Positions 1 through 64,000 of a DNA stretch of 64,000 nt are shown in pieces; position 1 is the stretch's first letter; each line of letters opens with the position of its first letter. The stretch spans positions 14,930,416 through 14,994,415 of the forward strand of contig CM026564.1 of NCBI GenBank assembly GCA_015143295.1, given 5' to 3'. The notes below the pieces were generated by a model that saw only the letters and a list, made by a program, of their open reading frames with translations, was not told the DNA's origin and ran no database searches. This DNA is from Tetracentron sinense (Eukaryota; Streptophyta; Magnoliopsida; Trochodendrales; Trochodendraceae). The position numbers and the translations under genes are program-made.

Positions 1-1117
1 CTTCCGATTCCCGAGTTTTGGGGGAAATGGGAGAATATCCATGGACTTCATAGTTTTGGCTTGCCAAAGACTGCAAGGGCTCAGATGCGATTGGTCCGTA
101 GTGGATTGTTTGTCGAAGTCCGCTCACTCCTTCTTGCCTTATATGTCCGAAACTACTTTCACTCTAGTCAGTTAGCCGCTTTGTACATCAAGGAAGTGTG
201 AGGTTTGCACGGAGTGCCCGTTAGTGATTGTGTCAGACTCGGGATCCAAGATTCACATCACGATTCTGGAAAATCTTCCAGAGGCTATGGGTTTTCCCGA
301 CTTGATTCAGCAACCGCTTTTCATCCGCAAGAAGGATGGACACAAACCGAGAGATGAGAGAGTGAACAAGTCATTGAAGACATGCTTTCGGGCTTGTATG
401 TTTGGATTCAGAGGCAGTGGGAAGAGCACTTGCCTTTGGTTGAGATTCGCCTATAATAACAGCTATCAGGCGAGTATCCAAATGGCACCATTTGAGGCCC
501 TTGTATGGGCGAGTTGTAGGTCTCCTCTCTATTGGGATGAGGTAGGAGAAAGGAAAGTACTTGGTCTGGAGTTGATTGAGCAAACTGCAAACACAGTTAA
601 GATCATTCGGGATCGATTGAAAGTCCGCTCAAGATCGCCAAAGAGCTATGCAGACACGCGCCGCAGGGACTTGGAATTCCAGTGTAGGGGATCGATTCTT
701 TGTGAAGTATCTCCTAGCGCAAAGGGATTTGAGATTCGGCAAAAGAGGCAAGCTTAGTCCTCGCTAGTTTGGACCGTTTGAGATCATGCACGCGGGTTGG
801 TGAAGTTGCTTATCGAGTTAAAGCTCTTTTCCACCTAACATGGCCGCGGTGTTCACAACGTTTTCCACGTGTCGCTATGCTTTAGCAAGTACACATTGCG
901 ACCCTTCGCATGTACTAGAATTGGAACCGTTGGAAATTCGAGAAGATCTCACGTTGGTTGAGAAGCCGATTCACATATTGGATCGGGAGAGATCAGTGCT
1001 TCGTAACAAGACAATCCCTTTGGTTCTTGTGCAAATGGCAACACCATGCTCGGGAAGAATGTACATGGGAGCGTGAAGCCGAAGTCAAAGCGAAGCACCA
1101 CCCGGAATTGTTGAATG
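1..1117 (+). pseudogene. Tekay-type integrase/chromodomain remnant of the older (outer) element
   Basis: This is the 3' end of a Ty3/gypsy pol gene, cut by the left edge of the window. It aligns base by base with the inner element from about 8090 to 9155: the integrase core, the GPF/Y region and the C-terminal chromodomain. The product would insert element cDNA into chromatin. It is broken by many one- to few-base insertions and deletions, for example extra bases near 15-20, 55 and 145-155, so no frame spans it. The start of an apparent 177-codon ORF at 224 is a by-product of these shifts. The remnant is followed by the hairpin and purine tract expected before a 3' LTR. The assignment is sure. 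Whether the indels are decay or sequence error is not settled. Confidence 0.9.
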
Positions 1118-1185
1118 AATTTTGTATAAAGGTTTTGTATATGTAGCTTGTAATATTGTTTGATTCTGTAATGCATGTCTCATCC

Positions 1186-1227
1186 AAATTTCGAGGATGA
1201 AATTTTTTTAAGGGGTAAGGGGGAGGA
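1186..1227 (+). promoter_or_regulatory. Pre-LTR hairpin and polypurine tract of the outer element
   Basis: AAATTTCG and an imperfect complement (TGAAATTT) flank a short loop, then AGGGGTAAGGGGGAGGA runs up to the LTR. Chromoviruses use this purine run to prime plus-strand DNA. The inner element has the same layout at 9220-9256. Confidence 0.8.
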
Positions 1228-1761
1228 TGTAGAGCCCCAAAACTTTTGACATTTATGCATGACCCCTCGTAGACCATTGTTCCTTTAAAGAGGATAATAA
1301 ATAAATAAGGAAGAAATTGGAAATTTTGAAAATTCAAAAATTTCCTTTTCGAAGTACGAACCCAACGCAATTGAATCGTCAAAATCCGACGAGCGAGTCA
1401 AAAGATATGGCCAAAACAGTCTGGATCTGCATGCAACCGATCGCTCGGTCCATAGAGCGATCGATCGGTCCCTAACCGATCAATCGGTAGCTATCGCACG
1501 GTCAGAATTTTGTATGGGGAAATTTTCCAGAGAGTGAGTTTTGACCGGTCGATCGGATCTCATAAACACCGATCGCTCGGTAGGCAACCGATCGATCGTC
1601 TAACCATCGATCGCTCGGTCCTCGTGTTTTGCAGAAATTTCATTAAGGGTGTTTTCATCTTTTGGGCGTTTTCACTCATACCTTAAAGGCTTTGCCGATC
1701 ATTTGAGGGTTCATACACAACCCTTAGAGTCTTTTGATCGCGATAGAGAGAAAGGAGAAGG
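1228..1761 (+). mobile_element. Outer Tekay 3' LTR, left part
   Basis: This begins TGTAGAGCCCC right after the purine tract. It holds the U3 region with a CCGATCGMTCGG palindrome array (about 1434-1622) and the conserved core near 1509-1536. It is interrupted at 1761 by the inner element. The last five bases, GAAGG, are one copy of the inner element's target duplication. The LTR resumes at 11578. Confidence 0.9.
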
Positions 1762-1973
1762 TGTAGCACCCCCGGACTTTTTCATCCTTAATGAATAGCA
1801 CCTTCGTAGCTAATTGGCCATTTTTGTAGTCTAATTAATTAAAGGAGAAATCGAAATTCCGAAACGTCAGAAATGTGCTTTTTCGAAAGACGAACCCACG
1901 CAATTGAATCGTCGAAATCCGACGAGCGAGTCAAAAGATATGGTCAAACAGTCCAGATGCTCCAGAGAGAAAC

Positions 1974-2158
1974 CGATCGCTCGGTTCAGTCATCGATCGA
2001 TCGGTCGCCATACCGTTCGATCGGTAGCTATCGCGCGGTCAGAAAGTTTGTATGGAGAAATTTTCCAGAGAGTGAAATTTCAACCGATCGCTCGGTTATG
2101 AAACCGATCGATCGGTAGGCAAACGATCGATCGGTCATTAACACCGATCGCTCGGTCC
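1974..2158 (+). promoter_or_regulatory. Palindrome cassette in U3 (5' LTR)
   Basis: Several copies of ACCGATCGATCGGT or ACCGATCGCTCGGT flank a unique spacer that contains TTTGTATGG and TTTTCCAGAGAG. The block lies about 70 bp upstream of the TATA box, so a role as an enhancer or repressor binding array is likely. The same block occurs in unrelated family-X LTRs. Confidence 0.75.
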
Positions 2159-2227
2159 TCGCGTTTTACAGAAATTTTCACTAAGGGCAGTTTTTTTTTT
2201 TCGGCATTCGGGTGTTATACCCTTTCT

Positions 2228-2235
2228 TATATAGG
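2228..2235 (+). promoter_or_regulatory. TATA box, 5' LTR
   Basis: TTATATAG lies downstream of the palindrome cassette and upstream of an ATG-free leader. The 3' LTR has the same sequence at 9713-9720. Confidence 0.7.
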
Positions 2236-2495
2236 ATTACCCGAGCCTTTTAGGGCTCATTCTCAACCCTTAGAAGATTTGGGAGATTAGAGAGAAAGGA
2301 GAAGGTTTTCTAAACCTAGGGTTTTCCATTTTGAAGAGAAATCTAAGGGTTTTGAAACCCTAGATCACCAACCTCAAGCTCGATTTCTTCAAGATTTCGG
2401 TTCAAGCATTCGTGGAGCTCGTGTGGGGCACTCTCCTCAAGCTAGGGCAGCAACTCACGTGCGTTTGGTGGAGGATTTCTTCCCCCATTGTCAAG

Positions 2496-3682
2496 GTCGG
2501 TACTTTTACTACCCTCCTAGTTATAGCCTCTCATTCTTCTTGTTTTTTCCTTATTCCCTTCTTGTTTTCCTCATAATATATATATACATTATGGATGGTG
2601 GTATGTATGGTAAATGGGATGGATGTTGGCGAATGGATGCGTGTGGATGATGAAATGAATGAATGGGGAAGGGCATTGTACTAATAATAAACATACAAGT
2701 GTGATGTGAGTATAAACCGCCTAGAAAAGCATGTTGTAGGGTTAATGAATAATGAATGTACCATGTTTGATGAAATGCCAAGGTGAATAAAATTGAATGA
2801 TAAATTCAGAAAATGCCTGTTAAGGTGTATGAAATTGCTAGGGTTATGATAGTGTGATTGTTCGCTTTCCCTAAATGATATCAATATTAAATTGCCCAAA
2901 ATCATTGATGTTATGTGTTACGAATTACTCAAATGCCATATTTAATTCCAAATGCAAGTATGCACACGACCTCACGAGCAAGCATACATGACTGATTTTA
3001 CCGAGGTGTTTCAAGAATGGGATTTAGAGGTGGGGCATATCGTACGATATGTTTTACCTCGCTTTTGGCAAGGACAAGACAATCATGCATTTTCATAAGA
3101 AGGGTCTCCCTTCCCTCACAAGTGCATACATCACATAAGAAGGGCCTCCCTTCCCTCGCAAGTACATCTCACAAGAACATCTCACAAGTGAAAGGACATG
3201 ACATGAGCATTTAGGAAGAAGGGTCTCCCTTCCCTCACAAGTAGTTTACTCTTCCAAGCATGATACAAGCAAGCCATGGACATGGCATGACAAGCATGGG
3301 CATTTAGGAAGAAGGGTCTCCCTTCCTCACAAGTAGTTTACTTTTCCAAGCAAGCATGACAAGACATGGCACGACATAGCATGATACGATAAGATAAGAC
3401 AAAACATGACAAGTTTTCAAGCAAGGAAATGGTGTTTTTCAGTCAAGTCAAGTGCACGGTGTTTTCAAGGTTATTGGCTTTTATGAATTCAGCATGATTA
3501 TATACTCCTTTACTTTATTGTCATGATATGAATTATTCCTGCTTTATATGCTATTAATTGTTTCCTTCTAACTTATAAGAATTATTCCTGCTTTATGTAT
3601 GCTATCTGTATACTATGACTGTTGGTTAGTATTTAGTACCCGCTGAGTATTCCATGCTCAGCCGTACTTCTTATGTCGGCAG
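2496..3682 (+). other. Candidate LTR intron (5' LTR)
   Basis: The donor context CAAG|GTCGGTAC and the acceptor TCGGCAG|G are conserved in every Tekay-like LTR here. The span is AT-rich, full of ATG triplets, and carries a variable repeat array built on GAAGGGTCTCCCTTCC (about 3095-3350). The bases between the TATA box and the donor contain no ATG. Splicing is inferred, not shown. Confidence 0.5.
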
Positions 3683-4094
3683 GTTCTGAGGGAGCAGCTG
3701 CTCATTTGATATCTGTGCTCCGAGTCCATTGGTTGGAGGAGGAGTACGTCGAGGAGCCTTTTGAGGAACCTCCAGTAGAGGTTACCTTTAGGTGGTTGTA
3801 GATTCTGAGTGGATTAGCTGTGGGTAGATGAGAGATATACTTTCATGTATTTTGGCGGGCCTGTCCGCACTTGTCTTTTGGTTACCTTTTGTATAACTTG
3901 GACCATATGTATATACTTAGAGGTTTGTTAGACTTCCGCTGTGTTTATAGTTATGTTTCCGCTCATAATGTCCTCTATTGTATATGCTCTGTGGGGTTTT
4001 GCAGGTTGGTTTGTCAAGCAAGTCATGTAAGTCATGATTGAGTCGTCCAAGATTCACTCTAACTCCCTAGGGTGGGTTTGGGTCGCGACAGAAG

Positions 4095-4106
4095 TGGTAT
4101 CAGAGC
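4095..4106 (+). promoter_or_regulatory. Primer-binding site, initiator tRNA-Met
   Basis: TGGTATCAGAGC lies four bases past the LTR end. It is complementary to the 3' end of plant initiator tRNA-Met, the usual primer of Tekay-type elements. Confidence 0.93.
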
Positions 4107-4450
4107 TTAGGCGTTTAGGTCTCTAGGGTCACTTAGAATCTTATACCACGGCTTGACAAGAGCATATGTTAGGAAACAAGTTAGGAAGGAAGTGAGTCGG
4201 GAACGAGTCTGGTTCCACGTTTAAGACTAAACTTTAGTCTTAGTCTAAAATGGTGCTTTAACAAGTACGGGTCCTAGGTACGCTAGAACACTAAAGTATA
4301 AGTATAATGTGATGAATACTCGGATGACTTGATGTGATGTATATTAGTATTATACAACTAATACAAATTGAATTATTGTGAAATGACATGGAAATAAACT
4401 GTGGTTTCGAGTGAGACTCATGTGGTGCTATTGTTCTCAGGACTTTAGTC

Positions 4451-5696
4451 ATGAGGCGGGGCACACGGGGTCGTGGACCACACACCAGAGCTTCATCTTC
4501 TTCCAGAGATGAGGATGAGCAGCCGGACCTCTCCCAGGTCTTAGGCTCTATTGCTGAGGACACTCGCCATCCTGACGGCTCGGCAAACTATACCGGCATC
4601 AGCGGCACCTACTCCACCGCCCGCAGCTCCGGTACATCGTACAGCTGGAGTTGAGGCATTCAGGAGATTGAGGCCTCCATCCTTCCACGGGAGTGTGGAC
4701 CCTCTTACTGCGGAGGCTTGGATCCTCCAGGTTGAGAAGATATTTGCGGTGCTCTCTCCTACAGAAGAAGAGAAAGTGGCATGGGCAGTTTTTATGCTAG
4801 AGGGCGAAGCCCACCATGGTGGTTGTCCGCATTGAGGACACGAGACTTGACCATGCAGGTCAACCTTGGACTTGAGAGGAGTTAAGGACACGTTCTATAA
4901 GAAGTATTTCCCGGTTGGAGCTCGGGAAAAGAAAGAGAGAGAATTCATCAACCTTGAGCAAGGTTCGATGTCTGTGGCCGCTTATGAGGCCAAGTTCTCG
5001 GAGCTATCACGCTTCGCGACACATATGATTGCCACCGAGGCAATGAAGGCGAGGAGGTTTGAGCAAGGGCTCAAGGATGTCATCATGGAGAAAGTGTCGG
5101 TCTTCAGGCACACCACTTACGCCGAAGTAGTGGATAAAGCCTTGTTGGTTGAGACCAATTCAGAGACTGTGTCCAAGAAGAGAGAATTGGCGAGAGGCCA
5201 ATCTAGTGGTTGGTACCTTTAGAGAGGCGGGCCCGGACTGGTCCTTATCAGTATACATGGCCAGCACCACAGATGAGGCCGACTTATGCGCCTCCAGCAC
5301 CCCGGCAGTACGTGCCACAGGCACCTCGACCTCAGGCTCTTCCGGCCCCACGGCCAGTTACCCCTCAGGCAGCGAGGTATACACCACCTCCGGTCCCTCC
5401 AGCCTACACATATGAGGTCTGCACTTCATGCGGTAAAAGGCATCCTGCAGGAGATTGCCGAAGAGCATCTGGGGGATGTTATCATTGCGGTCGCCAGGGC
5501 CACATGATCAGGGATTGCCCTAGCCGGCATTTACCAGGCCAGTCTCAGGATAGTAGGCCCCCGACACGCCCAGCAGGATCATACCAGGCGTCATCTCAGA
5601 CTACCCGGTCTACACCTCAGTCTCGCCAGGCGAACCAGGGGCGTGTATTTGCTTTGACAGAGGGTGATGCACTTGCATCTGATGATGTGGTGCAAG
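4451..5696 (+). pseudogene. gag: Gag of inner Tekay element, frameshifted
   Basis: This is the capsid/nucleocapsid gene that packages element RNA. The chosen ATG begins an arginine-rich start (MRRGTRGRG) and follows a 340-nt leader from the primer site. The capsid-like region lies at about 4640-5180, with EAWILQVEKIF and FYKKYFP motifs typical of plant gypsy gag. A proline-rich linker follows. Then come two zinc-knuckle motifs: a C-X2-C-X3-H-X4-C variant (CTSCGKRHPAGDC, about 5420) and a classic C-X2-C-X4-H-X4-C (CYHCGRQGHMIRDC, about 5480). Frame changes occur near 4555, 4830-4865 and 5200-5215, so the gene is split over several frames. All lie in the indel-rich left part of the window, so sequence error is possible. 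It runs on into pol through a putative intron. Confidence 0.88.
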
Positions 5697-5838
5697 GTAC
5701 GCGTTTGGAATTATTTTGTTATTCATGATTGATATGTTGCGTTTTATTCCTTGTGTACATACTTGGTATGATATATATATATACCTATGTGTATACTCTG
5801 TTGATGCATGGATTAACTCCACTAGTTAAAAATTTCAG
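5697..5838 (+). other. Putative spliceosomal intron at the gag-protease junction
   Basis: This 142-nt, AT-rich stretch starts GTACGC and ends AATTTCAG, with a branch-like TTAAC about 20-25 nt before the AG. Removing it joins CAA-G to GA-ACC, so the frame runs from ...DDVVQ-G straight into [16 protein letters not shown]. Unspliced, the gag frame stops at 5726-5728 and the pol frame has a stop at 5823-5825, so continuous translation needs removal of this segment. Introns are known between protease and RT in Ogre elements; this position differs. Confidence 0.75.
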
Positions 5839-8800
5839 GAACCCTACTAGTCAATGAGTATTTGGCTCGAGTATTGATTGATACCGGGTCTACTCATTCG
5901 TTTGTCTCGCCGAGTTTTTCAGAAGGTTTTTCTGCAGGGCCAAGTCAGCTAGAACCGGAGTTAGCCATTTCGACTCCTCTCGGCAAAACAGTATTGGCAG
6001 ATAAAGCGTATAGAAATAGTGTGGTCCAAGTTGGAAGCCACGAATTGGCGGTTGATCTCATCGTCCTTGGATTCCAGGACTTCGATGTTATATTGGGAAT
6101 GGATTGGTTAGCAGCACATCATGGGCATGTAGCTTGCTTTGAGAAAATGGTACTCTTCAAGCCAGTAGGAGGAAAACCATTCCACTTTCGCGGGTTGAAA
6201 AGCAGATCTATTGCTCGTTTTGCGGCATTGAGCTTAGCTAACCCCGAGGCAAAGGACTCATCAACTATTCCGGTTGTGAGTGAGTTCCTGGATGTATTTC
6301 CAGAGGAGTTGCCAGGATTGCCTCCAGACAGGGAGATTGAGTTTATGATCGAGCTTGCACCAGGCACAGCTCCTGTATTCAGAGCTCCATATAGAATGGC
6401 CCCTATTGAACTCAAGGAGTTAAAGACTCAGTTGGAGGAATTGCAAGGCCTTGGCTTCATTCGACCAAGTGTCTCACCATGGGGTGCCCCAGTGTTGTTT
6501 GTTAAGAAGAAAGATGGCTCGATGCGGATGTGTGTCGATTACCGGCAATTGAACAAAGTCACTATAAAGAATAGGTATCCCTTGCCTAGGATTGATGACT
6601 TGTTCGATCAGTTGAAGGGAGCGAGATTTTTCTCAAAGATAGATCTTCGATCAGGCTATCACCAGTTAAAGATTAAGGCGGAAGATGTTCCCAAAACTGC
6701 TTTCAGGACTCGGTATGGACACTACGAGTTCTTGGTGATGCCTTTTGGACTCACGAACGCGCCGGCAGCCTTTATGGATTTGATGAACCGGGTGTTCAGA
6801 CCATACCTAGATCGGTGCGTGATTGTATTTGTTGATGACATTTTGGTCTATTCCCAGAACCGGGAAGATCATATACGCGACCTTCGCCTTGCATTGGAAA
6901 TGTTAAGAGAGCACAAGCTATACGCCAAAATTAACAAGTGTGAGTTTTGGTTGGAAGAGGTGGCATTCCTAGGCCACGTTGTTTCTGCGGAGGGCATCTC
7001 TGTTGATCCGAAGAAGATAGAAGCTGTTATGAGTTGGGCGAGGCCCAAGAGTGTTACTGAGATACGCAGCTTTCTTGGGCTGGCAGGCTACTACAGGAGA
7101 TTTGTAGAGGGTTTCTCTAGCCTTGCAGCACCGCTTACTCACCTGACAAGGAAGAATGCGAAGTTTGTTTGGAGCGACAAGTGTGAGATCAGTTTCACGG
7201 AACTGAAGAAGAGGCTTACTACAGCTCCTGTCCTTACAGTACCATCTGGACCTCTTGGGTATGAGGTGTACAGTGATGCCTCACACGTCGGACTTGGATG
7301 TGTGCTTATGCAACACAAGAAAGTCATTGCCTATGCATCAAGGCAGTTGAAGGAGCATGAAAAGAACTATCCTACGCACGACTTGGAGCTTGCGGCGGTC
7401 GTGTTTGCACTTAAGATTTGGCGTCATTACCTTTATGGGGTGGAGTTCTATGTGTTCACTGATCACAAGAGTCTCAAGTATCTCTTTTCCCAAAAGGAGT
7501 TGAATCTAAGGCAAAGGCGTTGGATGGAATTTCTGAAGGACTATGATTGTACCATTCAATACCACCCGGGTAAAGCAAATGTAGTGGCTGATGCTTTGAG
7601 TAGAAGACCTCCGGGGTTATTAGCATGCATGTTAGTGCAGGAATGGAAGCTACTTGAAGACTTGGCAAATCTGGACATTAGTGTGAATGACTCTGTCCGT
7701 AGTCCTATCTTGGCAAATGTCACGGTTCGGCCATACATTATAGATTTGATCCAAGAATACCAAGCCACGGATGCTGAATTGTTGGCTTATCGGGACAAGG
7801 AAGTTGCTAAAGGTAGTGAGGACTTCTCTCTCACTAGCCGAGGTGCTATCACATTCAAGGGAAGGCTGTGTGTTCCTGCCAATGCAAATCTTCGGAGGGA
7901 GATTATGGATGAAGCCCACCGGGCAAAGTACACTGTGCATCCAGGGGGTACGAAGATGTACCGGAACCTCAAGAGTCACTTTTGGTGGCGGAATATGAAG
8001 AGGGAAGTTGCGGAATATGTAGCACGGTGCTTGGTATGCCAACAGGTGAAAGCAGAACACATGCGGCCCGCAGGTCTATTACAGTCCCTTCCGATTCCCG
8101 AGTGGAAATGGGAGAACATATCCATGGATTTCATAGTTGGCTTGCCAAAGACGGCAAGGGGTTCAGATGCGATATGGGTAGTAGTGGATCGTTTGACGAA
8201 GTCCGCTCACTTCTTGCCTTACCGAACTACTTTCAACTCTAGTCAATTAGCTGCTTTGTACATCAAGGAAGTGGTGAGGTTGCACGGAGTGCCTGTCAGT
8301 ATTGTGTCGGATCGGGATCCAAGATTCACATCACGATTCTGGAAAAGCTTTCAGGAAGCTATGGGTTCCCGACTCGATTTCAGCACCGCTTTTCATCCAC
8401 AGACGGATGGACAAACCGAGAGAGTGAACCAAGTCATTGAAGACATGCTTCGGGCTTGTATGATGGATTTCAGAGGCAGTTGGGAAGAGCACTTGCCTTT
8501 GGTTGAATTCGCCTACAATAACAGCTATCAGGCAAGTATCCAAATGGCACCATTTGAGGCCTTGTATGGGCGAAGTTGTAGGTCTCCTCTCTATTGGGAT
8601 GAGGTAGGAGAAAGGAAATTACTTGGTCCAGAATTGATTGAACAAACTGCAAACACAGTTAAGATCATTCGGGATCGATTGAAAGCCGCTCAAGATCGCC
8701 AGAAAAGTTATACGGACACGCGCCGTAGGGACTTGGAATTTCAAGTAGGCGATCAAGTTTTTGTGAAAGTATCTCCTAGCAAAGGAATCATGAGATTTGG

Positions 8801-9164
8801 CAAGCGAGGCAAGCTCAGTCCTCGCTATGTTGGACCGTTTGAGATTATCACGCGGGTTGGTGAAGTTGCTTATCGAGTAGCTCTCCCACCTCACATGGCC
8901 GCGGTTCACAACGTTTTCCACGTGTCTATGCTTCGGAAGTACATTGCGGACCCTTCACATGTACTAGAATTGGAACCGTTGGAAATTCGAGAAGATCTCA
9001 CGTTGGTTGAGAAGCCGATTCACATATTGGATCGGAGAGATCAAGTGCTTCGCAACAAGACAATCCCTTTGGTCCTCGTGCAATGGCAACATCATGCCCG
9101 AGAAGAAGCCACGTGGGAGCGTGAAGCCGAAGTCAAAGCAAAGTATCCCGAGTTGTTTGAATAG
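5839..9164 (+). CDS. pol: Tekay pol: protease, RT, RNase H, integrase, chromodomain
   Basis: This polyprotein copies the element RNA into DNA and inserts it. The reading frame is open from the putative acceptor to the stop; no ATG is needed if it is spliced to gag. The aspartic protease has DTG at 5880-5888. RT starts near 6380, with the FVDD catalytic box at 6828-6839. RNase H has YSDAS (Asp at 7275) and later the conserved TDHKSL and ADALSR blocks. Integrase has an HHCC zinc finger (His 7917 and 7938, Cys 8028 and 8037). The DDE triad is Asp 8127, Asp 8310 and Glu 8418. A C-terminal chromodomain at about 9009-9158 ([20 protein letters not shown]) is thought to steer integration to heterochromatin. 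No stop or frameshift breaks it. All catalytic residues I checked are present, so this copy's pol may be functional. Confidence 0.96.
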
Positions 9165-9219
9165 ACTTGTTCATATGGCTTATAATTTTGTTTTGATTTG
9201 ATGCATGTATGTATCGTCC

Positions 9220-9256
9220 AAATTTCGGGGACGAAATTTTTGTAAGGGGGGGAGAA
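9220..9256 (+). promoter_or_regulatory. Pre-LTR hairpin and polypurine tract
   Basis: A perfect 8-bp inverted repeat, AAATTTCG and CGAAATTT, flanks GGGA. It is followed by a run of A and G ending GGGGGGGAGAA directly at the 3' LTR. The purine run primes plus-strand synthesis. The hairpin is a common mark of this chromovirus group. Confidence 0.9.
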
Positions 9257-9468
9257 TGTAGCACCCCGGACTTTTCATCCTTAATGAATAGCACCTTCGT
9301 AGCTAATTGGCCATTTTTGTAGTCTAATTAATAAATAAAGGAGAAATCGAAAATTCCGAAACGTCAGAAATGTGCGTTTTCGAAAGACGAACCCAACGCA
9401 AGTTGAATCGTCGAAATCCGACGAGCGAGTCAAAAGATATGGTCAAAACAGTCCAGACATACAGAGAA

Positions 9469-9653
9469 CCGATCGCTCGGTCCAGTCAGCGATCGATCGG
9501 TCCATAACCGATCGATCGGTAGCTATCGCGCGGTCAGAAAGTTTGTATGGAGAAATTTTCCAGAGAGTGAAATTTCAACCGATCGCTCGGTTATGAAACC
9601 GATCGATCGGTAGGCAACCGATCGATCGGTCATTAACACCGATCGCTCGGTCC
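9469..9653 (+). promoter_or_regulatory. Palindrome cassette in U3 (3' LTR)
   Basis: Seven ACCGATCG[AC]TCGGT-type sites, some perfect 14-bp palindromes, are arranged three before and four after a unique spacer. The spacer core (9541-9569) includes GTATGGAGAAATTTTCCAG. The block lies about 60 bp upstream of the TATA box. Confidence 0.8.
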
Positions 9654-9712
9654 TCGCGTTTTACAGAATTTTCACTAAGGGCATTTTCGGCATTCGGGTG
9701 TTATACCCTTTC

Positions 9713-9720
9713 TTATATAG
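9713..9720 (+). promoter_or_regulatory. TATA box, 3' LTR
   Basis: TTATATAG sits at the same place as in the 5' LTR. The next 260 nt or so, up to the donor at 9980, contain no ATG. Confidence 0.7.
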
Positions 9721-10574
9721 GATTACCCGAGCCTTTAGGGCTCATTCTCAACCCTTAGAAGATTTGGGAGATTAGAGAGAAAGGAGAAGGTTTTCCTAAA
9801 CCTAGGGTTTTCCATTTTGAAGAGAAATCTAAGGGTTTTGAAACCCTAGATCAACCTCAAGCTCGATTTCTTCAAGATTTCGGTTCAAGCATTCGTGGAG
9901 CTCGTGTGGGGCACTCTCCTCAAGCTAGGGCAGCAACTCACGTGCGTTTGGTGGAGGATTTCTTCCCCCATTTGTCAAGGTCGGTACTTTTTACTACCCT
10001 CCTAGTTATAGCCTCTCATTTCCTTATTCCTTCTTGTTTTCCTTCATATATATATATATACATTATGAGATGGATGGTATGTATGGTAAATGGAGATGGA
10101 TGTTGGCGAATGGATGCCGTGTGGATGATGAAATGAATGAATGGGGAAGGGCATTGTACTAATAATAAACATACAAGTGTGATGTGAGTATAAACCGCCT
10201 AGAAAAGCATGTTGTAGGGTTAATGAATAATGAATGTACCATGTTTGATGAAATGCCAAGGTGAATAAAATGAATGATAAATTAAGAAAATGCATGTTTA
10301 AGGTGTATGAAAATTGCTAGGGTTATGATAGTGTGATTGTTCGCTTTCCCTAAATGATATCAATATTAAATTGCCCAAATCATTGATGTTATGTGTTACG
10401 AATTACTCAAATGCCATATTTAATTCCAAATGCAAGTATGCACACGACCTCACGAGCACGCATACATGACATGATTTTACCGAGGTTTTCAAGAATGGGA
10501 TTTAGAGGTGGGGCATATCGTACGATATGTTTTACCTCGCTTTTGGCAAGGACAAGACAATCATGCATTTTCAT

Positions 10575-10822
10575 AAGAAGGGTCTCCCTTCCCTCACAAG
10601 TGCATACATCACATAAGAAGGGCCTCCCTTCCCTCGCAAGTACATCTCACAAGAACATCTCACAAGTGAAAGGACATGACATGAGCATTTAGGAAGAAGG
10701 GTCTCCCTTCCCTCACAAGTAGTTTACTCTTCCAAGCATGATACAAGCAAGCATGACATGGCATGACAAGCATGGGCATTTAGGAAGAAGGGTCTCCCTT
10801 CCCTCACAAGTAGTTTACTTTT
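10575..10822 (+). repeat. LTR tandem array, GAAGGGTCTCCCTTCC type
   Basis: Four irregular copies of AAGAAGGG[TC]CTCCCTTCC(CTC) with CACAAGT are separated by variable spacers. GGGTCTCCC is close to an inverted repeat. The array occupies the same slot that holds unrelated arrays in other LTRs. Confidence 0.75.
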
Positions 10823-11120
10823 CCAAGCAAGCATGACAAGACATGGCACGACAAGCATGATACGATAAGATAAGACAAACATGACAAGTTTTCAAGCAAG
10901 GAAATGGTGTTTTTCAGTCAAGTCAAGTGCACGGTGTTTTCAAGGGTTTTATTGGCTTTTATGAATTCAAGCATGATTATATACTCCTTTACTTTATTGT
11001 CATGATATGAATTATTCCTGCTTTATATGCTATGAATTGTTTCCTTCTAACTTATAAGAATTATTCCTGCTTTATGTATGCTATCTGTATACTATGACTG
11101 TTGGTTAGTATTTAGTACCC

Positions 11121-11141
11121 GCTGAGTATTCCATGCTCAGC
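11121..11141 (+). promoter_or_regulatory. Conserved hairpin before acceptor
   Basis: GCTGAGTAT-TCC-ATGCTCAGC forms an 8-of-9 bp stem with a three-base loop. It lies about 20 nt upstream of the splice-acceptor-like site. The same stem is found at 3642, 12822, 37787 and 51844 (approximately) and reversed in the minus-strand LTRs. Confidence 0.75.
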
Positions 11142-11160
11142 CGTACTTCTTATGTCGGCA

Positions 11161-11271
11161 GGTTCTGAGGGAGCAGCTGCTCCATTTGATATCTGTGCTC
11201 CGAGTCCATGGGTGGAGGAGGAGTACGTCGAGGAGCCTTTTGAGGAACCTCCAGTAGAGGGTTACCTTTAG
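11161..11271 (+). CDS. LTR-borne acidic micro-ORF (subfamily A)
   Basis: This is a 36-codon open frame rich in Glu and Pro, with the core PWVEEEYVEEP, ending in TAG. It has no ATG. If intron 1 is removed, the frame joins an open stretch of about 40 codons in the leader exon, which also lacks ATG, so the start is unknown. The same frame and the same length (111 nt) are kept at 12862-12972, 16363-16473 (minus) and 51885-51995. A diverged 132-nt form occurs in subfamily B. Differences between subfamilies in the core fall mainly at third codon positions, which is why I list it as possibly coding. Function unknown. It could also be a conserved regulatory sequence that happens to stay open. Confidence 0.4.
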   Translation, partial: GSEGAAAPFDICAPSPWVEEEYVEEPFEEPPVEGYL

Positions 11272-11303
11272 GTGGTTGTAGATTCTGAGTGGATTAGCTG
11301 TGG

Positions 11304-11486
11304 GTGAGATGAGAGATATACTTTCATGTATTTTGGCGGGCCTGTCCGCACTTTCTTTTGGTTACCTTTTTGTATAAACTTGGACCATATGTATATACTT
11401 AGAGGTTTGTTAGACTTCCGCTGTGTTTTATAGTTATGTTTCCGCTATAATGTCCTCTATTGTATATGCTCTGTGGGGTTTTGCAG
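11304..11486 (+). other. Candidate LTR intron 2 (3' LTR)
   Basis: GG|GTGAGA follows the acidic frame, and GTTTTGCAG|G precedes the last 85 bp of the LTR. Both ends are kept in the other subfamily-A LTRs. Subfamily B has GTATGA and CATTACAG at the matching places. This is inference from splice-site likeness only. Confidence 0.35.
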
Positions 11487-11577
11487 GTTGGTTTGTCAAG
11501 CAAGTCATGTAAGTCATGATTGAGTCGTCCAAGATTCACTCTAACTCCTAGGGTGGGTTTTGGGTCGCGACAGAAGG

Positions 11578-13274
11578 TTTTCCAAAACCTAGGTTTCCAT
11601 TTTGGAGAGAAATCAAATGGTTTTGAAACCCTAGATCAACCTCAAGCCCGATTTCTTCAAGATTTCGGTTCAAGCATTCGTGGAGCTCGTGTTCCAAGCT
11701 AGGGCAGCAACTTACGTGCATTTTGGAAGGGGATTCCTTCCCTCTTTTGTCAAGGTCGGTACTCCTTACTACCCTCCTAGTTATATCTCCTCTTTTCCTT
11801 TATTTCTTCTTATTTTCCTTCACTTATATATGTGTTATGAGATTGGTGGTATGACTGGTGAATGGAGATGGATGTTGGCGAATGGATGCCGTGTGGATGA
11901 TGTGATGAATGAATGGGAAAGGGCATTGTACCAATAATGAACATACAAGTTTGAAGTGAGCATAACCCACCTAGAAAAGCATGATCTAGGTTTAAGTGAA
12001 TAATGAACATACCCCATGTTTGATGAAATGCCAAGGTGAACAAAATAAATGATAAATTAAGGGAACCCATGCTTAATTGCTCTTGAAATTTGTTAGGGTT
12101 CATGATACTGTGTTTCTTACATTTCTTAAAATGTGTAGATTATTACTCACTTAAATTGTTATATGCTATGCTTTGTGAATTACCCCAAATTGCCATATTA
12201 AATTCCAAATGCAAGTATGCACACGATCTCACGAGCACGCATGAAATGACGTGATTTACCGATGTTTTAAGTATGGGACGTAGAGGTGGGGCATATCCTA
12301 AGATATGTTTCACTTCTCTTTTGACAAGGGTAAGACAATCATGCATTGCATAGGGAAGGGTCTCCCATCCCATCGCATGGCATGCATAGCATCGCAGACA
12401 CGCATAGCATAGCATGGCATGACACACATAGCATAGCTTCACATGACTCGCATAACTCTGCATGGCATGACACGCACGGATGCTAATTGCGACGGGCTAT
12501 GAACGGCAACTAGGCATACCCATCTGCATATAGGGTACTAGTTACGACGGACTATGAACGGCAACTAGGCATGTGAACATGTTTAAATTATGAAAATGCA
12601 AGCATGACACGATTAAAAAGTTCCCAATCACGCAAGGGGTATTTCAAGTCAAGTGCACGATGTTTTCAAGGGTTTTATCAGTCTTTCTGAATGCAAGCAT
12701 GAATATAAATTGCTTTACTTCCTTGTATGATATAAATTGTTCCTGTTCTATATATGCAACTTGCTTCCTACTTTATGTATGCTATCTGTATACTATGACT
12801 GTTGGTTAGTATTTAGTACTCGCTGAGTATTCCATGCTCAGCCGTACTTCTTATGTCGGCAGGTTCTGAGGGAGCTGCTGCTCCATTTGATGTTTGTGCT
12901 CCTGGTCCATGGGTGGAGGAGGAGTACGTCGAGGAGCCTTTTGAGGAACCTCCCGTAGAGGGTTATCAGTAGGTGGTGTTAGATTCTGAGTGGATTAGCT
13001 GTGGGTGAGCATGAGTGATTATATCCATGTATTTTGGCGGGCATGTCCGCACTTTCTTTGTTTTGATTTCTTTGTATTAAAACTTGGACCATGTGTATAT
13101 ACTTAGAGGTTCGTTAGACTTCCGCTGTGTCTTAGAGCTATGCTTCCGCTGTTATCCTCTATTGTATATGCTCTGTGGGTGTTTTGCAGGTGATTTGTCA
13201 AGCAAGTTATGTAAGTCATGATTTAGTCGTCCACGATTCACTCTAACTCCTAGGGTGGGTTTTTGGTCGCGACA
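11578..13274 (+). mobile_element. Outer Tekay 3' LTR, right part
   Basis: This resumes after the second GAAGG copy with the leader exon, then candidate intron (donor 11755, acceptor 12862), hairpin (12822-12842) and acidic frame, and ends GGTCGCGACA. With 1228-1761 it makes a 2.2-kb LTR. The intron slot here holds a CATGGCATGACACGCATAGC-like array and a CTATGAACGGCAACTAGGC repeat (about 12340-12600) instead of the inner element's array. Confidence 0.92.
12862..12972 (+). CDS. LTR-borne acidic micro-ORF (outer LTR copy)
   Basis: This has the same 36-codon length and frame as the copy at 11161-11271, with a few changes (Ile to Val, Ser to Gly, Leu to Gln near the ends). The core PWVEEEYVEEPFEEPPVEGY is intact. 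It has no ATG and lies immediately after a TCGGCAG acceptor-like site. Coding status is uncertain. Confidence 0.4.
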   Translation, partial: GSEGAAAPFDVCAPGPWVEEEYVEEPFEEPPVEGYQ

Positions 13275-14103
13275 ACTTCAATACCATGATCACACACGAT
13301 CGATCTCCTTCCACGAAGGCTCCGGATCATACACCGGACACACACACAAAGTGTAGGGTTGTGAATCAATTTAGAAAGCTTCAAACCCTAGAGGGATCTC
13401 ATATAGATCTGAGATCATACAATGCAAGATCAAAAGAATAGATCTATACTTACATTCTCTAGGATGATTGAAAAAGGAGGGATCACTAAAGATCTATGAG
13501 GAACAATGGAAAAAGCCCTAGAAGGGTTTCTCAGACCTGTACTCTTTCAAAAATAAACAAAGATACGAATTAGGTCTCCAAAAAGTTGTTTATATAGGGT
13601 TTAGAAAAGAGTCCAGAAAAAATAAAATTATGTTTACGAGGACCGATCGATCGGTGCTTATGACCGATCGCTCGGTCCAAAACCGATCGATTGCTACTTT
13701 CACCGAGAGATCGGTTAAAAATAGTCTCTCTGGAAAAATACCCCATACAAAGTTTTTGACCAGTCGATAGCCACCGATCGCTCGGTAGGCCACCGATCGA
13801 TCGGTTGAGACAGAATTTCAGCCTAAACATTTTTCTTTTGTTTTTGTTTGATTCAAATTAGATCAAACCTCTTTGGTAGGCTTAAAACTATTCTCCTAGG
13901 TATGTTTAGAGTTATCTAAGTCAAATCCAACCTAGGTAGGGGTCTCTAAGTCCATTACCTGTCTAGACCCGGAGTAGAAGCTTTTTCTTCAATATCTTCA
14001 GGCTTCTGGAAACTTTAACTCTTCCGACAAGTTGAACAAGACACAACACTCATGACCTATCTAATGATCACGGAATTTTCCGACACCTATTTCTGGATTT
14101 ACA
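13275..14103 (-). mobile_element. Family-X LTR, part split by the outer Tekay element
   Basis: This matches the right two-thirds of the solo LTR at 53186-54471 and of 15420-19144. Reading on the minus strand, it starts TGTAAATCC, has a TATA box (complement of TTTATATA at 13589-13596) and runs into leader sequence. The remaining part would lie left of the window, beyond the outer Tekay element. The first bases (ACTTC) are the likely target duplication of that element. The family is not recognised. The LTR style fits a Ty1/copia or similar element, but no coding region is present. Confidence 0.8.
13640..13806 (-). promoter_or_regulatory. Palindrome cassette in family-X LTR
   Basis: ACCGATCGATCGGT and ACCGATCGCTCGGT sites flank a spacer whose reverse complement has GGCTATCGACTGGTCA, TTTGTATGGGG and TTTCCAGAGAG. 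It lies about 45 bp upstream of this LTR's TATA box. The cassette is clearly homologous to that of the Tekay LTRs, although the rest of the two LTRs shows no likeness. Confidence 0.8.
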
Positions 14104-15419
14104 GGTTCATACTGGAATTCGGTGCAGAGGTTCGAAAAGGGTTTAGCTGAGGTTAGGTTCAAACCAGGATTCGTGTAGAGGTCCAACTAGAGTTTAGATG
14201 GGTTAGGTTCGAACTGGGATTCAAGCAAAGGTTCAACTAGGGTTTAGTTGGGGTTAAGTTCGAATCGGGATTCGGGCAGAGCTTCGATTGTGGTTTAGTT
14301 GGGGTTAGGTTACTGCATTCAGGTAGAGGTTCAGCTAGGATTTAGTTGGGGTTAGGTTTGAATCAGAATTCGGGGTAGAGGTTCGACTAGGGTTTAACCG
14401 AAATTTGGTCCGACTAGGATTTGGGCAAAGGTTTGCTTTGAGTTTTGTTGGGGTAAGGTTCGAACCGGGATTCGAGCAGAGGTTTAGGTAGAGTTTAAAT
14501 CGGGTTAGGTTCGAACTAGGATTTGGGAAGTGGATCAACTTCCGTTTTGCTGGGATTAGTTTCAAATTGTGATTTTTGTGGAGGTTTTTCTAGAATTTAG
14601 TTAGGGTTAGGTTAAAATTGGGATTTAGGCAAAGATTTGACCAGGCTTTGCTGAGGTTAGGTTCAAACTGGGATTCGGGAAGAGGTTCGACTAGCATTTA
14701 GTTAGGGTAAGGTTTGAGCCTGGATTCGGACAGAAGTCTGACTATGGTTTTGTTGGGGTTAGGTTCAAATAAGGATTTAGGTAGACGTTCTGCTAGGATT
14801 TAGTTGGGGTTACGTTTGAATCGGAACTCGAGGTAGAGGTTCCAATAGGGTTTAGCTGGGGTTAGATTCGAACCAGGATTTGGATAATGGTTCTGCAAGG
14901 ATTTAGTTATGGTTAGGTTTGAACTGGGATTCGGGTGGAGGTTCAACCAGGGTTTAGGATGGATTAAGTTCATACCATGATTCAGGCAAAGGCTCGGCTT
15001 GAGTTTAGCTGGGGTTAAGTTCAAACTGGGATTCGGGCAAAGGTTCGACTAGGGTTTAGTTGAGGGTTAGGTTCGAACTAGGATTCAGGCAGAGGTTTGA
15101 CTAGGATTTAGTTGGGGCTAGGTTTGTACTTGGATTTAGAAAGAGATTCGAACCGGGATTCAGGCAAAGGTTCAGCTTGAGTTTATCTGGGGTTAGTTTC
15201 CAACAGGGATTTGAGCACAGGGTTAACCAAGGTTTAGCAGGTGCTAGGTTCGAAACGGGATTTAGGCAGATGTTCAGCTAGGGGTAGTGGGAGTTGTGTT
15301 TGAAATGGGATTTGAGCAAAGGGTTACCAGGGTTTAGCTGGGGTTAGGTCGAACCGGGATTCAGGCATAGGTTCCACAAGGGTTTAGCGGGTGTTAGCTT
15401 TGAAATAGGATTTGGGTAA
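14104..15419 (+). repeat. 51-bp satellite, block 1
   Basis: This block has about 25 diverged monomers with the consensus order GGGTTTAGCTGGGGTTAGG, TTCGAACCGGGATTCGGGC, AGAGGTTCGACTA. It ends in GGTAA, one copy of the target duplication of the next insert. Short minus-strand ORFs arise only because 51 is divisible by 3. Confidence 0.95.
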
Positions 15420-16362
15420 TGAAAAAATTAATTCGGTGAATCCCAAATCTATGTTTTGAGTTGAGAATCTACAAGTTCAAGGGGATGGTGTGGAATAAAG
15501 AAAGCCAAGCAAACCACAACACAAGAATTTTTACATGGTAACCCTTCCGGGAAAAAACCACGGGACCTAGTCCAGCCATGAGAATCCACTAAGACAAAGT
15601 AAACAAGAACTTACAACACTCGAACTTGACTCCTTCAAACTCGACACCACAATCCTTTAGTTCTTAGTCCTCCACGCCTCAAAAATTCACCACGTACTCT
15701 CAAGTCCCTGATCAACCGCAGCCGCTCGTACTTCTCTTTGTGTCTCTAAAACAGATCACAATCTTCTGATAGATCTCCGTTAATGACGGCTTCGGAATCC
15801 ACCAACCACGATCCTTCTCGGATCGATCTCCTTCACAAAGGTTCCGGAACACTCCAGCCAAGGTGTTCTATCCAGAATGGGTTGATGGTTTGATAAAAAT
15901 CATCACCTAGATGGACGCCTTCAATGCACAAGTCCAAACAAGCAATATTGGAACTTTTGGCTTGTAAACTCTAGGTTTAATGCACTAACAAAAGGGGTTG
16001 AGAAAAATATATTCCTTAGGTTTCATGACCTCTGGAGCCACTTGAAAATACTCTCAATACTGTCGCGACCCAAAACCCACCCTAGGAGTTAGAGTGAATC
16101 GTGGACGACTAAATCATGACTTACATGACTTGCTTGACAAACCACCTGCAAAACACCCACAGAGCATATACAATAGAGGATAACAGCGGAAGCATAACTA
16201 TAAGACACAGCGGAAGTCTAACAAACCTCTAAGTATATACACATGGTCCAAGTTTTAATACAAAGAAATCAAAACAAAGAAAGTGCGGACATGCCCACCA
16301 AAATACATGGATATAATCACTCATGCTCACCCATAGCTAATCCACTCAGAATCTAACACCAC

Positions 16363-16473
16363 CTACTGATAACCCTCTACGGGAGGTTCCTCCAAAGGCT
16401 CCTCGACGTACTCCTCCTCCACCCATGGACCAGGAGCACAAACATCAAATGGAGCAGCAGCTCCCTCAGAACC
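16363..16473 (-). CDS. LTR-borne acidic micro-ORF (minus solo LTR)
   Basis: This is an open 36-codon frame on the minus strand, the same length as in the other subfamily-A LTRs and with the PWVEEEYVEEP core. It lacks ATG and follows the TCGGCAG acceptor-like site. Coding status is uncertain; frame retention in a solo LTR with no other genes is the notable point. Confidence 0.4.
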   Translation of the reverse strand, partial: GSEGAAAPFDVCAPGPWVEEEYVEEPLEEPPVEGYQ

Positions 16474-16821
16474 TGCCGACATAAGAAGTACGGCTGAGCA
16501 TGGAATACTCAGCGGGTACTAAATACTAACCAACAGTTATAGCAAGAGATAGCAATGCATACCCAGGAAACAATATAGATATATATGAATCAGGAACAGT
16601 TAATATCATACAAAGAAATAAGGAAATTCATAATCATGCTTGCAGTTCATGAAAAGCCGATAAAATCCTTGAAAAACACCATGCACTTGACTTGACTTAA
16701 AATACCCTTCGCGTAATTGGGAACTTATTTACCGTGTCATGCTTGTATCATGCGTGCCATGTCATGCTATGCGTGTCATGCGTGTATCATGCTTGCTTAT
16801 TCAGAATTTAAACATGTTCAC

Positions 16822-17085
16822 ATGCCTAGCTGCCGTTCATAGTCCATCGCAACTAGTACCCTATGTGCGGAATGACATGCCTAGTTGCCCTTCATAGTCC
16901 GTCGCAACCAGTACCTTATATGCGGAATGACGTGCCTAGTTGCCGTTCATAGCCCGTCGTAACTAGCATCCATGCGGAATGATATGCCTAGTTGCCGTTC
17001 ATAGTCCGTTGCAACTAGTACCCTATATGCAGATGGGTATGCCTAGTTGCCGTTCATAGTCCGTCGCAACTAACATCCATGCGTG
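16822..17085 (-). repeat. LTR tandem array, TGCCTAGTTGCCGTTCATAG type
   Basis: There are four to five copies of a unit of about 55-60 bp containing GCCTAGTTGCCGTTCATAG, TCCGTCGCAACTAG and a TATGCGGAATGA tail. It sits in the intron slot. The outer LTR (12480-12575) carries two copies of the same repeat. Confidence 0.8.
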
Positions 17086-18117
17086 TCATGTCATGCCATG
17101 AGTGTCATGAAATGCTATGCTATGTGTGTCATGCGATACTATGCCATGCGTGTAATGCGATGCCATGCCATGCATGTAATGCGATGGGATGGGAGACCCT
17201 TCCCTATGCAATGCATGATCATCTTGTCCTTGACAAAAGTGAAGTGAAACATATCGTAGGATATGCCCCACCTCTACATCTCGTCCTTGAAAACATCGGT
17301 AAATCACGTCGTTTCATGCCGTGCTCGTGTAATCGTGTACACACTTGTAATGGAAATTTAATATGACATCTTGGGGAATTCACAATACATTGCACATCAC
17401 CATATATACAAGTAATAAATTAAACAATTTAGGGAAAGCGCGAAAACACACTACCATAACCCTAGCAATTTCCATGAATGTTTAAGCATGCAATTTCTTT
17501 ATTTATTATTCATTTCATTCATCTTGGCATTTCATCAAACATGGTGTGTTCATTATTGATTTACCCTACAACATGCTTTTCTAGATGGGTTTTACTCAAA
17601 TCATGCATGTATGTTCATTATTGGAACAATGCCCTCCCCATTTTAATCATCACAACACAACCATTGGCATCCAATCGCCCATTCCATCTCCATTCACCAT
17701 TCACAACCATCCATCTCATAGCACATGTGTAAATAAAGGAAAATAAAGACAAATAAAGGGAAAAGAGGAACCATAACTAGGAGGGTAGCAAGAAGTACCG
17801 ACCTTGATCAAGTGAGGAAGAAATCCCCTTCCAAAAACGACCATGAGTTGCTGCCCTAGCTTGAGGAGATGCTCCTCACGAGCTTGTGCCTTGATCTTGA
17901 AGAAAAATGGGCTTGAGTTGAGTGTGGGTTCACAAACCCCTTGATTTCTCTCCAAAATGGAAACCCTAGGTTTAGGAATCGCCCTCTCCTCTCTTCTTAT
18001 CTCCCAATCTCTCTAAGTGTCGAAATGAAGCCCTAAAGCCTCGGGTTAAACTCTTAAGGTAAGAGTGAACCGACCAAAAGACCATAATACCCTTACTGAA
18101 ATTTCTGCAAAAACGCG

Positions 18118-18268
18118 AGTACCGAGCGATCGGTTTCATAACCGAGCGATCGGTTAAAATTTCACTCTCTGGAAAATTTTCCCATACAGAAATCTTGACC
18201 AGTCGATAGCCTCCGAGCGATCGGTTTTGGACCGATCGATCGCTCCATGGACCGAGCGATCGGTTGCC
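18118..18268 (-). promoter_or_regulatory. Palindrome cassette, minus solo LTR
   Basis: Six or so ACCGAGCGATCGGT-like sites flank the core TCTCTGGAAAATTTTCCCAT (core at about 18162-18190). This is the same design as in the other Tekay LTRs. Confidence 0.78.
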
Positions 18269-18504
18269 TGCAGGTCCAGACTGTTTCTTCCTTATTTATT
18301 AATTGTACTACTTTAAAGGCAAAATGGCTATGAAAGTGTCATGCATTAAATGTGAAAAGGTCCGGGGCTCTACAAATACACTCCCTAAGTTGTTCTCCAC
18401 GAAGTGGAAGGGTTCTATTTATAAAGAGAATCAAAAAACATGTTTAGAAAATAGGTTAAAAACCAAAGAGGAAAGCAAAGGAAACGTTCTATCAAAACTC
18501 CCAT

Positions 18505-18672
18505 ATCAGGGTCGACCCATGGGGATCCATTGTTCGACCAAAATATACACTTGGGGTCGAACAAAGGATCCTCTAGGGTCGTCCCCCACATTTTGAAGTT
18601 GTTGTCCAAAAAGTCCATACATATTTTTGGCACTTCAGGGTCGACCCTAAACGCCCAGGGTCGACCCTGAGG
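18505..18672 (-). promoter_or_regulatory. GGGTCGACCC palindrome array in family-X LTR
   Basis: Perfect AGGGTCGACCCT palindromes occur at 18637-18648 and 18657-18668, and GGGTCGACCC at 18509-18518, with degenerate copies between. A spacer with TGTATGGACTTTTTGGAC (reverse strand) resembles the cassette core of other LTRs. It lies about 80 bp upstream of the TATA box at 18416-18423. Confidence 0.65.
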
Positions 18673-19144
18673 CTAATGTTTTTTTTAAAACTTCGTTTTC
18701 AGCTCTTGGTACCTGCAAAAAAGTTGTATCTCTTTTCGACATGGTCGATTTGACATATTATAGAGCAAAATCTGAGCTACGATTTGGGAGATATACTTCT
18801 TGCAAGCAACATTGGTTTTTTGAAAAATTTCAACATTGTTAACTTGTTTTGCAGTACTTATCTCATCACCTGGGGTCTGTATGATTAGACTAGGACACTT
18901 ATCACCTAATGTATCATATTAGGATTATTCTTGGTCAAATCCCACCTATGCTCACATGGTATCTAGGTCACTTAGCATCATATGAAGGAAATGATCAACC
19001 GAGTGGATCAACCGGTCTTCTTTGGTCTTCAACTTCGCTTTGGCGTGGATGCTTGAAGGTAATGACAGAAGACACACACCTAGACACCTAGACTCACTTG
19101 TTTTAACATCGGAATATGCCAACACAAAAAACATGGACTTTACA

Positions 19145-19864
19145 GGTAAAGGTTTGAAAAGATGTTTTGTAGGTGTTAGGTTTAATCCAAGATTCGGGTA
19201 AAGGTTCGGGGAAGATTCAGCTAGGGTTAGGTTTGAACCTGGATTTGGGTAGAGGTTTTGCAGATTTAGTTAGGATTAGGTTCGAACCGGGATTCAGGCA
19301 AAGGGTCGACCAGGGTTTAGCTGGGATTAGGTTCAAACCGATATTCGAATAAGCCGGGGTTCGATTCGAACCGACAGCTGGGTAGAGGTTCTGCTACAAT
19401 TTAGTTAGGGTTAGGTTTGAACTGAGAATCAAGTAAAGGTTCAACCTGGTTTTGTTAAAGTTATATTTGAACTGGGATTCAGGTAGAGGTTCGACAAGGG
19501 TTTAGTTGGGGTTAGGTTTGAACAGGTATTCAGGCAGAGTTTCAACCAGGTTTAGTTTTGGTTAGTTTCGAACTTGGATTAGGGTAGAAGTTCTTATTGT
19601 ATTTAGTTAGGATTAGGTTTGAACCTGGATTCGGGCAGATGCTCGACCAGGGTTTAGCTAGGGTTAGGTTCAAACCAAGACTCGGGTAGAATTTGAGTGA
19701 AGGTTTAGCTGGGGTTCGGTTCGAACTGGGATTCGAGTAGAGGTTCTGCTATGATTTAGGTGGGGTTAGGTTTGAATTGGGATTCGAACAAATGTTTAAC
19801 CAAGCCTAGCTGGGCTAAGGTTCGAACTGAGATACGGGCAGAGGTTCGGCTAGGATTTAGCTAG
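19145..19864 (+). repeat. 51-bp satellite, block 2
   Basis: The array continues from block 1 in the same orientation after the family-X insert. It ends at GCTAG, where the Tat element begins. Confidence 0.93.
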
Positions 19865-20039
19865 TGTGGGCAGTGAAATTTTCACTCTCCATTGCCTAGG
19901 TGTGTGTACAATGGTACACACCTAATCTCAGTCTCTCGGAGAGACGGTTGGGTTCACGCGTGCCAGTGGCATGCGCAGTACCTTTAGCTATCAACATTAA
20001 ATGCTGATGGTAGGCACCATGCTACCCAGCTAAGCAACA

Positions 20040-20600
20040 GCATAGTTGATCCGTGAGGATAAACCTCATGGATCCACCTTAAATAATAGCGCCCAAATGG
20101 GCTAATACATACCCCGTCCATGAGGGTTAAAACCTCACGGATCCAATATTAAGTGTTGCCCTCCGAGAGGCTGACACTTATTCATCAGTGAGGATAAAAA
20201 TCCCACGGATCCAACTTTGGTGTTAGCCTCCGAGAGACTAACACGTGTCATCCGTGACACATATTCATCTGTGAGGATAAAATCCCATGGATCCAGCTGA
20301 GGTGTTGGCCTTTATTAGGCTAACACGTGTCATGTCTGTGAGGACAAAACCTCACGGACCCAACAAGAAACATATCTAGTGTCAGTTTCCAAGAGACTGA
20401 CACGTGTTCGACCGTGAGGACCAAAACTTCACGGATCCGACTCAGAGTGTTAGCCTCCAAAAGGTTGACACCTGTCTCATCTGTGAGGATACAACCCCCA
20501 TAGATCATATTTAGTGCCAGCCACCATAAGGCTGACACGTGTCCAGTCCTTGAAGATAAATCCTCACGGATCAAGTCTCTTGTCCTGGATTTAACCCAGA
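20040..20600 (+). repeat. Hairpin repeats in Tat U3
   Basis: About six units of 75-90 bp each contain GTGAGGATAAAACCTCACGG (stem GTGAGG/CCTCAC), then ATCCAAC, then a GCCTCCGAGAGGC-type stem and CTGACACGTGTC. Almost every stretch can fold on itself. The 3' LTR has the matching series at 38655-39215. Confidence 0.8.
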
Positions 20601-20616
20601 CCACAGGCACCACTTA

Positions 20617-20880
20617 GTGATCCGCGGTTGAGACCTATGGTCTCACCTAGTGATCCGTGGTTAAGACCTATGGTCTCACCTAGTGATCCGTGGTTGAGGC
20701 CTATGGTCTCACCTAGTGATCCGTGGTTGAGACCTATGGTCTCACTTAGTGATCCGTGGTTGAGACCTATGGTCTCACGTAGTGATCCATGGTTGAGGCC
20801 TATGGTCTCACCTTGCGATCTGTGGTTGAGACTTGTGGTCTCACCTGGTGATCTGTGATTGAGACCTATGGTCTCACCAT
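20617..20880 (+). repeat. 33-bp tandem repeat, 8 units
   Basis: The unit has GTGATCCGTGGT followed by TGAGACC-TAT-GGTCTCA, a perfect 7-bp stem, then CCTA. Because 33 is a multiple of 3 it yields a spurious 11-residue repeating ORF. The 3' LTR copy has 7 units. Confidence 0.92.
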
Positions 20881-21748
20881 GATCCGTTGACTGGCCTAGG
20901 TCAGTCTGTCCCAGCTGACAGTCAGTATTTGACTGTCATGGGGGGCAGAGAATCCTTAATAAAAAGGATTCTCTGTCAGGTTGTGGGAAATCCCAAGATA
21001 AGGATCTCCCCTTTTAAAATCTCATGAGATGCCACGTGGCAGCCCATGATTTTTTTTAGGATTAGGACTATGTCCTTTATCCTAGGAAAGGATGTGATTA
21101 CCATCCTACTTTTCGAGAAGTACTAGGATTCCCCCCTGAAAGAGGAAACTGGTACAAGATTCCTCAAAAGAAGAGGATTCTCTTGAGCTTAAGGACTCTC
21201 CCAGATAAGGGAAAGCCGTAAGCTGGCATCCTCTAAGAGGAGAGCCCCTTTTGACTTTCCTAAAAGAAGGGAGTCAAAGAGGGAGTCTCAAAAAAGACTC
21301 TCTCAAACCCATAAAAAGGGGTGTTTTCTCAGAAGGACAACGGAAGAAGAGAAAAAGACATACACAAAAGAGATAGAAAAAGAAAGAGAAAAACTCTCTT
21401 CCCCTTCAAGCAACACAAGCAACTGAAGAAGAAGACTCCCTCGATATGGAGAATATAAGGTGAGCCCTTAAACATGGCCACCATTCTTTTTCTTTTCTTA
21501 AAAAGACCTCAATGAGGCACTTGTAACGCCTACATGGGAATTGGGCAACCCCATTGAATAAATAAAAATAAGTTTATTCAATATGTTCTTCTTTAATTCT
21601 TCATCTTAATCAGAGGTTCTTCCCTGATACAGGGAAGGTAACTTAACAGTCTGAGTTTACTCAGATTGGAAGGGTAGTCCCCATAATAAACTCCATACAA
21701 CAATGGAGAAAATTTGATAAAAAAAGAATTTTTCTCCCACAAATTAAA

Positions 21749-21766
21749 TGGCACGCTTGGTGGGAC
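21749..21766 (+). promoter_or_regulatory. Primer-binding site of Tat element
   Basis: TGGCACGCTTGGTGGGAC starts seven bases past the LTR end. The TGG start fits pairing with a tRNA CCA end, and the rest would pair with an acceptor stem and T-arm. I cannot name the tRNA from memory. Confidence 0.65.
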
Positions 21767-22080
21767 GTCCTTCTCCTCTCATCTCTGATGAAGAATTAAA
21801 AAATAATAAAGAAGAACAAAAAAAATGAAAAGATGAGTGATATTTCTCTCTTTTCTTATCATCTCGTGCAGGATAATCGAGACCGTCTACGTCCGTCCCA
21901 CATACGTGCTCATGATCAAGAGGAGGGTCTATGTCCCTTCGATGCCGATTCCGGTAACTCATCCCCTCACTTGGGCTGAGGTGGCAGCGGCCCCAATCAT
22001 GAGGCCTCGATCTACTGACCGAACCCTCAATGAGGGTATTGCTACTCTTCCACAGAGGAGTCAACCCTGCCAGGTCCACG
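21767..22080 (+). other. Tat leader, no recognised feature
   Basis: This is untranslated leader. A long frame that opens at 21837 has no recognisable domain before it enters the 30-bp repeats. I see no regulatory signal I can name. Confidence 0.5.
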
Positions 22081-22565
22081 GACAGGGTGCATCCCCAAGG
22101 ATGCCTCACGGTGTAGGTGTAGTCCCGATGGTTCTTCACGGAGCAGGTGCATCCCTAAGGGTGCACCGCGGAGCAGTGGTATCCCCAAGGGTGCTCCGTA
22201 GACAAGGGGCATCCCCCAAGATATCCCACGGAGAGGCTGCAACTAAGAGGTTGTACCACGGAGCAGTGGTATCCCCAAGGGTGCTCCGTGGACAAGGGGC
22301 ATCCCCCAGGATATCCCACGGAGAGGCTGCAACCAAGAGGATGCACCACAGAGCGGACACATCCCCCAGGATATCCCATGGAGAGGCTGCAACTAAGAGG
22401 ATGCGCCACGGAGTGGACACATCCCCAAGGATGCTCCGTGGACAAGAGGCATCCCCCAGGATATCTCACGGAGAGGCTACATCCAACCGGATGTCCCACA
22501 GACAGGGTGTTCCCCAATCAGAGTTCACCACGGAGGGTGTACCCAACCGGGTACACACATTATAG
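22080..22565 (+). repeat. 30-bp repeats with CCACGGA motif in Tat leader
   Basis: Units of about 30 bp alternate CACGGAGAGGCTGCAACTAA and CACGGAG..GACACATCCCCCAGG types, giving a 60-bp higher-order pattern. One plus-strand frame stays open across it (a 242-codon ORF from 21837) because 30 is a multiple of 3. I take the translation to be a by-product, although an ORF upstream of gag is known in Ogre elements. Confidence 0.8.
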
Positions 22566-22959
22566 GGTGGCTTCACCACACTGTGACAGGTCAGCCCAAA
22601 AGGCAGACCTATGTCAAACACTGGGCCAGGCCTAACAAGCCGTCCCAAACCCCAACAGTCTGTAGTGGAAAGGCCTCAATTGCTGGGGCCGACCATAGGG
22701 CTAGTTGGATATAAGCCCCCTCAGTCCAAGCTGGCTGACGGAGCTCCCCCTTTGAAAAATTCTTCGGGAGGAGGAGATGCTGAACAATTTTCATCAGGGC
22801 AAAGGAACAAGGCCAAGGGCCTCAAGGACTTAATGAAGAATCCCTAAAAAAACTTTAAAAATAACAAAGTAACTGAGGAAGGTGCCTTAGGGCACTTATC
22901 CGTGAACAAGAAACGTCCACGGACAGACTCCACGGACCAAGGTCCAGGATATCCCACGG

Positions 22960-23310
22960 AGGGAAGCAGAAGATTGTCCACGGACGGGAATACAGGAACG
23001 TCCACGGATAGAAATGCCAAATTGTCCACGGACAGGCAATCAAGACCGTCCACGGACAAAAGATCCAAATTGTCCACGGACAGGAATACTGGAACGTCCA
23101 CGGACAGAAATGCAAAACTATCCACGGACAGAAATTCAAGACCGTCCACGAACGGACCATCAACTCTGTCCATGGACAGAAGAACAGCACTATCCACGGA
23201 CAGAAATTCAAGATCGTCCACGGACAGAAAATCAACTCCGTCCACGGACAGGAGATCAGCTCCGTCCACGGACGGGAGATCAGCTCTGTCCATGGACGGA
23301 AATCCAAGAC
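22960..23310 (+). repeat. 24-bp repeats with TCCACGGACA motif in Tat leader
   Basis: About 14 units of 24 bp each contain GTCCACGGACAG followed by a variable half (AATTCAAGACC and the like). The open frame reads as a Ser-Thr-Asp-Arg-rich repeat of 8 residues. The same TCCACGGA/TCCGTGGA word recurs in the LTR and in the 3' region. Confidence 0.88.
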
Positions 23311-23397
23311 AATCCGTTGACAGGCTCAAGCCTGGTCCATGGACTAGAGATCAAACCACACGGAGCAAAGGCTTAGGCCAGTCCGAGGGTCAGAAAT

Positions 23398-24580
23398 GTG
23401 CCTCCTTTACAGGTGCAAGTCCAAGCCAATTCCGTTGACATAGTCCACGGACAAGAGTCCCCTACAAAGAAAGGGGATCCACGGATAGAAATTTTACCAT
23501 CCGAGGATAGCTCTCATTCTAAGAAGGAAAGGAGTTGGTACTATACAGCCAACAAGAGAAGGGTGTTTTCAGAGCCGGATTCATCATCCGATGATGACGC
23601 AAGGGGCATTAACAGCCGTGATCAATATCGTCCAGCTGATAATGCAAGAAATATTTCAAGTCCAGAACAAGCAAATAGAGACTTGTTATACAGACTGGGT
23701 CCGAACGCCTTCTGAGGTGCTAACCCTGCAACTTTCACATTAATGATGGCATCAGTCCGTCATCAACACCAGTGACCTCCATCCAGAGATGTAAGCCCAT
23801 TTTGGGGCAGAGAAAGTACTGAACTAGAAAGAAGAGCAGCAGCACCGTACGACTCTAGGGTTAAGGTACTAAATAGAAGTACTTCTACTTTCGAGATGCC
23901 TAGGAAGAAAACTCCTGAGGAAATTCTGCAACTCAGAAACAGGAAGTACCCTTCGGCTTCGGTGAAAAAAGGTGTATAATTATCGGTCGAGGCCAAGAGG
24001 GTCCAGGAACCAGAAGTCAAAAAGGTCGACGGATGCCTCAGATAAAATCCGTTTTGTCCACCAGAGACGAACGACTGATCCTTCTACATCTATGCACCCT
24101 ACTCGGGAGAGATCCGATATCAGAGCATCATATGATGGTTATGAGAGAGTGTCCGTAAATGTGATCGACACTAGACTCAACCCAGCTCCGGGAGAATATA
24201 CGACCCCAGTGTTCCAAGGAACTAGGGCAGCACTTGAGCAAAATTTATCAGCCAGGCAAGATTCTCAAAGTTCAGCTGTCGTTATTTTAGCCGCTTTAGA
24301 CGAGACTGAATCCTCGCAAGCTGTCAGGATAGCTACTCCAGGTCCGGTGGTGCCGAGAAGAAAAAGGAGTCGCAAGAATAAGGCCAGAGGCAAAGATAAA
24401 GCCCAAGACCTAGTTCAATCAGCTCCGGAACCTGATGTCAGCGAATACCAAGAAGGGTCAGAACAAGAAACGACCCCAGTAACTTCCTCGAGAGAAGTGG
24501 AAGAAACCTCGCCAGTTAAAGATTCTGACGAGCCAGCTCCTCAACTAACTAGGCCAGAGGAAATGCAGGAAATACCTTGA
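23398..24580 (+). pseudogene. Tat pre-gag coding region, broken
   Basis: Two open stretches (105 codons at 23398-23715 and 202 codons at 23972-24580) lie between the repeats and gag. The first has a Ser/Asp/Glu-rich run (SEPDSSSDDDARG). The second is rich in charged residues, with a basic PRRKRSRKNKARGK patch that could bind nucleic acid or act as a nuclear signal, then an acidic tail. I recognise no domain. Ogre-type Tat elements carry an ORF of unknown function before gag, and this could be its counterpart or a gag N-terminal extension. The 250 nt between the two has stops in this frame, so at least one break is present. Confidence 0.45.
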
Positions 24581-24691
24581 TAGGTTTTCAGTGCACCAAA
24601 TCCTTTATACGGGATGCCCAGTGCCTATTTTACAGAAGAAGAATTCCCAAATCTTTTCCGATTACCGGAACCAGCTTTAGAATAACCAGTA

Positions 24692-26196
24692 GTGGTCATG
24701 ATGACGAACCTGGATGAGAATACTAATCAGGGGAATAACCCTTCGACTTTGGCACCTCCGCCATCAAATGATCAAACAGCAGCCTTACAGGCTCAACTCC
24801 AATACAAGGATGATCAAATCACAACCATAATGTCTCAAATGCAAGAGTTGGCTACTCAATTGTCAGCTCTCAAATCTACATCGGTACCTGGGCCTCACTT
24901 CCCATACCAAGGAGGTAGCAGCAATCAAGGCACAGCCCCTATACCTCCAAATCATCCAAGGGTGCCCAAAACAGGTCCTATCCCGAATCAGACGGATCTC
25001 ATAGGAGAGGTGTCACCGTCTCTTTTGGCTGCAATCGAAGAGACTGTTCGCAATCAAATGCGGCAGGCAAAAGAAAGAGAAGAGCATGTACGATTGTGAA
25101 GCCTTATCCAGCTATCATGGATGCGGTTCCATTCCCACCAGGCTTTGTCCAACCGACATTCAAAATGTTCGACGGCACTGGAGATCCGAGGCAACATCTG
25201 TCCCATTTCCTCTTGAGATACGGATTGGTATCTAAGAACGGGGCTCTTTGCCTCTAGCTCTTCGTACAATCTCTAGAGGGTGCCGCTTTCACATGGTATG
25301 CCAACCTCCCTGAGGCTTTAATCCCTGATTAGAATACAATGGTGACATAATTTAGCAAACAATTCTACAACACCCAAAGAAGAGCAGGTGTTCCAGAATT
25401 GATTGAAACCCGGCAGAGGGACAATGAAACAGTAACAGAGTTCATTGCCCGGTGGAGAGCTCTGACCTTCTCCTGCCCACAAAAGTTTACTCAAATGGAA
25501 CTCATTCGGATGTGCCTCAACAACTTTAAGCACGACCTTTCAACTGCCTTAATGGCCCAAACCTTTACGGGTTTTGAAGATCTATACACAAAAGCACATG
25601 ACATGGAAATCCATATAGGAAAAAGAAGACAAGACAGAGGCACCGATCGCCTTGAATCCTGAACAACTGCAGTGGTGGAAGCCAAAAAGACTGTGTCATC
25701 AACATCAAATGCTGGTAGATCAACTGGTCGAACAAATAACGGCAAAGAACCAATTAAGATTGGTACCAAACAAGTCAAAGGTGGATCTAGGAAACCACAA
25801 TGGAAAGGTAAAAAGGAGCCGCCAAAGAAGATCACCATGGAAGAGAGGATGAATAAAACATATTCATTCTTAGAAGACATTGTTGAGGATCTATTTGAAG
25901 ATCTCCTTGCTAATGAACTTATCACTCTCCCAGAGAGCTGGAGACCTCAGGAGATTGGGATGAAAAATGATCCCAAATACTGTCCTTATCATCGTATGAT
26001 CAGTCACAAGATAGGTGACTGCTTTGTACTGAAGGACATTATTCAACGGCTCCTGGACAATAAAGAGATTGTCATTGATGATCTCCAGCAGGCAGCTACG
26101 TCCAATACGGTAGTGGCTTCTGAGCCAGTGGATGAAAATAAAACATCTTTAAGTGGTAAACTTCCTGATGACAAACCGTCAGATGAAGAAGATTAG
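24692..26196 (+). pseudogene. gag: Tat gag, broken
   Basis: This is the capsid gene of the Tat element. It begins with a Gln-rich coiled-coil-like segment (QAQLQYKDDQITTIMSQMQE, 24790-24850). A retrotransposon gag domain follows at about 25100-25560, with the hallmarks FDGTGDPRQHL, LEGAAFTWYANLP and the TVTEFIARWR block. A basic linker leads to a Cys/His motif, CPYHRMISHKIGDC (about 25980-26022), of the C-X2-H-X4-H-X4-C type seen in Tat gag. A frame change occurs near 25090. In-frame stops at about 25256, 25330, 25348 and 25661 fit CAG, TGG, CAA and CGA codons changed by C-to-T or G-to-A. The gene is certain; the copy cannot make full Gag. Confidence 0.85.
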
Positions 26197-26219
26197 ACCC
26201 TCTTTGAAAGTAAAGGGAC

Positions 26220-27179
26220 CAAGAAGAAAAGGCAGTTGGCTCAAAACGCCGTGCTAAAAAGCAGGCCCGGGCTACGAGACAAGCTCAAGCCCTAAGAAAA
26301 GAAGGGAAGCGCATAGCCAAGGCTGAAAAGAAGAAAAAGAAAGAAAGAGCGAGGAAGGCCAAGAAAAATGGCCCTGCCCAGGATGCTCCTATAGAACAAA
26401 AGCCATTAACGGTAATTACCTTAATGGATTTTATCCCACTAGGCTTCTGCTCTGACTACGATTATGATAGCCTTCAATCAACTGATTCAGGAGACGAATC
26501 CAATATCTTCTCCTGCTATGTTATCAATACGGTTCTAAATGAAGACCAGTCATGGTTAAATGAACCAAGACAAGTGGTAGCCTGCAGTCTTGAAAGACAC
26601 CGGGTATTTCAGAACTGGCTGGATCAAGCTAAAGACATCGAACTCCCAGAAAGGAGACCATCCACACCAGGACGGACCCCTACAGTGCTTTCAGATCTTT
26701 TCAAAGGATTTTCATCTGGAGGAGAGCGAGAGGCAGAAGACGAACAAATACAGTCTCATTCCCCTCAAGAAAGGCTAAGTACGCCTGAAGTTCTGAACTC
26801 AAACCATCGTCAGATGCGACGATCGGTGCAGGTCTCAACTCAACTTGAGAATTAAGATCCACCTACTTCAGTCAGTCTGGACAGTGACCCTTCAACAGAA
26901 GAAGCAGTCCTAGACTCAAAGTCGACTGACAACTCACAGATGTCTGAACAAATCTCAGCCCAATCTGGGAGTCCGACGGGGCGATCTGAAAGAAGAATTC
27001 AACCATCTTTTCAAAGTAAGAAAAGGAAGCTGGACTTCAGTTCTGTCAACATGGTCCAACTCTTGGAAGGAGAGTCGTTTGGACCAATAGACCAGACGAT
27101 TGCCAAAGTCTATCAACTCAACCTCCGATCGGGAAGAAAATTACCACCAAGGTTTGTTTCGGTCCAACATGAAAATTAG
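26220..27179 (+). pseudogene. Tat gag-protease linker region
   Basis: Lysine-rich coding sequence (26220-26390) is followed by an acidic, Ser/Pro-rich segment open at 26424-26855 and again at 26940-27179. The stops at 26853-26855 (TAA) and 27177-27179 (TAG) each follow an Asn codon and look like changed Gln codons. No enzyme motif is visible. The segment with KVYQLNLRSGRKLPP leads into the protease and is a known style of Tat polyprotein linker. I infer it belongs to the same polyprotein. Confidence 0.6.
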
Positions 27180-27767
27180 ACCAGAGCTCAACCGGCCCAA
27201 GCCCAAATAACTACCGGCAATGAAAGGGTCAAGTATGATATCCTGACCCATTTGAAGAAAATTCCTTCCTTGCTGAGCGTCTATGATGCTCTCAAGATGT
27301 CTCCAGAATTGAGAAGGTCTCTTATATATGTCCTCTCCAATCCGGAGGACTTTTTTGAACAAGTCACAAATCAGGCGCCACCACCTCCTCAAACAAGAGC
27401 TTCCTGCCTCTTCACGATCACTTTTGATGATGAAGATATGCGAGCTGAGACTCTCCAGCATAACCGGCCACTGTTCATCTCAGGTTTGATTAATGAAACT
27501 GGAATCTCCAAAGTGATGATAGATGGGGGTTTAGCTGTCAACATCCTTCCTAGAAGGATGCTGTCCAAGCTTGGCGTACAAATAGGTCGGCTTCATGAAA
27601 GCACTCTGATCATCCAAGGCTTTAATCAAAATGAGCAGAAGCCTATGGGCATGGTCAACCTCAAAACCAGATTCGGGGATATTGCTGAAACTACGACGTT
27701 TCTGGTAATAGATGTTGATACATCATACAACGCCCTGTTGGGGCGGCAGTGGATGCACAACCATTAG
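27180..27767 (+). pseudogene. Tat aspartic protease
   Basis: This is a retropepsin-like domain that would cut the polyprotein. The catalytic loop is IDGGLAVNILP (DGG at 27532-27540). Many Tat elements have D-G-G or D-S-G here, so I do not count the missing Ser/Thr as damage. The flap and C-terminal region FLVIDVDTSYNALLGRQWMH is typical. The frame ends just after WMHNH and continues in another frame (VMPSTYHQCLKYPQGNG), so a shift lies near 27765. The upstream stop at 27177 separates it from gag. Confidence 0.85.
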
Positions 27768-27779
27768 TTATGCCATCTA

Positions 27780-29292
27780 CTTATCATCAATGCCTTAAAT
27801 ACCCTCAAGGGAACGGGCAAGCAAAGATCGACGCTGATGATAATCCATTCAACGATGCAGAGGCATATAACGCAGATGCGCGTTTCTATGTCAAAAGTGC
27901 CCAAAGAAACCTTTAGCAAAAGGCCAAAGGGGAAAAGGTTGAGAGTGGCCCAAAAAGCAATCACAGGCCTGTTCAAACAGAGGCTCCGAAAAGGGTGTTT
28001 AAATACACCCCAAAATCTCAAAGAAAAGAAGGAGAACCAACCTTATCTTTGGTCGAATCTTCCCGGAATCCGAAGAAGGGCAAGTCAGTCGACCTCTCTC
28101 AGACATGTGAGGTTAAAGAGATCGACCCCCTTAAAGCTTTAAAAGGCAATCATACAGTCCCTTTGAGGAGGATGGACTGTACAATGGTCGAGACTACCTC
28201 CAGTTTCACTGTTTCGGTCATAAAAAGATGACAGAAGTCGATACTCTTTAACTCTCTAGGCGCATATGACAGGATGAACTCCTCATGGGCCAATGGAAAA
28301 AATAAGACCCTTAATCCTTACAGGAAAAAGATAAGCTTTGGTGAAAAAATCACCGGGTTCCTCAAGAAACAAGGGTTTGATTCTGAAAAAGAAGAGCAAG
28401 CCGAAGGAACTATCATTCCGGCTTATGAAGACATGCTCAGAAAAGAGCAACATGAGGCCCTAGATACTGGTGATTATGTAGATACGGATACGCCAGGAAT
28501 TGGGTACAATCCCTCAGTTTTCATATTTGGGAAAAGTCACGATCAAACTGCGAATATGGTCACAGTCAAGGAGGAGTCCACATTAGAGGAAACCTCCGTG
28601 GAATGGCTTTCGGAAGAAACGGAATCTCTACAGGCATCCCCATGGGTTGAGGCAGTGCATCAAGATATGATTGATAGCTTGGCTAAGGTCAGTCTCAGTG
28701 CATGGCAAAAATGGCCAACAACAGAAGTCATTCCCAATGTCATCATCCCGTCCAGAAAACAAGGGAAAAGCCCATCGTTTTTCGTTTTGCAGGACGAATA
28801 GGCAAAACCACTCTGTGAAACAACAAAAAGGGTAGAAGGATGAATCCTTATCAAAAGAAGTTTGTGTTTAATCCGGCGATCAAGAAAATGCTTGAGAAGC
28901 AGGGGTTTAATACTGAAGCGGAAGAGCAGGTTAAGCATAAAATTATGTCAACACCCAGGATTTTGGCTACCTATGAGCAAGTCGGTTTCAATTTGGGAAA
29001 GTCTGAAGCAGAAAATTCTGATCCTCCATCAAATGAAGACTTGGTTTGGACTGTAAATACTATTACAGTAGATGAAGACTCCTCTTCAGGAGAAGAAATG
29101 ATCATGGAAGAACCAAGGGAAGAAACAGAAGTTCGTCCGGCTCCTCCAGAATTTGAGGCAGGAGGTCAAGCGACTGTGGATGACCTTCTTGAAGTTAACC
29201 TCAGCTCAGAACAAGATTCGAGGCCAACCTTCATTAGCGCCTCTCTCTCTCAAACAGAAAAAGAGGAGTATCTTTGTCTCCTAAAAGAGTAA
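27780..29292 (+). pseudogene. Tat protease-RT linker with duplicated module
   Basis: The frame changes several times here. Two copies of one module are visible: NPYRKKISFGEKITGFLKKQ... at about 28312-28400 and NPYQKKFVFNPAIKKMLEKQ... at about 28843-28930. Each continues GF[DN][ST]E-x-EEQ, so the shared pattern is NPY-x-KK-x(8-10)-L-x-KQGF. The modules are about 530 bp apart. The tails are acidic and end near TEKEEYLCLLKE, just before RT. Function unknown. In Ogre elements this interval contains an intron; I see no clear pair of splice sites. Confidence 0.6.
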
Positions 29293-29295
29293 AAA

Positions 29296-30300
29296 GATGT
29301 CTTTGCATGAAACTACACAGAGATGCCTGGCTTAGATCCAAAAATTGCAGTCCATCATCTCACAATTCGAGAAGATATCAGGCCAATCAAACAGCCACAA
29401 AGGCGAGCCCGCCTAGAACTGGTCGCTCAAATTAAAGCAGAGGTAGATAAACTCCTCAAAGCCGGGTTTATAAGAGAGGTTCAATACCCTACTTGGCTTG
29501 CCAATGTAGTTCCCATGAAAAAGAAGAACGGATAAATCCGGGTTTGTATAGACTTCCGGGATTTGAATGAAGCTTGCCCTAAGGATGAATTCCCTTTGCC
29601 CATCACCGAAATGATGGTTGATGTCACAACAGGTTTCGAAGCTTTATCCTTCATGGATGGATATTCCGGCTACAATCAAATCAAGATGGCCCCGGAAGAT
29701 GATGAGCTTACAGCTTTTCACACTCCTAAGGAAGTGTTCTGTTACAAAGTCATGCCATTCGGCCTCAAAAATGCCGGAGCAACTTATCAAAGAGCCATGA
29801 CTGTCATATTTCGAGATATTCTCCATGAAAAAGTCGAGTGTTATGTTGACGATTTGGTTGTCAAAACAAGGCAGTGAAGCAATCATCCGGATGACCTTCG
29901 GGAAATCTTCGACAGACTGTGACAGCATCAGCTCAAGATGAACCCGCTCAAATGCGTGTTCGGAGTTACATCTGGGAAATTCTTGGGCTTTGTGGTACGC
30001 CATAGAGGAATTGAGATTAACCCTACCAAAATAAGGGCCATTCACGAGATGCCTCCTCCAAAGAATTTACGCGAGTTGAAAGGACTTCAGGGTCGACTCT
30101 CTTATATTCGGAGATTTATCTCCAATTTGGCTGGAAGATGCCAACCGTTTTCCAGGCTAATGAAGAAAGGGATACCTTTTCAATGGGATGAAGCTTGTAA
30201 AAATGCTCTGGATAGCATCAAAGCTTATCTCACAAACCCACCGGTCCTTATGGCCCCCATCAGAGGAAAGCCACTCATCCTTTATATCACGCACTCGAGG
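29296..30300 (+). pseudogene. Tat reverse transcriptase
   Basis: This is the reverse transcriptase domain. Ordered motifs are PGLDPKIAVHHL, KAGFIREVQYPTWLANVV, RVCIDFRDLNEACPKD, FMDGYSGYNQI, the catalytic YVDD (29842-29853) and LKMNPLKCVFGV in the thumb region. Stops fit single changes: TAA at about 29533 in place of a Gln, and TGA at about 29875 and 29920 in place of Arg CGA codons; the two Arg changes are at CpG. The frame continues through KGLQGRLSYIRRFISNL to about 30300, where it shifts. The active-site residues remain, but the domain is interrupted. Confidence 0.9.
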
Positions 30301-30690
30301 GATCTCTCGGAGCTCTCCTTGCTCAGCATAATGATCAAGGAAAAGAAAACGCTCTGTATTACTTGAGCAGGACTTTGGTTGGAGCAGAATGCAGATATAG
30401 CCCAATAGAAAAAATATGTCTGGCCCTTATCTTTACCCTGAAGAAACTAAGGCATTATATGCTAGAGCATTCGGTGAAACTGATATCTAGAGCTGATCCT
30501 CTTAAATACATAATGTGCCGTCCTACTCTTTCTGGCAGAATGGCAAAGTGGGCTGTGCTCCTATCTGAATTCGAAATCGAATTCATGCCCCAAAAAGTAA
30601 TGAAAGGACAAGCCCTTGCTGACTTCCTTACGACACATCCAATTCCTGCAGACTCGCCACTGGTCACTGACCTCCCAGACGAAGAAGTCA
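30300..30690 (+). pseudogene. Tat RNase H (first)
   Basis: This is the classical gypsy RNase H that degrades the RNA strand of hybrids. After a frame change near 30300 the reading is GALLAQHNDQGKEN, then YYLSRTLVGAECRYSPIEK, FTLKKLRHYM and ADFLTTHP. These are the usual order for Tat elements. Its start in the long open frame (30363) is arbitrary; the real domain begins upstream in the same frame. Confidence 0.82.
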
Positions 30691-30699
30691 TGCAAATTC

Positions 30700-31130
30700 A
30701 AGTCAAATCAGGCTGGAAGATGTATTTCGATAGAGCTTCAAGAAGCCCTGATGGTGTCAAACACATCGACCCGATGGAAAACAAATCGAGAATTGGTATT
30801 GTTTTTGTCACATCAGACAGTGCAATACTACTCTATTCCTTTGCCCTAATAGAAGGATGTTCAAATAATGAAGCTGAGTATGAAGCCCTGATAGCAGGTC
30901 TTGAATTGGCTCTTGAGATCCCGATGGATGAGCTAACTATCTCTGGGGATTCAGAACTCATCATTAAATAGGTACGAGGTGAATATTCAGTTTGGAGGGT
31001 TAGTCTCCTTCCCTATTAGAAGAGAGTGGACCAGCTACTTGCTCAAATTCCAAGAAGTAGCCTCTTCCATGTCTGTAAAGGACTTAACAATCAAGCTGAT
31101 GCTTTGGCTAGCCTCGCAGCATCTCTAACC
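30700..31130 (+). pseudogene. Tat second RNase H (archaeal type)
   Basis: This is a second, separate RNase H-like domain, a mark of the Tat lineage. Visible catalytic positions are Asp 30729 (YFDRASR), Glu in NNEAEYEALIAGLELAL (about 30867-30915), Asp in SGDSELII (about 30943-30966) and Asp in NNQADALASLAA (about 31090-31120). The glycine that normally follows the first Asp is Arg here, a G-to-A change. A TAG at about 30970 replaces a Gln codon, and another stop follows at about 31018. The domain is broken by these two stops. Confidence 0.85.
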
Positions 31131-32501
31131 CTACCAGCAGACAGGATGTTGACCATCACAGTAGGGGAAAGAAGAACTCTAAAACCCTTTCCAGAGATAG
31201 ATATCCTGGATACAGTTTGTTCTGTGGCAATCAAGGAAACAGATGAGGATTGGCGACAACCCTTCATCGATTATCTCCAACATGGTCGATTACCCGGATA
31301 CCATGCTAAACGCGCTGAAGTCCGCCGATGGGTCACAAAATTTGTGATGTTAGAAGAAACCTTATATAGAAGGTTCCGGGACGACATCTTAATGAGATGT
31401 ATTTCAGGAAAAGAAATAGATCGAGCCATGGAAGAAACTCATGCTAGGATCTACGGTGCTCACCAAGTTGGACCTAAGTTACAAATGCAGCTGAAAAGAT
31501 TAGGCTACTATTGGCCTACAATAATCGCTGATTGTTTGAACTATGCAAGAAAATGCAAAGTTTGTCAGCTCCATGCTGATTTTATACATCAGGCTCACGA
31601 GCCTCTTCACATGACAACGTGTTCATGGCCCTTTGCGGCATGGGGAATGGACATCATAGGACCATTCACCCCACCATCATCTGCTGGGCATCAATACATC
31701 CTGGCTGCAACAGACTATTTCTTAAAATGGGCAGAAGCCATCTCTTTCAAAGAAGTCAAACACCACTTAGTGGCAGACTTCATCCAGACGAACATCATAT
31801 ATCGGTTCGGAATTCTAGAAAGCATTATCTCAGATAACGGCCAACCTTTTCGAAGTGCCCCTATACACAAGTTGTATGCCAAATTTGGCATCCGAGAGGA
31901 CCATTCTACCCGGTATTATCCAGCCGCGAATGGTCTTGCTGAAGCCTTCAACAAGACTTTGTGCAAAATCCTCAAGAAGATTGTGGATAAAAGCAAACGG
32001 GATTGGCACGAACGCCTACCCGAAGCCCTCTGGGCATATAGAACTACTCATCGGACTCGGACACAGGCCATGCCATATTCCTTGGTCTTCGGCGGTGAAG
32101 TAGTTCTCCCCCTTGAAATTCAAATTCCCTCCCTACGGGTGGCAATTCAGCAGTCTCTCACAAAAGAAGATTCAGCTAAAGTTCGTCTTGCAGAGTTTGA
32201 AACTCTTGATGAACGTCGTCTCCAAGCCCAACAAAGTTTAGAGATGTACTAGCAAAGATTAACTAGCGCCTTCAACAAAAGGGTAAGACTAAGGTCTATC
32301 AAAAAGGGAGATTTGGTCTTGATAGTCAGAACTCCAATCATCGTCACTCGTCGAACCAAGGGGAAGCTTGAACCAAAATTGGAAGGGCCATACGTCGTTG
32401 AGAAGGTATACTCTAATGGATCATACCTGCTGACCTCAATGGATGGAGAGCGAATTATCCCTCCAACGAATGTAAGATTCCTTAAGCGATATTACTCCTA
32501 G
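31130..32501 (+). pseudogene. Tat integrase
   Basis: This is the integrase that joins element DNA to the target. The longest open frame runs 31026-32252. The zinc-finger region has GAHQVG and CKVCQ. The DDE triad is intact: Asp 31650 (GMDIIGP), Asp 31833 (SDNGQ) and Glu 31941 (NGLAEAFNK). One TAG at about 32250 falls in the YQQR-type block. The C-terminal domain then continues in frame to 32501 with KLEPKLEGPYVVEKVYSNGS. There is no chromodomain, as expected for Tat. This is the best preserved domain of the element. Confidence 0.9.
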
Positions 32502-32514
32502 GAATCAAAATGCT

Positions 32515-33700
32515 CGCTAAGCTGAAAACCCTAAAAGGTGGCTTATACAAAATTTAGAGCAACAATGACTCACTAAGTTAAAAATCCAAAAAGGATGACT
32601 TAAACAAAAAAATTGAGTCAAAATAAAATGCCCGCTAGACCAAAACTCCAAAAGACGGTCTAGGCAAAAATTAGGGCAGTAAATAGCTTGCTAGACTAAC
32701 ACTCTAAGAGAAAGCCTAGGCACAAATTAGAGCAATTTGACAGGCTCCTGAATACGAGCTAAAAAGGTTCACAAAAGCTCTTGAATACAAGCTAAAAAGG
32801 TTCACGGCGCTTCAAAAGTCTCCAGAATACCAGACCGAAGTCCGAACCCTCCTAGGTACAAATGGAAACTGTCTATTCGTTATCAAAATGTGAATCCAAG
32901 CTTCAAAAGCCCCCCAAATGCAAGGCCGAAGTTTGAACCCTCCTAGGCACGAACGGAAACTACCTATTCGCTATCAAAACACGAATCCAAGCTTCAAAAG
33001 CCCCCCAAATACAAGGCCGAAGTCAAAACCTTCCTAGGTATGAATGGAAACTACCTATTCGCTCTCAAAATGCGAATCCCTCCTGAACTACGTTTGACTT
33101 GATCCTATCGTGGGTATGTAGGCAGCCTAAGGAATTAACTTGGGTTCAGTCGGTTCTTTTAAAAGAACACTATCTCACTGGGATACAAAATTATTGTTGT
33201 TGCCCCTCCATATGGGTGATAAGTAAAAAAAAATTAGGGCACCAAAATACCCGCTAAGCTGAAAATCCGAGAGGATGGCTTAGGCAAAAGTTAGGGTAAT
33301 CTGGCTCACTAAGTTGAAAATCCGTAAGGACAGCTTAGTCAAAAAATGAGACAAAACAAAAAGCTCCCTAAACTAACACTCCAAGAGTTAGTTTAGGCAA
33401 AAATTAGAGCAACCTGACAGGCTCCTAAATACGAGCTAAAAAGATTCACCATCTTGCGAAGACTTGTCTCAAAATTACAAGTCTAAACCTTCCTGCGTAT
33501 GAACGGAAACTACCTGCTTGTTACCAAAATTATAAGTCTAAACCTTCCTAGATATGAACGGAAACTATCTACTCGTAAATCACGAGTCTAAATCACCCCC
33601 TTTTGAGCTACGTTTGACTTGATCCTATCATGGGCACGTAGGCAACCTAGAAATGGGTTCAGCCAGTTTTTTTAAAAGAACATCAATTCCTCAAGGTACA
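32515..33700 (+). repeat. Tat 3' region, two interleaved tandem repeats
   Basis: One repeat (about 55-65 bp) has the form GCTAAGCTGAAAATCC..GGCTTAGGCAAAA-TTAG. The other (about 85 bp) has GAACGGAAACTACCTATTCG and CGAATCCAAGCTTC. Two cassettes each end with TACGTTTGACTTGATCCTAT and a GTAGGCAGCC-like word (about 33093-33190 and 33605-33690). Such CGTAGGCARCC tracts are common in Tat 3' regions. No coding frame is visible. Confidence 0.75.
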
Positions 33701-33983
33701 AAGGGGAAATCATCAAAAAAAAAAAAAGAGGAGTACAAGACAAAAAAAAATATAAAGTCTTTTATTCATGGATAACAAAATGAGGGAACTCCACATAAAT
33801 TGGAGAACTCACTCGAGTTAAACAAGCAGTATCTTGAGAATATGTTATGAGCTTCAACAAGCTACTGATTTAAACAAACAGTATCTTGAGAGTATATTGT
33901 TAGCTCTAGCAAAATGCTAGACCTGACAAATGCAGCCTTGAACATAAGGTCTGAGGTCCTCGCATCGTGTTGGTGGATGCTAT
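33700..33983. other. Tat 3' region, no recognised feature
   Basis: This is AT-rich spacer with A-runs at 33715-33750 and a short repeated phrase (AACAAGCAGTATCTTGAGA, at about 33820 and 33875). It precedes the stop of the antisense ORF. Confidence 0.5.
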
Positions 33984-34565
33984 TCAAAGTAGAATCCCTC
34001 TCACATCCAACTTCTTCACCATCATCTTTGGTGCTAATCTGTCTTCAAGGGAGGATTCTAGCCCATCAGTAGCAGCAGAAGCAGAAGTGACATCTGGGAA
34101 TAGAGCTAGGAATTGTCTCTCAGTGTTGTCAGTCCCGACAAGCTGCAAAACTGAATAAACAATACCTTGAAAAGCAGACCCCTCGACATCAGTGAAGTGG
34201 TTGTTCAGCAGCATCAAGAAACTTAGGCTAGCTTCATCAAGATCAATGGATAGAATATGATATATTCTCTTCAGCACATGCTCAAGCTCACCATCAAGAA
34301 TACCCAAACTTCTGACAGAGTCCAATGCATTGAGTTTGCTCCCATAACATCCTATCATTATGTTAATGATAGGGTTACAAGAAAATGTTAAGGCAGTACT
34401 CTCCGATATCTGTTTAACCAGGTTATATAACTTGATGGATTCAGTCTTCTCAATGATGAGATCCTTGGTAATCTTCAGGCAACGAATGAAGGCTGATCCG
34501 GTTTCATTGAGCTCCAACCAATCAAGGACATCCCCTTGTGAAGCATGCTGTGATAAAAGGTTCAT
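33984..34565 (-). CDS. Antisense ORF of Tat element, unknown function
   Basis: This is a 193-codon ATG-to-stop frame opposite in direction to the rest of the element, placed between integrase and the 3' LTR. The product is leucine-rich and looks mostly helical (LYNLVKQISES, LEHVLKRIYHILSID, FLMLLNNHF), with an acidic C-terminal part and a final KKLDVRGILL. I see no signal peptide, membrane segment or known domain. Some Tat-lineage elements carry an extra antisense ORF in just this interval, so the position fits. It has stayed open while the pol genes beside it gained many stops. It could be a captured host gene or chance. I see no clear promoter for it. Confidence 0.5.
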   Translation of the reverse strand: MNLLSQHASQGDVLDWLELNETGSAFIRCLKITKDLIIEKTESIKLYNLVKQISESTALTFSCNPIINIMIGCYGSKLNALDSVRSLGILDGELEHVLKRIYHILSIDLDEASLSFLMLLNNHFTDVEGSAFQGIVYSVLQLVGTDNTERQFLALFPDVTSASAATDGLESSLEDRLAPKMMVKKLDVRGILL

Positions 34566-34619
34566 TCTGCAAAAGGAAAAGGCAGAACACGGAAAAATGA
34601 TTTAGTTCAAGGAAACTAA

Positions 34620-34890
34620 ATCAGATCATAGGTTTCAGATTAAATGGCCAAAATTAGGCCTTTAGATGGAAGTATACATCCATCTAAACAATCTGAAATG
34701 GTTACATGTGATTAAAAGTTTAATCAATTCCAGACTTAGGATTAAAACCTAAGTCTGTGAAATTTAAATGACTCACTTAGGGCATGAATCTAAGGAAAAT
34801 CGCTTAGAGCAATTACCTCAAAAGTTTGCTAAAGGCAAATGTTCACGGGTAAATTGTCATTAGCAAATGTCTAAGGATATATGCTAAGAG
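34620..34890. other. Spacer upstream of antisense ORF
   Basis: This is AT-rich sequence with short inverted words such as CATCTAAA and AATTTAAATGA. If the antisense ORF is expressed, its promoter would lie here, but no convincing TATA box is visible. Confidence 0.4.
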
Positions 34891-35345
34891 TGAGATCCGT
34901 GGACAAGTCTACGGATAGATGGTTTCTGATTCAAGGATTAAAGTCCTGTGGATAACCTATCCGTGAGAAATATCCACGGACAAAAGTTCGTGAAAATTAG
35001 AAGTATTCATGAATAAAACTCCATGGTTAGAATCTTTCCAACTCACGGACAAAAGTCCTATGGGCAGTTGGTCCGTGGAACATATCCATGGATACTTAAA
35101 ATATCTGTGGACAAAAGTTCAGGAAATTTAAGAGCATCCGTGGGTAAAATCTCACGGATTAATTTTAGGCTCACGGACCAAAGGTCCTGTGGGCAATCAG
35201 TACATGGAAAATATCCGCGGATTTTCAAAATATCCACGGACAAAAGTCCATGAAAATCAAGAGCATTCGTGGACAAATCCACAGATCAATTTTTGGGCTC
35301 ACAGACAAAAGTCCTGTGGGCAAGCTGTCCGTGGCCATAAACCAC
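34890..35345 (+). repeat. TCCGTGGACA/TCCACGGACA repeats in Tat 3' region
   Basis: Imperfect units of about 120-130 bp have the form ATCCACGGACAAAAGT, then AGAGCATCCGTGG, then GGCTCACGGAC and GTCCTGTGGGCA. They share the CCACGGA word with the leader repeats and the LTR of the same element. Confidence 0.75.
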
Positions 35346-36007
35346 GACAGTGAGTTTTCAGTCTGGTTTCCCATGACCAGAAAACTCAAAGATTCCGGTA
35401 ATGGAACCAGAATTCCTGCTGAAAATGCAGAGGGCCCAAAAGGGCATCCCAAGACTCCCTGATCTTGAGAAAACCCAAGAAATGTATTTCAAGGGATCCC
35501 AAGATCAGAAAGACCCAAGAAATGCCCAAATGAGCACCCAATCCACTGAGATGAGGTCTGAAACCCACATTTTGATCCTCGGTAAAATTAGGGAAGAACA
35601 CTTGTTCTTTCCCCCATTAACCCTGATTTGGGATCAAATCTTACCTTGAAATGAAGGAAATGTTTGAGGTGAAGAAGGAAATTTCTCTTTGAAGAGAGGT
35701 TCTGAACTTAGAGATTTCTATGTTCGGAGGGTTGGGGAAGACAAGGTGTCTTCCCCAAAGCCTAAGGCACCCTTATAAGGTCTGCCTTTTGGCCCATGTA
35801 GCACCCCGGATTTTTCTATACTTAATGAATACCATTTTCGTAGCTAATTGGCCTTCCTCATAGTCTAATTAATAAATAAAAGAGAAATCGGAAATTCTGA
35901 AATATTAGAAATGTGCGTTTTCGAAAGACGAACCCAACGCAAGTTGAATCGTCGAAATCCGACGAGTGAGTCAAAAGATATGGTCAAAACAGTCCAGACA
36001 TACAGAG

Positions 36008-36202
36008 AACCGATCGCTCGGTCCAGTCAGCGATCGATCGGTCCATAACCGATCGATCGGTAGCTATCGCATGGTCAGAAATTTTGTATGGAGAAATTTT
36101 CCAGAGAGTGAGTTTTTGACCGGTCGATCGGTCAATAACACCGATCGCTCGGCAGGCAACCGATCGATCGGTCATAACCACCGATCGCTCGGTCTTCGCG
36201 TT
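36008..36202 (+). promoter_or_regulatory. Palindrome cassette, subfamily-B solo LTR
   Basis: Seven ACCGATCG[AC]TCGGT-type sites flank the core near 36083-36110 (TTTGTATGGAG and TTTTCCAGAGAG). The first 60 bp of the array match the inner element's 3' LTR almost exactly. Confidence 0.8.
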
Positions 36203-37184
36203 TTTACAGAAATTTCAGTAAGGGTTTTTTTGTCTTTTGGGCGTTAAACCCTTACCCATAAGGGCTTGCTCGACCCTTTGAGCCCTCATTCACAACACTT
36301 AGGGATATTTGAGAGAGAGGGAGAAGAAACTAGGGTTCCAAATCCCCCTTTCCATTTGAGAGTAAGATCAAGGGTTCAAGCACCCAAGAGCATCCCTAAA
36401 AGCTTGGATTTCGAAAATCCAACCTCAAGCTCGTGTGGGACTCCTTCTCCAAGGTGGAGCAGCATTTTCCACGGCAACTTCAAGGGTTTCTTGCCCACAC
36501 CAAGCCTTCTTTAAGCAAGGATCTTTCTTCTTGCAAGTTGGAGCTTCAATCAAGGTTTCTACCAAGGATCAAGCCTTGATTCAAGGTTAGTACACCCTAC
36601 TAACTTACCCTAGCAAAAATCTAGGTTTTCTATATAAAAATGTGATTCTTTATATTATGTTTTCCTCCTTATGAAATGTGTTATACCCCCATTAAATATA
36701 AACAAGATAATGGAAAAGGTGTGGATGTGTGGATGGAAAGTTGGATGTGGCGATTGGATGCCGAGATGTATGTTGTGTGATGTGTGTGATGGAAATGGTG
36801 GATGGGTATTTTACCAATAATGAACTTACCTTGATGTTTGGATGGAAAATATGCGCTAAAAAGAACAAGATGAATTATTAAGAAACATTGCATGTGTTGT
36901 GTTTGACAAAATGCCTAAACTATGAATAAACGACTTAGATGAAGAAAATGGAAATAGGTTTTATGCATGTGTTCTTATCGACGATGAATTGATCCAATGT
37001 CATGTGAATTACTTAAATTACCTACGCTAATATTATGAATTGAATTGTAATGCCATATCTCTTTTGTTAAGCGCATTCCCACGATTGTTATTATTGGCAC
37101 GCACATGAGCACGAATGATAGCATGAACCGAGATTTCAAGAGCATGTGCATATAATAAACAACAAGAAAATATTGCATGTCAAG

Positions 37185-37530
37185 GAGGTTGGTAGCCCAG
37201 GGAGAATTCGCGTACTAGCCTCTGGCTCACAAGATAACCCCTAAAACACCTATGGTCAAGGAGGTTGGTAGCCCAGGGACATTCGGGTACTAGCCTCTGG
37301 CTCACAAGAAAACTAAACAAGTAATAAAAATCACCTATTGTCAAGGAGGTTGGTAGCCCAGGGACATTCGGGTACTAACCTCTGGCTCACAAGAAAACCA
37401 TGCATTTCATAACAAGGAGGTTGGTAGCCCAGGGACATTCGGGTGCTAGCCTCTGGCTCACAAGTGCATTGCATATCAAAGAGGTTGGCAGCCCAGGGAG
37501 ATTCGGGTGCTAGCTTCTGGCTCACAAGTT
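37185..37530 (+). repeat. LTR tandem array, GTAGCCCAGGGACATTCGGG type
   Basis: Five units of about 55-70 bp contain CAAGGAGGTTGGTAGCCCAG, GGACATTCGGGTACTAGCC and TCTGGCTCACAAG. The array sits in the candidate intron and replaces the arrays of subfamily A. Confidence 0.88.
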
Positions 37531-37825
37531 ACAAGATGGAGGTTTACAAGATGATGATCATGCATTCATGCATGCACGCATACATGATTTCTACGAGGCA
37601 TACCGGGACATGACAGGGGTTTTCAAGCATGAGTTTTATCGGCGTTTTTGCATTCGTGTACGCACGTCAGGATGCTTGTATTGTGTCATGCCCTATACTG
37701 TTTCTTTGTGATGTTTCTATTACTGCTTGTATGATATTACTATTGTGTGTTTTATTATTGTTATGGTCTGCTAGTAGCTTGTACTCGCTGAGTATTCCAT
37801 GCTCAGCCGTACTTTCATGTCTGCA

Positions 37826-37957
37826 GGTACTGAGGGAGCCCTCGACCTGGAGCCTTGGGTCGAGGAAGAGTATATAGAGGAGAGAGAGCCGGCTATTCCA
37901 TTACAGTCTCAGGCGGACCGAGACCTCGATGCGTGGCCATACCTCAACTACTGTTGA
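37826..37957 (+). CDS. LTR-borne acidic micro-ORF (subfamily B)
   Basis: This is a 43-codon frame ending TGA, right after a TCTGCAG acceptor-like site, with the core EPWVEEEYIEE followed by REPAIPLQSQADRDLDAWPY. It has no ATG. When joined over the candidate intron, the frame is open for about 70 further codons in the leader exon. It shares the core with subfamily A although the flanking DNA differs. Within the ten-codon core the two subfamilies differ at six bases, five of them third positions. Function unknown. Confidence 0.42.
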   Translation, partial: GTEGALDLEPWVEEEYIEEREPAIPLQSQADRDLDAWPYLNYC

Positions 37958-38246
37958 GGGGAGAGTATGAGAGGGTCTTGTGTATTTTGATATTTTGATA
38001 GGTGGGCCTGTCCACCTTAGACTTAGACATGTCTTGTATTTATGTTAACTTGGAATACTATTTTGGATCATCAGAAGAAATGAAAATTTGTTTACGCTTC
38101 CGCCTGTATGATAGCTTCCGCGCTCTGATTATCGTTGTTAGTACTATATTTTAATCTTGTGCATTACAGGATGGTTTGATAGGTACGCAGTGTGACACCT
38201 AAAATATCCCTAAACTCCTAGGGGTATTTCGGGGCGTTACAGCCCA

Positions 38247-38478
38247 TCCTAACCATCCATTTCGAAATGCACGGTCCGGATGGCAGGGATATTCCCCGCC
38301 GTTTTAGCCTTAATGGCAGGAGTGACCTCATCATGAGGCCTCCTTGATCAGGGAACCCATCGTGGGTTTCCCATTAAACACCGTCAGTGGAGGCGGTTAC
38401 GCTCCTCCACCATCACTGCCAGGTGTCAGGATCCAGATGGATGAATTATTTCCAACCATCCAGATCCTGAGGGGCATT
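38247..38478 (+). other. Tat 3' untranslated end
   Basis: This is unique sequence between the nested LTR and the 3' LTR, with several short inverted repeats (for example GAGGCGG/CTCCTCC and ATGAGGCCTCCTTGAT). The purine run GAGGGGCATT next to the 3' LTR is the only candidate polypurine tract and is weak. Confidence 0.5.
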
Positions 38479-40323
38479 TGTGGGCAGTGAAATTTTCACG
38501 GTCCATTGCCCAGGTGTGTGTATAATGGCACACACCTGATCTCAGTCTCTCAGAGAGACGGTTGGGTTCACGTGTGCCTGTGGCATGCGCAGTACCTTTA
38601 GCTGTCAACATTAAATGCTGATGGCTGGCACTATGCTGCCCAGCTAAGCAATAGCATAGTTGATCCGTGAGGATAAACCTCACGGATCCACCTTAAATAA
38701 TAGCGCCCAAATGGGCTAATACATACCCCGTCCGTGAGGGTTAAAACCTCACGGATCCAATATTAAGTGTTGGCCTCCGAGAGGCTGACACATATTAATC
38801 TGTGAGGATAAAAATCCCACTGATCCAACTTCGGTGTTGGCCTCCGAGAGGCTGACACGTGTCATCTGTGACACATATTCATCTGTGAGGATAAAATCCC
38901 ACGGATCCAGCTGAGGTGTTGGCCTTCATTAGGCTAACACGTGTCATGTCCGTGAGTTCAAAACCTCACGGACCCAACAAGAATCATATCTAGTGTCAGT
39001 TTCTAAGAGACTGACACGTGTCCAACCGTGAGGACCAAAACTTCACGGATCTGACTCAGAGTGTCAGCCTCCAAAAGGCTGACACCTGTCTCATTCGTGA
39101 GGATACAACCCCCACAGATCAAATTTAGTGCCACCCACCATAAGGCTGACACGTGTCCAGTCCTTGAAGATAAATCCTCACGGATCAACTCTCTTGTCCT
39201 GGATTTAACCCAGACCACAGGCACCAGTTAGTGATCCGTGGTTGAGACCTATGGTCTCACCTAGTGATCCGTGGTTGAGGCCTATGGTCTCACCTAGTGA
39301 TCCGTGGTTGAGGCCTATGGTCTCACCTAGTGATCTGTGGTTGAGACCTATGGTCTCACCTAGTGATCCGTGGTTGAGGCCTATGGTCTCACCTTGCGAT
39401 TCGTGGTTGAGACCTGTGGTCTCACTTGATGATCCATGATTGAGACTTATGGTCTCACCATGATCCGTGGACTGGCCTAGGTCAGTCTATCCCGGCTGAC
39501 AGTCAGTATTTGACTGTCATGGGGAGCAGAGAATCCTTAATAAAAAGGATTCTCTGTCAGGTTGTGGGGAATCCCAAGATAAGGATCTCCCCTTTTAGAA
39601 TCTCATGAGATGCCACATGGCAGCCCATGATCTTTTTTAGGATTAGGACTATGTCCTTTATCCTAGGTAAGGATGTGATTATCATCCTCCTTTTCGAGAA
39701 GTACTAGGATTCCCCCCTGAAAGAGGAAACCTGGTATAAGAGTCCTCAAAAGAAGAAGATTCTCTTGAGCTTAAGGACTCTCCCAGATAAGGGAAAGCCG
39801 TAAGCTGACATCCTCTAAGAGGAGAGCCCCTTTTGACTTTCCTAAAAGAAGGGAGTCAAAGAGGGAGTCCCAAAAAGGACTCTCTCAAACCCATAAAAAG
39901 GGGTGTTTTCTCAGAAGGACAACGGAAGAAGAGAAAAAAACATACACATAAGAGATAGAAAAAGAAAGAGAAAAACTCTCTTTTCCCCTTCAAGCAACAC
40001 AAGCAACTGAAGAAGAAGACTCCCTCAATATGGAGAATATGAGGTGAGCCCTTAAACATGGCCACTATTTTTTTTCTTTTCTTAAAAAGACCTCAATGAG
40101 GCACTTGTAACGCCTACATGGGAATTGGGCACCCATTGAATAAATAAAAATAAGTTTATTCAATATGTTCTTATTTAACTCTTCATCTTAATCAGAGGTT
40201 CTTCCCCGATACAGGGAAGGTAACTTAACAGTCTGAGTTTACTCAGATTGGAAGGATAGTCCCCACAATAAACTCCATACAACAATGGAGGAAATTTGAT
40301 AAAAAAAGAATTTTTCTCCCACA
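38479..40323 (+). repeat. 3' LTR of Tat element
   Basis: This 1845-bp partner of the 5' LTR has the same TGTGGG/CCCACA ends. The first 215 bases differ from the 5' LTR at roughly 7 percent of sites by my count, mostly transitions; later parts look closer. Seven 33-bp units lie at 39231-39461. Satellite DNA resumes directly at GCTGG. Confidence 0.93.
39231..39461 (+). repeat. 33-bp tandem repeat, 7 units
   Basis: This has the same TGAGACC-TAT-GGTCTCA hairpin unit as in the 5' LTR, but one unit fewer. Confidence 0.92.
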
Positions 40324-41625
40324 GCTGGGGTTAGGTTTGAACCATTATTCAGGTAGAAGTTTGACTATGGTTTAGCTGGAGTTAGCTTCAAACTAGGATT
40401 CAGGTAGAGGTTCTGCTAGGATTACATGAGAGTTAGATTCGAATTAGGATTCAGGTAAAGGTTTGACCAGGTTTAGCTAGGTGCAGTTCAAACTGGGATT
40501 CGGGCAGAGATTCGATTTGGATTTACCTGGGTTAGGTTTGAACCGGGATTCGGGCAGAAGTTTGACTATAGTTTGGATAGGGTTAGGTTCAAACTGGGTT
40601 CAGGTAGAGGTTCGGCTAGCATTTAGTTGGGGTTAGGTTCGAACCAGAATTCAGGGCTGAGGTTCGACCAGGATTTAGCCGGGGTTAGGTTTAAACTGTG
40701 ATTCGTGCAGAGGTTCGGCTAGAGTTTAGATGAGATTAGGTTCAAACTGGGATTCAGGCAGAGTTTAACTAGGGTTTAGTGGGGCTAGGTTCGAACTGGG
40801 ATTCAGACGAAGGTTCGACCCCCCTTTAACTTGGGTTAAGTTTGAACTGGGATATAGGCAGAGGTTCGACAAGGATTTAGCTGGGGTGAGGTTTTATCCA
40901 GGGTTCGACTAAAGTTTAATTGGGGTTAGGTTTGAACTAGGATTTGGGGAGAGGTTCGACAATGGTTTAGTTGGGATTAGGTTTAAACCGGGATTCGGGT
41001 AGAGGTTCAACACAGGATTAGTTCGTGTTACGTTTGAGCTAGGATTCGGGTAGAGTTTCGACTCGGATTTAATTATGGTTAAGTTAAAACCAAGATTCAG
41101 GCAAAGTTTCGACTAGGTTTAGCTGGGGTTAGGTTTGAACCAGGATTCGAGTAGATGTTCGACAAAGGTTTAGTTAGGGTTAGGTTCGACAAGGAATACG
41201 GGAACTAGGTTAAACAGGGTTTAGCGGGTGTTAGGTTCAAATTAGGATTTGGGCTGAGGTTCTGTTAGGGGGTTAGCAGGTGTTATGTTTGAAACAGAAT
41301 TTGGGCAGAGGTTCGACTATGGTTTAGTTGTTTAGTTTGAAACAAGATTTGGGCAGAGGTTTGACAAGGTTTAGCTGGGGCTTAATTTCAAACCAAGATT
41401 CGGGTAGAGGTTTGACAAAGGTTGGACTAGGTTTAGGTTCTAAGATGGATTCAGGTAGTGGTTCACTAGGATTTAGTTAGGGTTAGGTACGAACCGGGAT
41501 TCGGGCTGAGGCTCGACTATGGTGTAGCTGGGGTTTGGTTCAAACCAGGATTCGGGTAGAGGTTCAGCGATGGTTTAGCTGGGGTTAGGTTAGAAGTGGG
41601 ATTCGGGCAAAGCTTCGACTAGGAT
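40324..41625 (+). repeat. 51-bp satellite, block 3
   Basis: The array continues after the Tat element in the same orientation, with about 25 monomers. It ends at AGGAT, where a reversed LTR begins. Confidence 0.95.
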
Positions 41626-41915
41626 TGTCACGCCCCAAAATACCCCCTAGGTGTTAAGGGATACTTTAGGTGTGACTATACGTACCTGCCAAACCATCCT
41701 GTAATGAATAAGATAATTACAGTACCAAACAATGATAATCAGAGCGCGGAAGCTAAGCATAAATGCGGAAGCATAAACTAACTTTTTCTTTTCTTCTAAG
41801 ATTTCCAAAATAGTATTCGAAGTTAACATATATACAAAACACGTCTAAGTCTAAGGTGGACAGACCCACCTATCAAAATGTCAAAATACATAAAAGACCC
41901 TCTCGTACTCTCCCC

Positions 41916-42047
41916 TCAACAGTAGTCGAGGTATGGCCACACATCAAGGTCTCGGTCCGCTTGAGACTGCAGTGGGATAGATGACTCTCTCTCCTCGATA
42001 TACTCTTCCTCGACCCAAGGCTCTGGGTCGAGGGCTCCCTCGGTACC
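41916..42047 (-). CDS. LTR-borne acidic micro-ORF (truncated LTR)
   Basis: This is a 43-codon frame on the minus strand with the same length and stop as 37826-37957 and the core EPWVEEEYIEE intact. A few substitutions occur (Asn to Asp, Ala to Val, Pro-Ala to Ser-Ser). It is open even though the LTR has lost its promoter. Confidence 0.4.
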   Translation of the reverse strand, partial: GTEGALDPEPWVEEEYIEERESSIPLQSQADRDLDVWPYLDYC

Positions 42048-42354
42048 TGCCGACATGAAAGTACGGCTGAGCATAGAATACTCAGCGAGTACAAGCTACT
42101 AGCTATCCATAACAATAATAAACATGCAAGGAGTAGTACAATACCAATCATCAATTCCAGGCAATAGTAAAATCATAGAATTAAAAAATATTAAACATGG
42201 AGCAATATTATCATCTTGATGTGCATGAATGTAAAAACGCCGATAAAACTCATGCTTGAAAACCCATTTCCATGTCTCGGTATGCATTGTAGAAATCATG
42301 TATGCGTGCATGCATGAATGTCTTGTCATCATCTTGTAACCTTGCATCTTGTAA

Positions 42355-42640
42355 CTTGTGAGCCAGAGGCTAGCACCCGAATCTCCCTGGGCTGCCAACC
42401 TCCTTGATATATGGTTTTCTTGTGAGCCAGAGGCTAGTACCCGAATGTCCCTGGGCTACCAACCTCCTTGACAAATGTGATTTTTATTACTTGTTTAGTT
42501 TTCTTGTGAGCCAGAGGCTAGTACCCAAATCTCCCTGGGCTACCAACCTCCTTGACAATATGTGTTTTGGGGTTTTCTTGTGAGCCAGAGGCTAGTACCC
42601 GAATCTCCCTGGGCTACCAACCTCCTTGACATGCAATATT
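42355..42640 (-). repeat. LTR tandem array, GTAGCCCAGGGACATTCGGG type, reversed
   Basis: Four units of GTGAGCCAGAGGCTAGTACC and GAATCTCCCTGGGCTACCAA lie in the candidate intron. The repeat family is the same as at 37185-37530. Confidence 0.87.
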
Positions 42641-43581
42641 TTCTTGTTGGTTATTATATGCATATGCTCTTAAAATCTCGGTTCATGCTATGATGCGTGC
42701 TCATGTACGTGTCAATCGTGACAATCATGGAATAAGGATAATAAGAGAGATATGACATCACCATTCAATTCACAATATATGCGTATGAGAATTTGAGTAA
42801 TCAATATGGTATTTAAATCCATTCATCATTCATGAGAATACATGCATAAGGCCCCTTTCCATTTCTTCATTTAAATCGTTATTTCATAGTTTAGGCATTT
42901 CGTCAAACACATCACATACATTGTTCCTTAGTAGTTCATCTCCTTATTTTAATTGCATATTTTCCATCCAATCACACAAGGGTAAGTTTTTTATTTGTAC
43001 AATGCCCATCCTCCATTTCTAACTCACAACCCACACATATCATACATCACACATTCTGCATCCAATCGCCACATCCAATCTCCCATCCACACATCCATTC
43101 CATTTCCCTTATCTTGTTTATATTTGTTGAGTTAATACAATGCATAGGGAAGGAAAGCATAATATAAATAATCACCATTTACAATAGAAAACCTAGATTA
43201 TTGCTAGGGAAAGTTAGTAGGGTGTACTAACCTTAGATCAAGGCTTGATCTTGGTAGGAACCTTGATTTGAGCTCCAACTTGAAAGGGGGAAACCTTTTC
43301 TTGAGGGAGACTTGGTTTGGGGAAGAAAACCCTCTTGAAATACCTTGGAGAATGCTGCCCTACCTTGAGAACGAGATCCCCCACGAACTTGAGCCTTGAA
43401 CTTGAAACAATCCAAGTTTGAGGATGATCTAGGGATGTCAAACCCTTTGATTCCTTCTCCAATGGAAACCCTAGGTGCAAATCCCCTTCTCCTCTCTCTC
43501 TAACTCTCAAAAACCCTCTAAGTGTTGTAAATAATCCCTAAGGCTCGGGCAATGCCTTATAAGAAAGGGTTTAACACCCAA

Positions 43582-46500
43582 AGTTGGGGTTATGTTGGGG
43601 TTTAGTTGGGGTTCAACTAGGGTAGAGGTTCAACTAGGGTTTAGTTGGGGTTATGTTTGAACCAGGATGTTCAACCAGGGCTTAGCTGGGGTTAACTTCG
43701 AACTATGATCCCGGAGTGGTTTGACTATGGCTTAGTTGGGGTTAGGTTCGAACCGTGATTCGGGTAGAGGTTCTATTAGGATTTAGTTATGGTTAGGTTC
43801 GAACTGGGATTTGGGCAGAGGTTCAACCAGGGTTAAGTTGAGATCAGGTTCAGACCAGGATTGAAGCAAAAGCTCAGCTTGAGTTTAGCTAGGGTTAAGT
43901 TTAAACAGGGATTCGAGCAGAGGTTTTACTAGGGTTTAGTTGAGGGTTAGGTTTGAACCGGGATTTGGGCAGAGGTTCGACCAGGGTTAGATTCGACTCA
44001 GATTCGGCCAAACGTTTGGGTTAGGTTTGAACTGAAATTCGGGGCAGAGGTTCGGGTAGGGTTTAGCTGGAGTTAGGTTTAACCCAGGATTCATGCAAAG
44101 ATTCGGCTAAAGGTTAGATCAGATTAGGGTCGAACCAGGATTCGAGCAGAAGTTCAACTACGGTTTAGCTAGGGTTAGTTTCAAACCAGGATTCTTGTAA
44201 AGGTTCTACTAGAATATAGTTGGGGTTAGGTTCGAATTAGGATTCAGACAACTGTTTGACTAGTTTTAGTTGGGCTTTGGTTTGAACTGGGTTTCAAGCA
44301 GATCTTTGACTAGGATTTAGCTAGGGTTAGGTTCGAACCGAGATTCGGGTGAAAGTTTGACTATGGTTTAACTGGGGTTAGGTTCGAACCGGGATACAGG
44401 TAGAGGTTCTGCTAGGATTACGTTAGGGTTAGATTTAAATTGGGATTCGGATAAAGGTTTGACGATATTTATCTAGGGTTAAGTTCGAATTGAGATTTAG
44501 CTGGGTTAGGTTTTAACCGGGATTCATGCAAAATTTTGACTATGGTTTAGCTGGGGTTAGGTTCGAACCAGGATTCAGGTAGGGGTTTAGCTAGCATTTA
44601 GTTAGTCTTAGGTTTGAACCAAAATTCAGGATAGAGGTTCGACCAGGGTTTAGCTGGGGTTGGTTCAAACCTTGATTCGTGCAAAGATTCGGCTAGAGTT
44701 TAGATGGGGTTAGGTTCCAACTGGGATTCAGGTAGAGGTTCAGTTGGGATTAGGTTCGTACTGGGATTCGGGCAGAGGTTTGACCCAGGTTTTCCTGAGG
44801 TTCAATTCGAACATGGATTCGAGCAGATGTTCGACATGGGTGTAGTTGAGGTTTAGGTTCAAACCGGGATTTTGGCAGAGGTTCAACCAGGGTTAAGTTG
44901 AGATCAGGTTCAGACCAGGATTGAAGCAAAAGCTCAGCTTGAGTTTAGGTAGGGTTAAGTTTGAACAGGGATTCGAGTAGAGGTTTTACTAGGGTTTAGT
45001 TGAGGGTGAGGTTTGAACTGGGATTCGGGCAGAGGTTTGACCAGGGGTTAGGTTCGACTCAGATTCGACCAAACGTTCGGCTTGAGTTTAGGTAGGGTTA
45101 GTTCAAACTGGGATTCAACCAGAGGTTCGATTAGATTATGTTAGGGTTAGGTTCAAACTAGGATTCGGGCAGAGGTTCGACAAGGGTTTAGTTGGGGCTT
45201 GAGCCGGTATTCAGGTAAAGTTTAAAACATGTTAGCTCTGGCTAGATTTGAATAGAAGTTTGGCAAGGGTTCAGCTGGGTTAGGTTCGAATAGGAATTCA
45301 GGTAGAAGTTTAGCTAGGATTTAGATGGGGTTAGGTTAGAACCGGGATTCGGGCAGAGGTTCGACTATGTTTTAGTTGGGGTTAGGTTACCAGGATTCAG
45401 GTAGCGGTTCAACTAGGCTTTAGTTGGGGTTTGGTTTGAACTGAAATTTGGGGCAGAGGTTCGGGTAGGGTTTAGCTGGGGTTAGGTTTAACCCAGGATT
45501 CATGCAAAGATTCGGCTAAAGGTTAGATCAGATTAGGGTCGAACCAGGATTCGAGCAGAAGTTCAACTATGGTTTAATGAGGGTTAGTTTCAAACCGGGA
45601 TTCTTGTACAGGTTCTACTAGGATATAGTTGGGGTTAGGTTCGAATTAGGATTCGGACAACTGTTTGACTAGGTTTAGTTGGGCTTTGGTTTGAACTGGG
45701 TTTGAAGCAGATCTTTGACTAGGATTTAGATAGGGTTAGGTTTGAACCGAGATTCGGGTGAAAGTTTGACTATGGTTTAACTGGGGTTAGGTTCGAACCA
45801 GGATACAGGTAGAGGTTCTGCTAGGATTACGTTAGGGTTAGATTTAAATTGGGATTCGGATAAAGGTTTGACCATATTTATCTAGGGTTAAGTTTGAATT
45901 GAGATTTAGCTGGGTTAGGTTTTAACCGGGATTCATGCAAAAGTTTGACTATGGTTTAGTTGGGATTATGTTCGAACCAGGATTCAGGTAGAGGTTTAGC
46001 TAGCATTTAGTTAGTGTTAGGTTTGAACCAAAATTCAAGGTAGAGGTTCGACCAGGGTTTAACTGGGGTTGGTTCAAACCATGATTCGTGTAAAGATTCG
46101 GCTAGAGTTTAGATGGGGTTAGGTTCCAATTGGGATTCAGGCAGAGGTTCAGTTGGGATTAGGTTCGTACTGGGATTCAGGCAAAGGTTTGACCCAGGTT
46201 TCCCTGAGGTTCAATTCGAACTTGGATTCGAGCAGATGTTCAACATGGGTTTAGTTGAGGTTTAGGTTCAAACCGGGATTTGGCCAGAGGTTCGACAAGG
46301 GTTTTATTGAGGGTTAGGTTTGAACCGGGAATCGGGTAGTGGTTCGACTAGGATTTAGTTGGGGTTAGATTCGAAGTAGGATTCAGGCAGAGGTTTAATC
46401 AAGGGCTTGGTTCAGACTCGGATTCAGGCAAAGGTTCGGCTTGAGTTTAGCTAGGGTTAGGTTCAAACCGGGATTCAAGCACAGGGTTAACCTCGATTGA

Positions 46501-48470
46501 GCATGTATTAGGTTCGAAACAGGATTTGGGCAGAGGTTTGGCTAATTTAGCTGGTGTTATGTTCGAAATGTGATTCGGGCAGAGGTTTGACTAGGGTTTA
46601 GCTAGGGTTAGGTCGAGCCGAGATTCAGGTATAGGTTGGACAAGGGTTTAGCGGGTGTTAGCTTCGAAATAGGATTTGGGCAGAGGTTTGACAAGGGTTT
46701 AGTAGGGATTAGGTTCGATCCAAGATTCGGGCAGAGGTTCGGGGAAGATTCAGCTCGGGTTAGGTTCTTTTAGGAATTACTTAGGATTAGTTTGAATTGG
46801 AATTTGGGCAAAGGCTCGACCAGGGTTTAGCTGGGGTTAGGTTCAAACAGGGATTTGTGTAGAAGTTCAACGAAGGTTTAGCTCGGGTTCGGTTCGAACT
46901 TGGATTTGGGTAGAGGTTTTGCTACGATTTAGTTGGGGTTAGGTTCGAACTGAGATTCAAGCAAAGGTTCGACCAAGTTATGTTAGGGTAAGGTTCAAAC
47001 TGGGATTCAGGCAGTGGTTTGAGAAGGGTTTAGTTAGAGTTAGGTTCAAACTAGGATTTAGGAAGAGCTTTGACTAAGATTTAGCTGGTTTAGGTTTGAA
47101 CTAGGATTCGGGCAAAAGTTTGACTATATTTTAGCTGGGGTGAGGTTCAAACCGGGATTCAGGTAGAGATTCTGCTAGGATTTTGTTGGGGTTAAATTCA
47201 AATTGGGATTTGGGAAAAGGCTTGACTAGGTTTAGCTGGGGCTAAGTTCAAATTGGGATTCAGATAGAAGTTAGGCTAGGATTTAGCTGGGTTAGGTTTG
47301 AATCGGGATTTGAGCAGAAGTTTGACTATTGTTTAGTTGGGTTAGGTTCGAACTGGAATTCAGGGCAGAGGTTCGACCAGGGTTTAGCTAGGGTTAGGTT
47401 CCAACTAGGATTCGACAGAGTTTTAACTAGGGATTAGTTGGGTTAGGTTCAAACCAGGATTCAGGTAGAGGTTCGACCCTGGTTTAGTTGAGATTTAGTT
47501 CGAACTGGGATATGGGCAGAGGTTCGACAAGGATTTAGTAGGGTTAGGTTTGAACCGCGGTTCGACTGGGGTTTAGCTGGGGTTAGGTTCGAACAGGAAT
47601 TCAGGCAGAGGTTCGACAATGGTTTAGATGGGGTTAGGTTCGAACCGGGATTAATTCGGTTTAAGTTTGACCCACGAATCAGATTTTATTACAGTTAAGT
47701 TAAAATTGAGATTCAGGCAGAGTTTCGGCTAGGGTTAGCTACGTGTTAGGTTTAAACCGGGATTCGAGCAGAGGTTCGACTAGGGTTTAGTTAGGGTTAG
47801 GTTCGAACCAGAATTCAGGAACACGGTTAACCAAGGCTTAGCTGGTGTTAAGTTCGAAATAGGATTTGGGCTGAGGTTCGGTTAGGCGTGTAGTGGGTGT
47901 TATGTTTGAAAAAAAAATTTGGTAGAGGTTCGACTATGGTTTAGGTGGGGTTAGGTTCGAACCAAGATTCAGGCAGATGTTCCACAAGGGTATAGCTGTT
48001 AAGTTCGAAATCGGATTTGGGTAAATGTTTAACTAAGGTTTAACTGGGGGTTAGTTTCAAACCAAGATTCGGGCAGAGGTTCGACGAAGGTTGGACAAGG
48101 ATTAGGTTCTAACAAGAATTCGGGTAGAGGTCATGCTAGGATTTAGTTGGGGTTTGGTTTGAAACAATACTCAAGCAAGTTTAGCTACGGTTAGATTCGA
48201 ACTTGGATTCGAACAGAAGTTCGACGAAGGTTCAGCTGGCGTTAGGTTCGAATAGGAATTCAAGTAAAAGTTCAACTGAGATTTAGTTGGGGTTAGGTTA
48301 AAACCGTGATTTGGGTAGAGGTTCGATTATGGTTTAGTTGGGGTTAGGTTACCTGGATACAAGTAACAGTTCAGCTAGAATTTAGTTGGGGTTAGGTTTG
48401 AACCAAAATTCGGGACAGAGGTTCGGCCAGGGTTTAACTGGAGTTATGTTCAAACCAAGATTCGTGCACG
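43582..48470 (+). repeat. 51-bp satellite, block 4
   Basis: This 4.9-kb block has close to a hundred monomers. It contains a larger duplicated segment: sequence at about 44035-44780 recurs at about 45446-46190 with few changes. A run near 43816 recurs near 44880. It ends at ATTCGTGCACG, where a reversed LTR-like element begins. Confidence 0.95.
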
Positions 48471-49557
48471 TGACTTACTTAGTAATTCATCTTGTTAGAA
48501 ACAATCAATGTATACTAAAATACAGATATAAAAATTTCTTCTATTAAACCATCAACTGAAATTCAAACTCCATAATGTAACTGAAAAGTAATAAATCCTA
48601 GTCATCTATCCTGACCATAAACATAAAAGACTGACTAACATATGTTCCTATAAAATTAATTAAGGTCTTCTAAATTTAAATAACCAACAAGTAACTTGAA
48701 TAATAGGGCCATAGATCAAGGTCCCTTTCTACCTCGGGATAGTCACCTTCGGGTTTCTCGATTTAATCCTCTTCTTCCTAAGGTCCGGGCGCACAAATGT
48801 CAAAACCTGAACCTGCCGACAATAAAAGTCATTGGCTGAGTAACGAGTTACTCCGCGTATATAACAGATCATAATAAACCATATAATGAATAATACTTTG
48901 CTTGAATTTCATCAGTTTACATATAAATTCAGAGTGCAGAAAATAAACATGTACATTATGTTAGTTTCTTTCTTTCTTTCTTTTCTTACTTTCTTACTTT
49001 TCTTTCTTTTCTTATTTTTCGTATTTCATACATTATGATCTCATCAATACACATTCACATGCATTTGTACTAAATTAAAATATCACTTTACCTTATAAGG
49101 AAATGGGTTACTATACTTTACTTTATTGAGATACCACCCTTCGTACATTATCCGGTGGTGCACAATACAAACATGCATTATCACTTTCGTGTATCTTTCT
49201 TTGTTACTTTTCTTACTTTACTTTTGGTCTCACTTATATCTTATCATTGTCTTTAATTCTTTCTTCTTACTTTTACAGATTTTTCATTCATGAGTGCACA
49301 ATGATACCTCTTGTTTAAATTATACCTAAGATTAACCGTAAAGGGCCATAGAACATCTCACCATAGTGTCACATACCACTATGTTAACCAGGCTTAGGTA
49401 TTCTTGACTTTCATCAGAGGTTTGTTTACCCAATGGTATATCATGTATTAAGAAGTATAAAATGAAGGGAATCCGGATAAAAATTTATGCGGAAACTGGA
49501 TCCCCTAGATCTTAACACCATAGAAAACATCAAAATTATTTAAGAGTTTTAGTCATA
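48471..49557 (-). mobile_element. LTR Z (diverged gypsy type), left part
   Basis: On the minus strand this holds a TTGTCGGCAGG acceptor-like site (about 48815) and a decayed acidic frame that reads FDICAPGP-stop-EEED, so it is a distant relative of the Tekay LTRs. A T/C-rich microsatellite lies at 48960-49020. The continuation is at 55679-57019. The inner boundary with the next nested element could lie anywhere from about 49440 on. Confidence 0.65.
48960..49020 (+). repeat. TTTC-rich microsatellite
   Basis: TTTCTTTCTTTCTTTC grades into TTTCTTACTTTC runs. It is simple repeat with no further role visible. Confidence 0.9.
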
Positions 49558-49994
49558 TGTAGAGCCCCAGACTTTTTCATGCTTAAAACATGACACTTTC
49601 GTTGTCATTTTGCCTTTTAAGAGGTATAATTAATAAATAAGGAAGAAATTGAAAATTTCGAAACGTCAGAAATGTTCCTTTTCGAAGTACGAACACAACG
49701 CAAGTTGAATCGTCAAAATCGGATGAACGAGTCAAAAGATATGGCCAAAACAGTCTGAACCTGTACGCAAACGTAGCTCGGAAGGCACTAAGGACGTGCT
49801 CTGATGTCGTACTCTGATAACGTAGCACGGACAACGTACTCTGATAACGTATACTGTGTGCATCCGTTGTACAGCTCACAATGGGCACGTTGTACAACTC
49901 ACCACGGGTACGTCGTGCAGCTCACCACGGGTACGTCGTGTAGCTCAACGAGCTCAGCACTATGCACAACACAACGGAAAACGGGTTCGGTACC

Positions 49995-50490
49995 CTTCAC
50001 AGCACCACGAGTTGGCACTGTTCACAGCACCACGAGTTGGCACTGTTCATAGTACCACGAGTTGGCACTGTTCACAGCACAACGAGTTGACACTATTCAC
50101 AGCACCACGAGTTGGCACTGTTCACAGCACCACGAGTTGGCACTGTTCACAGCACCACGAGTTGGCACTGTTCACAGCACAACGAGTTGACACTGTTCAC
50201 AGCACCACGAGTTGGCACTGTTCACAGCACCACGAGTTGGCACTGTTCACAGCACCACGAGTTGGCACTGTTCACAGCACCACGAGTTGGCACTGTTCAC
50301 AGCACAACGAGTTGACACTGTTCACAGCACCACGAGTTGGCACTGTTCACAGCACCACGAGTTGACACTGTTCACAGCACAATGAGTTGGCACTGTTCAT
50401 AGCACAACGAGTTGACACTGTTCATAGCACCACGAGTTGGCACTGTTCATAGCACCACGAGTTGGCACTGTTCACAGCACAACGAGTTCG
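49995..50490 (+). repeat. 25-bp tandem array in LTR promoter region
   Basis: About 20 units of CAGCACCACGAGTTGGCACT plus GTTCA. Two variants, C (CACCACGAGTTGGCAC) and A (CACAACGAGTTGACAC), follow an approximate C-C-C-A order, a 100-bp higher-order pattern. It lies where other LTRs have the palindrome cassette. The long plus-strand ORF across it (49856-50365) is a repeat artefact. Confidence 0.93.
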
Positions 50491-51399
50491 ACACTCGTGT
50501 TTTTACAGAAATTTAGTAAGGGTGTTATGGTCTTTTGTCAGTTCACTCTTACCTTAAGAGTTTAACCCGAGCCTTTAGGGCATCATTCGACACTTAGAGA
50601 GTTTGAGAGAATAGGAGAAAGGGGAGAAGGCGATTCCAACCTAGGGTTTCCATTTTGGAGAGAAATCAAAGGGTTTGAAACCCTAGATCAACCTCAAGCC
50701 CGTTTTCTTCAAGATTTCGGTTCAAGCTTTCGTGGAGCTCGCGATCCAAGCTAGGGCAGCAGCTACACAGTCGTTTGGAAGAGGGATTTCTTCCTCATCT
50801 CTTCAAGGTCGGTACTTCTTACTACCCTCCTAGTTATAGTTCCTCTTCTCCCTCTATTTCTTTTGATTTTTCTTTCATTGATACATGTGCTATGAGATGG
50901 ATGAATGGTGAATGGTGAATGGAGATGGAATGGGCGATTGGATGCCAATGGTTATGTGTGATGAACAAATGGGGAAGGGCATTGTTCCAATAATGAACAT
51001 ACATGTATGATTTGAGAAAAACCCATCTAGAAAAGCATGTTGTAGGGTAAATCCATAATGAACACACCATGTTTGATGAAATGCCAAGGTGAATAAAGTG
51101 AGCTGTGAATTAGGAAATGCATACCTAGGAAATTCTGAATATTGCTAGGGCCTATGATAGTGTGTTTCCTGCTTTCCCTAAATGCTATGAATATTGAATT
51201 GCTCAATCTTTGATGCTATATGTGTTGTGAAATTTCCCAAATGTCATCTTTAAATTGGAATGCAAGTATGTACACGGTTCCCACGAGCACGGCATGCATG
51301 GTATGATTTATTGAGGTTTTCAAGAACATGGTTAGAGGTGGGACATATCCTAAGATATGTTTTACCTCGCTTTTCACAAGAAGACAAGAACCAACATTC

Positions 51400-51560
51400 C
51401 ACGAGGGGTCTCCCCTCACTCACAAGTGCATATCATGAAGAAGGGCCTCCCTTCCCTCGCAAGTACATACATATCATGAAGAAGAGTCTCCCTTCCCTCT
51501 CAAGTGCATTGCATAAAGAAGGGTCTCCCTTCCCTCTCAAGGCATCTCACAAGTGCATCT
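51400..51560 (+). repeat. LTR tandem array, GAAGGGTCTCCCTTCC type
   Basis: This has four units of GAAGAAGGG[TC]CTCCCTTCCCTC with CAAGTGCAT spacers in the candidate intron, the same repeat family as in the inner Tekay LTRs. Confidence 0.75.
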
Positions 51561-51884
51561 CACAAGTTACATGATCACAAGCAAGCATGCATGACATGAC
51601 ACGACATACAAGAATCAAGCAAGATAGGCAAGACAAGCTTTCAAGTACGAAAAGATATTTCAAGTCAAGTCAAGTGCACGATGTTTTCAAGAGGATTTAT
51701 CGGCTTTCTACGAATTACAAGCATGATTATAAACTGCTTTACTTCCTTGTATGATATGAATTGTTTCCGTTTGACATATATGAATTGCTCCTGATCATGT
51801 ATTGCCATTTCTATGCTATAATTGTTGGTTAGTATTTAGTACCCGCTGAGTATTCCATGCTCAGCCGTACTTCTTATGTCGGCA

Positions 51885-51995
51885 GGTTCTGAGGGAGTTG
51901 CTGCTCCATTTGATGTTTGTGCTCCTGGTCCATGGGTGGAAGAGGAGTACGTCGAGGAGCCTTTGGAGGAACCTCCCGTAGAGGGTTATCAGTAG
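51885..51995 (+). CDS. LTR-borne acidic micro-ORF (25-bp-array LTR)
   Basis: This is a 36-codon frame of the same length as in the other subfamily-A LTRs, with core PWVEEEYVEEPLEEPPVEGY intact. It follows a TCGGCAG acceptor-like site and lacks ATG. It is preserved even though this LTR's promoter array has been replaced. Confidence 0.42.
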   Translation, partial: GSEGVAAPFDVCAPGPWVEEEYVEEPLEEPPVEGYQ

Positions 51996-52292
51996 GTGGT
52001 GATTAGATTCTGAGTGGATTAGCTGTGGGTGAGATGAGCGTCAGATTTATGTATTCTGGCGGGCATGTCCGCACTTTTTTTTGGATTCTTTTTGTATAAA
52101 CTTGGATTGCTTATGTATATACATAGAGGTTTGGTAGACTTCCGCTATACCATGTTAGAGTATGTTTCCGCTGTTTTGTCCTCTATTGTATATGCTCTGT
52201 GGGTTTTGCAGGTTGGTTTGTCAAGCAAGTCATGATTAGTCGTCCAAAGTTCACTCTAACTCCTAGGGTGGGTTTCGGGTCGCGACATCATA

Positions 52293-53185
52293 TCACCTCG
52301 GTGAATGCTTTTCACCGGTGAAGCTTAAATTCACTCGAATCATCAGAACTCTTTGTAGAGATTTCTCTGAAAAAATACTAGAAGCTTGATCCTTGCTCTT
52401 CGCTATCCCCATGAAGCTTTAGAATCTCCTTTGGAATTATAAAAGCAAGAGGAAGAAGATGGAGTAATGGTATAGACCTTCTATCACCAAAAACACTAAG
52501 GTTCAAAACCCTAGATTTACAAAACCCAACTTTGGACCACCTATATAGCTCACAAAAATCCATAGGGGTCTCCCTAGGGTCTCACGGTTTTGAGAGAGAG
52601 AGGAAGAAGAGAAAAATTCTAGAGAAAAGTGCTTAATGGTCTAAGGTGTTGGGGTATATATAGACTAGGATCCCATCCTAATCCTACTCCAACTTGATGT
52701 TATCTAGTAGGATTTATTAATTAACAATAACTCTTATTATTAATTAAATAAAATCCTACTTAATCTATAACTACTTTCATTATAGTAATCCTACTAATTA
52801 AAGAGTCCCTATTATAAGAGGATTCTTTAATTAAAAGGGATAAGTCAACATCCAACACCAAAGTAGCAAACCTAGTCAAACTAGGAGTCCACAAGGGGGG
52901 GGGGGGGGGCATGAGCACTAAAGAGGCGTGAGTTTTGGGGAACTTTAAACTCCTTTTTGCAATCCAAATTTATGTCATCTTAATCCTTATTGCAATCCAA
53001 CCTTTGGATTTTAATTCCATTATAAAAGGAATTATATTTCAATAATTATTCAATTAACACAATCCTAATCCAATTAGGATTTCTCAAGTGGGCGCTCCAC
53101 CCTAGGGTTTAAACCCATGGGCTTTGCCCATATTAAAGGTCCATTTTATTGGGTCTATGGATATAGGTCAAACCCATTTCCCCTT
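52293..53185 (-). mobile_element. Element W, left part
   Basis: This is non-coding, LTR-like sequence whose minus-strand TATA box (TATATATAC) sits near 52665-52673. It has a G15 run at 52895-52909. It continues at 54477-55678 after a nested family-X solo LTR. No gag or pol motif is visible. The left limit is unresolved because a Tekay LTR is inserted at its edge. Confidence 0.55.
52895..52909 (+). repeat. G15 homopolymer
   Basis: This is an uninterrupted run of 15 G between ACAA and CATGAG. It may be a true mononucleotide tract or an assembly artefact. Confidence 0.9.
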
Positions 53186-54471
53186 TGAAAAATCACTCGG
53201 TGAACCCCAAATAAAATATTCGAGTTGAGAACTCACAAACCCAAGGGGGGATGCTAGCTTTTCCTATAATTCTTTCTACCCTTTTTAAGATTTAATAATT
53301 AAATTATTAACTAAGGGAAAATAATAATCAAGTGCGGAAAAGGAAAACAAGCAAACCACAACACAAGGTTTTTTACGTGGAAACCCTTCCGGGAAAAACC
53401 ACGGGACCTAGTCCAGCAAAGAGATATCACTAAGACAAAGTCAACAAGAACTTACAAGACTCGAACTTGACTCCTTCGGACTCGACACTACGACCCTTCA
53501 GTTCTTAGTCCTCCACGCCTCGAAAAGTCATCACGTACCCGCAAGTCCCGTGATCAACCGCAGTCGCTCGTACTTCTCTTAGATCTCCACAACAACCACG
53601 ATCCTTCTCAGATCGATCTCCTTCTACGAAGGCTCCGGATCATAAACACCGGCCAAAGACACACACGTGTCGGGATTGTCAAATTAATTTTCTAACAATC
53701 TCTAGAGGGATCTTAAAACCATGAAGATCACATAATGCAAGAGCTAAGAATAGAAACGTTATTCTTGCATTCTCTAGAGAGGTTGTGAGAGGAGGGATCA
53801 ACTATAATCAATGAAGAATAAAAGAAACCCTAGGAGAGAGTTCTCCAGCCTCTACTCTCACAAACTAATAAGATCTCTACGAATTAGGTCAATAGAATTC
53901 GTATTTATAGATTCCAAAGAGTTTGTATTTGAATAGGACTCGATTTTTTGCACTGAAGGATCTATCTAAGGTGAGCACCGATCTATCCATGCAAAGCACC
54001 GATCTATCCAACAAAGCACCGATCTATCCATCAAAGCACTGATAGATCAATTCCTATGTTGATCGATCTATCCTTCATTACCAAGGATAGATCCTTCAAA
54101 ATCTAACTCTCTGGAAAAAATCCTCATACATTTTCTTACACCACCGATCCATCCAACATGGAGGAGGATAGATCCTTCATTCCATACTTAGCCAATTTCG
54201 AGTGTTTTGAAAGGCTTGAATACAATAACCTTGTTTATGGAATTATATTAACCTCCTAGTTGATAAAAAGGTGTTCTAAGTCAAAAACCAATCTAGGTAA
54301 TGAGTCACTAAGTTACTTACCTTCCTAGATCCGGAGGTGATACTTGATGTAGATTTCTTCTCTTTTCTTCGGCTTCCTGAAGCTTTACCAAGTATGACAA
54401 GTTGACTTTAAAATGACTCCACTATGACTTACGTTTTGATACATAATTAGCCAAGATATTTTGGACTTACA
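53186..54471 (-). mobile_element. Family-X solo LTR, minus strand
   Basis: It begins TGAAAAATCACTCGG and ends TTGGACTTACA, with CCCTT repeated on both sides (53181-53185 and 54472-54476). The TATA box on the minus strand is the complement of GTATTTATAG at 53901-53910. It is the most complete reference for family X (1286 bp). A palindrome-type cassette lies upstream of the TATA box. Confidence 0.95.
53950..54180 (-). promoter_or_regulatory. Degenerate palindrome cassette, family-X solo LTR
   Basis: Repeated GCACCGATCTATCCATC and GGATAGATCC words flank the conserved core (about 54106-54130, TCTCTGGAAAAAATCCTCAT). The half-sites have changed from GATCGATC to GATCTATC, so the array is a variant of the CCGATCGATCGG type. 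Confidence 0.7.
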
Positions 54472-54476
54472 CCCTT

Positions 54477-55678
54477 TAATTATATTCATTAAATAATTAA
54501 TAAAATAATCTCTAGATTTAAATTAACAATTAATTTAAACCATAGATTAACTTTTAATCTATTTAATTAAATGATTAACTTTTAATCACTTAAATAATTG
54601 ATTAACTTTTAATCAATTAATGAGCTTGTATTTCTTATGTGAGTGCCTCCACAGATTACTCTAGGACATTCTTACCCTGGCTTATCCAATGTTATCCCAT
54701 TGACCCTAAACAGGAAATACATCGGAATTGCCAGTGACGTGAAATATCCATGTTGCAATTGAATCCCAGTGTATGAACACTAACCTTTACGGATCCCACC
54801 ACATAAACTTTTAAATTTGATTTATCTTTCCAAATACATTATCCCTAATGGGCCTTCAAGATTGACATACTATCTAACCCATAGCCCATTGGAAATTATC
54901 CCGGTTTCCAAGACTTATGATTAAGCCATGAGAAACAATTTCTCATGAAAAAAATTGTGAGAAAATTCTTTTATAAGTATAATACCTTTTAATAAAAGTA
55001 TATTTCACAACTTATTTTGTTTTCAAAATCACCTGCGCAGGATTTGAACTTAATCAACTATCTTACACGGAACTTAGATAATTTCTTAAATTAATGAGCA
55101 TGGATTTCTTGTTTGAAATTCATCATGACTCGAACAGCTTTCTGACTATCAAACTGTCACTGTATTGTATTCCCTAAGATAGAAAATATGTTGGTGGAAT
55201 CAAAACAGTCAGATCATTGCTCAATCATAGATGAACTCATCAGATCGAAGGATCATCGAAACCGTTCAATGTGAATGAGAGACCAACTATCTGATAGTAT
55301 GTTTATGCAAGAGGTCTCTCGTTGAATGCAATCAGTCAGTGTACATTTAAGCACCCATATGCTGATCTGTAGTCTCCACTACAATAGTTCGAGATAGAAC
55401 TACATCTCAACTATTGAGAACATCTTAGCATTCTGGCAGCCATATAAGTGAAGTGCCCAGCTTCACCCATAGCTGTCACTATATAAGGTATAAGGAACCG
55501 GAAAGTTATATCTGCCTGTGATAATCTAATCACATAACTTTCCTGCAATATATCCTATGGACCTTTATCGATATCTCATATCGTATAGACCATCTCATGA
55601 TCATGGTCAATTACTCATAATGAATACACAATAGATTAAGAAGAAGCATTTATTAATCAAATTAATATGGTTCTAACA
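54477..55678 (-). mobile_element. Element W, right part
   Basis: On the minus strand it starts TGTTAGAACC, a typical LTR start, and runs about 1.2 kb without any long reading frame. A string of ATTAACTTTTAATCA-like short repeats lies at 54540-54620. The sequence resembles non-coding LTR retrotransposon derivatives in style, but I cannot name it. Confidence 0.55.
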
Positions 55679-57019
55679 ATCTAAATGACTTTTCTGGGCA
55701 TCATGTCTAACATAAAAGAAATAACAACCTCTCCCAATTCTTATAATTCGACAAATCAAACGTCACAGTTGATATTAAAAGTATTCATAATCACAATCTA
55801 ATTTAAATGTCAAAATCTCCTTTTTGTTTAATCAAGATCAATATCCTAATTATAACACCTTTAATCAATAATAATTCTCATAAATTTTAAACATAAAATC
55901 AAACTTACATATCATTAAAATACCACAATTAAATCATCCATTCAATTCCATCCATCATCCCATTTGCTTATAAATCCACATACTGCAATTGATTTTCCTA
56001 ATCCCCTTGTTGAATCATAATCAATTTAAACATGGTTCTTCACATTAAAATCTAACGATTCAAAAATGATAAAACAATGTCTTAAATAGGTACTCCACAT
56101 CCTATTTTAACCATGAAAGAATAATAAACAAAAATTATAGATTTAGTTCTTCACATCCTATTTTAATCATTCACTAATAATAGACTGTGATCATAATTAT
56201 GGTTCTTCACATCCTATTTTAACCATCCAAGAATTATATACTAAAATTATAAATCTAGTTCTTCACATCCTACTTTAATCATCCACGAATAATAAAATAA
56301 GAATTAAATATAGTTCTTCACATCCTATTTTAATCATTCAATAACAGAGATCATAATTATGGTTCTTCACATCCTATTTTAACAGTTCAATCATAATGAA
56401 ACAAAAATCATAGACATGTTAATAGATCCTACCTATTCTTACATCTTTACTTAGGTTTACTCATTTTTATTCATTCTTTTAGGTTAATATTCAAAATATG
56501 GGTCACTAGATCAGTTATTTACCTCACTTGATCGTCTATCACTTACGAATAGGTTCTATCTTGATCTTCACGCCTCTTTTCTCATTTTTCTGACCGAATC
56601 TTTGAACTCCTACAGTTCTCCCATTTTTGATCTCTCAGAAACTCTCTATTTTCTCTTTTAGGCTTAGAAGGTCTTAGAAACCCTCAACCCTCGAGTATAA
56701 GCGGTATTTATAACATTGGGAGCCCTAGGGACTCAAAACCCATGAGATCGCGCAAACCACCGCTGGAACGGCATTTTAGGCAATCGATCGCCGGTGCCGT
56801 TTTTTTTTTTTTTAATTCTTTTGTTACTTTTGTTTTTCTTTTATTTCATGAAATTTATCTCCATAAATTCGCTAAATCGAGTGAATCAAATGAGTTTTGT
56901 AACTCAAGATTTTTAATACATTAATCTCTCTTAGGATTTACGTATAATTTTAAGTACATTTATATAGGATATTGACTCATAAAATTATGAAACCAGGGAA
57001 TTTAATGCGGCTCATTACA
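55679..57019 (-). mobile_element. LTR Z, right part
   Basis: On the minus strand it starts TGTAATGAGCC at 57019, with a TATA box (TATAAATACC) near 56706-56715 and U3 to the right. A 60-70 bp imperfect repeat lies at 56030-56380. No matching 5-bp duplication flanks the full Z insert (GCACG on the left, GACAA on the right). Confidence 0.65.
56030..56380 (-). repeat. Imperfect 60-70 bp repeat in LTR Z
   Basis: Five to six copies share GTTCTTCACATCCTATTTTA and ATCAT, with variable AT-rich spacers. It lies downstream of the TATA box, in the part matching the candidate intron slot of Tekay LTRs. Confidence 0.75.
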
Positions 57020-60000
57020 GACAAGGATTCAACTGGGGTTAGGGTTGAAGTGGGTTCAATTGGGGTTTAGCTGAGGTTGGGTTTGAACTGGGATTCAGGC
57101 AGAGGTTTGACAATGGTTTAGATGGGCTTAGGTTCGAATCGGGATTTGGGTAGAGGTTCAACATAGAATTAGTTCGGGTTAGGTTTGAGCCCAGATTTCG
57201 ACTCGGATTTAATTATGGTTAAGTTAAAGCTGAGATTTAGGCAGTGTTTCAGCTAGAGTTTAGCTGGGGGTTAGGCTTGAACCGGGATTCGAGCAGAGGT
57301 TCGACTAGGGTTTAATGAAGGTTAAGTTTGAACTGGAATTTGAGAAATGGGTTAACTGGGGTTCAGTGGGTGTTAGGTTGAAACTAGATTTGGGCAGAGG
57401 TTCTGTTAGGGGGTTAGCGGGTGTTATGTTTGGAACGGAATTTGGGCTGAGGTTCGACTATGGTTTAGGTGGGGTTAGGTTTGAACCGGGATTTGGATAG
57501 AGGTTCTATAAGAGTTTAGTAGTTAAGTTCAAAACTGGATTTGGGCAGAGGTTTGAAAAGAATTTAGCTGGGGGTTAATTTTGAACCAAGATTCGGGCAG
57601 AGGTTCAACGAAGGTTAGTCTCAGGTTAGGTTCTAACATGGATTCGGGTAGAGGTTGTGGCCGGATTTAGTTGGGGTTATGTTTGAACCGGTTTTCAAGC
57701 AAAGTTTCAAACAAGTTTAGTTGCGGTTAGATTCACACTTGGATTCAAACAGAAGTTTGGCGAAGGTTCAACTAGGGTTAGGTTTGAACAGGAATTCAGG
57801 TAGAAGTTTAGCTAGGATTTTGTTAGGTTAGGTTAGAACTATGATTCGGGTAGAGGTTTGACTATGGTTTAGCTAGGGTTAGGTTTGAATTGGAGTTCGG
57901 GGCAGAGGTTCGGCCAAGGTTTAGCAGGGGTTAGGTTCAAACCAGGATTCGTGCAAAGGTTCGTCTAAAGGTTAGATCGGGTTAGGTTCAAACCGGGATT
58001 CGAGTAGAGGTTCAAACTGGGATTCGAGTAGAAGTTCAAACCGGGATTCGAGTAGAAGTTCAACTACGGTTTAGCTAGGGTTAGTTTCAAACCGGGATTC
58101 TTATATAGGTTTTGCTAGGATATAGTTGGGGTTAGGTTCGAATTAGGATTCGAGCAAATGTTTCACCAGGTTTAGCTGGGCTTAGGTTCGAACTGGAATT
58201 CCGGGCAGTGGTTCATATAGGGTTTAGTTGGGGTTAGGTTCAAATCGGGATTTGTGCAGAGGTCCAACTAGAGTTTAGATGGGTTAGGTTCGAATTGGGA
58301 TTCGAGCAGAGGTTCAACTAGGGTTTAGTTGGTGTTAGGAATGAACCGGGATTCGGGCAAAGATTCAACCAGGGTTTAGCTAGGGTGAACTTTGAACCAG
58401 GATTCGGGAAGTGGTTCGACTATGTTTTAGTTGGAGTTAGGTTTGAACCGAGATTCAGGTAGAGGTTCTGTATGGATTTAATTGTGGTTAGGCTCGGACT
58501 GAGATTCGGGTAGAGGTTTGAATAGGAGTTAGGTTCAGACTCGGATTTGAGCAAAGCTTCATCTTGAGTATAGATAGGGTTAGGTTCAAACCGGGTTCGG
58601 GCACAGGGTAGCAGGTGTTAGGTTCGAAACGGGATTTGAGCAGAGGTTAGACTAGGGTTAGCAAGTGTCATGTTCGAAATGGGATTTGGGCAGATGTTCG
58701 ACTAGGGCTTAGCTGGGGTTAAGTCAAACCGGGATTCGGGTATAGGTTTTGCTAGGATATAGTTGGGGTTAGGTTCGAATTAGGTTTCGAGCAAATGTTT
58801 CACCAGGTTTAGCTGGGCTTAGGTTCGAACTGGAATTCCGGGCAGTGGTTCATATAGGGTTTAGTTGGGGTTAGGTTCAAATCGGGATTTGTGCAGAGGT
58901 CCAACTAGAGTTTAGATGGGTTAGGTTCGAATTGGGATTCGAGCAGAGGTTCAACTAGGGTTTAGTTGGTGTTAGGATTGAACCGGGATTCGGGCAAAGA
59001 TTCAACCAGGGTTTAGCTAGGGTGAACTTTGAACCAGGATTCGGGAAGTGGTTCGACTATGTTTTAGTTGGAGTTAGGTTTGAACCGAGATTCAGGTAGA
59101 GGTTCTGTATGGATTTAATTGTGGTTAGGCTCGAACTGAGATTCGGGTAGAGGTTTGAATAGGAGTTAGGTTCAGACTCGGATTTGAGCAAAGCTTCATC
59201 TTGAGTATAGATAGGGTTAGGTTCAAACCGGGTTCGGGAACAGGGTAGTAGGTGTTAGGTTTGAAACGGGATTTGAGCAGAGGTTAGACTAGGGTTAGCA
59301 AGTGTCAAACCGGGATTTGAGCAGAGGTTCGAAATGGGATTTGGGCAGTTCGACTAGGGTTTAGCTGGGGTTAAGTCAAACCGGGATTCGGGTATAGGTT
59401 CGACAAGGGTTTAGCAGGTGTTAGCTTCGAAACAGGATTTAGGCAGAAGTTTGATAAAGGCTTAGTAGGGGTTTAGTTCGATCCATGATCCTGGCAGAGG
59501 TTCGGGGAAGATTCAGCTGTGGTTAGGTACAAACATGGATTCGGGTAGTGGTTCTGCTAGGATTTAGTTAGGATTAGGTTCAAACCGGGATTCAGGCAAA
59601 GGCTTGATCAGGGTTTAGCTGGGGTTAGGTTGAAACCAGAATTTGGGTAGAAGTTCAGCGAAGATTTAGCTGAGATTCGGTTCGAACCGTGATTCAGGTT
59701 GAGGTTCTGCTACTATTTAGTTGGGGTTAGTTCGAATTGGGATTCAAGCAGAGGTTCGACCGGGTTATGGTAGGGTTAGGTTCGAATTGGGATTCGGGTA
59801 GAGGTTGTACAAGGGATTAGTTTGGCTTAGATTCGAATTGGGATTCAAGCAGAGGTTTGACATGGTTATTTAGGGTTAGGTCGAATTGGGATTCGGGCAG
59901 AGGTTGTACAAGGGTTTAGTTGGGGTTATGTTTGAACCAGTATTCAGGCAAAGTTTCAACCAGGTTTAACTGTGGTTAGATTCGAACAGAAGTTCGGCAA

Positions 60001-61689
60001 AAGTTTAGTTGGGGTTAGGTTCAAACTGGATTTAGGCAGAAGTTCATCTACGATTTAGTTAGGGTTAGGTTAGAACTAGGATTCGAGCAGAGGTTCATCT
60101 ATGGTTTAGTTGGGGTTAGGTTACCACGATTTAGGTATCGGTTCAGCTAGGATTTAGTTAGGGTTAAGTTTGAACTAGAATTCAGGGCAGAGGTTCGGCC
60201 AGGATTTAGCTGGGGTTATGTTCAAACCAGGATTCATGCAAAGGTTTGGCTAAAGGTTAGATCGGTTAGGTTCGAATCGGGATTTGAGAAGAAGTTCAAC
60301 TATGGTTTAGCTAGTGTTAGTTTCAAATTGAGATTTTTGTAGAGGTTCTACTACGATATAGTTGGGGTTAGGTGCAAATCGGGATTCAGGTAGAGATTCT
60401 TCTAGGATTACGTTAGGGTTAGATTCAAATTAGGATTCGGGAAAAGGTTTAACTAGGTTTAGTTGGGGTTAAGTTCAAATTGGGATACGGGCAAAGGTTA
60501 GACTAGGATTTAGTTGGGTTAGATTTGAATCGGGATTTGGGCAGAAGTTTGACTAGGGTTTAGTTAGGTTTAGGTTCGAATCGGGATTTCTGTAGAGGTT
60601 CGGCTAGCTTTTAGTTGGGTTAGGTTCGAACAGGAATTCAGGGCAGAGGTTCAACCAAGGTTTAGCTGGGGTTAGGTGCAAACTGTGATTCGTTCAAAGG
60701 TTTGGCTAGAGTTTAGATTGGGGTTAGGTTCCAACTGGGATTCAGACAGAGTTTCAACTAAGGATTAGTTGGGTTAGGTTCGAACCGGGGATTCAGGCAG
60801 CGGTTTGACCCTGGTGTGCTGGTGTTATGTTCAAAATGGGATGTGGGTAGAGGTTTGGCAAGGATTCAGCGTGGTTAGGTTTGAACTGGGGTTCGACTGG
60901 GATTTAGATAGAGGTTCAACAATGGTTTAAATGGGGTTAGGTTTGAACCGGGATTAATTCGGTTTAGGTTTGACCCAAGATTCGAGTAGAGTTGCGAATC
61001 GGATTTTATTACGGTTCAGTTAAAACCGAGATTTAGGTAGAGTTTCAACTAGGGTTAGCTAGGTGTTAGGTTTGAACCGAGATTCGAGGAGAGGTTCGAC
61101 TAGGGTTTAATTAGGATTAGGTTTGAACCAGAATTCAGGAACAAGGTTAACTAAGGTTTAACGGGTGTTAAGTTCAGAACGGGATTTGGGCAGAGGTTCG
61201 ACTATGGTTTAGCTAGGGTTAGGTTCGAACTGGGATTCGGGTAGAGGTTCGATAAAGGTATAGCTGTTAGGTTCAAAACAGGATTTGGGCAAAGGTTTTA
61301 CGAAGGTTTGGTTGGGATTAGTTTTGAACCAAGATTCGGGCAAAGGTTCGATGAAGGTTGGACTTAGGATAGGTTCTAACATAGATTCGGGTAGAGGGCG
61401 TGCTAGGATTTAGTTGGGGTATGGTTTGAACTGATACTCAGGCAGAGTTTCAAGCATGTTTAGCTGTCGTTAGATTTGAACTTGGATTCAAACAGAAGTT
61501 TGACGAAGGTTCAGTTGGGGTTAGGTTTAAACAAGAATTTAGGTAGAAATTCAGATAGGATTTAGTTGGGTTAGGTTAGAACCATGATTCGGGTAGAGTT
61601 TCGACTTGGATTTAATTACGGTTAAGTTAAAACCGAGATTCAGGAAGAGTTTCGACTAGGTTAGTTGGGGGTTAGGTTTAAACCGGGAT
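57020..61689 (+). repeat. 51-bp satellite, block 5
   Basis: The array is again in the same orientation, with about 90 monomers. A 637-bp tandem duplication is clear: about 58114-58735 repeats at about 58751-59372 with very few changes. Other parts match block 4 (for example the ATTAATTCGGTTTA segment at 47650 and 60953). Confidence 0.95.
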
Positions 61690-61798
61690 GTTTCGGAATT
61701 CACATCCTCGTAAGGGTGCGGCAAGCCATCCGACTTACCGCAACTGATGACCGCCTTCTTGTGCCGATGGCATCATCCCTCACCTTATCTTAGTACTT
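61690..61798. other. 109-bp foreign insert in satellite
   Basis: This is a single segment with no likeness to the satellite and higher GC (GTTTCGGAATTCACATCC ... CTTATCTTAGTACTT). It interrupts one monomer exactly between GGGAT and TCGAGCAG, so nothing of the monomer is lost. No target duplication or terminal repeat is visible. Its origin is unknown. Confidence 0.8.
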
Positions 61799-64000
61799 TC
61801 GAGCAGAGGTTCGACTAGGGTTTAGTTAGGGTTATGTTCGAATCGGAATTCAGGAACACGATTAACCAAGGTTTAGCTGGTGTTAAGTTCGAAATGGGAT
61901 TTGGGCAGAGGTTCGGTTAGGGGGTTAACGGGTGTTACATTTGAAACAAAATTTAGTCATAGGTTCGACTATGGTTTAACTGGGGATAGGTTCAAACGGG
62001 GATTCAGGCAGAGGTTCTACAAGGGTAAAGCTGTTAAGTTCAAAACAGTATTTGGGCAAAGGTTTGACTAAAGTTTAGTTGGGGGTTGTTTTGAACCAAG
62101 ATTCGGGTAGAGGTTCGACATAGGCTGGACTCGATTTTGCTTCTAACATGGATTCGGGTAGAGGTCGTGCTAGGATTTAGCTGGGGTTTGGTTTGAACCG
62201 GTACTCAGGTAGAGTTTCAAGCAGGTTTAGCTGCGGTTAGATTCAAACTTGGATTCGAACAGAAGTTCGATGAAGGTTCAGCTGGGATTAGATTCGAACA
62301 AGAATTCAGGTAGAAGTTCAACTAGGATTTAGTTCGGGTTAGGTTAGAACCGTGATTCGGGTAGAGGTTTGACTATGGATTATTTGGGGTTAGTTTACCA
62401 GGATACAGGTAGCGGTTCAGCTACGATTTAGTTGGGTTTAGGTTTGAACCAGAATTCGGGGCAGAGGTTCAGCAAGGGTTTAGCTGGGGTTAGGTTCAAA
62501 CCAGGATTTGTGCAAAGGTTCGGCTAAAGGTTAGATTGGGTTAGGTTCTAATCAGGATTTGAGTAGAAGTTCAACTCCAGTTTAACTAGGGTTAGTTTCA
62601 AACTGGGATTCTTGTAAAGGTTCTGCTAGGATATAGTTGGGGTTAGGTTCGAATTAGGATTCAGACAAATGTTTGACCAAGTTTAGCTAGGCTTAGGTTC
62701 GAACTAGGATTTGGGCAGAGCTTCAATTAGGATTTAGCTAGGGTTAGGTTAGAAGCAGGATTCGGGTAGAAGCTTGACTATGATTTAGCTGGGGTTAGGT
62801 TCGAACTGGGATTCTGGTTGAGGTTCTGCTAGGATTACATTGGGGTTAGATTCAAACTGTGATTCAAGCAAAGGTTTGACCATGTTTAGCTAGGATTAGT
62901 TCAAACTGGGATTCGGGCAGAGGTTCAACTAAGATTTAGCTAGTTAGGTTTGAATCGAGATTCGGGCAGAAGTTTGACTATGGTATAGCTGGGGTTAGGT
63001 TCGAACTGGGATTCCGGTAGAGGTTCGGCTAGCATTTAGTTGGGGTTAGGTTCGATCCCGAATTCAGGACAGAGGTTCCACTAGGTTTTAACTAGGGTTA
63101 GGCTTAAATCGTGATTCGTGCAGAGGTTCAGGTAGAGTTTAGATGGGGTTAGGTTCCAAATTGAGATTTGGGCAAAGCTTGAACTAGGATTTAGTTGGGG
63201 TTAGGTTCAAATTGGGATGCGGGCAGATGTTCGACAAGGATTTAGGTAGGGTTAGGTTTGAACTGGGGGACGATTGGGGTTTAGCTAGGGTTAGGTTTGA
63301 ACTGGGATTCAGGTAGATGTTGGATAATGGTTTAAATGAAAATTAGCTTTGAACAGGGACTCGGGTAGAGCTTCAGCATAGGATTAGTTCAAGTTAGGTT
63401 TGAGCCAGGATTCAGGTAGAGTTTCGAACTCATATTTAATTGCGGTTAAGTTAAAATCGAGATTCATACAGATTTTTGATTAGGGTTTAGTTAGGGTTAG
63501 GTTTGAACTGGGATTCGAGCAAAGGTTCGACTAGGGTTTAGTTAGAGTTACGTTTAAACCGAAATTTGGGAACTAGGTTAACTATGGTTTAGCGGGTGTT
63601 AGGTTCAAAACAGGATTTGGGTAGAGGTTTGGTTAAAGGGTTAGCAGGTGTTATGTTCAAAATGGAATTTAGGTAGAGGTTTGACTATGGCTAGCTGGTT
63701 AGGTTCGAAAAGGGATTCGGGTAGAGGTTCGACAAGAGTATAGCTATTAAGTTCGAAACAGGTTTGGGAAGAGGTTTGATAAGGGTTTAGCCGGGGGTTA
63801 AGTTTGATCCAAGATTCGGGTAAAGGTTCGACGAAGGTCGGACTTTGGTTAGGTTCTAACATTGATTCAGGTAGAGGTTATGCTATGATTTAGTTGGGGT
63901 TAGGTTCGAATTGGGATTTTGGCATAGGCTCGGCCATAGTGTAGCTGAGGTTTGGTTCAAACCGGGATTCGGGCAGAGGTTCAACAAATGTTTAATTGGG
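61799..64000 (+). repeat. 51-bp satellite, block 6, continues past the window
   Basis: The monomer cut by the insert is completed here and the array runs to the right edge. Many monomers match block 4 and block 5 segments in the same order, so larger repeat units extend over several kb. Confidence 0.95.

Follow-up and report, generated by a model that had tools for sequence, protein, structure and literature searches.

Extra open reading frames (aORFs or eORFs) are known from plant LTR retrotransposons, among them the 5′ aORF of Tekay, and the accessible parts of the papers place them in the internal region of the element (PMC7264820, PMC11728184). As far as their accessible text goes, the surveys of such frames considered at least 250 codons (PMC6317226) or used a minimum length setting of 300 (PMC11728184). 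The frame described here resembles them, because it is coding capacity beyond gag-pol in a plant Ty3/gypsy element and is conserved across copies (PMC7264820, PMC11728184). However, aORFs and eORFs lie between the LTRs, whereas the present exon of 36-43 codons lies wholly within the LTR and has no ATG of its own in some families. Counted from ATG, the frame has 39 codons in LTR subfamily A and 46 codons in subfamily B, below the 250 codons mentioned above (PMC6317226). LTRs are annotated as non-coding, and the surveys, in their accessible parts, look between LTRs with long length limits, so that an LTR coding exon escapes them. In addition, the words "open reading" do not occur in the accessible text of two papers on LTR structure (PMC11656987, PMC3601003). 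No LTR-borne coding exon of a plant element was met in the literature searched, which covered few subscription papers, and priority is not established by this search.

According to the accessible part of a review, plant LTR elements are generally without introns, with Ogre and EVADE as exceptions (PMC12786077), and spliced isoforms are also described for sunflower copia elements (PMC7730604). In the Ty1/copia elements EVADE (EVD) and BARE1, alternative splicing gives a short Gag-only mRNA, shGAG, and Gag exceeds Pol (PMC12786077). The Gag isoform proposed below is similar to shGAG in using alternative splicing for a Gag-only product (PMC12786077), and a real donor at the gag end was found here too (locus L017 and 45 junction places, in A elements only). 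However, EVADE is a copia element whose isoform has a frameshift and a stop soon after the junction, whereas here the proposed terminal exon is part of the LTR and selection acts on its amino acids. Meanwhile, CERV of Cer1, a Ty3/gypsy element of C. elegans, is made from a spliced mRNA in which exons read in the polyprotein frame are linked to an ORF further downstream; Gag and the N-terminal half of CERV have peptide sequence in common, and CERV is needed for the export of unspliced RNA (PMC10309623). CERV is like our model in its spliced retroelement mRNA and its N-terminal likeness to Gag, but the accessible text does not place a coding exon in the LTR (PMC10309623). The comparison is one of described features.

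In retroviruses, LTRs can code for protein. Sag of MMTV and the lentiviral nef, which overlaps the 3′ LTR, are expressed from the 3′ copy, as proposed for the present exon. However, they belong to animal retroviruses, encode other proteins and lie in U3. Ogre is a plant Ty3/gypsy element of the Tat lineage, different from that of the Tekay/Del-like element considered here, and we know of no LTR coding exon in it. Ogre has a functional intron. It is named in the accessible part of the review (PMC12786077).

The LTR frame and its host element

The window is the whole stretch of DNA that was analysed, 64,000 nucleotides from Tetracentron sinense. Positions 1762-11572 hold an LTR retrotransposon, element 1. 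Its LTRs are 2.3 kb long and 96% alike, its gag ATG is at 4451 and its pol frame ends at 9164. Pfam found a reverse transcriptase (RVT_1, E 6.5e-37), and a candidate chromodomain at the integrase C-terminus scored just below the cut-off (Chromo, 24.3 bits against 25.1; E 2.9e-5). Judged by the likeness of its pol and LTR ends to known elements, the host of the frame is a Tekay/Del-like Ty3/gypsy element. The LTRs, the frame copies and the adjacent hairpin are as follows.

1762..4090, + strand: 5′ LTR of element 1, starting TGTAGCACCCC and ending TCGCGACA (self-alignment 1754-4094 against 9251-11576, 96%)
9257..11572, + strand: 3′ LTR of element 1
11162..11271, + strand: LTR coding exon, copy A1 in the 3′ LTR of element 1, including the stop; the ATG-led frame is 11152-11271
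3673..3792, + strand: frame copy in the 5′ LTR of element 1, broken by three single-base indels, with indels in the flanks too
12853..12972, + strand: copy A2
16363..16482, - strand: copy A3
51876..51995, + strand: copy A4
37817..37957, + strand: copy B1, 46 codons, without the FD[VI]CAPG block, C-terminal ADRDLDAWPYLNYC
41916..42056, - strand: copy B2
48676..48822, - strand: copy Z, decayed, with two stops and TTG in place of ATG
11121..11141, + strand: hairpin GCTGAGTATTCCATGCTCAGC just 5′ of the acceptor, present in A and B; the hairpin of the window Z copy has another sequence

Within the LTR, the frame lies some 300 nt before the 3′ end. A sequence-only reading of the window had reported open frames with PWVEEEY[VI]EE in six LTRs, and all six are there; it had overlooked the seventh copy, in the 5′ LTR at 3673. 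Its account of the ten-codon core, in which A and B1 differ at six bases, five of them third positions, with a single Val/Ile change, was reproduced, and so were the two internal stops of the decayed Z form near 48,800 on the minus strand. However, the stops, which it had described as identical within each subfamily, vary among genomic copies: the A copies in loci L018 and L023 end one codon earlier, and the B copy in L057 is without the usual stop.

In copy Z, a single frame combines an A-like block (FDICAPGP) with a B-like one (ERDLDLWPY). Since DLDxWPY is common to B and Z and FD[VI]CAPGP is common to A and Z, both blocks were probably present in the ancestral frame. The 5′ LTR of element 1 (1762-4090) has many single-base indels relative to the 3′ LTR, within and outside the frame, which may reflect uneven decay or a local assembly error. 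Copy A2 (window 11572-13274) starts at the 3′ LTR end of element 1 and is missing the first ~530 LTR bases. A second hairpin 3′ of the frame (3854-3868 in the 5′ LTR, and at the same place in other copies) covaries: its arms are GGCGGGC/GTCCGC in A and GGTGGG/CCACC in B, and A3 has GGTGGG and a G-U pair.

To estimate abundance, a 30-mer of the A frame was searched against the 1.16 Gb genome at up to 3 mismatches, and 11,014 matches were found. The reversed control gave 0 matches at the same threshold, so that chance is excluded. A protein search of the genome with the B peptide gave 27,339 first-look candidates, and all 150 that were scored matched. The LTR coding exon is thus present in many thousands of copies. 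Meanwhile, no match was found in viral or prokaryote collections, the B peptide had none in the protein database, the two frame peptides had none in Pfam, and Rfam gave none in the window.

Loci were fetched by exact A 30-mers within the frame (L001-L028), by B peptide match (L029-L058) and by the FDICAPGP word (L059-L063, read as 201-nt stretches). All fetched copies were therefore chosen via words or peptides of the frame, and frame conservation inside these sets, being partly due to choice, was not counted. The selection tests rest on genome-wide counts, on frame parts outside the picking words, or on other parts of the element.

Protein-level selection on the frame

From the codon patterns below, we are nearly certain that the LTR frame is a real protein-coding sequence under protein-level selection. 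PWVEEEY with free third positions and valine as GTA/GTT had 3,430 exact matches in the genome, and the reversed control had none. Typical A copies use GTG and typical B copies use GTC. Many different synonymous spellings were seen among the first 100 matches listed. Equally degenerate A-based patterns gave 43 matches when freed at first codon positions (leading N ignored) and 21 when freed at second positions; these two controls are tied to the third-position letters of A and so draw on A-like copies, while every family is covered by the third-position pattern, and the result is a contrast of pattern counts whose ratio is not a dN/dS.

The FDICAPGP word as spelled in Z had 1,063 genome matches at up to 3 mismatches, against 0 for the reversed control. 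By hand count, 9 of the 100 matches listed were exact. Another 52 of these 100 had one mismatch, at the third position in 28 (all synonymous) and at the first or second in 24. The other 39 had two mismatches, confined to third positions in 34, which include three repeated forms, GCCCCAGGACCT (19), GCACCCGGCCCT (6) and TTC...GCTCCC (5).

Very strong constraint was found between L060 and L061, two loci with intact Z-type frames (GLGSGSGFDICAPGPWEEEEY[IL]EEPEGDYPEEERDLDRWPYY-stop). Over the frame they differ by 11 synonymous and 1 nonsynonymous changes (dS 0.60, dN 0.010, dN/dS ~0.02); the pair was chosen via the FDICAPGP word, which biases that part to likeness, and 9 of the 12 changes lie outside the word. 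Third-position shares were compared with one third by binomial test, with relatedness ignored in every p value. The share was 11/12 for L060 against L061 (p 5e-5), 10/13 for A against L060 over 18 codons (p 0.0016), and 9/14 for two A types (p 0.017; dN 0.081, dS 0.41). Between the two A types, dN/dS is about 0.2. In addition, B1 and B2 gave 9/15 (7 synonymous and 5 nonsynonymous codons), and B1 and the B copy of L027 gave 2/6. The close comparisons (A types; B1 against B2) indicate weaker constraint. A against the decayed L062 gave 7/13 (5 synonymous and 5 nonsynonymous codons), and in-frame stops are present in L059, L062 and L063.

A purine-rich splice enhancer or an RNA structure might also read as acidic codons by accident. 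GAGGAGGAG is enhancer-like, and there are hairpins on both sides of the frame. However, third positions are free and amino acids constant, and this includes CAPGP and DLDxWPY, which are outside the purine run. Such a non-coding origin was rejected by the codon-position patterns, and we give it almost no credence.

Predicted splice signals of the LTR and the leader

The sequence-only reading had noted that no ATG is visible. This is wrong for A and B, in which an in-frame ATGTCGGCAGGT lies 9 nt upstream of the start that it gave (at 11152 in the first copy). Its start, 11161, is a GGT codon split by the predicted splice junction (CAG|GT), which falls after base 11161. What is kept 5′ of the frame is not the ATG but GTCGGCAG|GT, which contains GGCAG|GT. 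CAG|GT is kept in A, in B, in window Z and in four of the five short loci (L059-L062), and it is mutated in L063. A splice acceptor at the frame start is likely.

The ATG is of importance for the possibility that the frame is a free-standing micro-protein that starts at its own ATGTCGGCAGGT, either within an LTR transcript or as an upstream ORF, and acts as a regulatory peptide or in translation control of gag. The in-frame ATG is present in all seven A and B window copies and in L062; among the fetched loci, almost every A or B copy has it, with none in L033. However, it is not a conserved feature of the family: it is missing in four of the five short loci, and TTG stands there in L059, L060, L061, L063 and window Z, despite the very strong protein constraint between L060 and L061. 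These two intact Z-type copies have an in-frame stop a few codons above the frame and no ATG between that stop and the frame, which disfavours a free-standing peptide. In addition, the ATG lies 5′ of the CAG|GT acceptor and would be spliced away. We therefore regard a free-standing micro-protein as unlikely. The earlier proposal of a peptide from a spliced LTR transcript holds for protein-level selection and the link with splicing, but its free-standing regulatory micro-peptide is not the best reading.

The other predicted features of the LTR transcript are as follows.

9713..9979, + strand: predicted promoter and non-coding LTR exon 1, with TTATATAGG at 9713, CATTCTCAACCC at 9743 and donor TCAAG|GT
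End at 2495, + strand: LTR exon 1 in the 5′ LTR
9980..11161, + strand: predicted LTR intron, ending ...TCGGCAG
4095..4106, + strand: primer binding site TGGTATCAGAGC, within the predicted leader intron 2496-4440

A block common to A and B in the first third of the LTR ends in TCAAG|GT[CT][GA]GTAC in six of the seven copies that were aligned, B2 being the exception with CTAAG. Of ~88 hairpin-bearing copies, 38 contained the exact donor word at a suitable distance; the others may have lost the donor or come from a cut locus. Thirty-four of the 38 were used for ATG counts, and four were dropped as too near the locus end or identical. There were 8 ATGs across these 34 copies in the 220 nt before the donor, with none in 26 of the 34, against a mean of 41.8 and a minimum of 29 in 100 dinucleotide shuffles; an earlier unfiltered count gave the same picture. 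The first 220 nt of the LTR intron contained 504 ATGs across the 34 copies, and this richness also speaks against the free-standing micro-protein. By its composition, LTR exon 1 matches the profile of a scanned, non-coding first exon, and being ATG-poor it is unlikely to be an AUG source.

Translation might also begin at a non-AUG codon in LTR exon 1 after the LTR intron is spliced, and exons 1 and 2 together are open for 40-79 codons in many copies. However, no frame in phase with the coding exon is maintained across the exon 1 block, the CAAGCTAGGGCAGCA motif occurs in all three phases, and the open stretches upstream of the junction are as short as 6 and 17 codons. Such a start is very improbable. 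LTR exon 1 as a coding exon was rejected, since no in-phase frame is conserved through it.

Meanwhile, the search for leaders with a primer binding site gave 29, two of which coincide in position, and 11 were aligned. T[TC]CTCAG|GA and [AG]TCATGAG before gag are kept in all five A leaders and in five of the six B leaders; the sixth B leader, L050, is divergent and departs in the second half of the leader. The predicted leader intron (window 2496-4440) runs from the LTR donor to the pre-gag acceptor and has the primer binding site inside it, which would make spliced and genomic RNA separable. Its splicing would join TCAAG of LTR exon 1 to GACTTTAGTCATG and would leave the gag ATG as the first or nearly the first AUG. 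It would also remove the primer binding site, and for this reason the spliced RNA could be a message and not a genome.

A predicted alternative last exon of Gag

The gag exon and the intron that follows it are as follows.

4441..5696, + strand: gag exon, with acceptor TTCTCAG|GA at 4440, ATG at 4451 and donor GTGCAAG|GTACGC after 5696
5697..5838, + strand: gag-PR intron of 142 nt, precisely absent in L017

In element 1 itself, the gag frame is broken, with no open frame of 150 codons before 5207. L017 reads GTGCAAG|GAACCC at the junction, with exactly the 142 nt missing, and it retains the leader and the primer binding site. The spliced gag-PR junction word was found at 45 genomic places at up to 3 mismatches (control 0), which are not all independent, some being 7-8 kb apart or sharing variants, and of which only L017 was viewed in context. 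Furthermore, the donor GT is kept in 17 of 18 fetched gag ends, and the eighteenth is precisely spliced (A elements only). Since intron-less retrocopies exist in the genome, the gag donor and the PR acceptor are used in vivo and their products were reverse transcribed. The spliced gag-PR copies preserve the trace of a splicing step that preceded reverse transcription.

One base (G) is left over at the gag donor, and it is completed to G|GA at the PR acceptor and to G|GT at the LTR acceptor. Because donor and LTR acceptor leave the same phase, the joined gag-LTR frame reads through, and in an A element it gives ...ASDDVVQ-G-SEGAAAPFDVCAPGPWVEEEYVEEPFEEPPVEGYQ-stop. Phase agreement by itself has a chance of 1 in 3. 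As the splice acceptor and the reading phase fit, the frame would be the terminal exon of a longer protein, with Gag as the most probable candidate. Thus, we proposed that the frame in the 3′ LTR is an alternative 3′-terminal exon of Gag, a prediction that we hold to be more likely than not. The exon would begin right after the 3′ splice site GGCAG|GT and end at its own stop. Splicing from the gag donor CAAG|GT to the protease acceptor 142 nt further on would lead to Gag-Pol, and splicing from the same donor to the LTR acceptor would lead to Gag with an acidic tail of 36-43 residues and no Pol, with the predicted junction ...DDVVQ-G-SEG...CAPGPWVEEEYVEE.... Our grounds are the coding-level selection, the conserved splice-like signals, the matching phase in A and the in vivo use of the gag donor, and from these we infer use of the LTR acceptor, its joining to the gag donor, and a role of the tail. 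The upstream in-frame ATG of A and B, which a terminal exon of Gag does not need, counts against the model.

The gag-LTR exon junction had 0 genomic matches, and the junction of LTR exon 1 with the LTR coding exon also had 0 (A-type word, up to 1 mismatch). Genomic copies of gag-LTR RNAs are not expected, because such RNAs are without the polypurine tract and the start of R. The zero is nevertheless no support for a Gag tail either.

The same coding and acceptor evidence would fit a terminal exon joined to an upstream exon other than gag, such as one ending at another pol donor, a small internal exon or host exons. However, the gag donor is the only one for which use was demonstrated, and it is already in the right phase. 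A rough, weak plant donor matrix was run over nine elements, from the primer binding site up to a point 1 kb short of the 3′ LTR hairpin, and the gag donor of L012 was the only GT with a score above 6; the matrix misses the gag donor in the other eight elements and scores the LTR donors at 1.7 and 4.8. A partner other than gag is improbable to us.

For the terminal exon of Gag, the simplest putative role is a Gag-only isoform that provides excess Gag, perhaps with a regulatory tail. A bolder one, by analogy with CERV, is that the tail may regulate RNA export. If the link to Gag holds, it explains how such a plant Ty3/gypsy element can produce Gag in excess and keep its mRNA apart from genomic RNA. 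In its widest form, our proposal is that the LTRs of a whole plant chromovirus lineage carry a coding exon, twice per element, of which only the 3′ LTR copy serves as the last exon of Gag; that the choice between the protease and LTR acceptors would set the Gag:Gag-Pol ratio and give the selected acidic tail; and that splicing extends to the leader (LTR exon 1 to gag), which would leave translated RNA without and genomic RNA with the primer binding site, as in complex retroviruses. We consider this wide form to be about as likely as not. The finding further suggests that genes nearby could receive a coding terminal exon from solo LTRs.

In addition, a divergent 51-bp satellite (AGGTTCGAACCGGGATTCGGGCAGAGG...), parts of which are GGTTTAG-like, forms large arrays in the window, at 14103-15414, 40323-41623, 43581-48159 and 57240-63982. 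The stretches 19865-20887 and 38479-39470 are 18.6 kb apart, 94% alike in part, and have 33-bp tandem repeats. RNase H- and integrase-like frames lie between them at 30-32 kb, and we take the whole to be perhaps a Tat-type element.
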